NCBI GenBank assembly: GCA_030248135.1
Contig: JASANC010000385.1
Span: 90,658 to 154,657 of the forward strand
Source: Theristus sp. LFF4_11
Lineage: Eukaryota > Nematoda > Chromadorea > Monhysterida > Xyalidae
Direction: 5' to 3'
DNA length: 64,000 nt
Part shown: in pieces, positions 1 through 64,000 of the stretch
How positions within the stretch are numbered: position 1 is the stretch's first letter
Layout: each line of letters opens with the position of its first letter
Position numbers and translations under genes: made by a program
The notes under the pieces: model-generated
Databases searched by the model: none
What the model was told of the DNA's origin: nothing
The model's input: only the letters and a program-made list of their open reading frames with translations

Positions 1-33
1 ATCCCCCATGAGGGTTTATTGGAGGTAATACGG
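1..33. repeat. Right end of a C-rich TA-target MITE
   Basis: This is the terminal part of the same element that is complete at 12594-13044 and 48271-48729. It ends in GGTAATACGG and is followed by TA, the presumed target duplication. The left part lies outside the window. Confidence 0.7.
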
Positions 34-144
34 TAATAATTATAAACACTGTGTACCACTTCTTCAGGCCCATAATACTAATTTATTCCAGACAATCAGA
101 TCATTTCGATATTTTCGATCTCCGAACTTTTTTGAAACTTTCAG

Positions 145-257
145 AATTTCGCGCGCTTTGGCGTAACGTTCCCGTGGATCACATCGATGAGAAAAAGATC
201 GAGGACTACTTACAAAAGCACGGCATAAACTCGATGAAAGATCTCGCACCGAAAAAG
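145..257 (+). CDS. Single internal coding exon of an unassigned gene
   Basis: A TTTCAG acceptor precedes an open stretch of about 37 codons that closes with a good donor (AAG|GTAACA). The peptide contains FRALWRNVPVDHIDEKK and YLQKHGINSMKDLAPKK and reads like real protein rather than a random ORF. I see a faint likeness to the appendage region of coatomer beta (W..., then NMK-L-P-K), but one residue of spacing differs and I would not assign it. No partner exon was found downstream before the transposon at 343, so the gene presumably lies mostly to the left, or the exon is a relic. Confidence 0.4.
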
Positions 258-342
258 GTAACATCACTCATTTGAAACCGCGCACTCTCTTTGAAATGCA
301 GTTTTTTCTCGGCTTGTAACAAACCATACACACTGGCACGTG

Positions 343-1019
343 TGGTAGGTGTTTGACGCGTTATTTATCGACTTGTGTTAAACCATATTGAATGAAGTTT
401 TAGTCAGTTGATCAAGAAAGTTCACCTTAGATTTGTGCAAAATTTAAGAAAAATTCATTCACCTGCCCGCGAATGACATAGCAAAACACAAAAAAACATT
501 GATTTCAGCACGCAACTGGGGGTTCTTGTTTGGCACCGGGTTAAACATTACCTTGTATGTGGCCGAATCGTGTTGCATGAATGAATACGAGATCTTTTTT
601 AATCCGATTTGTTTGTTGTAGTTTTTTTATATTTGCCGGTTTTTGGAACGTGGTAGACCTTTTTTATGCTAGAGAAGCCGGTTTTGGCTGTGACGGATAG
701 GTGCAAGCGATGCATTGAGGCTCACTTTGAGCAATTTGATTGAGTTGACACTGTTGCCGTTGTTGTTGATGTTTGCTGTTATCGCCATACACATTTCGAA
801 GTTTTCTTTTGAATGTTGTCCTTTGTTGACCGGTGGTATTGCGTGATCTGGTATTTTCTGGACCATTTTTGAAACTTTTGTTTTGCTCTGTCATTCGTGC
901 GCAGGTGAATGAATTTCTTTGAAATTTAGCACAAATCTTAGTTGAGCCTTCCTGAACAATATTTCATTCAATAGGGTTCAACACAACTCGAGAAATAACG
1001 CGTCAAACACCTACCCACT
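343..1019. repeat. Inverted-repeat (foldback) segment
   Basis: Arms of about 130 bp at 343-474 and about 898-1019 are reverse complements with scattered mismatches. Both contain GGTAGGTGTTTGACGCGTTA and AAATTCATTCACCTG in inverted orientation. The interior from 544 onward is shared with the transposon copy at 39575-40561. Confidence 0.75.
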
Positions 1020-1475
1020 ACTTCTGAAACACCCTGTAGAGACGAACCGGAGGTACCTGACAAGGCAGGAATGAATGAGAAAATGGGCCGTTTCAATCTT
1101 CACGCCATAGATTGGCGACGTAATTTGTTTTGGCAATAAATCTGAAAATGGAATTTGCAGCGCATTTGATTTTCTTGATCTGCGTGCTTATTATTAAATA
1201 AAACAAAAATTGCATGGGTGCTGCTCTGCTAAAAACAGAGCGTGCTAAAAACTAAGCCTAAGCCTAAGCCAGGCCGCGATCGTCCCAGGCCGCGATCATC
1301 CCAGGCCGCGATCATCCCAGGCCGCGATCGTCCCAGGCCGCGATCGTCCCAGGCCGCGATCGTCCAGGCCGCGATCGTTCAGGCCGCGATCGTCCAGGCC
1401 GCGATCTTTCAGGCCGCGATACTTCGGCCGCGATGCTTCGGCCGCGATCTAATGGGCCGCGATCTAACGCACGCC
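544..1475 (+). mobile_element. Partial copy of a minisatellite-ended DNA transposon
   Basis: This stretch is nearly identical to 39575-40561, including the right terminal minisatellite and the final ...TAACGCACGCC. The complete copy (38576-40561) is flanked by a target duplication. Here the left half is replaced by unrelated sequence with an inverted repeat, and no target duplication could be found. No transposase ORF is visible, so the element is non-autonomous. Confidence 0.7.
1252..1475 (+). repeat. 15-16 bp minisatellite preceded by telomere-like hexamers
   Basis: About 13 tandem units of the type GGCCGCGATCGTCCCA run from about 1272 to 1475, with 13-15 bp degenerate units toward the right end. 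Three telomere-type hexamers (CTAAGCCTAAGCCTAAGCC) sit directly in front. The (+) ORF here is a translation of the repeat. Confidence 0.9.
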
Positions 1476-2402
1476 GTGCGTGAGCAGCATGTGCTGGTTA
1501 GTTTGTGACTGTGGAGACAACTAAACACGTGACGTGTCTTCACGAGCTGTGCATGGTCTTCAGACAACGACTTTATATTCACTTTTTACGATCAATCCGA
1601 ATCAGCGGTGTGCTGATGCAACCATCATCAGCCATGATTGGAAAAATTTCAAGCAAAAATTTCATGAAAAAAACGGTATTTACAGGCGAAGTCAGTGGCG
1701 CCAAAACGCCGCGGTGCCCGCAAAGGACGCGGCAACATTGTGCAAAACGAGCATTTGGCTGATAAACTGGAAGATTACTCGGTGGAGTGACAATTGGGAA
1801 CGAAAAACTTTTGTTGAATTCCATTGAAAAGAGACACTGTACGAATTGTCTCTCATTTACGTTGAGTTTGTTTTCAATTTTCATTGTTCTATGCGACACC
1901 AATGGTTTTTCTTTTCTACCGGGTTTTCTTTCATGTTCAGTTCATTGCGAACGTTGTGATTGTCATGCTTGAGCCACCTTTGCATGCAACTTACTGACTG
2001 ACTTACTAGTGAATGGTTTGAGCTGAATTGTGATGTGATGTTGCAACACTGATTTCATTATGTTTTTGACCACGACCACCTGTTTTTTAGTTCTGTCGTT
2101 GTGCTTTCAGTTTTTGAAAATCGATTGTATGCTACTTCCTGCGTTTTTCTTGTATTATTGTGGCACAATGCAGCCAAATCAACCAATACGGGTCCCTTTC
2201 ACAACGTTTTCAATGTTTGATAACAACATTATGTACGAATAAAAAAGTTCTACACGCGTATGTTGGACATTTTTTTCGTTCGTTTGTTTCACTGTCTGAA
2301 ACAGCGTTGTTGAAAAAAGTAGTATTTCCTTTTCAAAATCAAATAAAGCAAGTTGTGAGAAACAACTGAGCTTAACTTTATTCGAAGTATTCGAAGTATA
2401 AT
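1476..2402. other. Intergenic, no gene seen
   Basis: Short ORFs overlap in several frames with no splice signals or family likeness. The first 100 bases carry GTGACTGTGGAGAC and GGTCTTCAGAC motifs that resemble the dispersed GTCTGAAG / CACAGTCACAAAC repeat family seen elsewhere in the window. The 5' leader and promoter of the D2HGDH gene probably lie in the last few hundred bases. Confidence 0.4.
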
Positions 2403-5400
2403 ATGACTGCTCGCGTCTTGTTTCGAAGATACGCCCATGGGCGTTTGCTTCAGAATGGTCGACAGTTTTCGAGCAGGTAATTTGAAAAGTTCTTGATCGT
2501 ATTTATTGAAATGCGTATTTTTGCAAATTCCTGGTTAGTGCCCAGATGATACGGCAAAGTTTCACTTTTCTGTAAGCGATGGAGTCGGAGAACCAAAAGA
2601 AAGTCTAAACTGCAAAGTTACACAAAACGAGTCAAAAATCCACTCAGCTTAACGAGTGAACGATATCCGGCATTGCAACGGGACGATTTCGGCCGTTTGA
2701 TGGATTCGGATCTGCAAGTTTTCGAAAAATTACTCGGAAAAACGAATGTGTTGGTGGACGATTTGGACGGCTACAACGAGGATTGGCTGGGCATTTATAG
2801 AGGTCGGCATTGGCTGTTCATTAGAACCTAACCCACAAGACAGAAGTGATGCCATTAGCGCATGCAGCGAAGAATGCAGTCTTTGTCTGAAGATTGTGCC
2901 CTCTTTCATACACGTTTGTTTCATTCATCCAATCTGACATCAACACACACGCGCGCGCGCTCTGATTGTCTGATTGTGTGTGCTCGTGTGTTTGTGACGG
3001 CACTCGAACAGACTGCACGGCCTTCAGACCAGCACTTTCACCCGCCATCGTATTTGGCTTTGGTTTCAGAGATTGGAATTAGCAGTTCCATAATTTTTCT
3101 GTGTTCGAGTCTGATGATAATGTTTGTTGTTTGTTTGTTGATCGCCATTTGTGCCTACTGCCACAACAGGCGCCTCGCAGTGCGTCTTGCGCCCACGCAC
3201 ATCGGAAGAATGTTCCGCTGTATTGAAGCATTGCAATGGTCGACGACTGGCGGTTTGCACGCAGGTTCAGATTTTGTTTGAAGCAAAGTGGCCAAAAACA
3301 GGCATCATGTTGCGCTGTTGTTGTTGTTGTTCATTGCGACCACTGCTGTGGACAAATGTCGCACCAATTTCACGGGTCAACCAGGCTGCACCTTAACGAT
3401 ATGATCCTCCAGAACTCGAAGGCCCGCTCGCGAAGTCCTAACTTTGAAGACTGATACAAAAACAGTAAAAAACATAGAACACAAAACAGACAAAAACTGA
3501 GAAGTTTGACAAACATTTGCAAGTAATGTTGCAAGTTGACAAAAGTTATCTTGCAATCAGTCACAAACAAGAACTCACGCATGCACGCGCTCGTCTCTGT
3601 GTGCCTGTGTGTTTGTTTCTGACGTGCTACAGGCGAGTGCAAATGTCATCAAACCATACAGTCATTGACTGACCAACCTGTGTGTCCGCAGGGTGGCAAC
3701 ACCGGCCTTGTGGGTGGTTCGATACCCCTGTTCGACGAGGTCATCCTCAGCACGCAGCGTCTCAATCAACAGATCGACCTGCAGCCGGTGACCGGTAAGA
3801 CGAGCGAGACACCACTACACTCGAACTCTATCACATACCCAGCAAGCTGATTGGTCGATGATCGTGATGCATGCATTCTGTGCGAACGAAGCTCCGCCTC
3901 TCTACAGGGTTGATTTTTCCGTGCCAGGTATCCTGCAATGCTCGTCCGGTTGCATACTGGAGCAACTGGATGATCACGTGCACGAGCACGGCTACATGAT
4001 GCCGCTGGACCTCGGCGCCAAAGGCTCCTGCCACGTCGGCGGCAACGTCGCCACGGCCGCGGGCGGCATGCGGCTGATCAGATACGGCTCACTGCATGCG
4101 CACGTGCTCGCGCTGCATGTGGTCGGTGGGGTGATGGGATTGTGGATTGTTGGTTGGAGAATTTGGGCTGTGGGTGCTGGCTGAGGTGAAATGTCATTGA
4201 TTAATTCATCAGGAATTCATGATTTTGATTTGGGTACGTTTCAGAACACGACTGAGCAGCCTGATAATGCAGACTGTTACGAAAAGCACAGTGAATTTTT
4301 TTCCTGATAAACGGTGTTATTGCACGAAAATCATGTGTTCGTCGGCTGTTCGGTTTCGTTTTTTTGCGAACGAACGAGCAGGGTCCAGGGCTAACTCAGA
4401 AAAACGTTCAGAACGCCGTCTAGTAGGGCGCCCATCCAGTTTTCTCTGTCATAAACTGCCCCTGCAAACCTCGGGCGAGTCTAACGCGCTACCCTGTCAA
4501 AGAACAAGCCGGATGTTGCAGGTGCTGGCCGATGGTGGCATACTGAAATGCGGCTCAGCACTGCGAAAGGACAACACTGGGCTACATTTGCCGCATCTGT
4601 TTGTGGGCAGCGAGGGCTCATTGGGTGTAATCACGAACGTCACCATGACCGTTGTGCCGAAACCGCAGTCGCTGAAGTTGGCGCTACTCGGTTGGTTCAT
4701 GTTGGGTTTGAGTTTGCTTGGAGCAACATGAGTTCGTTTTGGGGCGAACGTTTTTATGCACTAGCTGGTTCGCCAGGTAACTTTTAACTGGTTGATTCGT
4801 CGAACTAGTGAAATCCTACCAGTCAGTATGTTGGATTTGCATCTCAAAGAATTGTTTTTTTGTCTTGTTTGTTTTTCACAGTCACCCGCTGTTTGTGAGA
4901 AACAGACAGTGAGGCAATGAATAACAGTGAAACAGCTGCAGTTTGTGCGCTGCGCAGTTCGAATCTCGCATGGTAATCGGCTGCACTCGAGCTGATTTCA
5001 CCAAGCCTATTCGAAAAAGTAGTTAACCAGCGGATGATAAACTATTTTGCGTCAGACTAGTCAGACTCCCTCCCTCTCTCAAACTGAACGAATTTCCTCA
5101 ATCATCCATTTTTTCATTGGACTGCAACCAAATTTCCGTTTTTTCCTTTGTTTTCAGCCGTCCGTTCATTCGAGAACTGCGTCAGCCTGTTGGTCTTAGC
5201 GCGACGGCGTCTCGGCGAAATCCTGAGCAGTTTCGAGTTCATGGACGCCGGCACGGTGGAGTGCGTTGTGCAGAATCTGAACGATCACAATCCGCTGGCG
5301 CACACGAAATCGCCGTTCTACATTCTCGTTGAGAGCGCCGGTTGGTTTGTGAAATTATTTGCTGTTTCTTGTTTTTTCGGGATTTTTTGTTTACTTGTTC

Positions 5401-6790
5401 TTCTGATTGAACGCAATCGTTTTTCTTGTGCGATTAAAACTGAACACTGCCAGAGAAATTTCACTTTTTTCCGACCTGACACAAACACGCCGGGAAATTC
5501 AATGTTTTGAAGTTTTCTGAAAAATCTTTTCCTGAAAAAAAAACACCAGGCTCCAACGATGAACACGACGGCGCGAAAATGGACGACTTCCTAGCCGACG
5601 CCTTGGAACAAGAATTAGCTTTAGACGGAATCCAAGCAAGCAGCGAGTCGCAACGTACGCAGTTGTGGAATCTGCGGGAGCGAGGCGCCGAGGCGTTGAA
5701 ATGCGACGGTTACACGTACAAGCAGGCTAGTCCCTAGTTTAGCTCCGTTTTCATTAAGCCTCTTCCGGTGTTTTTTGAGTGGGAGAATTGTGAGCACTTT
5801 TTTTGTGAAATTTTGGCCGTACGCTTCACTCGATAATGCACAGTGTCCAGTTTGTTGCACGCCAGAAGTGCAAGTCTGAAGAAAATGCTGCGTGCACTCT
5901 GTTATAAACACTGTAATGTGGCACAGTCACAAACAAACACATTGGCACAAACACATACGATTATACAGCAGCGCGTGTTTGCCAGTGCGTCTGTTTGTGA
6001 CTGTGCATCATGACGGTGTTGTGCCGCTGTCTTCAAACTGGGATTTCAAGACAGATCACATCCGAAATTTGACCAGTCACTGCTCTCAGACAAAAAAACC
6101 GCAACAATCGCAATAATCGCAGTTGTTGTCGCAATTTTCTCTTCGTTATGCCGACAAAACACATTTTTGACATTCAGGATTTCTCCGTCTCGCACGAGCA
6201 CTACTACGAGCTGTGCGAGGCAACCAGAGACAGGGTGGGTCATTTGGCAACGCGTGTCGTTCTGTACGGCCACTTGGGCGACTGCAACGCGCATTTGAAC
6301 ATAACGTCGCCGGAGTTTGACCCGCGAATACAGGAACGGTGCGTTGGCGGGCGCTCAAATGTGATGTAAACGGTTGTTGCTGAGTGTTATGTGCGTGTGA
6401 AAAACAGTTGCATCAAGCGGATTTGCTGGAGATGACTTGGATCAAATGCAATGAATTTGTCGTTCTGTTTGGCTGCCAGGTTTTTTGAACGTTTGATTTG
6501 ATTTGAACACGTTTGATTAAAACGTGTCCCAGGCTGTAATGGAACCTTCGATTACCAACCGATCCTAATGCAGAGTTCAGATTTAAAATAAAGTTTGCAG
6601 ACTCTACCCGTGGCTGTACGAGTGGGTCTGCGAACGAGGCGGCAGCATATCAGCGGAGCATGGCATTGGCTTTGCGAAGCGGGCCTACGCGCATTTCAGT
6701 AATACACAACAGAACTTGAGGTGGATGAGAGAACTGAAGAAATTATTTGATCCAAAAGGAATACTAAACCCGTACAAAGGAGCTGTTTGA
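2403..6790 (+). CDS. D2HGDH: D-2-hydroxyglutarate dehydrogenase, mitochondrial
   Basis: FAD enzyme that oxidises D-2-hydroxyglutarate to 2-oxoglutarate in the mitochondrial matrix and passes electrons to ETF. Ten exons: 2403-2476, 2585-2802, 3170-3264, 3692-3794, 3928-4121, 4522-4690, 5158-5340, 5550-5725, 6178-6338, 6601-6790. All phases close, giving 520 residues, the length of the human enzyme. The basic N-terminus ([17 protein letters not shown]) fits a mitochondrial presequence. Family motifs in order: [85 protein letters not shown]. The glycine usual in GHLGDGN is Cys here. Intron 8 appears to use a GC donor (CAG|GCTAGT); no GT donor there keeps frame and motif. Introns carry MITE fragments and a SINE. 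The acceptor of exon 2 is the least certain junction. Confidence 0.95.
2875..3010. repeat. Dispersed GTCTGAAG / GTGTGTTTGTGAC repeat (intronic)
   Basis: A GTCTGAAGA end and a TGTGTTTGTGACGGCAC core match the family best seen at 5868-6045. Other members or fragments lie near 3575-3640, 8812-8890, 21110-21260, 34275-34345, 49620-49760 and 62780-62900. Here it lies in intron 2 of the D2HGDH gene. Confidence 0.5.
3816..3925. repeat. Fragment of a CAGTCGAACTC-type MITE
   Basis: A left end (CACTCGAACTCTATCACATAC) followed by AGCTGATTGGTCG matches the TIR and subterminal AGCTGATT motif of the Tc1/mariner-type MITEs at 31137, 31894 and 44420. No matching right end was found. It lies in intron 4 of D2HGDH. 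Confidence 0.45.
4405..4500 (-). mobile_element. tRNA-derived SINE, internally deleted
   Basis: Read on the minus strand, this has the tRNA A-box-like stretch GGTAGCGCGTTAGACTC, then a tail (TGACAGAGAAAACTGGATGGGCGCCC...GACGGCGTTCTG) shared with the better copy at 23815-23945. The anticodon arm and B box are missing here. It lies in intron 5 of D2HGDH, antisense to it. Confidence 0.7.
5868..6045. repeat. Best copy of a dispersed MITE-like family
   Basis: The ends AGTCTGAAGA and TCTTCAAACT are imperfect inverted repeats. Inside, GGCACAGTCACAAACAAACA and CGTCTGTTTGTGACTGTGC form a second inverted pair. It lies in intron 8 of D2HGDH. Related copies in other introns share the same CACAGTCACAAAC / GTTTGTGACTGTG core. 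Confidence 0.65.
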
Positions 6791-7051
6791 TGGTTGTTTG
6801 AATACGTTTTTTTTAGTTTTACCTGTGCAACTCCGCATTTCATTGTTTATATTTGTGGACTTTTTATATTGGACAATATTTGGTTGCGATTAACAAACAG
6901 TTTTTGTCCTGTAAATATCTGTAATTCAAAATTTGGAATGCTTTATCCAAGATTATTTAGAATATATTGCACAGATCCAGCGAAATCACAGGGAATTTTG
7001 CAAGAGCGGACAACACTTTTCTCACCAAACAACATCCAACTCAACCCTTCA

Positions 7052-10000
7052 TCACGACCAATCGCACAATTTCACCCAGAGCACTTTCCGAAAAACCGAG
7101 TTGAATCGAAAATAAATGAACACCGAACTGGCGGCGTTGAAGACGACGAGAAAATTGCCCAACTCCACCAAGACACTGAAGAACGCCGACTCGAACAGCT
7201 GCAGGAACGGCTCGATCTTGTAGACGGCCAACAACTCGATGACGTTATTGACGAACAGCACCACCGCGCAGACGAGGAAGACGGCGACGATGCCGAGCAG
7301 CATTATCGTCACACTGAGCTCCTTCTCATTGGCCGCCCGCAGCCGCCGGCGTTTCGCCGATCGCCGCGCCAGCATCAAACGAAGTCGGTTCATCTTCAGT
7401 CGACTGTTCTCGGCCATCCACGGCGCCGTCAAGATGACGGGCGTTGGTAGCACCAGCAGATCGGAGGAGCGCTGCTCGGTCGTGTTGGCGTCGTTGGGTG
7501 TGTTGTTGTTGGTGTGTCGGGCATTTTGATTATTGGCACGAGTGGACTTGGTGGTGTTATTATTATTGTGGTGGTAACTTTTGGCGGCATTGTCATGGCA
7601 ACTGGTCCGGTTCTCATTGTTTGATGCGGCACTTCCACCGGCATTACCCGTTTCGTTTTCGGTGTTTTCTGTTGTTTTGTTGGCACTTTTATCATTTTTT
7701 GACGTTTTTCCGTCCGAATAATAAGTCACGTGTTTGCTACTGACGCGATTCTCGCGCACCATCCCGGCGTTGACACCATCATTGGCATCCGACACGACGA
7801 TGCCGTTCTCGATCTCGTTGGCGACGTCGTTTCTCGAAATTGACCGGTACCGCATGTTGCTGGCACCATTTGCCCTCACAGTTTGGACCGTATTCTTACG
7901 TTCATGGTTTTCCGTCGTCATCGTGGGCCGCGTTGCCAGTCCGGTCACCTCGAAGACGGACTTTGTCGAGCTCAAGTGTCGCCAACTGTTACCGTGCAAA
8001 TGCTGGCGTACAACGCAGTCGCCACCGCCACCGGCGGCCAGCATCGCCGGCTGCATCAGCAGTTTGTTCAAATCCATCAGCGGACGACGCACCATACGCT
8101 GGGCGCCTGAAATGAAGACTTTTTCGGTTTTTTATTTGTGGAAATTTGAACTGACCAGATCCACTCCACTCAGAATCAACAACGCAAACCATCACTCCTT
8201 TTTCCCCTGTTTAGTTCCGAACAAGAAAGCTGAAACTGTTTATGGTTCAATTAATTACTAATGATGTTTTTCGTGATATTTTTGATTTCGGGCTTTTGAA
8301 AAAAAGCAATTTTTGCTTAGTTTGGCGTATTCTGTTCTTTGCCGCATTGAATTGGTCAAAAACTTCCCTCAATAACGTTTATTTTCTTGTGGTTTTCCTT
8401 TTTCTACGTTGTGTCACTTTCGTGTTGAACAACTCAAACCAAAAACGTGTCCGCCTGAAAAAAATCGCGCACCTTGCAAGAACCGCACGAAGTACCCGTT
8501 GACGAGCAGCAGTGTTACGATCGGAATCAGCAGTTGCACCAGTGCGGTGATGTAAATGTGATAAATCAGATAATACTCTTCGCTCAGCATCAGTTCAGTC
8601 GGCACGGGTTGCACGGCGCTTCGATTGTAGCGAATCGAATAGCAGTCGGTCAGTTTTAGTTCAAAGAATCGATTCAAATTCAGTGCGACACTTGAGACGC
8701 AGATGGCCGTCAGAAGGCGGTGGCAACGCGCTGACGTCAAATGGCGAATGGCGTAGCGTCGGTGGGTGACGTAGATGCCTGGAATGGGAATGCGATTGGC
8801 ACAAGTAATGTTCTAGTCTGAAGACAGCGCACTCTGTTATGACATCACACACAGTAATGTGTTGCGCTGCACCAGTCACAAACTAACACACAACGTAAAG
8901 TGTATAGCTGACTCGCATGATGGATGACTCCTGGTATTTCTCGGTGTTTCTGCAAGTTGCAGGCTGCAACCACCGAATGCCGTTTTCAAACTCCCAAACA
9001 TGTCAGCCAAACGCTGCATCTCTTGTGGCTACCGGTGGGGAGCCAAACAAAAATGTCTGGCTACCGGACCGGTGGTGCAGCCGCAAAAAGATTGAGCGTT
9101 TAGCCGTGGGCATTTTTGTTTTGGAAGTGTTTGGACAAAAGTTTGGATACTGTTTGTGAACTGGAAACGGAAACTTGTGACAACTTTTTCAAAAAAAACT
9201 GCTCCGCTCACACTGGTAGGTCGAGACGAACACGGTGAAATAGACGCTGGATGTGGCGAAGATCTGGCTGATCGCGAACACCCACCGAGTGGAATAGGCA
9301 ACCAGTTGCACCAGCCAGAACATGCCTGAAAAAGAGAAACAAACCATTGTGCTGTTGTGTCACGCATTTCTTTTGAACCTACTGTAGTTGCTGATTGGCT
9401 GCCTTTTTGAAGCCGTTTGCGCTGATTGGACGCACCAACCAACTTCGATGAACCGAGTCAGTTGCAATTCGCTTTTTGCACTGCACTTTTCCTTTTCTCA
9501 TTTTATTTTTTTCATTAAAAACACAAACAAATCAAAAAGGTCACCGCCTTTCGATCGAGTCCTCCCCTACGGTATACAACAAATCATCATGATCACCTTC
9601 ATCAACCACTCATCATCAACAGCAACAACATTCCACAATCACGTTCGCAATCTGCTGTTGTTACTGATGTCGGTATGGTCGGTTGGGTCACTGTCAATCA
9701 TTCTGACCATCATCGTTGTTTCATGTTGCCTCAGTAGAACACGAAGAAAAGAACGCAAGGGAAAGCACAACTCCCACGCCGATAACAAAAACAACAGCAA
9801 AAGAATCAAAACTCGTCGAGGAGAGCGTTCCGTGGCGCGACCCGACGACTTGTTTAGGCCGTGCGTGTTTTCCTATTGAATATTCAGAAATTTCAAATTC
9901 CAGCACGCTGATTGGCTGTCAATCTGCGAGTATACGACCAGTTCAACACACAAGTCATAAAGGGGGACTAAAAATTGGGATCTTTCAACTGTTGTCGCTT

Positions 10001-11535
10001 TCACTGACGCGCTTTTTTTTTAAGACGATGACGTTTTTGTGAGTAGGTAGACGACGTAGCGCATTTGAAGCTGATATGGTATGGTTCAATCGATTGGTTC
10101 AACGGCCAGCATTTAACTGCAACAGCCATTGAGCACGGTATGAAAATGAAATGAATTTCGTTTTTCTTTTGTTGTAGAGATGACTTCGAGGAAACGCAAG
10201 AACACAGCGAGCAAACCGCACAACATGACTCCGAGAAGACAGGCGAGAGAAACAGCGCTGGGTCAATGACGGCCTCGACAACTGCGTCATCGTCGAATAC
10301 CAGTGACAATGTACGATCGGCGTCTTTGACATATCTCTGACTATAGATATTTTTTGAACTGACTGATCTCAATTGTAAAGACACTTTACAAGCAGAACAC
10401 CGAAATTGCCACACACCACACGTAATTCTTTTGATAACCATTGTTTTGTTTTACTAAGCTTTCTGTTTTTGAATGATTGATTCACTGATTCATTTGTACA
10501 TTTTTACCATCCAAACAGTTGACAATGCAAAAAAACAGAAACGGATACACACGTACAGTGCAGGTACAAACAGTAAACAGTAAATAAACATTGTGTACGT
10601 ACAAAACCACAAACAGTCATTAGCGGATGGACCAAAAACCACCATGCAATTAATAAAGATGCGCGTACCACTAAATGATCAGACGCAACATGCAAGCGCA
10701 CCAAATGCAAAATTGGATGCACCAACCAGCAAATACACCAATAGCTCCAGTAGATGTAATAAATGCATCAGTTGCACCAAACATGCATCCGTTGATGCAC
10801 CAAATCCAACAGCAAATACATCAAATAATCCAGTAGGCGCACCAAAAAATAACAAGCCTCGAGTGCACCAAAGGAAGCCCCGCAGCACCAAATTTTTGCT
10901 CCAAGAAACACCACCACCACAACAACAACAACCACCACCACCACCAGCACACACCAGCACACTCACCAGTTCTCTCCGCAAGCACCGGCAACGACATCAT
11001 GAACGAGCCGCAGAGCACAATCATCAGGTCGCTGACGGACAGCAGCAACAGCGAGACGTTGACGGGGTCGGCGCGCATGTAGACGGAGCTGAACGCGACG
11101 ATGTTCAGAGTGTTGCCGATCAGACCAATCATCAGCATGGCCGAGTCGAGATACAGGCGAAAGACGATCTGAAAGTACACGCTGTACGGTGTGTTTGTTG
11201 AAACCGGTCACATTTTGCACCAAATACAGAGAGCACGCGAAAAAAATCAGAAAAAAACAACGGGTCCGGTTTATTGAAAGACATTATGCCGCCACTATTT
11301 ATTTTCATTTGGAGCAAACCTTTTTGGAGATTTTCTATACATACGTGCTACTGATATTCTGTTGGACAGTGGCAAACACACTCGCTCGCCACACAGCTTG
11401 CCGGTGTGTTTGCTCGTTGCGACGCAAACTTGCCTGAATATTGCGAAATCGGTCGTCAAAATACTCGCATCCGATGAGCGGATCAGCGTTGTCATCGTTC
11501 TCGAGGTTGCTGCTGTCGACGTTGGTGGAATTCAT
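7052..11535 (-). CDS. Neuropeptide GPCR, FMRFamide-receptor-like
   Basis: Rhodopsin-class seven-helix receptor of the plasma membrane. Five exons in transcript order: 11535-11434, 11168-10967, 9325-9212, 8778-8473, 8106-7052; phases close to give 592 residues. TM1 carries IGNTLN, TM2 LLLLSVSDLM, TM3 IFATSSVYFTVFVSTY, TM5 LIYHIYITALVQLLIPIV, TM6 VTIMLLGIVAVFLV, TM7 LGNFLVVFNAASSVFIY followed by FRKVLW, which is close to the SNFLVVxNSSxNFIIY signature of FMRFamide receptors (FRPR/DMSR type). The canonical E/DRY at the end of TM3 reads STY. The third intracellular loop is very long (about 200 residues) and rich in Asn and Thr. Intron 1 has a consensus GC donor (CAG|GCAAGT). A (+) gene is nested in intron 2. 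The ligand cannot be inferred. Confidence 0.88.
8812..8890. repeat. Half copy of the dispersed GTCTGAAG repeat family
   Basis: AGTCTGAAGACAGCGCACTC, CTGTTATGACATCAC and CAGTCACAAACTAACACAC match the left half of the 5868-6045 copy. It sits in intron 3 of the GPCR gene. Confidence 0.55.
9589..10340 (+). CDS. Small single-pass membrane protein, unrecognised, nested in GPCR intron
   Basis: Two exons, 9589-9860 and 10178-10340, join in phase (donor GCC|GTGCGT, acceptor TTGTTGTAG) to give 144 residues. The protein has a short N-terminus, one strongly hydrophobic helix (about residues 20-49, LLLLLMSVWSVGSLSIILTI...), a basic juxtamembrane stretch (RTRRKERKGKH, KRIKTRRGERS), the join DDLFRP-DDFEETQEHSEQ, and an acidic then Ser/Thr-rich tail ending SASLTYL. 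The strong composition zones and clean splice signals argue for a real gene. It lies entirely within intron 2 of the opposite-strand receptor. Function is unknown; the ATG could lie further upstream in the same open frame. Confidence 0.6.
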
Positions 11536-12593
11536 TGGCTCAACCGTGTTTATTTACAATGTAGATTTTGAGAATTTGAATAGACGGAGGTTTTCTTCTT
11601 TTTCTATCTTTAATTTTTTTTCAAATTCTGTCTAGATGGATAGTAACTGAACACGGTTCTTTCTGGGACTGAAAATATAGAAAAGAACGCGTGCAAATCT
11701 TTTCAAAACCAGACATAAACAACGGCGAGGCGAGATACGCAGATGTATTCGATGACCGCAAAAACAGTAATTACATTTACCGTATACCAACAAAGCTACA
11801 TATTTATATGTACTAATCTCAGCATCGGGGTTACAGATGCACACGAAAAAAACAGCGGTGAATTTTGATAGTTTTTTGGTTATCTGCAATTATTATGTAT
11901 AAGCATAAGTTTTTTTGGATGGAGCAGTGGCTGCACGGTTCAAAAAAGTAACACGTTGCAACAACTCAAACGACGTCAAACAAAACAAATAACACAGCTA
12001 GTTTCAGCTACAATGGTGTGCATACACGAACAGCTTGTAGGGGAAGTTGCATTCTTTTCGCAAATACGTAACTTAAAGTTTGACATTCCCTGGTGCCAAC
12101 TACAGTGTACAAAAAAATTTAGAAAAAAGGAAGATCGACTGGGGATTTCCGCAGCAAAACCGGTGCATTTTTTGTTATTTCCAACGAACGTTGGTTTTCA
12201 TTTCCAGAACGCCAGGAAAAACAACATGAAAAACACCTGTGCGCTGCATGTATCAATAAAAATGCGTTTTTTGCGCAATAAAAAGCTCAATTTGTGCTCA
12301 TAAAAATCTAGGAAAAAGCTTTCACACGAATGACAAACCAGCAGCTCCGCGACAGATGGATTAGTGAAAATTAAAAAAACTCAGATTCTATAAACACATG
12401 AACACAAACACATTGCTGAGTTTCAATCATTCAGCCAATGAACAAGTTTCTTAAAAAAGTAGCCTTTTTTCAACACGACAGCCGAACTGTAAATCATAGC
12501 CAATCAGCTGATTGACTGTTTTTGAGTTTTGCTCAAACCAGCCAACCAGCACCACGCCAGCTTGTGATGCCAGAATGCTCATACCGTATTACC
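11536..12593. other. Intergenic, no gene seen
   Basis: AT-rich sequence upstream of the GPCR gene. ORFs are short and overlapping and have no splice-compatible neighbours. The receptor's promoter presumably lies at the left edge, but no distinct element was recognised. Confidence 0.4.
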
Positions 12594-13044
12594 CCCATTA
12601 ACCCCCCCCCCACCATTAATCCCCCCCCCCACCAATAAACCCCCACCCCCGACCAGTTTCTGAATAATCCCCCTACAAATAATCCCCCATGGGGGTTAAT
12701 TGGAAACCTGTTTGAAACACATACCCAGCGAATTCAGTGGCTGAATGCAGTGACATTGGTGAAATTGTGCTACCAAAGGCCCCAAAGAGATGAGTTAATG
12801 GTAATTTCATTACAAAAGGCTGTTACAAAAGGAAATCTCTGTGAAAAGTAAAAGTTTCTGTGACTTTCTTGCCTGCCATGCAAGGTATTTTTGCCATTTT
12901 TCAACAAACCCCCACCCCTAAAATTTTTTTTAAATAAACCCCCCCCCCCCAATAATCCCCCCCCCCCCCCCCACCAATAAACCCCCACACCTAAAAGTCG
13001 CTGACGTATTAATCCCCCATGGGGGTTTATTGGGGGTAATACGG
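12594..13044. repeat. C-rich MITE with CCGTATTACCCCCA termini
   Basis: Inverted ends CCGTATTACCCCCA / TGGGGGTAATACGG are flanked by TA on both sides. Poly-C-rich tandem units (CCCCACCAATAAACCCCC) line both inner ends, with an internal AATCCCCCATGGGGG palindrome. It is the same length and orientation as the copy at 48271-48729, where an empty site proves the TA target duplication. Confidence 0.88.
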
Positions 13045-14606
13045 TATTGCACATGTCTTCACTGTACAGTTCGACTGTGCATACATTGCACGTCGGAAAC
13101 TGCAGGGTGAATATGCACGAAACACGGATGGCCGACATGCGCTTGTACAAAACAAAAACCGCCTTTTTTGCAAATTTAACCAAAATTGAGTTACAATATA
13201 ACTGACTAATATTGAATAAAAGCTAGCTGCGCGACACATGAACCAGAAATGGCCGAAACCACAATGTAGTTACAAATTGAGTTGAAAAACACATGCCTTT
13301 TTGTTATATGTTTTAGAGTCAATTCATTTGACACGCAGTTTTTTTTCTCTGCGCGACTTTTGAAAAAAGTTCGTAATATATCACCATATTTGGCAATAAG
13401 AAAAACACTTTTTCAGCTCTATGGAGAAAAATGAAGCCACATAGAAAAATAGCGAGCGAAGCTGCCCCGGAAATGTGGAAACACACAAAGTGCGCGCGTA
13501 CATGACTGCAAGTGAAAACAAACCGCAGAATCACTCATATATGACGACAACAAATGGGGCGTTTTGTTTTGTTCATTTGCCTGTCATACGACGGAAAAAT
13601 GTGGTTACAGCACAGAAACACAGCACAAAAACATCGTGTCGACGTTTTTTGACGTTTTTTCGTTCGGCGCTGCAAAAAAAGTTTGACAGATAGATTCAAA
13701 GCCGATATGTGGTCGGGAATTGGTGCCGTATGCTTTAAATGTGCGACATCTGAATGCACATGTACGTGTACTGTTGTCGACAGTTGGCGACGAAGTGGGC
13801 GCTAGATAGAAACTTTGGCATGGGACGCATTTGTATCTGTATCTAATCTACCGTGTTGGGTCGAGATACACAACATGTCTCACTGCATGGATTTCGATAA
13901 ACTTCCGGGAATCTAAAAATTTGAAATGAACGAAAAACAAAGTTATAACAATGCAACAGTGTAAGAGAACAGCCGCGCAATTCAGCTGACGGCAAAATGC
14001 ATAAACCGCACGCCACATGCAAAGTTCAAATTCAATGAATGCATGTAGCATCAAAAAACACACACAACAATGCAAGTTATGGCACCACCGTACTTGTACG
14101 AACGAACGAACACAGAATCATAAAATCAACCGTAATTCGATCTTGGAAAAGATGCGTCATGGTTCAAGACAGAAAAAAATGAAATTGGTGTCAGTATATC
14201 TACCATTCTCAGCGACTCCCTGCAACACATTGCAACAAAACAAGGTGCGACGAATAAAATGGTGATTTCAGAAAATGAACCTTTATTGTGGCTTTTTATG
14301 GCATGATGCAATTCCACGACACATAAACCAACAAGCAAAGTGCATTACTGCAACATTTGCAGCAGCGGTCATTATTGGGACAAAAAGGCGGCACATGGTA
14401 TGGTGGTAGCCATACTATACCCACTTATAAAGTTTTTCATACAACAAAATTAGCAAGCAATTTACTGACAGAGTGCAAAGGAAACGGGAATTGGAAAATA
14501 AAAAAGGGGCAGGCGGGTGCCGATCGTTTAATGGACATCACGAATTTACAAGTTGCTCGTACTTTTTTGTATTGCTAGCTGATGGACTGTGACAAGGCTA
14601 CACATA
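13045..14606. other. Intergenic, no gene seen
   Basis: AT-rich DNA with many short ORFs on both strands. No exon pair with compatible splice signals, no RNA gene and no clear repeat was recognised. Confidence 0.4.
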
Positions 14607-14608
14607 TA

Positions 14609-15519
14609 CAGAGTGGGCCAAAAAAAAGGTTCCATTTTCAAACTGCTGTCACTGGCTGGTGTTTTATTATTATGAGCTGAAATTTTCAGCACTGATAAAA
14701 CATGCGTTGCCATTTTACTGACAAAATTTTTTTTCGATATATAATTCCTAGCACTCACTGTGGCAGATTTTCTAAAAAGCTCGAAAAATCAACAAATTGA
14801 CTGAAATGAGTGCAAGAAAAAATTAGTATCAAGATGCGTGATTCAATTTTGAAAGTATTGCGAAGGTGACAAATTGGTCTTTTTGGATACCCGTGATAGT
14901 TCAAATCATGTGCTCAGAGTGGAAAGGTCTCACACTTGAATTGCATTTGAGCACCTCGAGCGAAATTCTGATGTTTCACAACGGACTCGAGTCAGCAGCC
15001 ATGCGACTGCGACAGAAAGAATTGTTCAGTTGATTTTTTGTTTTCTGTGTTGCTCTGTCTGTTAATTTGTTTTTTTTGAAAAGTTTTTCTGCGGTTTGAA
15101 TAAAAACAGTGTTTCAGTTTCAGTTTTCTGCAGTTTCGTCTTGGTTAAGTGGACAGCAGAACAACGGGTCTGGTGTGCTATCTGGTGGGAGAAATCTCAA
15201 AGTTTTTCTGCAGTGACTCGCCAGTTTCGCGTAAAATTCCATCCAGCCGCTGCCGGACGACAAACCTTGATGATGATTTGGATGTCTATGAGCAATGATT
15301 CGTTGTTAAAGTCTTGGTTAAAAATCCGTTTTTTTGAAAATTTGGGAATTTTTAAACATTGTGCTGTAAAACTGAATCTACTTGACCAAACTGGAAAAAA
15401 ATTTTGTCAGAAAAATGGCATCACATGTTTTACCAATGCTGCAAATTTCAGCTCATAATATTAAAATACCAGCCAGTGACAGCAGTTTGAAAATGGAACC
15501 TTTTTTTTGGCCCACCCTG
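14609..15519 (+). mobile_element. Tc1/mariner-like element with transposase HTH remnant
   Basis: Terminal inverted repeats of about 130 bp start CAG(A/G)GTGGGCCAAAAAAAAGG and are flanked by TA (14607-14608 and 15520-15521). The right-hand half holds a (+) ORF (15096-15458) with VKWTAEQRVWCAIWWEK...SFSAVTRQFRVKF, which resembles the DUF4817-type helix-turn-helix found at the N-terminus of many arthropod and nematode Tc1-like transposases. No catalytic DDE part is present, so it is a non-autonomous derivative. Confidence 0.85.
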
Positions 15520-15570
15520 TACAGCTCTGACAGGGCTTGGCTTTCAAATGCTTGACTTCTTACATCAGTA

Positions 15571-15987
15571 CCGAAGATATGGAGGGGGTGGGTGGGGTGT
15601 GTACCCCCTCCCTAACACGAAGCTGCGCCCCGTGTAGGGGAAGGGTGTGCCGTGACACCTCCCTTCACGACGCGGCACCCCCCCCCCCCCTCCCCCACCC
15701 GTGGGTACCCCCCTTTATCAAAGTGTTCTCAGTCATAATCACAAATTTTTCTTAAAAATCATGATTCTTCAGTTCGTAATTTTAGCGTTTTTTAATTTAT
15801 GGCGTTTACATTAAAAATTTTGCAATAAAAAATGCTTGAGTGGCACCCCTAGAACCGTTAAGCATCCGGTGTAGCCCCTCCCCCTGGCAGGCGACCGGGT
15901 GGACTCCCACTTACCACCAACTCCAAAAAAATGTGGCACCCCCACGGGTAGATGACCCGCCTACCTAAAAATTTCTATCATCTTCGG
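15571..15987. repeat. MITE with CCGAAGAT termini
   Basis: Ends CCGAAGATA... and ...ATCATCTTCGG are inverted and flanked by TA. The interior has G-rich and C-rich tracts (GGGTGGGGTGTGTACCCCC, CACCCCCACGGGTAG). A related end appears near 57980 (CGTCTTCGGTACTGAC). Confidence 0.65.
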
Positions 15988-17309
15988 TATTGTTCTGCAT
16001 TTATTTTTTACTCCGTATTCAAAAATGTTTTCCGAAAACAACAACAACAACGTAATCCGTTGACGTAATAACAACCTAATCTGCATAAAAAAATAAAGTA
16101 TAGCGGAAAGAAAACATTTGCATTCCGTAAAATTTTTCGGCTTCAGTGAATAAGCTGTGAAACGATAAACTTACAAGCAAAAACGACACAAAACACAAGT
16201 GAAAAAAGCAATTGACATGCAGTGAAACAAAAGACAAATTGCTCTGACAAAATTATGCACGCACGGCCGAGCAAAACATACATACTGTTTCTTTATCTGC
16301 GGTTTAAAAAACTTGTCTTTCAGTTTTTTGTACTTTTCCGCAATATTTGAAAGCCACAGGAAATTAGCAGCTAGAAGGAAGAATACTAGACTTCCACAAA
16401 AGGGAACAAAGCCATTTTTGGCTGCGCGCGCAGCTAAAAAACAGAAAAGCTCAACTAAAAAACGCAATTATTAGCCCATTCTGATAAGCTAAACAGGATA
16501 TTTCAGACAGGGCCGTCTCTTTGCATGTAAAGTATTTTTCTATTCTTTTTTCTTTAGGCGTGTTTGAGCAGTCAAAGTAGAAATGAAAAATAAAGCTGCT
16601 TAATTTCTTTTCAAAAACGATTGGTTGCTTTCAAAAAATCAATATAAACAAATCAAACCACCGGATTTTCAAATTATTAAAACACATACTGTATAATTCG
16701 ATTCAACGAAACACTCTGTGTCACAATAATTTTGCCGTTCGCTTTTTATTTTTTTGTTGTAATCGCACAACAAAACAACATTGGAATGAAATTCAAAAAG
16801 AAGTGCTGAATAAATTACACAACAAAATACAAGAGGATAAACCAAAAAAAACAACATCACACAGCACAGACACAACCGAATTTTATACCGGGATCTATTC
16901 AAGCAAACAGGAACCGTTTTCAAGCTTTTCAAAAAACAACACTTTTTTCAAGAAATCACTTTTAATAAACATGGACAATTCAGGAGGTAAACACCCTGTT
17001 TTGACACATCTTAGAAATGTGGTTTCGTGATGATTTCACTATGGAATTAAACGACCATTTGAAAAATCATTCATATCGAAAAAACTAAAAAATATGAATC
17101 ATTAAAAATGACTCATAAAAAATGTATGCAAAAACTTAACTGCCCACATGAATAAAGCTGCAAAAAGACAACGACGGAGGCACAGAAAAAAACGAAGTCT
17201 TGTTGTTTTTAAATGAATAAAAAGGAACTTTCAAAAAGAATCTATCATACGAGACGAAAAAAAACTTCATAAAAATATAAAACAAGTAACCGTATGAATT
17301 GAGCTCTAA
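15988..17309. other. Intergenic, no gene seen
   Basis: AT-rich. The longest open frame (16171-16467, minus) is a hydrophobic 98-codon stretch with no family likeness and is probably chance. Confidence 0.4.
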
Positions 17310-18217
17310 AGGCGCGTTTATCAATTAGATTTTCGTGCGTACGCACGGAGACAGAACGTAAAAAATGGCTACGCGAATTAGAATTTCGTGCGCATGACTG
17401 TCGTTCGCACGTAACACTGTTTTGCGCGCGTGATTTAGAACGTTGTCCGTGCGCACGCAAAAAAACTTGTGCCCACGCGAATTAGAATTTCGTGCGTGTG
17501 ACTTACGTCTGTCCGACACGACTGTTTTGCGCACGGGATTTAGAACGACTGTTTGTCCGTGCGTAAAAAGACAAATGCGCGCGCGAATTAGAATTTCTTG
17601 CGCACGACTGTCGGACGACTTTTTGCTGCTGGCAGCAAAAAGTCGTTCGACGGATGTGCGGAAAAGTTCATATTTTCCAGTGTCTGTCAATTTTAAGTTG
17701 AAAATTAAGGTATTTTAGATGTTGGGGCAACGGAAAAAAATGCTCAGTTTTATTTGGTGGGTCTACTTGCCTGTTTTGAAAAAAAAAAGAAAACTGAAAT
17801 CTACTGGAAACTGTTGTATTTCGTTGTTTGTTTGTTTGTTTGTTTGTTTGTTTGTTTGTTTGTTTGCTTGCTGGTTTCGGAGAAGGGGGCTGCTGGCTCC
17901 AAGAAAGCTTTTGGAATTTAGCATTTGAAATTGCGACATCGCCTACGGCGACAATTTGCCGAAGAACATGAGTTGAATTCAAGGTTGGGCCACGCATCGT
18001 GCTGATATCAATCGGAAGAGGATCAAGGTGATTGATTGCGCCGCAATTTTTGCCTTTGCGGCCATAAATTAGGTCAATTTTGTTTGCCCAAAATAAACCA
18101 TTTTTGTATTTTTATCTGATTTTAGGCAAAATACGCTGAAGTGCCGAAGTTTAGCGCACTTTAAGGCTCTCTGGAACAATTATATGGGGATGATTCTCAT
18201 TTTCTGTCGTTTCCAGA

Positions 18218-18870
18218 ACTGACTGCTGGTTCGAAAATTTGTTACAAGCACGTGCGAATGTTCGACGACGAACACGAGGACATTCTGAATGATGGCAGGC
18301 TGATGGACGCGGTTGAATGAGTGAGCGGCGCCGTCGACAGCGGGGCTGTGGTGCTCGTTCATTGGTGAGTTTTTGCTTGGCATTTTTTGGCCAAAAATGT
18401 GGAGCCGTCGCAAAAAACCAGGGAACGGTTATAAAATGCGACTCCCGTTGGTTGACCAAAACAATACTTCAAAAACCGACATTTTGTCAGATTTGAACTT
18501 TTTTTATCCATTTCAGGCCAAACAACGGCTTTTGCAAACAGTTGAACATCTATTGGGCAATGTTGACTGATCCAGAAACAGCCAGGCAGAAATGCAGAAA
18601 ACCTTCATACAATTCTGGTTGACTTCGTCGGAAAATTCGCAAAAAAAGCTATTATTTCTGGCGTACATCTCACTCAGATTGTCACCGTCGCGTTACCCAT
18701 TGGCGTCCGCATCAGCCGCAAAGTCACGCGTGCGCCAGCGTGCTGTGTCGAATGCTGCGAGCAACGGTGGGCGTTCCGCAGCGCACACGCACGACGTTCG
18801 ATTGACACGCTCGAAACAAATGCGCAACGCCAATGAAAACGGCCCCATTAACAAGTTGGTATTGGATTAT
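18218..18870 (+). CDS. Candidate exons of an unrecognised gene inside the Harbinger-like element
   Basis: Three open stretches have splice-like borders. 18218-18320 follows TTTCCAG and contains LTAGSKICYKHVRMFDDEHE then ends in TGA. 18516-18570 follows TTTCAG and reads AKQRLLQTVEHLLGNVD. 18675-18851 ends at a TTG|GTATTG donor and is Arg/Ser/Ala-rich. The first peptide has a CYKH pair and an acidic run that look protein-like, but the frames end in stops and the pieces could not be joined convincingly. It may be a decayed transposon gene. Confidence 0.25.
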
Positions 18871-18940
18871 AGGTTTTTTAAAGTGTTTTTCGCGAATTTT
18901 GGGTGAGTTTGAAAGAAAAAATAAACGAAGATTTTGTATA

Positions 18941-20035
18941 CAGGGTGAGCCAAAAAAAGGTTCCAATTCTAAAATGCTCTCACTGGCTTGTGCTGAGTTG
19001 TTTCGAGCTGAAAATTGGAACACTATTAGAAAACATTTGGAGGTTTTTCTGACCAAATTTTTGTCATGGTATGTTGTCCCTATCACTCACTACAGCAAAA
19101 TATCCGGAAAATATGAAAAATCGACAAATGCTGTAAAATGCAGAGGGTTGATTTAACTGTAACAAAGATCAAAAGAATGAACGTTGGTGACAGCCCGAAT
19201 GTTCACGACACAAAAAAAGATGAAAAAAGCAATATGAGTTTAAAGCAGCTTAGAAATGCCGAATGCTGAGTTGCATTTGAACAGTTTTTGATCACTCCAA
19301 TGTTTCACTTCAAGTCTGAGTGTGCGTAAGCGGTTCTGCTCAGAACAGATGCGAATTTATCTTTTCAAATCCAAATTGTTTTTTTCCTTTTTTAATACAC
19401 AAAATTTGCCACTCTGATATGTTTACCGTAACAGACTGGTTGTTTTTCTGCAGTGAGAGATGCACTTCCATTTTCAGTCTTTGCTGCATCGTGGTTAAGT
19501 GGACGGCAGAGCAGCGAGTCTGGTCTGCCAATTGGTGGGAACATGCGAATAACTTTTCCACAGTGGTTCGGCAATTTCGTAAAAGATTCAATTTCAGACC
19601 GTGTGACGATACATCAGTTCGGAAGATCGTTTATGAGCAATGATAAACAGTGAGATTATGGATGAACAGTGTTTCTTTGTCAAAAATTGCAATTTTTTGA
19701 AAATTACACTGTAAAAATGAACTTACGTGTAAGCCAAAAAATTTTTTTGATTACAAAAAACTACCAAAGTGTTCTAACAAGTGTTCCAAATTTTAAAACA
19801 CGAGGTCCCTTTGTTACAGCTAAATCAACCCTCTGCATTTCACAACATTTGTCGATTTTTCATGTTTTCCAGATATTCTTCTGTAGTGAGTGATACGGGC
19901 AACCTACCATAACAAAAATTTGGTCAAAAAACCTCCAAATGTTTTCCAATAGTGTTCCAATTTTCAGCTCGAAACACCTTAGCACAAACCAGTGAGAGCA
20001 TTTTAGAATTGGAACCTTTTTTTTGGCTCACTCTG
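18941..20035 (+). mobile_element. Tc1/mariner-like element nested in the Harbinger-like element
   Basis: Inverted ends CAGGGTGAGCCAAAAAAAGG and (inverted right end) CAGAGTGAGCCAAAAAAAAGG are flanked by TA. The terminal repeats extend about 250 bp. The interior (+) ORF includes VVKWTAEQRVWSANWWEHAN and VVRQFRKRFNF, a transposase helix-turn-helix closely related to that at 15096-15458. The catalytic domain is absent. Confidence 0.85.
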
Positions 20036-20172
20036 TAGGTATCAGACTAAAAGTTTTCTGGGTTGCTGGAAGCATGAAATTTGTTAAAACGTAGTTTCAC
20101 AATAACAACTGCTTTGGAACTCCTATGAATGAAGCAAAGATACTGCAAATGCAACATTTTCAATGTACTCAC

Positions 20173-20386
20173 AACCACCGGGCAGCCCGATTTCGTCCGC
20201 GATTCGCTGCCATTCCCGGTCCTTGTAGATCGAATTCTTCCGGAAGTCATCGCTGTTTTGATTCCAAAGCATTTCGCAATTTCTGACAGCTTCGATCAGC
20301 TTCTCTGTCACCTGCGCTTCGTCGAGCGAACTGATCGGCGTCGGCGGAGATTTTGGGTCAGCATTTTCCATTTTTGAAAGATCCAA
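20173..20386 (-). CDS. MADF-domain protein, first exon
   Basis: Starts MDLSKMENADPK and contains LIEAVRNCEMLWNQNSDDF, then YKDREWQRIADEIGLP, the pattern of a MADF (Myb/SANT-like) DNA-binding domain, and ends at a consensus donor (GGTT|GTGAGTA). No following exon was found. Because it sits 540 bp inside one end of the Harbinger-like element, it may be the transposon's DNA-binding accessory protein rather than a host gene. Confidence 0.55.
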
Positions 20387-21109
20387 ATCAAAATTTGTTC
20401 AAATTCAGTTTGTATATCACCAAAACTGAAAGAATTTAGATTTTTACATGCGCTTCTTGAAAACACATGTGATAAAAATGCGACGACAAACTGAATGCAA
20501 AATGGGGAAGGGGGTAGGGGAAGGGGAGGGAATGCAAGGGAGATGACCACTAAAAAATAAAATTTGTAAATTCCCGTTTTCAAATTTGCTAGGGCAGACA
20601 TTTGCATTTTTGTTATTTTTTGTCCGCAACAGAACGGACTATGTTTGGTCACGGCATTTAGAACGACAGTCGTATGACGGATGCTACACGTTTTCTAATT
20701 CCCGTACGCAAGCTTGTCCCTCCGCACGTTCGGACATAACACACAACTTTTTGCCCACGCGAATTAGTTCTCCGTACGCACGCACGACACTTCAGTCGTT
20801 CTAAATGCGGTGCGCAGTCTTAAGTTTTGTCGTGTGGCGTAAACGAAACGACTGTTTTGCGCCCCGCATTTAGAACGACGTGCGTTCCGTGCGTACGCAC
20901 GAAAAACTAATTGCTAAACGCGCCTTAAGCAACTATACCACATCAGCTTGCAGTCTAAACCTAAAAAGAGACTAAGCCAAGAATCACTGGAAACAACACG
21001 ATTAAAAAATAACAATAAAGACAAACGGTGAGTGGACAGCGAAAACCTCTGGACATGCACGGTGTTTTACCGCACAGAAATTTTACCAAATCAAATCCCT
21101 CGTCTGAAG

Positions 21110-21260
21110 GGCCAGCGCACTCTGTCCACAACACGTTGCACAGTCACAAACAAACATACAGGCACAAATACGATAACATCACAGCGGTGCGTGTGTGCGG
21201 CTGCCTGTGTGTTTGTTTGTGACTCTGCTACATCAGTGCACCGTCTTCCCGCTAGGACTT
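21110..21260. repeat. Copy of the dispersed GTCTGAAG repeat family
   Basis: CGTCTGAAGGGCCAGCGCAC, CACAGTCACAAACAAACATAC and TGTGTTTGTTTGTGACTCTG match the 5868-6045 copy, and it ends CACCGTCTTCC. It lies just beyond the stop codon of the 6PGD gene. Confidence 0.6.
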
Positions 21261-21304
21261 GACTTTCGACAGTGTCCCCACCCCCAACGACCAATCAACA
21301 CATT

Positions 21305-24300
21305 TCATGCATTATACGCGTTTGACGTGACCCGTCCACCGTGGCCCGTCCAATCAGTGTGCACGAATTTGCCCGGCTCTGACAGCAGTTCGTACGTGTG
21401 CGCGCCGAAGAAGTCACGCTGTGCCTGAAATATCAGGTTTGCCCTGAATACTTTGGCAAACTTGCTGTGATGCTCGTTTGGTAAAAACTCGTTTTCGTAT
21501 GTTCGAGCCAAGGCCAGCCTGATACTGACGTATGCGAACGTACGTCGACGTACGTCAAAGGTACGTCTTTATAGAGACGGTCGTATGCAATAAATAACAC
21601 GAGACCTGACGTGACGTGCCGCGCCGTAGCTACGTCACTATGAACGGGCCTTTCAATCGTTGCTGAGTACCGTTCAGTTTTTTTCTCAAGCTCTTGTGTG
21701 CGTGCCTGTGTGGCCATTGCGCTATACGCTGCTTACACGAGTGATCGAAATCAGTGTCAGTTTTGAGATTGTTGACCCGCAAGAGCACGGTCGTCAGTCA
21801 AGCAAGAAGCTTTTTTTCTCGAAACAGACAAAAATATCCATTCGGAATTCAGTGTTTCGACCTTCCATTGTACCTGAATCAAGTTAGCTGGCAACTTTTC
21901 AGTCCTATAGCCATCATAAAACGCCAATGCTGTCGACATTGCTGGCACGGGCACACCAAGTTGCACGGCGGTGGAGACCACGCGACGCCAAGACGCCTAA
22001 AAGAGTTTTCAGTTGCAGAAGTTCACATTCAATTTTTTCGCCTTGCTGAGAGTTAAAAAAGTTGTAAAATGAAAAAAAGACAATTTGCTTTTTGAGTGTG
22101 CGCTCGTGCGTTTGAAGAAATGAAGCACTCAGTGTTTTCAAGTTTATTTCATTTTTTTGCATTCAAGGGAACAGCAAAGCTGCAGCCAGTCGACTTTTTT
22201 TTCAGACAACGTGTTTTGATTTCTTCCATTCGGTTTGGCCGGAGCAAAAAAAATCTAAAAAGGGGTAATAAAAACTGCTACCGACCGCGCAACCCCGGAT
22301 AGCATCGGCGAAAAACTCGTCGAGTAGCAAATTCGCTAGTTGCGGCTGTTTCTTGAACGCTCTGTTGATTTCGGCGAGAAACTTGGATCGAATTATACAG
22401 CCGCCACGCCACATCAGCGCGATCGAGCCAAAGTTCAGCTGCCAGTTGTAGTGCGTGGACGCCTCACGAAGCAGCATGAAGCCTTGCGCGTACGAGACGA
22501 TCTTCGCAGCGTACAACGCCTGTAAACGGGCGAATGGCAATGCCACAACTGCGGTTGGCAAAAACCGGTTTTTCTGTCAAAAAAAGCTGGTGATACACAT
22601 TCGCATAGAGTCGAACGGGAAATCATCGGCAATTAGCTAAGGATGGGTTGCTTTCAATTTGACTGATTGGTTTAAAAGCGCTCGAGCGAGCCGAAAGAAA
22701 CAGAGAGCATGCATCACGGGATCACCAACCAATCAGCTGATCGTCTATAATTTAGAGTTCGAACTGTACAGGGTGAGCGTAGTTTCTGACTGGCCATCTT
22801 CCGCGAACGCGAAGGCCTCGCCCGGACAATACAGCAGAACCTTAGAACCGTCAACCAACCAACCAACGAACCTGTCGAATGTCCTCAATAAATTGCTTCT
22901 TGTCTTTGATCAACTGGCCACCAGTCGGCAGTTGTTCTTTGAGCACCGCACTCGCTTTCACACGTTCCTCTTTTAACGACGATAGAATACGAGAGAACAC
23001 CGCTTCGGCTGGAAACGAGTTTTTGTAAATAGCATACGGTAGGGGTTTAGGTTTAATGACACAGTACTTCTCAAGAACTTTGTTCCGTGGTTTGAAATCG
23101 AGTATTATTTTTGTTTCACGCTTGATGCGGCAACCCAAAGCAGCCTACGCCTACAAGACCTTGTCGTGTGTCTTGGATTCGGGTTACATTAGCAAAATTG
23201 TTGCGAAGCATTTGAACTGCCGCGTCAATATAGAAGTCATATAATGAACACTGGCACGTGTCTCAAAAAGAGCACTGACCAATTAGTGTTACAGGCATTC
23301 CATAGTCAAGGGCACCGATGACCGTCCATTTTCCAGTGCCTTTCTGAAAATGAGAAATCGAAAAAAAACAGTTTGGTCGAAACTTGTGCTCTCTCTCTCA
23401 CTGCACACTTGACTTCAGAGATTCGTCCAGATGCTGTTGTCGATTTTCGCCGCTGTTCTGTCTGTTTCATTCGACGCCTCTAAACGTCACGCAAAGGCAC
23501 AAGAAAACAGGCGAACAAAGCAGTCTGGTCACCAACCAATCAGCGAATTTCATATGATATATAAAAATGAGTCGTTCGTTACCTGTCCGGCTGCATCGCG
23601 AATTTTGTCCACCCGTGCAACGCCGTCGTCGTCCTTGAATTGGAGGATTTTGGCGGTGATCTCAATTAGGTACGACTCCAATTCACCCTTGTTCCAGTCT
23701 TCGAACACCTGTGAAAATTTAAAAAAAGAAATATTGCTTGGCGACAAACAATGAACGAACGACCGGTGATTTTCGGCGATGTTTTTTTGCCAGCGCTAAA
23801 TCAAAAAAGTGTACAGAACGCCGTCGAGGAGGGCGCCCATTGAAGTTTCCCTGTCATTAAGTGCCTTTACACCCCTCGGCGGGGCTCGATCCCCCGAACG
23901 CACAGACAAAAGAGTCTAACGCGCTACCGCCCAGGCCAACGAGCGTGACTAACAAACTCGCAACTCGAATTGAAACGCTCAGCAGCATGGGTGCAACTGC
24001 AACACGAGATTTAGCAAAAAACATGCCTTTCAATTCAAATCAAAATCCTTTTCCAGAAACGAAAACTGTCAATGCGGACGCAACAACGACAGAGACCTGT
24101 CCCATGTCGTGCGTCGCCATCTCGAGCGCATGTCGCAGCAGATCGTACGCCTCCGCGATCAGCTGCATGTCGCCGTACTCGATGCCGTTGTGCACCATCT
24201 TCACGAAGTGACCGCTGCCGTCGCGGCCGACCTGAATTGCGAAATGCGCAAAAGCACGCTCTAGTTTCGCTGAAAGAGAAATTTAGAAACAACCGCACAT

Positions 24301-26164
24301 TCGCGTACTGTCAGAAAAAAAGAGAAAAAAAACACTTGTGCGCAACAATCTCACCACGTTCACAACTTATCGTGTGTGAATTTTGTGTGTGACAATTTCA
24401 CAATTTCAATACTGAATAATGTAACTTGTGAGACGAACAAAAAACAGTTGGTTGCGGCAGTTTTTGTTTGCAGGCAAGCATGTCTACAATGCATTTGAGC
24501 TGTCAAAGGCGAAAACAACTGAAAGCTCGCAAATCAGTAAGATCGAATATTTCTGCGAATGAAACCACCACACGGCTATCGGCGCAACGCCAAGCTGATA
24601 TGAGTTAGAATGACACTCACTAGCCACAAAACAACAACACCAACACCAACAACAACAACAACACCAACACCACCAACAACAACAACAACAACAACAACGC
24701 AGTGCACTTCACACTGCCGACTCCTCACCCAGTCACAGCACGGTTCACCATTCGGTGTGCCATCCGCCGTCGCCGCACATTTCTGGAAGATCGCTTTCAG
24801 GTGTGGCCACGCCTCCGGTGCACCGCCCGGCATCAGAGAAGGTCCTGAGAAAGAACGGTTTTTACGTTGCTATGAGCAAAACAACAGAAACAAACATAAA
24901 AACTGAGAATGGAAACAAACAAACGAACGAACCATATCTGGCACCTTCCTCGCCCCCGCTGACGCCGGAGCCAACAAAGAACAGACCGAGCTCACGGAGC
25001 TCTTTTGAGCGCCGCTAAAAATGCGAGATCAAAAATTGAAAATAAAAAATGACAACATAATGCAAAATAACAGTCGCAATCAATATGCCTTAAAAAGTTG
25101 GAAATTGGAAACATCATTGGAAACAAATGCAGCTCCGAGAAAATCGATTGTTTTTTTTGTTAATTGATCTTAAAAACATTCATTTAAACCCGATAAAAAA
25201 CGATTACCAACATTCGTGTCGACATAAGACGAGTTACCGCCGTCGATTATAATATCGCCTTTGTCCAGTAGTGGAATCTGCATAAGAAAATGCGAATGTG
25301 AATTTTTAGCTCCATAATGTCGCAAAAGTTACGTTAAATTCAAATAAACGACAGCGAATTCGCTTCATTTCAAGAAAAATTTGACAGTTTGTGAGCCTAA
25401 ACAAATTTTTGGTTCGGCGATTGCAAAACAAACTCAACAACGGCAACAATTGAAATATCCAAAAAATCCGGTGTCACCAATTTTTGAATGAACGCGTCAA
25501 CGGCGTCGCCGGCCTTCACCAGCAGCATCACGCGACGCGGTTTTTTCAACTTCGACACCATCTCGTCGAGACTCCGGGCACCGATAATCTGGCAAAAATT
25601 TTGAAATTCAAAAATTGTTGTTGATGAAATCAGGGTTTCGTTCCGATTTTATAGTTGTCATGAAATCTCAGAAGCAGGACCACATTGAGTCGAACTCCAA
25701 TTCCAAATCATTAAAATACAGTTGATGGGTTGATTTGTTGATTGGCTGCTGTCGAATTAAATTCAGTGATTGGACCAAGACAAGAATACGAAGCCCATTG
25801 ATTGAATGATTCCAGTGCAGCGTGCAGAGATTCAAATGCCAGAGTGCATGTGTGTCTCAATTTTTGACTGTTGCAAACAAACTACTTGAATAAGTTAAAA
25901 AAAACGAAAAACTCACCTTGGTGCCCTTGGCTTCGTTGTTCAAGAAATCGTCCACCTTTGACACTGTACGATTATACGCGCACACCTTGAAACACAAAGT
26001 AAATCAACTGGCATCATTTCCTTGAACATGAACAAAACTAAAAAGTGTTCAAGTAAAAAACTGACCACAAATCCGTGATCGTTCATGTTCAGTATCAAAT
26101 TTTGACCCATCACGGCCAGTCCAATCAGCGCAATGTCAGCCTGCTGTTCTTCGGGCGGTGCCAT
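21305..26164 (-). CDS. PGD: 6-phosphogluconate dehydrogenase, decarboxylating
   Basis: Cytosolic oxidative pentose phosphate enzyme: 6-phospho-D-gluconate + NADP+ gives D-ribulose 5-phosphate + CO2 + NADPH. Thirteen exons in transcript order: 26164-26066, 25985-25917, 25588-25478, 25277-25212, 25014-24933, 24844-24729, 24231-24097, 23708-23583, 23343-23280, 23008-22872, 22519-22286, 21996-21874, 21424-21305. All phases close: 493 residues, near the family's usual 480-490. Motifs: dinucleotide-binding [44 protein letters not shown], substrate/catalytic [30 protein letters not shown], and the C-terminal [18 protein letters not shown]. Introns hold a tRNA-derived SINE and a MITE. The gene is complete with no visible lesion. 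Confidence 0.97.
22608..22766. repeat. CAGTCGAACTC-type MITE (degenerate)
   Basis: The right end TTTAGAGTTCGAACTG is followed by TA, and a weaker left end (AGAGTCGAACGGG) lies near 22608. AGCTGAT next to the right end is the family's subterminal motif. It lies in intron 10 of the 6PGD gene. Confidence 0.5.
23815..23945 (-). mobile_element. tRNA-derived SINE
   Basis: On the minus strand the head resembles a tRNA: CCTGGGCGGTAGCGCGTTAG (D-arm/A box), GACTCTTTTGTCTG (anticodon arm with TTT, Lys-like) and GGGATCGAGCCCC (T-arm/B box). A non-tRNA body follows (TGACAGGGAAACTTC...TGGGCGCCCTCC...GACGGCGTTCTG), shared with 4405-4500. It lies in intron 7 of 6PGD in the sense orientation. The acceptor stem does not pair, so it is not a tRNA gene. 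Confidence 0.75.
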
Positions 26165-26449
26165 TGTTTATTTTTAGTTTTGTTTTCAGCCTGGTTTTTG
26201 CTTTGCCTCACAAAAATTGCCAATTCTTGCTGAAAATGTTTTTGATTTAGGGTCATTAAAAAAATAAAAATCGTCATTTTTGTTTCAACCGTTTATGGTC
26301 AATCAATATTTTAACAATTCTAGGTGGAGTTCCCCTTATCATTTTTCAGTTTCGGGCGAACAATGCAATGATATGATACGCTACGAAAACTTTCAGCCCG
26401 TGGTCCATACTTATCTAGGAATCAGGCAGCCGCTTCGTTGTGTCTTTTT

Positions 26450-26509
26450 TGGGATCAAAAAAAAAAAAAAATTTCCCCGGGGGAAAAGGCCCCTCCCGGG
26501 GGTCCTTTT

Positions 26510-26543
<34 letters not shown>

Positions 26544-26565
26544 TGTAAAGGGGGGGGGAAAAATA
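26450..26565. other. Homopolymer-ridden, possibly misassembled stretch
   Basis: Runs of A (about 15), C/G palindromic blocks (CCCCGGGGG, CCCGGGGG), a T run of over 30 and a G run of 9 follow one another in about 110 bp. Nothing else in the window looks like this, and it falls just where the start of the carboxypeptidase gene is expected. Confidence 0.55.
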
Positions 26566-26596
26566 AAAATAGACTTCACTGAAAACCGGTTTTTGC

Positions 26597-29550
26597 TTGT
26601 TTTCCCTGATTTGTGCCGCAATTCTCCGGCACACTTTTGCCGAAGTTTATTCGCGCGGCGTCAAATCGGCCATCACTAGTATTCCAAACTATGACGGTCC
26701 AATAACATTCAAACAGTATTCTGGTTACTTGAACGCTTCAACGAAACATTTTCTGCATTATTGGTTGTTGTTCTTTTTGACTTTGTGTCATGTGATGTTT
26801 TTTATTGTTGGCAAAAGTGTTCGTTCAACTTTTATCAAGCGGCACTTTCTGACTGAATTGCGTGTATTCTTGTCGTATCCTCACGATAAAAGCGAGACGA
26901 ATTATCAAAAAAGTTAAAACAATTATTTTTTCATTTTTTTCAATTTGAAAAATAAAATGCGTAAGAAAAACGAAAGCGCAGGTTTGTCGAGTCGCAGAGA
27001 GCTCCGGCGACGGACCCGCTGATCTTGTGGCTTAACGGCGGGCCAGGCTGCAGTTCGCTTGGTGGTTTTCTCGAAGAACTCGGCCCGTTCATCGTGAACG
27101 ATGACACGTCCGTCCGACTGAATGAGTGGTCGTGGAATCGGGTTTGTTTCGTTCTTGTTTTTTGTTGTTCTAGATTCTTGTTGTTCTACATTCTTGCTTT
27201 TTTGTTGTTCTACTGTGTCATCAAGTGATTGAAACCAAAACTAAAAACTAAAATGCTGTCTGTGAAGGAAGCGAACGTCTTGTTCTTGGAGACGCCGGCC
27301 GGCGTTGGTTTCTCGTTCAGCAACGACTTCGAAATCGCCACTGACGATGATCAGGTGAACAGTTGACTCCGTTTTTTTGTGTTGACTGATATCGCTTCCC
27401 TAAAGCTGCGAAACACCGATGGTTTGTTGGGAAAATGTAATCAGAAAGTTTTATTTTTTGCAGTTGTGCAATAAAATTGTGTTGTTTTGTTTTGTTTCGG
27501 TTTGACGTTGCGACTTCTGTTTCTCCCTCTCTCGCTCCAGACAGCCGACCACAACTACGCCGCCCTACAGGACTTCTTCTATCAGTTTCCGCAGTTCGCC
27601 CGGCACGACTTCTACATCACCGGCGAATCGTACGCCGGCGTCTACATTCCGACGTTGGTCGAGCGAATTATCGACGGCCAACAGGATCATTTTATTAATT
27701 TAAAGGTGGGGTCTCGTCACTCTTGATCGTTTTTTTTTCAATGTAAAAAATATGAAATAGAATCCCGATTTTTACTGTTAGAATTAATTAGGGCATGGCG
27801 CTCGGCAACGGTTTGTTGAGCAACCCAATCAACACGGACACCACGATGGAGTTCGCGTATTCGCATGGTTTGATCGATGAAACGTGAGCTGTGTTTTTTA
27901 TTGTTCTCTGTTTGTTTTACAGTTTCTTTATTCTTCTTCTGAACACATGTCAACCTTTTCTGACCGTTTTTTTTAAATTCAACTTCTTGAGTTTCAGTTT
28001 GTGGCAACAGATAATCCAGAATTGTTGCGACGGATCGCCAGTCGAGTGCAATTTTCATGGCACAACCAGCCAGTGGTGCCAATACCAGGTTGGATATTTG
28101 ATCAAGCGGCGGCGTTTATCACTGAAATGGAGGGTCAATTTTCAATTAGTAAAGAGTGAAACAACTTTCTCAAAAAGGTGAATGTAACGCAAATCAAAGT
28201 ATGGATGGGCGGTCTAAACCCGTACGACATGTATCGCAACTGCTGGCACAATCCGCTGCTTGGAAAACAACATGTTTCGACCAGGTCTAGACGATTTTTG
28301 ATGTTTTTATATTTTTTGTTGCTTTCTCGCAATGAATGTTCGCTTCGTTCTTATATATTCGGACAGTTTCAGATTCATTGTGAATATTTTGTGGATGGCC
28401 CCACCAGCCGTACGCGATCAAGTTGTGACTGATGAAGATCTGGAGGATGATGAGGTTAGTAAACTATAGTTTTTACGTATAGGCATACAATTTTTTGGTT
28501 CTACGACGCAGTACGTACGTTTGCAGACGCAGAAAGAAAACTAGTTTCAATCTCTATGCGGCAATTCAAAATAGCCGTGATAACCTGGCCCTATTTGAAT
28601 TCCCGCGTCATGCATGAAACTGTTTACATGCTGTATCTATTCGCGCATTGAGTTTCGGAATCAAAATAAAAGATAACAAATAAACATTCCCTGTATCCCT
28701 GCCGTGCGCGGTTGACAGGTGACAGAAAACCCGTTCACAGGTGATGATTGTTGCTGACCCCATCTGCAGCAACGAGACTGCTGTCACCCAGTATCTGAAT
28801 CGTGCCGATGTCCGCCAGGCACTTCACGTTCCGTATCATGTCGGCTATTGGTCGGACTGCAAGTGCGCGACATTTGCTTACAATATTTGTTTGAAGTTGT
28901 CGAAGGGGCCAGATTTGTTTTGCAAATGAGAAGTCTGTAGGTTTTCATAAAAATAACATTATTGAGAGCGCAAGATGAGTTCTGGAAGTTACAATCGAAG
29001 CAACTGGTTTCCTGTAGAATCTGCCTTCATGTGATCTTTTGAGAGCCGGGGTAAAATGGTCGTACAAGAAGACGTACGACGACGTGTATGCACAAGTGCG
29101 CAAAGCACTCGACAATGGCATGCGTATATTGATCTACAACGGTGACACGGATATGGTGTGCAATTTTCTAATGGGTCAACGGTTCGCTCAACGGTTGAAC
29201 CAACCGGTGGGTTCGTTTTGAATTTGAATCAGTGTCAGAATATATTTCAAAACATTTTGAGAAATTGACTTGCATTGTAATCGCAGTTGAAAGCGAGCAA
29301 ACGACCGTGGAAATATGGGGACGGACAAATCGGCGGTTTTGTCACGCAGTATGATGGTGGTCTAGACTTTGTTACAATCAAAGTGCGTTTATAGCTGGTT
29401 GACAAACTTTTTCTTTTCTCTTTCAATTTTTTGGTCACGCAACTCTTTTCATTGCCTGTTATTCAGGGTGCTGGTCACATGGCTCCCGGCTGGAGACCAG
29501 AGCAAAATTTCAAAGTGATCAACAGTTTTCTGCAGAGCAAGCCGTATTAG
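26597..29550 (+). CDS. Serine carboxypeptidase, cathepsin A / S10 family (5' end uncertain)
   Basis: Lysosomal or secreted carboxypeptidase that removes C-terminal residues. Twelve exons: about 26597-26763, 26982-27141, 27268-27354, 27541-27705, 27792-27883, 27998-28088, 28178-28284, 28373-28454, 28741-28862, 29044-29206, 29287-29382, 29467-29550; all phases close, giving about 471 residues. Signature blocks: [24 protein letters not shown] (oxyanion hole), [10 protein letters not shown], catalytic Ser in [19 protein letters not shown], catalytic Asp in [11 protein letters not shown], catalytic His in GAGHMAP. A hydrophobic leader ([10 protein letters not shown]) fits a signal peptide, but no in-frame ATG precedes it; a TAG lies about 25 bases upstream, beside the odd homopolymer stretch. 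The initiator is therefore lost, in an upstream exon, or obscured by an assembly fault. Confidence 0.92.
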
Positions 29551-30770
29551 ATCTGGTGGGATAAAACTGGTGATATTTTTAACTAGGTTTTCGTTGTGTG
29601 AACAATATCAGGGTGCTTCATAATTTTTTCTGAATATTTTTTGAACTTTACCAGTTTTTGCTTAATCGTATTGGTTTTGAACAACATTCGATGATATGTT
29701 GAACTGTTTGTTTTAAAAATTGAAGTGAAACATTACGATGCGGGAAAAGGTTGTTGATAAAGAACCAAATACATTTCATTTATAAAACTGGAAATTGTGT
29801 TTTTATCAAAACAAGTACAATAATTTCACATTCAACGTGATGTATATAAAATATATTCTTCCACGTAGGTAAACAGTAGCAGAACGCACATAGAAAATTA
29901 ACAGAAACTTCTTGCAGTGGATTTTAACATTACATTTGACTGTAATTGTTTCTGCGGTCTTTTAGTTTACCCTGTGAATAATATCTCAATTCATGAAACA
30001 GTTCGCTGTGTGCAAAACAGCAGGACTAATGCCAAATATACAACCAGACAGTTATTTGTCTTTTGTGAGCAAAATGAGAGAAATCTATTTGTTTTTTTTT
30101 GTTTCAATGTGTCGTTTGTTGAAAGTTCCAAAGCACCAATTTTTGAATTTTGTTCATATGAACCACTACATGCCAATTTGTGATTTTATAAAAAACACCA
30201 CTGCGAATAAATGTGCAAAAAAGTACAAATTACATTTGTTTGAAAAACATTGTACCTTTTTGTGTAATTGTTCTGTCCACAGTTTGTTGTCCTGCAACTA
30301 GTAAAAAATAACAGAGTGTAAACATGTGCATTCATTGCAACCTGTAGTTTTGCTATTCACCTGATACTTTCTTTTGGCAGTTTTTTATAAACATCGCTTC
30401 CTTTGTGAAAGAACATGATTCGCAAATGCGATTCCCCGTATTATTTTTGAAACAAAACTTAGTTGCTCATTTTTTGCTGTTTTTTGTATGTTTTGTATTT
30501 TGATCGAGTCTAGTTGATAACGAAAAACATTTTCATTGTTTTTTGTTGCTGCCTGTTAATTCTGACAATCAAAAAGACTGCGATCAAATTGAAGTAGAAT
30601 AAAATTTTTCTCCGTTCTTTTTAAAAATAAAAAAAAGTTAACAAAAAACATCTGAACCAGTTTGCAGCTCATTCTTTTCAATTCCTTTGGATTGTATACA
30701 AAGAAACAGAAAGATGTCGCAAGCAATCATCATTTCATCCATTCGAGAAAAACAATAAAAAAATAAACAA
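29551..30770. other. Intergenic, no gene seen
   Basis: AT-rich spacer between the carboxypeptidase stop and the FMO start, two genes in the same orientation. Near 29610 there is one ATCAGGGTGCTTC stretch resembling a Tc1-like terminus, with no partner. The FMO promoter should lie at the right edge; no distinct motif was recognised. Confidence 0.4.
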
Positions 30771-33700
30771 ATGAATCACAACAACAACATCCGGCGTGTC
30801 TGCATCATTGGCGCTGGTATCAGTGGCCTGCCAGCAATAAAAAGCTGTCTTGAAGAGGACCTCCAACCGGTTTGCTATGAACGAACATCCGATCTTGGCG
30901 GATTATGGAATTACAGAGAGCTTGGCGAGGTGAGATTTGTTTGGGTTTCATAAGAAACCCAAAAAAAGTTGAGAACTGGTTGCCAGCTGACCAGTTGACG
31001 TTTTTTGCTTGATGCCTTCGATGTGAAGTGACATGAGCTTCAACAAAAATTGTCTTTTATAGCCGAATAAGCAAAATTTATGTTGCTGTGATTTTCTCCA
31101 TTGAAAATGCAGTTTGTACGTTCTTTATTAGTTCTACAGTCGAACTCTACTTCATAGGAAATCAGCCAATTAGTGATCTCTTGGTGCATGATTTCGGTTC
31201 AAGCATTGTCGTGGAGGCGGGTCTGTCTTGCACAGAGAGCATGCACGTGATCAACTGGATTGCCCGTAATTTAGAGTTCAACTGTAGTTTTTATCCATTT
31301 TTTCTTTTATATCGCATTTTCTCTTTTGCACATTTTTGCAGAATCACTCCACCGTAATGAAGTCCACTGTTGTGAACACGAGCAAGGAGATGATGACGTT
31401 CAGTGACTTTACGCCTCCAATCGAGTATCCGAATTTCATGCACAACACGCTTGTCAACGAATACCTACATCGCTATGCGAAACACTTTCAACTTGACCGC
31501 CACATTCAATACAACACTGAAGTCTTGAAGGTAATCTTGAAGTTTTGATTTGACGTTCTTTTTCTCCACATCTTTTCAGGCAGAAAATGTTCAAAATGCC
31601 AGTCAAATTGACATACAATTCTCAAGTGTCGCTGTTAAACCGTTGTTGTTGCTCTCTGTTCCTTTCATTCCATTATTTTTTATTCCATTCCATAAAAATA
31701 CGCATTTTCAATAATTTGCTAGGTTCAAAAGTCGTCGGATCACGCTGAAACTGGCCGTTGGGCAGTGACTACGAACGATGGGAATGAGCAAACATTTGAG
31801 GCGGTGTTCATTTGCACCGGACACCACGCACAACCGTATAAAGCTCCAATTCAAGGCGCACACAAGTTCAAAGTTGGTCCTCAAGTCCACGTACAGTCGA
31901 ACTCTAAATTACAGGGAATCAGTATCGTCGTTGATGATCATATGTGCAGGCATTGCTGTAGGGGCGGAGTTTAATTTATTATATCACGTGATCAGAAACT
32001 GTCAGCTGATTCCCTATCATTTAGAGTTCGACTGCATACATAATCAGTACGACTTTTATTAAGCTAACACCTGATCAACCGTCAAAAATTGCTAAACCAT
32101 CAACTTCCAGGGTCTATTGATGCACTCGCAAGCGTACCTCGAGCCGAAACCATTCGAAGGCAAACGCGTGTTGGTAGTTGGAATCGGCAACTCGGGATTA
32201 GACGCCGCTGTTGACCTGACACGACACGCTGCGCAGGTTTTTGTATTTTTTTTTCAAGTTTCTGAGTTTTTTTGATACCACTGGTCACCAGCCAAAATAT
32301 AAATCAGTTGTTTTTTACCTTTTTGCGTTTTATGCTTCAGACTCAACAATTTTAATAACACAGGTGTACATGAGCACTCGACGGGGCTCGTGGATCTGGA
32401 ACAGGGTCTCCGAGCGGGGTCTTCCGTTTGACACGTTGTTCTTGACGCGATTTCGCAACCTTTGTAACTCACTGATACCGTTGAGCTGGGTGAACGATTA
32501 CATGGAACATCGTGTAAGCCGGGGGAGGGGGATATTGCTTATTGATGACAAATTTCATGATTAGAAAAATTGCTGCAGGGGGTTGCACGAGCAATCTCGC
32601 GTTATTATTCTTTGTTCTGCTGACACCAGTGAACTACAGATATACATGTAGCTAAGATCAACGGATACGCTTGGTGACTTTCGCTGCAACTTTCTAGGCA
32701 ATGTTTTTTTTATCACAGTTTCATGCTGTTTCAAAAAAAAACGCTAACAGCAAACATATGATTTAAATTAAAAAATCAAACAGCTGCAAATGAAGTTCGA
32801 CCACGAACTGTACGCACTGAGGCCGGCGCATCGGTTCTTCTCGCAGCATCCGGCCGTCAACGACGCGCTGCCAAATCTGCTCTGCTCCGGCGCCATCATT
32901 CTCAAAGTTTGCGGTTTTTGAATTTGACAGAAAACTGTTTTTTTTAAATATATTGTTTGGAACTTTAATGGGCATTCATGAAGCAGTGTGACGCGCAGCT
33001 GTGTTACAAAACATACAGCATGGCCGAATAAATGAGGCAGTCCATCAAGGCGGGATTAGTCGCTGACTAGGAGTTGTCTTTTTCAAAAATGCCAACATAA
33101 TTTCCAATCATGTGTGCAAGGGAAAAAGAATGAACAGAATAATACGGATAATCCATTAGTTTAAAAAAACGCGTCAAATTTGGCATACAATTTGGTTTCT
33201 GAACTTCTTTTTTGTTTCATTCAAAATTCGCGCGCTCCTTGCACCCTGAAAAAAACTGCCATGTTTAATCGGCTATACTGTAGCGACGCGGTTGTTAAAT
33301 GCTGCTTTATGAATGCGAATTTACTTTTCCGAGTGTGATTTGAGATCAGTTAACTGAATTTTTTTATATCGTGTCTTTTTCTATTGATTTTCGAAATGTG
33401 AGTTCAACTAAAAAAACTTGAGTAAACCGCTTCGGCGTCACGTACTTTTTGTTTTATTTGATTCATCAGGATGACATTGTGGACATGGACGGAAATGAAG
33501 TGAAATTCCGTGACGGTAGTGTGGTTGAAGACATCGACGCTATCATTATGTGCACCGGCTACATATTCGGCTACCCATTCCTCGACCCGCCAGAACTGAT
33601 ACCGGTTGAGGTAATTTGGTTTGCTTTTCTTAACGCCATTTACGATTTTTATATTTGTTCACCAATGATGCAAAAAAATAGTTGACCAAAAAATTCAGCA

Positions 33701-34907
33701 AGTTGTTGAGCTATACGAGTGGTTCAACAATTCGTTAAGCTATTTTTCTCAGCGTCTTAATCCTTGGTTTTTTTCAGAATAATGAAGTCCGTCTGTACAA
33801 GTACGTGTTTCCGCCCGATTTTGCGCATCCGACCATGGCCGTTATTGGACTCACGCAGGTATAAAATGTTGTCAGTTTTTGGATAGTAAAACAGAAACAA
33901 CAGAAACACGGTAATTTCAAATTCAAATGGGTGGAGTTTCGCAGTGAAAAGAGATTTCAGTTGTTTTCTGTTTTGCTGCAGCCCTACGGTTCGATATCGC
34001 CGATCAGCGAGCTCCAGTCACGCTGGGCAGCGCGTGTGTTTGCCGGTCGCTGTCAATTGCCTCCAAAGTCGGTGATGCTCGATGACATCAAGCGAAAGCG
34101 TGCTGCCATGCGAGCGCAATACTTCGACACAATGCGGCACACCGTTCAGGTGAGCTGCTGTTACACACAGGTTACTCAACACTCAACACCTGTTGTTGGT
34201 AACCAAAGAAATCACTCAACCAAGAGTGAATTTCTGGTCGAAATTGCGCGTGAAAGCACAGTAATGTTGCACGATCAAAAACGAACGCTTACACGCGCAC
34301 TGTCGTATGTGCGCATGTGTGTTTGTTTGTGACTGTCCTCAAGCCGTGAACCGCGTGCTATTTCAATTAAACCGCACAAAAGACTGAAGAACAGTCTGAA
34401 ACTTTTTAGCGTTATACCGTACACCAATTCCAGGTTGACTTCATCAAGTACATGGACGAGATCGCAGACCAGATCGATTGCAAGCCGAATCTATGGCGTA
34501 CGGCTTTAACCGATCCGTGGCTAGCCGCACAGCTACTGTTCGGTCCGAACGTACCGTACGTTTATCGGCTTCGCGGGCCGCACAAATGGGCAAAGGCCCG
34601 TGAGACGATCATGAACACCCGCAAGCGGGTCGCCGCACCGTTGGCACAACGGCCGAAATCGGTCAAAGAGGCCGATTACAAGTCGGGTGGCGTGAAGTCG
34701 TCGGTGAAACTCTATGTAAAAGCGGTCTCGTATCAGTCGACCGTCATATTTCTGTTGTTCTTCATTGGTTATTACTTGATTGGAGCGACTCTACTCGGTG
34801 GAAATGGTTTCGGTTTGTTTCTGACGGTTCTTACGGTCGCCGTCGTGTTGCTGTATTTCATGATTCGTCGTGCCAATATTGCTGCTGATATGGTCTCCGT
34901 GTTTTGA
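30771..34907 (+). CDS. Flavin-containing monooxygenase
   Basis: FAD- and NADPH-dependent N/S-oxygenase, normally on the ER membrane. Ten exons: 30771-30929, 31342-31530, 31723-31872, 32111-32236, 32364-32513, 32784-32906, 33470-33610, 33778-33858, 33982-34149, 34434-34907; 586 residues. Every intron is phase 0. Motifs: FAD-binding IIGAGISG near residue 14, the FMO signature [16 protein letters not shown]-binding [44 protein letters not shown], and a hydrophobic C-terminus ([35 protein letters not shown]) consistent with ER anchoring. About eight residues usual before the CTGY block are missing between exons 6 and 7, perhaps a small exon I did not find in the intron that also carries a MITE. 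Two introns contain CAGTCGAACTC-type MITEs. Confidence 0.95.
31137..31284. repeat. 148-bp MITE, CAGTCGAACTC termini, in FMO intron 1
   Basis: Ends CAGTCGAACTC and GAGTTCAACTG are inverted, and TA flanks both sides (31135-31136, 31285-31286). This is the terminal sequence of the large foldback at 44420-45214. Confidence 0.85.
31894..32034. repeat. 141-bp MITE, CAGTCGAACTC termini, in FMO intron 3
   Basis: Ends CAGTCGAACTCTAAATTACAG and (inverted) CAGTCGAACTCTAAATGATAG, with GTCAGCTGATTCCC inside. TA precedes the left end; the right duplication is degraded to CATA. Same family as 31137-31284. Confidence 0.82.
33016..33280. repeat. 265-bp MITE with GGCCGA termini, in FMO intron 6
   Basis: The inverted ends CAGCATGGCCGAATAAA and CAGTATAGCCGATTAAAC are flanked by TA. 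A reverse-oriented copy lies at 36872-37132. Confidence 0.85.
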
Positions 34908-36321
34908 TCTGTATTCAATAAGAAGGGTCGCATTTTTACTGATGAGAAAACTTGTTGCTATTATGGTGTGTTTTTCTGAACACGTCTGATTTTTGCGCAG
35001 AATACAGAGAGAACACGAAACTTTGTATTAGAAAAGAATGAATGGTTGAAATCGAAAGCCCCATGTTTAAAAGCTAAATACGTCTTTTTTTTATCCTCGT
35101 TGCCGAAAACTCTTACTTCTTCGGGGCTCTGTAATCTGCTAAAAAATGCGACAGATTTAATTAATGAAACACACCATCTTGTGCGAACATGGCAAATTGT
35201 AACTAAAATTGCGTTCTACGAGTTGTAACAATGTGAACGCATTTTTGGCAACTTTGCAGCAACAATTTCCCTGTGTTGTTCATTTCTGTTTTACTTCATT
35301 TGCTTTATTTAGCGAACTTTTTGAAATTTGAGTTTGTCTCCACAACTGGTTTGCTTACTTTTGGACACTTTGCTGTATTTTTTGTTCATGTATGGTAATT
35401 TCCATGATTTTCAAATTGAAAAAGGTAATAGGTTTTTAGATAAAGATAACTTACAATAAACACGCACAGGCGTCATGCAACGTTGTCACATTTTATGATT
35501 CAACAGTTTTTCAAATACCAGGTATCAATTGAAAGTTTAGTAGTGGGTATGTTCGTCCAGCGTGTTGTTAAAATCTGTCATATTTTTTCGCAGAATGCAC
35601 AGCGCAAAAACTTTGGAAATGAAAGCAGTTGAGAAAAAAAAAGAAAATACTGGAACCCCGGTTAAGATCAAACTCTTCATTTCTACAGACAGAAAATGAC
35701 ACCATTCAGAAAGTGAATGGTAAAATCGGACGAACCATTCCCCTGTCCCAGCAACAGTAAAAAAACAAGAAACACCCTGGCTTGAATGTGTTTTTTTACA
35801 ACACTCACACATATACAGTGTGACGTGTGTGTGTATTCTTCAGTCACCATCACCAAAGCCAAACACACCACATACCGTTGTGCACTACGTTTGTTGTTTG
35901 TTGAGTTGGTTGCATATAAAACTTGTAAACCTACGTTTTAGACTAACCCAGAATGGTGATGCAAACGCAAAGCAATGTATGTAGTGTGGTTTTGGGCCCG
36001 GTTATTTTGGATATTTCAATGATAAAAAGCATGATTCCATCGTTATTATTTCTCGGCGAAAATCATACAAAATGTCATTCCATCAATCGAATGCTTTTCA
36101 GTTATTGAAAAACTGTATGTTTTGATGCGTGCTTCGGCATAAACATGCCATGTTCAAAAGAATCTAGACCCGTGTTCCGTTAAAAATCCTGATCTACAAC
36201 ATTCTTTTCGCTCTCTAAATTGTACCGCGCCGCGGGTGAATACATGTAGGTATTTATTGAGTCAGAATAACAGGAAAACATTTTCATTCCCACCCCTTCC
36301 TGTTTTCTGTTCTTGTAGAAC
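34908..36321. other. Intergenic, no gene seen
   Basis: AT-rich DNA downstream of FMO. Minus-strand ORFs around 35537-35871 show no family likeness and no splice partners. Confidence 0.4.
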
Positions 36322-37339
36322 ATTATCTAAAAATGCGGGAGACGCATATAAAAGGAGGAATATGGCTTTGTGTAAGCAGTGAGAGACTTGGCTCGACAAC
36401 TCTTTTCAAGTCTCTGATGTGGTACACACGGATACAAGTACATAAAAGCTATATTTTTGCGTCGCGTTCGTTTTACTGAAAAGCGTAAAAACTTATTTTT
36501 AATTGTCCTCTTCAGTTTAGTCTAAAATCACACCATGTGCGAAATTCTGTAAATTCTGTGCAAAAACACAAAAATCATAGCTTGCAAAACATTGCTGCAT
36601 GTAGCTTTATCATTGTTGCTAACTTACGCACAGCTGTGTACACACCAGCGACAAAAAGGTGTTGTCTTCCGATGATTTTCACCCTTTTATCAAACTCTAG
36701 TGGCAGGATAAACTGTCTGTCCCGTGAGTCGTTAGTTGCCTTTACCACAGAAGGAGACCTTGCGTTCCCCAATGCCTCTGCGATACACTTTGTCCTGGAC
36801 AAACCAGTATCAGTGATCCGAAGTCTGAACGTTATTTTAGTGGTTTTAGTGGTCGCTAAATGCCCGAAATACGGTATGGCCGATTAAACATGGCAGCTTT
36901 TTTCAGGGTTCAAGGAGCGCGCGAATTTTGAATGAAAGAAAAAAGATCTTCAGAAACCAAACTGCGTGCCTAATTTGACCAATTTTTGAAAACCAATGGA
37001 TTATCCGCGCTATTCTGTGCATTCTTTCTCCCTTGCACACATGATTGGGAATTATGTTGGCATTTTTGAAAAAGACAACTCCTAGTCTGCGACTGATCCC
37101 GCCTTGATGGACTGCCTAATTCGGCCGTACTGTACTGCAAATGTTAAAGTTTCAATTGTCTACAAAGTACATGTGCAACCGAAATAATGAATAAACGGCG
37201 CAAAAATATGGCTCTTATGTACTTGTATCCGTGTGTACCACGTCAGAGACTTGAAAAGAGTTGTCGAGCCAAGTCTCTCACTGCTTACACAAAGCCATAT
37301 TCCTCCTTTTATATGCGTCTCCCGCATTTTTAGATAATA
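36322..37339. repeat. 1-kb inverted-repeat element with nested MITE
   Basis: Arms of about 145 bp (36322-36467 and 37193-37339) are near-perfect reverse complements. Each contains ATGCGGGAGACGCATATAAA, GGAGGAATATGGC and GAGACTTGGCTCGACAAC. The arms include a TATAAAAGG stretch. The spacer has an open minus-strand frame (36575-36802) of no recognised family, and the MITE 36872-37132 has inserted in it. Confidence 0.8.
36872..37132. repeat. Second copy of the GGCCGA MITE, inverted
   Basis: Reverse complement of 33016-33280 with scattered substitutions (shared ACATGATTGGGAATTATGTT, GCCTTGATGGACTGCC). It is flanked by TA and nested between the arms of 36322-37339. Confidence 0.85.
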
Positions 37340-37368
37340 TTCTGACTTTTACATGAGCCCCGAAGGTT

Positions 37369-38575
37369 TCGCTAAATTCCACGGCCGATTCGCCCGAAAT
37401 CGTCACGATTCAGTATGTAGAGGTGCTCACACAAGAAAACTAACCCAAAATCCGTGATCAGCGCATTGAATTACCTTGGAAAAAACCGTTTTCCTGTTTT
37501 TCATTTCTGGACCGATTTCGCCAATTTCCACGGACGATTCGCCCGAAATCGTCACAATTCCGTATATAGAGTTGCTCACATAAAAAACTAACCCAAATTC
37601 CGTGATCAGTGCATTGAATTACCATGGAAAACACCGTTTTCTTGTTGTTCATTTCTGGACTGATTTCGCCAATTTCCACGGCCGATTCGGCCGAAATCGT
37701 CACGATTCAGTATCTAGAGTTGCTCACATAAAAAACTAAACCAAAATCCGTGATCAGCGCATTGAATTACCCTGGAAAACACCGTTTTCTTGTTTTTCTT
37801 TTCTGGACCGATTTCGCCAATTTCCACGGCCGATTCGGCCGAAATCGTCACGATTCAATGTCTAGAGTTGCTCACATAAAAAACTAACCCCCAAAATCCG
37901 TGATCAGCGCATTGAATTACCCTGGAAAACACCGTTTTCTTGTTTTTCATTTCTGGACCGATTTCGCCAATTTCCACGGCCGATTCGGCCGAAATCGTCA
38001 CGATTCAGTGTATAGAGTTGCTCACATAAAAAACTAACCCAAAATCCGTAATCAGCGCATTGAATTACCTTGGAAAACTTCGCTTTCTTGTTTTTTCTTT
38101 TCTGGACCGATTTCGCCAATTTCCACGGCCGATTCGGCCGAAATCATCACGATTCAGTGTCTAGAGTTGCTCAAATATAAAAACTAACCCAAAATCCGTG
38201 ATCAGCGCATTGAATTACCCTGGAAAACACCGTTTTCTTGTTTTTCATTTCTGGACCGATTTCGCCAATTTCCACGGCCGATTCGGCCGAAATCGTCACG
38301 ATTCAGTGTATGGAGTTGCTCACATAAAAAAACTAACCCAAAATCCGTGATCAGCGCATTGAATTACACTGGAAAACTTCGTTTTCTTGTTTTTCATTTC
38401 TGGACCGATTTCGCCAATTTCCACGGCCGATTCGGCCGAAATCGTCACGATTCAGTGTATAGAGTTGCTCACATAAAAAAACTAACCCAAAATCCGTGAT
38501 CAGCGCATTGAATTACACTGGAAAACTTCGTTTTCTTGTTTTTCATTTCTGGACCGATTTCGCCAATTTCCACGG
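37369..38575. repeat. 148-bp tandem satellite, about 8 copies
   Basis: The unit carries the palindromic GGCCGATTCGGCCGAAATCG, then CACGATTCAGTGTATAGAG, CCGTGATCAGCGCATTGAAT and TTTTCATTTCTGGACCGATT. The landmark CCAATTTCCACGG recurs every 148-149 bases (for example 37521, 37669, 37817). The array resumes at 40562, being split by the transposon 38576-40561. The minus-strand ORFs here are translations of the unit. Confidence 0.93.
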
Positions 38576-38585
38576 GCAAATGTAC

Positions 38586-38827
38586 TATCGCGGCCCAGGA
38601 GATCGCGGCCCGGAGTATCGCGGCCGAAGCATCGCGGCCTGAAAGATCGCGGCCTGGACGATCGCGGCCTGAACGATCGCGGCCCGGACGATCGCGGCCT
38701 GGGACGATCGCGGCCTGGGACGATCGCGGCCTGGGACGATCGCGGCCTGGGACGATCGCGGCCTGGGACGATCGCGGCCTGGACGATCGCGGCCTGGGAC
38801 GATCGCGGCCTGGGACGATCGCGGCGT
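38586..38827 (-). repeat. Left terminal minisatellite arm
   Basis: About 17 units of GATCGCGGCCTGGGAC and shorter variants, the reverse complement of the right arm. Confidence 0.92.
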
Positions 38828-40289
38828 TTTCATAACCTTGTCATATATCCAGATCAGACTGGCAATTTACATGTGGCAGTCACCGTGCATTACGAATGTA
38901 TATGAAACTGTGCTACTCAAACAAAGCTATTCGCATTTATTCTAAAACTAAATTAAATTGTTAATTAATTAAATATTATTTGTTGCTCATGTTCGGTTGT
39001 TGTTTGTAGCAAGTTTGACGGGTTACCCATCTATCTATTTAATTTCAACATTTTGACCGCCCTCCCCCAAAGTCACATGCACACCCGCGCCTCCCATCTT
39101 AAAAATTTGCAGCTGTCTATGTGGAAAATTTGCTCCAGCTATCAATATCGCCCCCAACGACAATCATCTCCCATGTGAGTGACCCGTGTAAATAGAGTTG
39201 TTAAAAAATAAAAATCGTCATTTTTGTTTTTTTAAAGAAAAATATAAAAACATGAAATCAAAGTTGGTCTAAATCAATCAGGGAGTCCGAAGAATCACAT
39301 CTGACGAGCAAGCGCCTTTCGAATGACTCCTGTAAGGCGGAACTTATCAGATTTTGTTTTGGTGACCTCATTTACAAATGTACCCATTTTCCAAACCGTT
39401 ACCATCATGCCTCTTCTAGTGTTTTGGCCCTCAAAACGCAACTAATTATCCCCAGTTCAAATGAAAGAAATCTTACCGGCTTGAAATTCGATCAATTATG
39501 ATGACGACGCCACAACACGACACGAAATAGCAAACAGACAAAGTACAGCTGTAGCGCTTGCCTAATATAAATATAGTAAACATTACCTTGTATGCGGCCG
39601 AATCGTGTTGCATGAATGAATACGAGATCTTTTTTAATCCGATTTGTTTGTTGTAGTTTTTTTTTATATTTGCCGGTTTTTGGAACGTGGTAGACATTTT
39701 TTATGCTAGAGAAGGCGGTTTTGGCTGTGACGGATAGGTGCAAACGATGCATTGAGGCTCACTTTAAGCAATTTGATTGAGTTGACACTGTTGCCGTTGT
39801 TGTTGATGTTTGCTGTTATCGCCATACACATTTCGAAGTTTTCTTTTGAATGCTGTCCTTTGTTGACCGGTGGTATCGCGTGATCTGGTATTTTCTGGTC
39901 CATTTTTAAAACTTTTGTTTTGCTCTGTCATTCGTGCGCAGGTGAATAAATTTCTTTGAAATTTTGCACAAATCTTAGTTGAGCCTTCCTGAACAATATT
40001 TCATTCAATAGGGTTCAACACAACTCGAGAAATAACGCGTCAAACACCTACCCACTACTTCTGAAACACCCTGTAGAGACGAACCGGAGGTACCTGGCAA
40101 GGCAGGAATGAATGAGAATGATGGGTCGTTTCAATCATCACGCCATAGCTTGGCGACGTAATTTGTTTTGGCAATAAATCTGAAAATGGAATTTGCAGCG
40201 CGTTTGATTTTCTTGATCTGCGTGCTTATTATTAAATAAAACAAAAATTGCATGGGTGCTGATCTGCTAAAAACAGAGCGTGCTAAAAA

Positions 40290-40556
40290 CTAAGCCTGAG
40301 CCTAAGCCAGGCCGCGATCGTCCCAGGCCGCGATCATCCCAGGCCGCGATCATCCCAGGCCGCGATCGTCCCAGGCCGCGATCGTCCCAGGCCGCGATCA
40401 TCCCAGGCCGCGATCATCCCAGGCCGCGATCGTCCCAGGCCGCGATCGTCCAGGCCGCGATCGTTCAGGCCGCGATCGTCCAGGCCGCGATCTTTCAGGC
40501 CGCGATACTTCGGCCGCGATGCTTCGGCCGCGATCTAATGGGCCGCAATCTAACGC
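40290..40556 (+). repeat. Right terminal minisatellite arm with telomere-like prefix
   Basis: About 17 units of GGCCGCGATCGTCCCA and variants, preceded by CTAAGCCTGAGCCTAAGCC, which includes the same CCTGAG variant hexamer found in the degenerate part of the CTL telomeric arrays. Confidence 0.92.
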
Positions 40557-40561
40557 ACGCC

Positions 40562-40905
40562 ATTTCCACGGCCGATTCGGCCGAAATCGTCACGATTCAG
40601 TGTATAGAGTTGCTCACATAAAAAAACTAACCCAAAATCCGTGATCAGCGCATTGAATTACCCTGGAAAACTTTGTTTTCTTGTTTTTCATTTCTGGACC
40701 GATTTCGCCAATTTCCACGGCCGATTCGGCCGAAATCGTCACGATTCAGTGTATAGAGTTGCTCACGTAAAAAAACTAACCCAAAATCCGTGATCAGCGC
40801 ATTGAATTACCCTGGAAAACTTTGTTTTCTTGTTTTTCATTTCTGGACCGATTTCGCCAATTTCCACGGCTGATTCGCCCGAAATTGTCACGATTCAGTA
40901 TCTAA
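40562..40905. repeat. 148-bp satellite, continuation, about 2.3 copies
   Basis: Same unit as 37369-38575, beginning with the duplicated ATTTCCACGG after the transposon. Confidence 0.9.
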
Positions 40906-40929
40906 AGATGCTCAGGGCAAAAAATTAAT

Positions 40930-41370
40930 TTAATTTTCAAAATCTCCGGATGGAATTACCCCAGGAAACAATTTTGTTCGACTGTGAAAATGCCGCAAGT
41001 AAAAATTGAAAGCGCGAACACATGTAACCAGGTCAAAACCTACGAACCTTTAAAAATGCCCAATTTTTTACCCAAATAAAAGTTGGAGCAAAAAAGTAAC
41101 TAGATTTTCAAAATCTGCAGATGAAATTACCCCAGGAAACTTTTTTATTCGGTTATGGAACAACTTCAGACAAAAATTGAAAGGGCGAACACTTAAAACC
41201 CGGTGAAAACCCTGCGAACTTTTAAAAATGCCCAATTTTTTACCCAAAAACATGGTCTGGGCAAAAAATTAACCCAATTTTCAAAATCTCCGGGTGGAAT
41301 TACCCCAGGAAACATTTTTGTTCGGCTATGAAAATGCCCCAGTTAAAAATTGAAAGGGCGAACACATGTT
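40930..41370. repeat. About 172-bp tandem repeat, 2.5 degenerate copies
   Basis: AAAATCTCCGGATGGAATTA and CCCCAGGAAAC recur near 40940, 41110 and 41283, along with AAAATGCCCAATTTTTTACC. It may be a diverged relative of the adjoining satellite (shared GAATTACC and GGAAAA context). Confidence 0.75.
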
Positions 41371-41995
41371 GATTACATAGCTGAAAAAAAAGGAGAAACA
41401 AGAATAAGTAACCAAGATTTCAGAATAGGTTTTTCGTGTCTACAACGGACGTAAAGAAGTCTGGTGGAATTTTCTCTTCGGCACAGTTAGCAACCACTGC
41501 AGGTCTCTTAGTGTGCACAGTAACAAGTTTCCAGCATGTATGTTCGTTGCTGTAGGACAACGCGTAAATTTTGAAAACCCGCGCAGGTCCATATTCAGCC
41601 ATATAATGCGTGATGCGCTGTCCGCTCGCTGGCGCTCGCTCGCGCATCCGCATGATTTTGTCTCATTTGCAGAACCTTGAATTTGAAACCTGTAAAACGA
41701 TATGTGATCAACATTTTATGTCTCCTCCAAAATGCAAGCAGCTCGAAAACGCGTGTGTCATTTGTATTTGACGTCTCTGTTTTCGCCACCGAAATTCAGT
41801 ATAATTACATTTATTCTGGCATTTTTTCAACAACCATGCAGTTTCTGCACCCGTAAACTGTGTGTAACTCATGTGACAGCTCCACTGCACATTTTCTGTT
41901 TTAAAAATATGGGCAAAAGTTTGAAATTGAAATAAAAAGTGTTTTTCTTCTGGTTGTTTTGGACGCGCGTTTTTTACAGACTGATCCGTTATAGA
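41371..41995. other. Upstream region of the CTL gene
   Basis: Holds the presumed promoter and leader of the choline transporter-like gene. Minus-strand open frames at 41420-41653 and 41708-42091 match nothing I know and are not called. No distinct regulatory motif was recognised. Confidence 0.35.
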
Positions 41996-44900
41996 ATGGG
42001 CTGCTGTGCGTCCGGTCCGTACGGCGAACAGGTTTGGTTGTGCTTTTTCAGTTTCATGAAATCCCCGATAAATCTTCCTTCCTATAAACAATTCTGAATT
42101 TTGTTGACTGACGCAATGTTGACTTATCGGTATAATCAGAACATAAGAAAACTGTTTTACAATGTTTTATTTAGGAGCGCAACAGGCGACCGCATCGCAA
42201 TGAGGCCCCAGCGCTGGTGCGCGATCGCAATTGCACGGACATGTGGGCGTTGTCGTTGTTCGTTATTTACTGGTGCTTCATGGTTGGTGGATGTTTTATT
42301 TGGATATCACTGCTTTATCCCCAAAGAACATGAAGGCACCAATTGCAAAAATTTAGGAAGGTTTTGGATGGTAATTGGTTGGTGTTCCCTTGAAGCCAAA
42401 GCCTCGCCAAATATCAGATAAAATATTTGTTGTATTTTTGAAAATCACCTAACATCAGTGCCACAAACAATTGCTTAGATTCAGCTCTGAGACAAAATTG
42501 AAATTTCACTATGCGTTTCTTTTTGCCTTGATGTAACTTTAAAGGCGTTTACATTTATTTGCACAAATCAGATGTGATATTTTTTTCGCTTCAGATCGCA
42601 ATCGCAGTATTCTCCTGTCTGCACGGCGATCCGTATCGCCTGATCTACGGGACCGATTCGTTCGGCAACGTTTGCGGCAGGGACAATCGATACATTTACG
42701 TGAACAATTCTGGACTGGACTTGTCCGATAGAAAGTTGGTTTTGTCGTGACCTTTGTGGTTAGTTTGCAGCAGTATCCAACGTGAGATGATGAGTGTACG
42801 CCTAAGCCTAAGCCTAAGCCTAAGCCTAAGCCTAAGCCTAAGCCTAAGCCTAAGCCTAAGCCTAAGCCTAAGCCTAAGCCTAAGCCTAAGCCTAAGCCTA
42901 AGCCTAAGCCTAAGCCTAAGCCTAAGCCTAAGCCTAAGCCTAAGCCTAAGCCTAAGCCTAAGCCTAAGCCTAAGCCTAAGCCTAAGCCTAAGCCTAAGCC
43001 TAAGCCTAAGCCTAAGCCTAAGCCTAAGCCTAAGCCTAAGCCTAAGCCTAAGCCTAAGCCTAAGCCTAAGCCTAAGCCTAAGCCTAAGCCTAAGCCTAAA
43101 CCTAAGCCTAAGCCTAAGCCTAAGCCTAAGCCTAAGCCTAAGCCTAAGCCTAAGCCTAAGCCTAAGCCTAAGCCTAAGCCTAAGCCTAAGCCTAAGCCTA
43201 AGCCTAAGCCTAAGCCTAAGCCTAAGCCTAAGCCTAAGCCTAAGCCTAAGCCTAAGCCTAAGCCTAAGCCTAAGCCTAAGCCTAAGCCTAAGCCTGAGCC
43301 TGAGCCTAAGCCTAAGCCTAAGCCTAAGCCTAAGCCTGAGCCTAAGCCTAAGCCTAAGCCTGAGCCTGAGCCTGAGCCTGAGCCTAAGCCTAAGACTAAG
43401 CCGAAGCCTAAGCCGTAGCCTAAGCCGACTAAAACTAAACCTTAAAAAACCCGCCCATTTCACTTGCTGTAATTCTTCTCAGTGATATACCGTATCACCC
43501 ACTATAATCGCAACGAATTCGCAGGTATCTATTCTCGATGGACATCACACGCCCCAGCGACTCACTGTGGATCTGCGTGAAAGAGTGCCCGACTCGGAAT
43601 CTGTACGATCGATCGATGCTGGTTGAATACGCCGCAACTCGAAACGTTGGCTTCTGCTCGTATGAAGTGCCGCTTGAGAAATACGCCGAGCAAGACGAAT
43701 ATCCGTCAAGTAACGCCGGACCGTGTCCGGTGGATAGTGTTTTTGAGAGGTTTGAACGTGATGCGATTTTCTCGAAATAATATCATCTGGAAAATATGTA
43801 GCAAGGCACATCAACACAAAATTGAAGAAACGTGCAGTTTTTTGCCTCTCAGACAATCTCATAGTTGCCTCAGAAACTTTGGCGTGTAAAAGTGAGTTAT
43901 TGGAAACTCAAAGGTTATTATTCGAAAGCCATTGAAAAGCCTCTTTGAGATTTATGCCGATTTGATATAACCGCCAGTCACAGTTCAAGCGGCTCTCAAA
44001 AGCGGTCAATCGCGTTGCGTTATAGCCACGGCCCACGCAGTGATATTTTCGACAATGTGGTGAAACTGAAATCGAAAACTTATTCCATATTTTTCTAGCG
44101 AACCAATCTTGAACTGGTGCATTCCGAAAGTCGCCTCGGCACTTGGAGACTATTTTGTCACTGCCATTTTTCACGCCATAAATTCGGTGGACAAGCTGAA
44201 GTTGGCGTTGTCTGACGTGGCGTTGCTGTGGCCTCAAATGGTCGCGCTGTGCGTTCTCTCGTTAGGTTGGATGGTTTGTTATGTTTGCTTTCGAGTATAA
44301 ATTAAGGTAAAAACAATGCGGTTGACGATACGCAATTGTACTAAATCTGACAGCAAACTGCTACTACGGTATGCGCCCTTAAATGCATCTAAAAAATGTG
44401 TAGCCACAGCTAGCAGCTACAGTCGAACTCACTAAAATGTGGAATCAGCTGATTGGTCGGCCGAGGGGAGGCTGCTCACACTCCGCACCCTTCTTTTTTC
44501 GTGGATCTGGATTCTATTGAATCGTGTTTCTTTTGAATGAGTGTGAATTTCCAGCACCGTTTTCATGCTAAAAATAAACTCAAAGGGTTGGAGAACTGCG
44601 AAATTCAATTTTTTTTATTCAACAGCTCAAAATGCATTTTTTACTGACGACGACGACGACGACGACGTCGTCGCTTCATTTTTACGTGTGAACTGAAAGA
44701 CAAAAGCCTGAAATGAGTGCGCTGTGTAGCCAGCTGAAGGGGTTTCATTCCTAGCTGACCGATCTACATGCGTCCGCAATTAAAAAAAATGCGTTCCGAC
44801 TTCGCGGATGATGACGACACGACGACGACTTTGCTTTCATTTTTTTCATTTTCACCGATTTCAAGTTGTTTTTGGCAAGCTGCTGTGTTCATTTACTTGG

Positions 44901-47900
44901 TGCACGCAGCAAACCATGCACAGCTCACTTCTTTCAGGCTTTTATTTTGCAGTTCACACGCAAAAATTAAGCGACGACGTCGTCGTCGTCATTAAACAAA
45001 AAAATACATTTTTAGTTGAGCTGTGGAATAAAATTTTTCTAAATTTCGCGGTCTCTAACCTTTGAGTTTATTTTTAGCACAAAAAGGGTGCTGGAAATTC
45101 ATAAAAACACGTTTCAATAAAATCCAAATCCACGAAAAAAGAACGGTGCGGAGTGTGAGCAGCCTCCGCTCGGTCGACCAATCAGCTGATTCCACATTTT
45201 AGTGAGTTCAACTGTAGAGCAGTTGACAAAAGTTTATCACGTGACGTCATGAATTTTGCACCAAAACTTACATTGCGTTTCCACACAGCGCAAAATAAAC
45301 TTTTACAAAATGCCATTTCGCCAATAAACATCTCTAGTTTGACGTGTGTGCGAATCATCAAAATGTCAAAATCTTCCAGCGCTCGCTTTGCTCACCGTTC
45401 TGCTGATACGATTCGCGGCCGGTCTGGTGGTGTACGTGATCTTCATCGTCACCATTATTGCGTCTGCCGGTGCGGTGTTGTTGTTGTTCCGTTTCAACCC
45501 AGCATTTGTTTTTTATACACTGATCGGCTAGGCAGCAACTGCTAGGGACACAATGGTCGTTTCCGTGGCTCAGTAGAACAACTGTTTGTCTTTCACGGCA
45601 AGCAACCGGTCGTTGATTGCCCAAAAAGCAACCGGTCTTTGGTTGCCCAAAAGAACAAGTGTGATGATGTTGCCACTTTTATTTTCGAAACACCACACCG
45701 GGCACCCAGGCGCCATGCGGACACCTCTTTTTTGCGTGTCGGGTGAAGTGTAAAAAAGGCTTTTCAAAAACCCCAAACAGGTGTGAAACTCTCCAAAATG
45801 AGTTTATAAAATTCTCGTCTCCAGCCAATCAGCGTTCCGCAATATTCTATTCCAATATACCGCCAATCAGATTCATTCATAATTACCTATCCCTTCACCA
45901 TTGCAGTCGTCTCCGCCCTTCTCTGGTACGGTTTCGTTCGATTGTACCTGTCGAATCAGGCAACACTGCAAAACGAGCAAGCAACGTCCACGATGCAACC
46001 GCTGCGCGACGGCGGTGCGCACGCGATGCGGCTGTTGGTGAAGGACACCAGCAACGAGCACACGCTCGTGATATTCGCGCTCATTGCCACCTTGCTCACG
46101 GTATATGCGCTGTCCGTGGACGCTTTTATTTGCATTTATTTTCTAGTTTTTATTTTTTTTTCGGTTACCCTATTCTCACTTTTCTGGTGATGGCGAGCTT
46201 GCCCCCCTCCCCCGAGTGCTTGACACTGATCAGTATGCGGGACATGGATACCGCTGGGCGCGGGACAGCTAGGCGGACAAGGTCCTTGTTCGGAGGACAT
46301 TTTTATAGCGTGCATAGATCGTTGAAATGTAATCAATGTTGGAAGTTCACTGCGATCATACAAACTTTGGCCGTTGTTGTCGCTGTTGCCGCAGACGAAA
46401 CAGGTTGATCAACAATCGTCGGGGGAACGGTGTTGTTACAGCAATTCACCGCTAGCCGGGTGAATGCTGTTCAACGACCGTCCCAGGGACGGGGACCACT
46501 CAGACGCTGATGCATTGCAACCCCAAAGCCAACACCTCATTGTTACCATCGTCTGTCTTTGTCGTTCAGCTGCTCCTAGTGCTCGTCGTCATCTGCATGT
46601 GGTCGTCCGCTCGTCTCGTCACGGATCTGTTCAGTCACGCCAGCCGCGCCCTCCAAACGATGCCGTGCCTCCTGATGCAACCGCTGTGCACGTTCGCGTT
46701 GTTGTGCGCTGTGTTCGCGTATTGGCTGTTCATCGTGTTGATGCTCGCTACGGCCGGTCGGTTTTGGTTCATGAAATTTTTCTTGTTGTTCATCTTGAGC
46801 GCAAAAAATATTGATTCGTCTCTTCTGAGATCCGATTTGATTTTGATGTTCTTTTTAAAAAGCGAACGAAACGTTCAATAGATATCGCTCGCCAGAAGGT
46901 TATGTTTGCTGAGCAACCAATTTGGCTGCTCAACAAAAAGTGCAACTGTTTTGTTGGTTATTTCATTGTTCTCCACTGAATTTCTTTATATTGTTGGTTA
47001 TTTCATTTTGTTCCGGCACATCATACACGCTGCCGTGAACACAAACCACATTCCCAGTGTATAACCAATAAAAAACCCACCTTGTGTTTTCCAAGTTCCT
47101 CCAACGCAAATAATCGCATCGAATCGTGCCATATACAGATCAACCGAGCGGCAGCCGCGCGAACCTGACCAGCATGGTCAGTCCGGCCGTCGTTGAAATG
47201 CTGATCGTGCGGTATGACCGCCCAACGTGGGTGACGTATTTCTGGTGGGCGCACACGATCGGCTGTCTGTGGACGGCGGAGTTCTTCATCGCCTGTCAGC
47301 AGATGATCGTCGCTGGCTCGGTGGCCATCTGGTATTTCACGAAGTTCGCGTGCTTTTGGTCTTCAGGGTTTTTTTCTTGAGCATCTTGATTATTTCTTGC
47401 TTGTTGGTTGGTTTAGTAAAGATTTTTATGGACATTTTGCGGGCTTTCGCAAAAATATTCTGACCAGCAAAGTACAGGGTGTCCCAGCTAGATGTACAAC
47501 ATTTGTTTTTGTAATTACGCGTGCGTGCGTTGACCAATTTTGATAATTTTTTCACCGTTTGTAGTAAAGACTTCGGGAATTTGTTTGACACTAAAAACGT
47601 TGCGATACGTTGAATATAACCTGACTTATAAGCATTTGAAATAAATGCACACTTTTTCAATTGCCGCCCGCACCGGTGCGCGACTAGCTGGACACTCAGT
47701 TTGACCAGCGCTGGGTCGGCCGCGGTGGGCCAATTGCCTGGCCTGCACATTCGCCTGACACCACAGCGTGCCACTACTAGCTCTGGGGGCTGTAGAGCAC
47801 CGTGTTTATGAGACGCACCCAGCATCCATCGATGAGCTGATTGTGGCCATCGGTGAAACTGTGGGCGAAATCAGCGGCGAAGAGCGCCTGGCAGGCGTTT

Positions 47901-50900
47901 TGGACTTCGACAGACGAATGGATAAACTGATTGAAAGAGAGGGCCAGCACATTCAGGACAATTAGACGTTTGATATTTTGGCACTGTGAGTGTTTGATTT
48001 GCTTTTTTGCTCTCCGCTCGTTCATTTTTTTGTGAAAATGAGGTGTTTTTGTAAAACTGCCATAACTTGTGCCATGTTTGCTGAAACATGAAAGTTCTGG
48101 TGCCAAACAAATTCCCGAAGCCTTTTTTACAAGTGTTGAAAAAATTGTCAACATAGGTTAGCGCACGCGCGCATACTTAAAAAAACAAATGTTGTACATC
48201 TAGCTGGGACACCCTGTACTTTTGTAAAGTTCTTATCTGACGACCGTAAAAGGGGCATTTATCAACCAGTACCGTATTACCCCCATTAAACCCCCCCCAC
48301 CATTAATCCCCCCCACCAATAAACCCCCACCCCCCCCGACCAGTTTCCAAATAATCCCCCCCCACAAATAATCCCCCATGGGGGTTAATTGGAAACCTGT
48401 TTGAAACACATACCCAGCGAATTCAGTGGCTGAATGCAGTGACATTGGTGAAATTGTGCTACCAAAGGCCCCAAATGGATGAGTTAATGGTAATTTCATT
48501 ACAACAGGCTGTTACAAAAGGAAATCTCTGTGAAAAGTAGAAGTTCTGCAACTTTCTTGCCTGTCATGCAAGGTATTTTTGCCATTTTTCAACAAACCCC
48601 ACCCCTAGAAATTTTTGTATAATAAACCCCCCCCCCCCCACCAATAATCCCCCCCCCACCAATAAACTCCCACTCCTAAAAGTCGCTGACGTATTAATCC
48701 CCCATGGGGGTTTATTGGGGGTAATACGGTATTAGTGACCGAGTAACTAACACAGCTGCGCTTCGTCAAAAACTGCTTCAAGAATGCCGCTTAATCATAT
48801 TTTCAGAGACAAAAAGGGCTTCACCTATCCGATCTGCATCAGTTATCGGCAGCTGATTACGAGTCATTTGGGCTCGGTGGCGTTTGGCGCGTTCATCATA
48901 ACGCTCGTGAAACTGCCTCGATTGATCTTGATGTACATGTACAAGAAGTTGGTGGACAGGTTTTTTGTATTTTTGGTCACAGTTACTTGTTTGATTTGCA
49001 AACAAGACAGGCCCGTTAAACTTTATTACCCGGTCGGGGTAAAGTGATCGAAACCGTCGGCCCTCAAACCACTTTGCCCCTAGGTGAGAGAGAGAGAGTG
49101 GGGTTTAGAGTTTGTCCCTTCTCGCGCCGAGAGAATTGGCACACGGGACACTTAGCCGATATCCTGAACACCTTTGCAAAACCACCGCAATCCGTAGTTT
49201 GGTAGCTCCAAGTTACTGGAACGGCTAGAGGGCTACCGATTCAAAAAACATTTTCAACAATGCATGTTCATGATTCCAACGACTTTATCAGTACTTTTTT
49301 TGTAATATTCTTGCCTAAGAAGCGTTTCGGACACGGACAATTTCAAACCACATGCTTAACTTTGAAAAATTTTTGTTTCCAGAATCAAAGAGAGCAAAGT
49401 TCCGTGCCTGCAGACGTGTGCCAAGATGTGCATGTGCTGTTTGTTGTGCATCGAAAAGTGCCTGCGATATCTGCATCATAATGCGTACACGGTGATTGGT
49501 AAGTGGTAGCAGATTGTCTGGTGAGATTGTTTGAGAAAGAGATAAAGTCTTTAAAAAATATATCTTCTGAATTAAAATTCTCTGCTGAAGTTTCCGAAGA
49601 CTGGACACTATTAACGATGCGCATATCACAATCACACAGACAATCCAATGTCAGCAGCGCGCGCGTTCGTCGTGTGTGTGTGCCAGTGTGTTTGTCTGTG
49701 ACCGTGCAACATTGCGGTGTCATATCTAACAAAGCACAATGTGTTCAAACTGGGACTTTCAAGCCTAAACGTGCATGCTTTTCAGCCATCGAAGGCAAAA
49801 GTTTCTGTCCGGCCGCAAAACAGGCCTTTCAAACTCTGGCCAGTAACCCGATCTACGTCGGCTCGATCAACACTGTCGGGGATTTCGTGATTTTTCTGGC
49901 GAAACTCTCCGTTGTTGGGGTGATTGGCGCTGTGGCAGCGTTCTTGTTCAAGGTAAAAAAACGTTGGAAGTTGAATACTTTTGCATCAATTATTGGCTAT
50001 ACTCACTTACGATTTCACTGATTTACCAGTAAATTCGCACAAATTTGCTGCCATATTGGTTAATCAACAAAATGTTGAGTTTAACGGTGGAACGCAAATA
50101 TCTAGATACCTAGTTTGGTGAGCACCTAAAGGCTGGTCACCAAAAAACACGAGCATGCATGGTATACACACATGTGTGCTTTTTTTAAAACAGAAAATAT
50201 ATACCAAAATTTTATACACTTTTAATCTTTAAAACAAAAAGTTTAAAACATCATGTTGAGAAATGTTCATTTTCATGCTGTTTTCATGATTGCTCTGTGT
50301 CGAAGCGTCCTTTCAGAACACGCCTGACGTGCATTTCTGGGCGGTGCCGTTCGCGATCGTCTGCATTTTCGCCTATCTCGTTGCACACTGCTTCTTTACG
50401 GTTTACGAGGTCGGGTGAAGAACCGTTTGGAAAAATGATAATTTGTGAAAACCTGTAACAGGATTTTTTGTAAAATCTAAGACACGTGTTCTTTTCTTCC
50501 GCAGATGGCTATCGACACTTTGTTCCTGTGCTTTGCGGAGGACCAAGATCTGGCCGACACCACAGGGGGCCAATTGTACGCTGACACTGAAATGCAGGTT
50601 GCGTGCGCCCTGTTTTACTTTTCAGTAACTCTTTTGTTCCTTTTTTGTAACTTCTTGCCTTGCACTGCAAATCAGGTAAGTGACAGGGAAACTGAGAAAA
50701 CAGTAGGACATACAGAAACAGTTGAAAACATTGCACTTGTTGAAAGTGACAAGAACATTGCGTGTGAGTGTTGGTGTTGTTGCGTCTGCATCATGTTCCC
50801 TTTGTCGTAGCCTTTTTCAGTCACTGGAGAAAATGTGTATCGCATATGTACAGGGTGTCCCAAAAAAAACATAACAAAAGTAAATGGCTCGTGCGGCCGA

Positions 50901-52265
50901 CTGGTTGCACGTGAAGCCGTGAAATTTGAAACACTTTTAGAACTAAGGAACACATTTTGTGTGTTCAAATTTCATCTCGAAATTCTACTTTTTCAATAAT
51001 ATTTTATTAGAAATACCTAAAAACTCAAAAATCACCTAAATTCAGTTTTTTTCGACTCAGAATAAACATCATTGTCGTCATTGAGAATCTCATCTGGCTG
51101 TGGCACAAGTTCATCGTCAGCTTCATCTTCACTGATGTCATCATGTTCACGCTCACAGTCGTTCAGTTTCCTTTTTCTCGGCTGCTCAAAGTGTTTTCCA
51201 TTGTTCTCAATGAACGCCGACATTCGATGTTTGAAACTGATGATCACTTTCTGGCGCAGCGCCCGATCATCGCTGATTTTTTTGCACACCGCTGCAGTGG
51301 TGGGCGCCGAAAATGTCCCACATTATCCGTCAGATGCCCCCAAACGCAGAAGTCAAAGACTTCATGTCACGACTCCTCTCGGGCCATTCAATTCTGCCCA
51401 TGCGGCCGATCCAGCGGTCACCGAACGACACCGACAGCCACTCGCGCACTTGTTTCAATTTTCCTCTAGACTTATGGGTTTGGGGCACCTGAAGGAAATT
51501 GTGTACCGTTCGGCGCCCAACAGTTTCGACGATTTGAAGAGCAAAATTCGCAGTGGTGTGCAAAAAATCAACGATGATCGGGCGCTGCACCAGAAAGTGC
51601 TCATCAGTTTCGAACATCGAATGTCGGCAATCATTGAGAACAATGAAAAACACATTGAGCAGCTGACAAAAGTGAAACTAAAGGGCCGAGAGGATGAACA
51701 TGATGAGTTCAGTGAAGACGAAGCTGAAGATGATCTTGCGCCACAGCCAGATGAAATTCTCGTTGACGACAATGATGTTTACCCTGAGTCAAAAAACTGA
51801 GTTTAGGTGATTTTTGAGTTTTTACGTATTTCTGCTAAAAAATAATTGAAAAAATAGAATTTCTAGAAAAAAATTTGAACACACAAAATGTGTTCCTTAG
51901 TTCTAAAAGTGTTTCAAATTTCACGGCTTCACGTCTAACCAGTCGGCCACACGAGCCATTTACTTTTGTTATGTTTTTTTTGGGACACCCTGTACTTTAC
52001 GCTTCTGCCTCATTTTTTGTTTTTTGTTTTGTTTTGTTTCACTCGGCATGTTCCTCATACACACTGTTGCAGTTCTTAAACGGCAGTAAAGTATTCTCCG
52101 CTGCTGTGAAGTCCAGCCAACAAAAACCGTTTTTTTGCTGTCTCACAGGATTTCATCTCTCGAACGTTGGAACGCCCCGGCGACCATCGAAAACGCCAGG
52201 CAGAGGTCATCGAAGCGCCGTCACCATCCAGGGGGCAGCGGCGGGCGGTTGCAGTGCAGCTGTGA
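41996..52265 (+). CDS. Choline transporter-like protein (SLC44/CTL family), copy A
   Basis: Multi-pass plasma-membrane protein of the choline/ethanolamine transporter family. Fifteen exons: 41996-42031, 42175-42282, 42595-42734, 43525-43749, 44099-44265, 45380-45469, 45907-46100, 46570-46756, 47139-47343, 48807-48947, 49383-49498, 49786-49952, 50317-50409, 50505-50597, 52149-52265. All phases close: 692 residues, normal for the family. Family blocks: [15 protein letters not shown] (TM1), [115 protein letters not shown]. The last exon encodes a short basic tail ending AVAVQL. Introns hold a telomeric array, a foldback, two Tc1-like elements and a C-rich MITE. Confidence 0.95.
42800..43430 (-). 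repeat. Interstitial telomeric array (TTAGGC)n, about 105 units
   Basis: Perfect GCCTAA hexamers on the plus strand for about 490 bp (one AAACC variant near 43100), then CCTGAG, GACTAAG and CCGAAG variants toward the right, ending in CCGACTAAAACTAAACC. It lies in intron 3 of the CTL gene. The long Leu/Ser and Leu/Arg open frames here are repeat translations. Confidence 0.98.
44420..45214. repeat. Foldback element with CAGTCGAACTC termini and a GAC/GTC core
   Basis: Arms of about 270-280 bp are inverted (CAGTCGAACTCACTAAAATG at the left end, its complement at the right). The arms end inward in GACGACGACGACGACGTCGTCG-type tracts. TA flanks both ends, and copy B has the uninterrupted site AGCAGCTAGAGCAG (about 59560-59573), which proves the 2-bp target duplication. 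Confidence 0.93.
47475..48216 (+). mobile_element. Tc1/mariner-superfamily element
   Basis: Inverted ends CAGGGTGTCCCAGCTAGATG are flanked by TA. Copy B has the empty site AGCAAAGTACTTTTG (about 61829-61843). The interior encodes a broken transposase C-terminus (47670-47965). It lies in intron 9 of CTL copy A. Confidence 0.93.
47670..47965 (+). pseudogene. Tc1/mariner transposase C-terminus, frameshifted
   Basis: One frame reads [24 protein letters not shown], the RWIGRxGPIxWPxRSPDLTP block of DDE-superfamily transposases, and stops at TAG (near 47779). A second frame (47768-47965) continues [20 protein letters not shown] and ends [11 protein letters not shown], the usual transposase tail. 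The N-terminal half is absent. Confidence 0.85.
48271..48729. repeat. C-rich MITE with CCGTATTACCCCCA termini
   Basis: Full copy of the element at 12594-13044 in the same orientation, flanked by TA. Copy B shows the empty site AACCAGTATTAGTGACC (about 61882-61898), so the element inserted at TA. Confidence 0.93.
49015..49240. repeat. Unclassified intronic block present in both CTL copies
   Basis: A relatively GC-rich stretch with (GA)n (GAGAGAGAGAG) and GGTAGCTCCAAGTTACTGG, unlike the surrounding AT-rich intron. It is also at about 62173-62398 in copy B, so it predates the duplication. It may be an old short retroposon, but no tRNA-like head or terminal repeats are visible. Confidence 0.3.
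50851..51992. mobile_element. Head-to-head Tc1/mariner-like foldback element
   Basis: Inverted ends CAGGGTGTCCCAAAAAAAAC are flanked by TA, and the arms extend about 440 bp. Each arm contains the 3' part of the same transposase, in opposite orientation, so the element is an inverted duplication of one 3' half. It lies in the last intron of CTL copy A; the matching site in copy B is just outside the window. Confidence 0.88.
51040..51800. pseudogene. Two inverted transposase C-termini
   Basis: Plus strand, about 51480-51800: [20 protein letters not shown], then [20 protein letters not shown] and an acidic tail with [18 protein letters not shown]. Minus strand, about 51430-51040: [18 protein letters not shown], a stop, then [20 protein letters not shown] and [18 protein letters not shown]. 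Neither has a complete catalytic domain. Confidence 0.82.
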
Positions 52266-53218
52266 TTTCATTGTTTTTGAATTCTTTGAAACATTACACG
52301 TGTCGTTGGTTCGCTCAAACAACGGAAAAATTGAATCAATCCAAGAAAAATTTACTTTATGTCGCGGTTTTTCGCTGTGTTCGTTTTATATCACACCATT
52401 CCCGCACGGATAAACTCACTGATGATCGATCAGTTGACATTGTAGTGTACAATCAGGCTCAGGATTTTCCTTGTTACTGTGCCTGACGAATGCTTGTTCT
52501 ATAGCACATGACGTCGTTTCCGTGGGACAAGTTCGAATATAACACCGAAAACCAGAAAAACTCAAAAAAATTGGTGCACTAAAAAATAGCGCACAGAAAG
52601 AAAATTTTCACCGCATAAACCGTGTGTTTTTTGGGTAATGAATAGGTAATTATCTCTGCTGAAGAGAAGAAATTTGAAAAACGCCGAAACGTGTGCAAAA
52701 CAATTGTGGTTTATTGACTTATTGGTTACAAATCCATCAATAGGAAGAAGGAATTCTGATCAGTGTTATGTTCACAAGAAGTCGGTCAATCGGGCGGTCA
52801 CGTTGAAAAGTAAAAAAAGAAATTAGCGCATCTGAGTTTTTTTGAATGTCTTCTTATCATCTTGAATTTGAAAAATATCCGACTAATGTAATTTTATTCA
52901 ATGTAATTTATTGGGCGGTGAGTGATACATGCGAACAGCGACGACGAAAGCAAAAAAACAACCAAACGGATCGCAACGAACGCACACACACACAAAAAAC
53001 AAACAGAAACGCGTTTGTATAACATAGAATTGTGATCTCGTAATCTGTAATATTTTTAAACATAGGAAAACTATAAAGAATGTCTAAAATGCATATAATA
53101 CAACAAGAAGAATGAACGTTGCTCGAAACAATACTCCGTTTTTTAAAAATGACCCACCAAAACTCTCTCATCTTGATTCTTATTTCACGGTGTGGGAGGT
53201 GAAATCAGCATAACGATC
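52266..53218. other. Intergenic, no gene seen
   Basis: AT-rich spacer between CTL copy A and the next gene, with a short (CA)n tract near 52985. No repeat ends or exon-like stretches were recognised. Confidence 0.4.
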
Positions 53219-55838
53219 ATGTATTCGTTTAAATCCACAAAATTGTTTTTGAACGTTTGGCTTGTGGCTTTCTTATTAACGCAGCCACGTCCGCCGGTCG
53301 AAGCTTGCGGCGGATTTATCTGGCTCGGTAAGAAAGAAAAATTTAAAATCTGCGGTGTATTTATATAATATGTACTGTATTTCATTGCTAGTCAAACTGT
53401 AAAACATGGCATTTGAAACGGTCACGCTGAAAGTACATATAGTCAGTCGTCCTGGATAATTTGCAGTATTAGCTGATTGGTTGCCTGAACATCAGGTTCA
53501 AAAAAGAAATTGGAATGGACATTTTCTTTTTTCTAGCTTTGTAATTTCTATGCGTTTGCTGAGTGTGGGCAGACAGACAGTGAGATTTTGATGGAAAAAT
53601 CTTTTTTGTGATTTATGAGATGAAGACATCAAAAGCAGCGGTTTTTTACGACAAAAACTTTATTTCGTTTTAAAAAGGAGCGACGGCGACGACGACAATT
53701 AAAAACCTGAACTCGCTGTCAAATATTAGCTGCTTTAATTTTTTGATTGAGAAAAACGCTTTGGAGAATTTGTGTGACGTACATTTTATAAAAAGCAGAC
53801 GTGTTTTGCTGTTAATTCCTTTTTCCAGGAACAACGACGGCGACGACGACGACTTTCGTTGTTCTTTCTTTGTCAAATTGACATTTCGTTCCAAAAACTG
53901 TTTTTTTAAATTATATCTGCTGTTTTAACTTCAATTTTAAATTTGAGCGACAATTTCTACAGCAAATTTTTATCCGAAGGAAAACGTCGTCGTCATCAGT
54001 TATCGTTCCTTTTTTTCAAACAAAAAAGAGTTTCTTTTCCATGAAACTTGCTGCTTTTGATTTGTCTGCAACTCACAAATTATCAAATATTATTATTTTA
54101 AATAACAAGATTTTTCCATTAAAAATCTCACTGTTTGACAACGCAAAATACGCGCACAGAAATCTCAATATTCAGATAAAAAAAGAAAAAATTTCTTTTT
54201 TGGACCTGATGTTCAGGCAACCAATCAGCTAATACTACAAATTATCCAGGACGACTATATATGCCAAAAGCCATTCCAAAGTATTTCCATGCAAAAAAAC
54301 TTCATGACATGCCACAATTCACCCATGTCTACCATGAAGTCGTTTACATAATAACATACCATAACATGGTTTACAAAAGAAAAACTGAGAAAATCCAACA
54401 CAGCAGGGGCAGGCTGATTTATCGCAGTACATTTATAGTGTCGGTCTAAATTTCTGGTAATTTTTGCAATTTTGCATCAGGTACGTGTCCGGTGTTGGCT
54501 AACGAAGGCACTGCAGACATTTTCGAGTACTCTCAAGACAGTGGGCACCACGCCGTCGCGCATGGTGAAGTCGTTCGGATTGCGTGCAGCTCACCAACAT
54601 CGTATCTCGAATTGAACGGTGTAAGACAACCTCACGATCTGACTGTGCACTGCAGCAACGGACAGTGGGACGTGCAGAACTTCAATCAGGCCAACTGTAT
54701 TCCGTGTGAGTGCAGTGACAGTCCACACTCTGAGAAAATTCATCCATTTTGAACTGATACGTAACACTACGCGCTGAAAAAACACGTGACCGATTATAGA
54801 CAGTTTTAGATTGATTTTTCACCCATCAATCATTAACCGATAATGACCAAAATTGGTACACGTAATAATAATTAGAAAAAATTGAACTGCCTAATGACTT
54901 TTGAGCCACCCTGTACACGTTAGTTTCTCATGTCTTACTGCTATAGGATAATGCCGCGGGTGACATGGCGGCGAAGTTGGCACAGTGTTGTTGTGATGTT
55001 TCGAGAGTAGCGAGCGAGACTCGACAACTAAAAAGTTGCAGAATTTCTTTCGGGTTTTATCTGGGGAGGGAGGAGACTATTAAAAAAATACCGGTTCTCC
55101 AGTCTGCCAACTGGACACCACTCAGTTTGGGCGTACCGATGGCGGCACCGACTGTTATTTCTCGGCGGCTGCGCGTGCATTCCTGTTGACGCCTCAGCCT
55201 GCCGGTGCGACGTTCACGCTGTCGCAATCGGTTTGTCTCAGTGGTGACGGCACAACATCGTGCGCAACGATGGAGGTCTGCCTTGTGTTTGCGTGTTTCC
55301 TTCTCTTTTTTCCATCATCGAGTGACAATGGCGCAGGCTAAATGAAAAACAATCATGATTGCTCGTTTTTCGCACCATTAACAAAGATGTGAGATGACGT
55401 GCAGTGCCGTGCCGCATACGCATATCAGTATGAACGGGTTGTGTGTTTTGCAACTTAGTAGCAGAAAAGATCAATAAATAAATTTCGCAATTAGTTTTTT
55501 TTGTGCGTACGCACGGACACGACGCTCAAACAATGGCCACGCTAGTTTAGAAACAGTGTCGTGTGTGCTGTCTTAATGCATTACCGACACGATTGGTTCG
55601 TGCACCGGATTCAGAACGTCTGTGCGTTCAAACAAAAAACCAAAGAATGTTTTCGCCTTTAGTGCTGTCTTTTTCAAATCCGCCTCAGGTACTGACCACG
55701 AGCGAAAACGAATACTTCTTATCTGGAACGGACTCAGTGACGGTCACGTGCACGCCACCAATGTTTCAAGTGCCATCGGATGAAAACGGCGCTACACCTT
55801 TGGAAGAACTTGCGTTGATAAATTGTCATGCAGATTAG
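53219..55838 (+). CDS. Small secreted Cys-rich protein with sushi-like domain
   Basis: Four exons, 53219-53327, 54481-54705, 55103-55275, 55689-55838, join in phase to give 218 residues. The N-terminus (STKLFLNVWLVAFLLTQP...VEACGG) is a good signal peptide. Exon 2 has the spacing of a CCP/sushi module: CPVLANEGTAD, GEVVRIACSSPTSYLELNG, LTVHCSNGQWD, ANCIP. Exon 3 adds DTTQFGRTDGGTDCYFSAA and SVCLSGDGTTSC. Exon 4 carries SVTVTCTPPMF and ends INCHAD-TAG. The frame stays coding-like beyond that stop (see 55839-56109). Intron 1 contains a foldback element. Orthology was not recognised. Confidence 0.65.
53455..54255. repeat. Foldback element with GTCGTCCTGG termini
   Basis: Inverted arms begin GTCGTCCTGGATAATTTG and share GTATTAGCTGATTGGTTGCC and ACATCAGGT. 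Flanks are TATA-rich, consistent with a TA target. The interior contains (GAC/GTC) tracts (GACGGCGACGACGACGAC), like the core of 44420-45214, though the termini differ. It lies in intron 1 of the sushi-like gene. Confidence 0.8.
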
Positions 55839-56109
55839 AGTTGCATGTAGACCTCAACATTCAAACTCGAAGATTCTCCAGTCTGTGGCACACAAGAACC
55901 AAACGATCCAGTTATCACCAGAACAGAAAAAACAGAACCGCCAGTCGGAAGACCAAATTCATTGATGCAGCAAGTAGCCACGATGTTGAAACAAAAAGTT
56001 CAAGTATATCTGTTTTTACGCATCATGTTCAATAGAATAAACAAGACAAAACCACCGACAAAACCACGTACTGTACCTGAGACAACGGATCCAAGTGGGA
56101 AACGCTGAG
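55839..56109 (+). other. In-frame continuation beyond the sushi-like gene stop
   Basis: After TAG-AGT-TGC-ATG-TAG the same frame reads TSTFKLEDSPVCGTQEPNDP and VITRTEKTEPPVGRPNS and continues to KTKPPTKPRTVPETTDPSGKR before a TGA at 56106. This Thr/Pro/Lys-rich segment looks like the tail of a secreted nematode protein. It could be joined by splicing from CAA|GTGCCA (about 55770) to CATGTAG|ACC (about 55850), by readthrough, or be decayed coding sequence. Confidence 0.45.
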
Positions 56110-56145
56110 TTTGCGGAAATGCGGACTTCTTGTTGTTTCTGATCA

Positions 56146-56496
56146 CTTGAAAATGGTTGGGAAATTTTTCTGTATCAAGGAAAAGATTTTCGAATATTCA
56201 ATTTTCAACAGATTGCTTCTAAACTCCTTGACTGACCTGGAACATACCGTTTTTGATTCAAGTGAGTTCCAGTTTGGAATTACACGCACGCTCCAAAATT
56301 GTTTTCGCACGTGAGTTTTGGCTCGGGGAACAAAAAGCTTGAATGGGTGACCTCTCGTATTTTTTCCACTCTCTGCTACAACGAAAAAATCGTTGTGGTC
56401 TGAAAAATAGCACAGTTTGTTGATGATCTTAAAAATGAAAATTAGATTATTAAATGTGCGCAGGACAACAGAGGGAGCTAGTTTCAAATCTATCAA
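56146..56496 (-). pseudogene. Non-LTR retrotransposon reverse transcriptase, C-terminal relic
   Basis: The minus-strand frame contains FKIINKLCYFSDHNDFF, NTRGHPFKLFVPRAKTHVRK and FWSVRVIPNWNSL followed by SVKEFRSNLLKI, the pattern at the end of LINE (CR1/Jockey-like) reverse transcriptase ORFs (TRGH..KL..PR...R..FFS.RVI..WN.LP). The rest of ORF2 is not in the window, so it is a 5'-truncated copy. Confidence 0.8.
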
Positions 56497-56791
56497 ACAA
56501 TCGGAATCTGAAAATGAAAATCTATAAAAATCTATGCATCTAAAAAAAATTGTTTTTCAAATGCATAAAATGAGTCGATAAAAAATTAACCATTTTTGCT
56601 CACAATTCTTAAAAATTTCGCTATTTTTAGGTAACATACGCGTTAATACTTGATTTTTAGCGTATTTTAAGCATTGTTTAGCGGTTTTTATCGCTTTTTA
56701 TCGTTTTAGTTATCTATCTATTTAATTTCAAAATTTTGACCGGCCCCCCAAAGCAGTAGCGAAAGTGCGGGGGTGGGGTGGGGGGCGGGGG

Positions 56792-57642
56792 TGGTTAGGG
56801 GGAAAAAATTCCGGATTTTATTAAATTAAAAAAATTAATTCTTTTTACAAGTTAGGTTCGTTCGAAGCGTCTCGTCGAGCTGAGTTCAGCTAGACCATTT
56901 TCAAAACGATCCGAAAAACTATAAGAGCGAAAATCGTGTTTTATTGAAATTTTGTCCATTTCATAGAGGGAAAGTTGCATTTTCAACAGTAAAACCGGAC
57001 AATTTTTGACGTGTACTTGAATATTGAACCGTTCTTAGTTGTTCCTCTTTAGAAAATTACCGAAATTTGACTGTGTTCAAAAATTCCCGTTAGCTGTAGC
57101 TAAGTCGGCAACCCCCGGTCCCCGACACGGTCGCCCCCCCCCCAAGACACTTACTTTCAGGTTCAACCAGCTATGCTATCTGGCACATGGCGAGAGCCCG
57201 CTCTTCAAAACATCGTATCGAAAACACGTACCATGATTTTGCAATCACGTTGCGGGCAACTGACAGACGCAAGTTTAACACGTTAGTTTAGCTTAGCACG
57301 CAAGTTTTAACATGTGGCCATGTTATCGGGTATCTGAAAAACGGTCGTGTGATGTGGTATTGACCAACACCTCCGCTCTAATTGTTTAACAATATATCGC
57401 ACAACTCCATTGTAGACCTATAACATATGCCAATCAACAAGATATCATTTTTATCTCATGGCCTACCGACTGAAAAACATGTTCTAAGTTGCAACAAAAC
57501 GATTTCTGAAACGATATTTCAATTCAGTTAAGTAATTTCAACGCTAAAAATTGAACCTAAAAGTCATCCAAATCGAAAAACATCGATATTTTTTAAAAAT
57601 TTTTTAATTAAAAAAAAATCCGGATCGTTTTTCCCCCTAACC
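56792..57642. repeat. Inverted-repeat element with GGTTAGGGGGAAAAA termini
   Basis: GGTTAGGGGGAAAAAATTCC with ATCCGG-type and AATTAAAAAAATTAA stretches at the left is mirrored at the right by ATCCGGATCG and TTTTTCCCCCTAACC. The interior is AT-rich without ORFs of interest. A TATCTATTTAATTTC...TTTTGACCG stretch just outside the left end recurs near 39030. Confidence 0.5.
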
Positions 57643-58077
57643 CTATTCCGGATGCTCTGCTGAGTTGATTGAGCCATCGATCGTCGAAATCGGCCGAGGA
57701 AATCGTGATCTGGGCGACGTTATGTGTTACGTTATCAGAAGAATGGTCACTGTTAATCATTCGTTAATCAGCAAACATCACAAGATAACCACGAAAAACA
57801 AAAAAAAACTTTATTAACGGCATAAAATCTGTTGGTACCACACCCTATATTCATGCCGACCCAACCCGTTCCATAAATCACACCGTGCGGTGTTTTCATC
57901 GGTGCGGTGTTTTCACCGCTGCGGTGTTTTTTTATACAGAATCGGGTGTGATTGGGTGTACCCCCCCCACCCCCCCTCGTCTTCGGTACTGACCCCCCTC
58001 TAAAATTTGGCAAACACCCCCCCCCCCTCACCAGTACCGTGGGCCCAAAAAGATTTTCGAAGGGGGGGTTTCGAAGT
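57643..58077. other. Junction region left of CTL copy B
   Basis: Contains CGGTGCGGTGTTTT repeats near 57890-57930 and C-rich tracts with a CCGAAGAT-type MITE end (CGTCTTCGGTACTGACCC). No CTL exon 1-3 sequence is present. Homology to copy A starts abruptly at 58078. Confidence 0.5.
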
Positions 58078-58119
58078 GGTTAGTTTGCAGCAGTATCCAA
58101 CGTGAGATGATGAGTGTAC

Positions 58120-58576
58120 GCCTAAGCCTAAGCCTAAGCCTAAGCCTAAGCCTAAGCCTAAGCCTAAGCCTAAGCCTAAGCCTAAGCCTAAGCCTAAGCC
58201 TAAGCCTAAGCCTAAGCCTAAGCCTAAGCCTAAGCCTAAGCCTAAGCCTAAGCCTAAGCCTAAGCCTAAGCCTAAGCCTAAGCCTAAGCCTAAGCCTAAG
58301 CCTAAGCCTAAGCCTAAGCCTAAGCCTAAGCCTAAGCCTAAGCCTAAGCCTAAGCCTAAGCCTAAGTCTAAGCCTAAGCCTAAGCCTAAGCCTAAGCCTA
58401 AGCCTAAGCCTAAGCCTAAGCCTAAGCCTAAGCCTAAGCCTAAGCCTAAGCCTGAGCCTGAGCCTAAGCCTAAGCCTAAGCCTAAGCCTGAGCCTAAGCC
58501 TAAGCCTAAGCCTGAGCCTGAGCCTGAGCCTAAGCCTAAGACTAAGCCGAAGCCTAAGCCGTAGCCTAAGCCGACT
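58120..58576 (-). repeat. Interstitial telomeric array (TTAGGC)n, about 76 units, copy B
   Basis: Same structure as 42800-43430: perfect hexamers, then the same ordered variants (CCTGAG, GACTAAG, CCGAAG, CCGTAG) and the same ending. It is about 175 bp shorter, consistent with repeat-number change after duplication. Confidence 0.98.
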
Positions 58577-58670
58577 AAAACTAAACCTTAAAAAACCCGC
58601 CCATTTCACTTGCTGTAATTCTTCTCAGTGATCTACCGTATCACCCACTATAATCGCAACGAATTCGCAG

Positions 58671-61600
58671 GTATCTATTCTCGATGGACATCACACGCCC
58701 CAGCGACTCACTGTGGATCTGCGTGAAAGAGTGCCCGACTCGGAATCTGTACGATCGATCGATGCTGGTTGAATACGCCGCAACTCGAAACGTTGGCTTC
58801 TGCTCGTATGAAGTGCCGCTTGAGAAATACGCCGAGCAAGACGAATATCCGTCAAGTAACGCCGGACCGTGTCCGGTGGATAGTGTTTTTGAGAGGTTTG
58901 AACGTGATGCGATTTTCTCGAAATAATATCATCTGGAAAATATGTAGCAAGGCACATCAACACAAAATTGAAGAAACGTGCAGTTTTTTGCCTCTCAGAC
59001 AATCTCATAGTTGCCTCAGAAACTTTGGCGTGTAAAAGTGAGTTATTGGAAACTCAAAGGTTATTATTCGAAAGCCATTGAAAAGCCTCTTTGAGATTTA
59101 TGCCGATTTGATATAACCGCCAGTCACAGTTCAAGCGGCTCTCAAAAGCGGTCAATCGCGTTGCGTTATAGCCACGGCCCACGCAGTGATATTTTCGACA
59201 ATGTGGTGAAACTGAAATCGAAAACTTATTCCATATTTTTCTAGCGAACCAATCTTGAACTGGTGCATTCCGAAAGTCGCCTCGGCACTTGGAGACTATT
59301 TTGTCACTGCCATTTTTCACGCCATAAATTCGGTGGACAAGCTGAAGTTGGCGTTGTCTGACGTGGCGTTGCTGTGGCCTCAAATGGTCGCGCTGTGCGT
59401 TCTCTCGTTAGGTTGGATGGTTTGTTATGTTTGCTTTCGAGTATAAATTAAGGTAAAAACAATGCGGTTGACGATACGCAATTGTACTAAATCTGACAGC
59501 AAACTGCTACTACGGTATGCGCCCTTAAATGCATCTAAAAAATGTGTAGCTACAGCTAGCAGCTAGAGCAGTTGACAAAAGTTTATCACGTGACGTCATG
59601 AATTTTGCACCAAAACTTACATTGCGTTTCCACACAGCGCAAAATAAACTTTTACGAAATGCCATTTCGCCAATAAACATCTCGAGTTTGACGTGTGTGC
59701 GAATCATCAAAATGTCAAAATCTTCCAGCGGTCGCTTTGCTCACCGTTCTGCTGATACGATTCGCGGCCGGTCTGGTGGTGTACGTGATCTTCATCGTCA
59801 CCATTATTGCGTCTGCCGGTGCGGTGTTGTTGTTGTTGTTCCGTTTCAACCCAGCATTTGTTTTTTATACACTGATCGGCTAGGCAGCAACTGTTAGGGA
59901 CACAATGGTCGTTTCCGTGGCTCAGTAGAACAACGGTTTGTCTTTCACGGCAAGCAACCGGTCATTGATTGCCCAAAAAGCAACCGGTCTTTGGTTGCCC
60001 AAAAGAACAAGTGCGATGATGTTGCCACTTTTATTTTCGAAACACCACACCGGGCACCCAGCAGGCGCCATGCGGACACCTCTTTTTTGCGTGTCGGGTG
60101 AAGTGTAAAAAAGGCTTTTCAAAAACCCCAAACAGGTGTGAAACTCTCCAAAATGAGTTTATAAAATTCTCGTCTCCAGCCAATCAGCGTTCCGCAATAT
60201 TCTATTCCAATATACCGCCAATCAGATTGATTCATAATTACCTATCCCATCACCATTGCAGTCGTCTCCGCCCTTCTCTGGTACGGTTTCGTTCGATTGT
60301 ACCTGTCGAATCAGGCAACACTGCAAAACGAGCAAGCAACGTCCACGACGCAACCGCTGCGCGACGGCGGTGCGCACGCGATGCGGCTGTTGGTGAAGGA
60401 CACCAGCAACGAGCACACGCTCGTGATATTCGCGCTCATTGCCACCTTGCTCACGGTATATGCGCTGTCCGTGGACGCTTTTATTTGCCTTTATTTTCTA
60501 GTTTTTATTTTTTTTTCGGTTACCCTATTCTCACTTTTTTGGTGATGGCGAGCTTGCCCCCCTCCCCCGAGTGCTTGACACTGATACAGTATGCGGGACA
60601 TGGATACCGCTGGGCGCGGGACAGCTAGGCGGACAAGGTCCTTGTTCGGAGGACATTTTTATAGCGTGCATACCTAGATCGTTGAAATGAAATCAATGTT
60701 GGAAGTTCACTGCGATCATACAAACTTTGGCCGTTGTTGTCGCTGTTGCCGCAGACGAAACAGGTTGATCAACAATCGTCGGGGGAACGTCGTTGTTACA
60801 GCATTTCACCGCTAGCCGGGTTGCACGTGAATGCTGTTCAACGACCGTTCCAGGGACGGGGACCACTCAGACGCTGATGCATTGCAACCCCAAGGCCAAC
60901 ACCTCATTTTCACCATCGTCTGTCTTTGTCGTTCAGCTGCTCCTAGTGCTCGTCGTCATCTGCATGTGGTCGTCCGCTCGTCTCGTCACGGATCTGTTCA
61001 GTCACGCCAGCCGCGCCCTCCAAACGATGCCGTGCCTCCTGATGCAACCGCTGTGCACGTTCGCGTTGTTGTGCGCTGTGTTCGCGTATTGGCTGTTCAT
61101 CGTGTTGATGCTCGCTACGGCCGGTCGGTTTTGGTTCATGAAATTTTTCTTGTTGTTCATCTTGAGCGCAAAAAATTGATTCGTCTCTTCTGAGATCCGA
61201 TTTGATTTTGATGTTCTTTTTAAAAAGCGAACGAAACGTTCAATAGATATCGCTCGCCAGAAGGTTATGTTTGCTGAGCAACCAATTTGGCTGCTTAACA
61301 AAAAGTTCAACCGTTTTGTTGGTGATTTCATTGTTCTCCACTAAATTTCTCCATTGTTGGTTATTTCATTTTGTTCAGGCACATCATACACGCTGCCGTG
61401 AACACAAACCACATTCCCAGTGTATAACCAATAAAACACCCACCTTGTGTTTTCCAAGTTCCTCCAACGCAAATTAATCGCGTCGAATCGTGCCATGCAG
61501 ATCAACCGAGCGGCAGCCGCGCGAACCTGACCAGCATGGTCAGTCCGGCCGTCGTTGAAATGCTGATCGTGCGGTATGACCGCCCAACGTGGGTGACGTA

Positions 61601-63765
61601 TTTCTGGTGGGCGCACACGATCGGCTGTCTGTGGACGGCGGAGTTCTTCATCGCCTGTCAGCAGATGATCGTCGCTGGCTCGGTGGCCATCTGGTATTTC
61701 ACGAAGTTCGCGTGCTTTTGGTCTTCAGGGTTTTTTTCTTGAGCATCTTGATTATTTCTTGCTTGTTGGTTGGTTTAATAAAGATTTTTATGGACATTTT
61801 GCGGGCTTTCGCAAAAATATTCTGACCAGCAAAGTACTTTTGTAAAGTTCTTATCTGACGACCGTAAAAGGGGCATTTATCAACCAGTATTAGTGACCGA
61901 GTAACTAACACAGCTGCGCTTCGTCAAAAACTGCTTCATGAATGCCGCTTAATCATATTTTCAGAGACAAAAAGGGCTTCACCTATCCGATCTGCATCAG
62001 TTATCGGCAGCTGATTACGAGTCATTTGGGCTCGGTGGCGTTTGGCGCGTTCATCATAACGCTCGTGAAACTGCCTCGATTGATCTTGATGTACATGTAC
62101 AAGAAGTTGGTGGACAGGTTTTTTGTATTTTTGGTCACAGTTACTTGTTTGATTTGCAAACAAGACAGGCCCGTTAAACTTTATTACCCGGTCGGGGTAA
62201 AGTGATCGAAACCGTCGGCCCTCAAACCACTTTGCCCCTAGGTGAGAGAGAGAGAGTGGGGTTTAGAGTTTGTCCCTTCTCGCGCCGAGAGAATTGGCAC
62301 ACGGGACACTTAGCCGATATCCTGAACACCTTTGCAAAACCACCGCAATCCGTAGTTTGGTAGCTCCAAGTTACTGGAACGGCTAGAGGGCTACCGATTC
62401 AAAAAACATTTTCAACAATGCATGCTCATGATTCCAACGACTTTATCAGTACTTTTTTTGTAATATTCTTGCCTAAGAAGCGTTTCGGATACGGACAATT
62501 TCAAACCACACGCTTCACTTTAAAAATTTTTTGTTTCCAGAATCAAAGAGAGCAAAGTTCCGTGCCTGCAGACGTGTGCCAAGATGTGCATGTGCTGTTT
62601 GTTGTGCATCGAAAAGTGCCTGCGATATCTGCATCATAATGCGTACACGGTGATTGGTAAGTGGTAACTGATTGTCTGGTGAGATTGTTTGAGAAAGAGA
62701 TAAAGTCTTTAAAAAATATATCTTCTGAATTAAAATTCTCTGCTGAAGTTTCCGAAGACTGGACACTATTAACGTTGCCCATATCACAATCACACAGACA
62801 ATCCAATGTCAGCAGCGCGCGCGTTCGTCGTGTGTGTGTGCCAGTGTGTTTGTCTGTGACCGTGCAACATTGCGGTGTCATATCTATCAAGCACAGTGTT
62901 TTCGAACTAAGACTTTCAAGCCTAAACGTGCATGCTTTTCAGCCATCGAAGGCAAAAGTTTCTGTCCGGCCGCAAAACAGGCCTTTCAAACTCTGGCCAG
63001 TAACCCGATCTACGTCGGCTCGATCAACACTGTCGGGGATTTCGTGATTTTTCTGGCGAAACTCTCCGTTGTTGGGGTGATTGGCGCTGTGGCAGCGTTC
63101 TTGTTCAAGGTAAAAAAACGTTGGAAGTTGAATACTTTTGCATCCATTATTGGCTATACTCACTTACGAGTTCACTGATTTACCAGTAAATTCGCACAAA
63201 TTTGCTGCCATATTGGTTAATCAACAAAATGTTGAGTTTAACGGTGGAACGCAAATATCTAGATACCTAGTTTGGTGAGCACCTATAGGCTGGTCACCAA
63301 AAAACACGAGCATGCATGGTATATGCTATATGTATTAATACACACATGTGGGCTTTTTTAAAACAGAAACCAAAATTTTATATACTTTTAATCTTTAAAA
63401 CAAAAAGTTCAAAACATCATGTTGAGAAATGTTCATTTTCATGCTGTCTTCATGATTGCTCTGTGTCGAAGCGTCCTTTCAGAACACGCCTGACGTGCAT
63501 TTCTGGGCGGTGCCGTTCGCGATCGTCTGCATTTTCGCCTATCTCGTTGCGCACTGCTTCTTTACGGTTTACGAGGTCGGGTGAAGAACCGTTTGGAAAA
63601 ATGATAATTTGTGAAAACCTGTGAAACATGATTTTTTGTAAAATCTAAGACACGTGTTCTTTTCTTCCGCAGATGGCTATCGACACTTTGTTCCTGTGCT
63701 TTGCGGAGGACCAAGATCTGGCCGACACCACAGGGGGCCAATTGTACGCTGACAATGAAATGCAG
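58671..63765 (+). CDS. Choline transporter-like protein, copy B, 5'-truncated
   Basis: Exons equivalent to 4-14 of copy A are intact and in frame: 58671-58895, 59245-59411, 59729-59818, 60262-60455, 60937-61123, 61501-61705, 61965-62105, 62541-62656, 62943-63109, 63483-63575, 63673-63765. Exons 1-3, with the start codon and first membrane segment, are absent upstream; the last exon would lie beyond the window. Coding differences from copy A are few (for example Met to Thr in STTQPLRDGG, Thr to Asn in YADNEMQ), and no stop or frameshift was seen. Without a new first exon and promoter this is a gene fragment. It could also be a misplaced second haplotype. Confidence 0.85.
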
Positions 63766-64000
63766 GTTGCGTGCGCCCTGTTTTACTTTTCAGTAACTTT
63801 TTCGTTCCTTTTTTGTAACTTCTTGCCTTGCACTGCAAATCAGGAAAGTGGCAGAGAAACTGAGAAAACAGTAGGACATACAGAAACAGTTGAAAACATT
63901 GCACTTGTTGAAAGTGACAAAAGAACATTGCGTGTTGGTGTTGTTGCGTCTGCATCATGTTCCCTCTGTCGTAGCTTTTTTCAGTCACTGGAGAAAATGT

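Follow-up and report, generated by a model that had tools for sequence, protein, structure and literature searches.

Two diverged versions of a choline-transporter-like gene on one nematode contig: a possible false tandem of alleles

A complete choline-transporter-like (CTL) gene (copy A) and a second, incomplete version of it (copy B) occupy one contig of the Theristus sp. LFF4_11 assembly (Table 1). A and B are most probably diverged versions of one gene, carried as haplotypes by the sequenced animal or population, and we see an even chance that their tandem placement is false, two haplotypes of one CTL gene having been laid out one behind the other. A preliminary description of this DNA had taken A and B for a tandem pair. 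This is not established, given that B is 5'-truncated, terminates with the contig, is joined through repeats and has exons far more conserved than its introns; the possibility that the same description had set against its own reading, namely that the assembler joined two haplotypes, has at least the same likelihood as a genuine duplication.

The window, i.e. the whole stretch of 64,000 nucleotides that was analysed, covers bases 90658-154657 of contig C227, and the assembly searched comprises 159.4 Mb in 3744 contigs. Comparison of the window with itself showed that 42756-50836 of A recurs as copy B, the homology starting at 42756 and 58076, respectively. Self-BLAST gave 98.8% identity for A 42959-44422 against B 58117-59568, 97.5% for A 45215-47475 against B 59564-61837, and 96.7% for A 48729-50836 against B 61887-64000. 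The near identity described earlier is thus borne out at 96.7-98.8% in the main blocks, with slightly shifted limits (previously 42757-50845 for A and 58078 for the start of B). Pairwise alignment places three long insertions in A alone. B starts inside an intron and is devoid of exons 1-3 (of 15 predicted) and of the ATG, while its exon 15 lies beyond the end of the contig: window base 64000 is base 154657 of C227, the last one, which cuts B short and leaves its right end unassembled. To speak of a duplicated CTL locus is an overstatement, as B shows only exons 4-14 of 15. Across these exons, the splice sites of B are kept and its reading frame stays open over 563 codons.

Table 1. Positions of the features in the window.
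Feature	Position	Strand	Description
Copy A, complete CTL (CTL1/SLC44A1-type) gene	41996..52265	+	15 predicted exons, placed by hand, GT/AG intron ends
Copy A, predicted exons 1-5	41996-42031, 42175-42282, 42595-42734, 43525-43749, 44099-44265	+	
Copy A, predicted exons 6-10	45380-45469, 45907-46100, 46570-46756, 47139-47343, 48807-48959	+	
Copy A, predicted exons 11-15	49383-49498, 49786-49952, 50317-50409, 50505-50597, 52149-52265	+	
(GCCTAA)n = (TTAGGC)n array in A	42800..43426	+	intron 3; 104.5 units; variant units mainly at right end
Element 1	44420-45214	.	795 bp; ~300-bp inverted repeats 82% alike; intronic; absent from B
Element 2	47475-48216	.	742 bp; CAGGGTGTCCC ends; ~120-bp inverted repeats 87% alike; intronic; absent from B
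Element 3	48272-48729	.	458 bp; CCGTATTACCCCC ends; 26-bp inverted repeats; intronic; absent from B
Element 4	50851-51992	.	1142 bp; CAGGGTGTCCC ends; ~448-bp inverted repeats 89% alike; TA target duplication; intronic in A
Repeat patchwork directly upstream of B	56530..58069	+	1.5 kb, almost wholly dispersed repeats
Junction into B	58069..58077	+	repeat, then 6-bp filler TTCGAA (58070-58075), then intron-3 sequence
Copy B	58076..64000	+	exons 4-14 only (58671-63765); begins within intron 3; stops at contig end
(GCCTAA)n array in B	58120..58572	+	75.5 units; 174 bp = 29 units shorter than that of A; variant pattern largely common to A

The predicted product of copy A has 696 amino acids and a single, terminal stop. 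Without its first 12 residues, the protein matches PF04515 in Pfam at E=1e-91 (308 bits against a cut-off of 26.9), and its best sequence match is CTL1 of Priapulus caudatus at 41% (the best of 38 matches, with 7999 candidates scored), followed mostly by proteins from bivalves. A 581-amino-acid part of it matches two chains of Choline transporter-like protein 1 with structures in the PDB (7wwb_A and 9qu3_A; E of about 1e-93, query residues 8-570). With PF04515 above the cut-off and a long similarity to CTL1 (SLC44A1), the gene of copy A is classed by sequence as an SLC44 choline transporter-like gene. Its N-terminal MGCC is presumably a further resemblance to SLC44A1, and nothing notable sets the gene apart from SLC44A1 other than the telomere-type array in its third intron. 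Upstream of the gene, 34410-34799 is an exon from a gene resembling flavin-containing monooxygenases (PF00743, 1.4e-22); two upstream frames had no Pfam match above the cut-off. Arrays of a 149-bp satellite are found at 37367-38575 (8.1 copies) and 40558-40928 (2.5 copies), with GC-rich 16-bp minisatellites beside them (38587-38825 and 40307-40535). The same minisatellite type occurs at 1269-1449, in a stretch 93% identical to 39577-40561. Between A and B, 53219-55840 holds a predicted gene for a small secreted cysteine-containing protein (exons joined by hand; no Pfam match above the cut-off). Scans of the whole window for tRNAs and Rfam families came back empty. A search of the assembly for COX1 likewise gave no match; the control genomes that did respond, 8 of 14, are all prokaryotes.

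The relationship of A to B is reflected in how their differences are distributed. The two copies were aligned with separate counts for introns and exons, as the preliminary description had proposed, counting past the telomere-type array and leaving the insertions out. Exons 4-14 differ at 4 of 1690 sites and introns at 75 of 3700 (Fisher p 1e-8), and indel events number 0 in exons and 14 in introns; when differences within 12 bases are merged, 4 exon and 51 intron events remain (p 3e-5). Had B been unconstrained, 17.1 exon differences would be expected (P of 4 or fewer = 0.0002), or 11.6 after merging (P = 0.01), and the more diverged part alone gives 15.5 (P = 0.0006) and 10.4 (P = 0.02), respectively. 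More drift would be expected of a truncated copy; with conserved exons and an open frame in B, the two versions fit alleles better than an old truncated duplicate, and they most probably diverged as alleles. Synonymous sites are, however, also low in divergence (1 difference in about 395 sites versus 2.0% in introns), so that the contrast between exons and introns is not cleanly one of protein-level selection. Together with the fact that three of the four exon changes are replacements, this low synonymous divergence counts against selection as a clean explanation. The ratio dN/dS was considered as a test of selection and is uninformative with 1 synonymous and 3 replacement changes. Intron divergence is uneven along the gene, at 2 of 634 sites (0.3%) from 43427 to 45250 and 73 of 3066 (2.4%) from there to 50836. 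Given this jump and the unusually similar synonymous sites, the two versions may have undergone conversion or recombination.

A is the complete gene, with at least three TA-targeted insertions that B does not have. If A and B are haplotypes, the assembly path would have crossed from one to the other by way of the repeats at 56.5-58.07 kb, thereby putting B 7 kb downstream of A, and the contig would have stopped where B was about to rejoin sequence already used. Such a false join is permitted by the 1.5 kb before B, which are nearly all dispersed repeat, and the end of B, which coincides with the end of the contig and falls 14 bp short of the site of element 4, is a likely branch point of two versions. 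For the vertebrate assemblies that it covered, one study traces false duplications mainly to diverged haplotypes (Ko et al., 2022; PMC9516828). Our case resembles the heterotype false duplications of that account in that one locus with two versions a few percent apart has been kept as if paralogous; it differs in lying within one gapless contig and in its unusual junction.

Several observations count against a false join. The contig runs from A to B without a single N. The left flank of A and the repeat at the junction have no overlap that could account for a simple assembler merge and, as the filler looks like an end-joining scar, the haplotype of B would itself need a rearrangement at this point. 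Moreover, no haplotype copy was found on another contig with the pieces searched, and the assembly thus does not look full of retained haplotypes. In favour of a false join, two pieces of the CTL gene matched strongly at A and B only (the second also gave scattered matches below about 115 bases), and the upstream segment 41670-42755, which includes exon 3, matched itself only (40 of 1595 candidates scored). The same holds for 52030-53360 (40 of 305 candidates scored), where a gap or collapse could also give a single copy. Since the CTL pieces and the flanks match nowhere else among the candidates scored, no alternative location for B emerged.

A real tandem duplication of about 15.3 kb (42756-58069) is quite possible, though we rate it somewhat below an even chance. 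End joining would have connected a break within the repeats to another that lies 44 bp from the telomere-type array. The two breaks may have been on unlike homologous chromosomes, in which case A and B would already have differed when they became linked. This explanation needs one novel junction of the kind that tandem duplication makes, where the right end of a unit meets the left end of the unit that follows, and this junction is present in the contig; the gene's 5' part is found once among the candidates scored. The TTCGAA filler repeats sequence 14 bases upstream, and in trials with random 6-mers a match on one or the other strand turned up within about 30 bases in 2.5% of cases (0.2% when both neighbouring bases are included), and the filler is possibly templated. 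Templated fillers have been described for polymerase-theta end joining in Caenorhabditis elegans, as have tandem duplications that arise by this route in helq-1 mutants (PMC8654963). The breakpoint may therefore be real on some chromosome, although the link between its A side and its B side passes through repeats. On the other hand, only the left end of B is visible, as the contig ends within B; a second copy of 52030-53360 is missing among the candidates scored; and the conservation of the exons speaks against B having existed independently in truncated form for long. Should the duplication be real, B, judged by its missing 5' part, would probably not be expressed as a transporter. Two other origins were considered. 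A natural transposon end at the junction was tested and rejected, for 7 of the 7 other copies whose match reaches 58065-58069 share a continuation that is missing from the window. Recombination between two copies of one repeat may have produced a tandem copy but is not simpler, because A has no repeat at 42756 and exchange between unlike homologs would be needed.

The intact and conserved exons of B could also be taken to mean that the duplication is old and that both copies are under selection, with B exons spliced, for example, to first exons common to both copies and supplying another version of the 3' half. We think this very unlikely, since B is devoid of an ATG and three exons and a further predicted gene separates A from B, so that an unusual gene structure would be required.

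The two telomere-type arrays were absent from the preliminary description. Both start 44 bp inside the sequence shared by A and B, that is, inside the breakpoint, and both are internal in C227. The repeat unit is abundant, eight exact TTAGGC units (48 bases) occurring 3172 + 3566 times in the assembly when overlapping matches are counted, and eight TTAGGG units zero times. Long arrays of the TTAGGC type are also found, among the matches listed, at 10740-12832 of contig C16, starting 10.7 kb into that contig. According to one review, (TTAGGC)n caps most nematode chromosomes, and 1,229 internal tracts are counted in C. elegans (PMC9071541). Internal telomere-type arrays have been reported to raise rearrangement rates in yeast (PMC11626172), and the position of the breakpoint beside an array of this class is in keeping with a real duplication. 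Were breaks spread uniformly over the gene, about 7% of them would hit the array or come as near to it as 44 bp, and the closeness of the two is only suggestive. One could go further and regard the intronic array as a break-prone site that seeded an end-joined tandem duplication, leaving two same-strand arrays separated by about 14.7 kb and enclosing unique DNA. By analogy, this arrangement would be similar to the TALT of C. elegans, where DNA between internal (TTAGGC)n tracts is amplified and such an array-flanked unit can serve as a template for telomere maintenance (PMC9071541). In contrast to TALT, there is no evidence that the unit in the window serves at chromosome ends, and we hold this scenario to be highly improbable.

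The introns of A hold four elements, each with the TA target duplication and terminal inverted repeats of a TA-targeted inverted-repeat DNA transposon (Tc1/mariner type). The target duplications flank element 1 at 44418-44419 and 45215-45216, element 2 at 47473-47474 and 48217-48218, and element 3 at 48270-48271 and 48730-48731. At all three sites B has a single TA and zero extra bases, in agreement with the filled and uninterrupted sites reported earlier; the site of element 4 falls just past the end of B, where B is not assembled. The ends of the elements are well fixed by these filled and empty sites: the boundaries previously given for elements 1 and 2 stand, confirmed by the ends of relatives elsewhere, and element 3 starts at 48272 rather than 48271. 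Element 1 has two full-length, TA-flanked relatives (L049 and L052) among 63 loci compared. Besides the window copy, elements 2 and 4 each have at least 39 additional matches over the full length, of which in either case one falls 1 base short, with 40 of 125 and 40 of 382 candidates scored, respectively. Element 3 has a 92% relative within the window at 12582-13048. Their probable closest counterparts are non-autonomous Tc1/mariner-like inverted-repeat elements, with which they share many copies, ends of the type CAGGGTGTCCC or CAGT, terminal inverted repeats and the TA target duplication; Pfam found no transposase domain in a single short frame from each of elements 2 and 4. Given that the families have full-length or close relatives elsewhere, insertion into A is the simple reading, and the full-length relatives of elements 1 and 2 support the earlier view that the elements moved in the lineage of A after its separation from B. 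Precise excision from B, leaving it clean, was formally allowed by the preliminary description and is the least probable of the explanations, as it needs three footprint-free events, and insertion into A is simpler given full-length copies of such families elsewhere.

If A and B are alleles, the differences in transposon presence between them are probably of an ordinary kind, and the locus would provide clean polymorphic insertion sites by which the ends of three element families are fixed. It would also be a warning that tandem copies at the contig ends of this assembly may be false. If, instead, the duplication is real, an end-joined rearrangement beside an internal telomere array would offer a natural example of such an array as a breakpoint.
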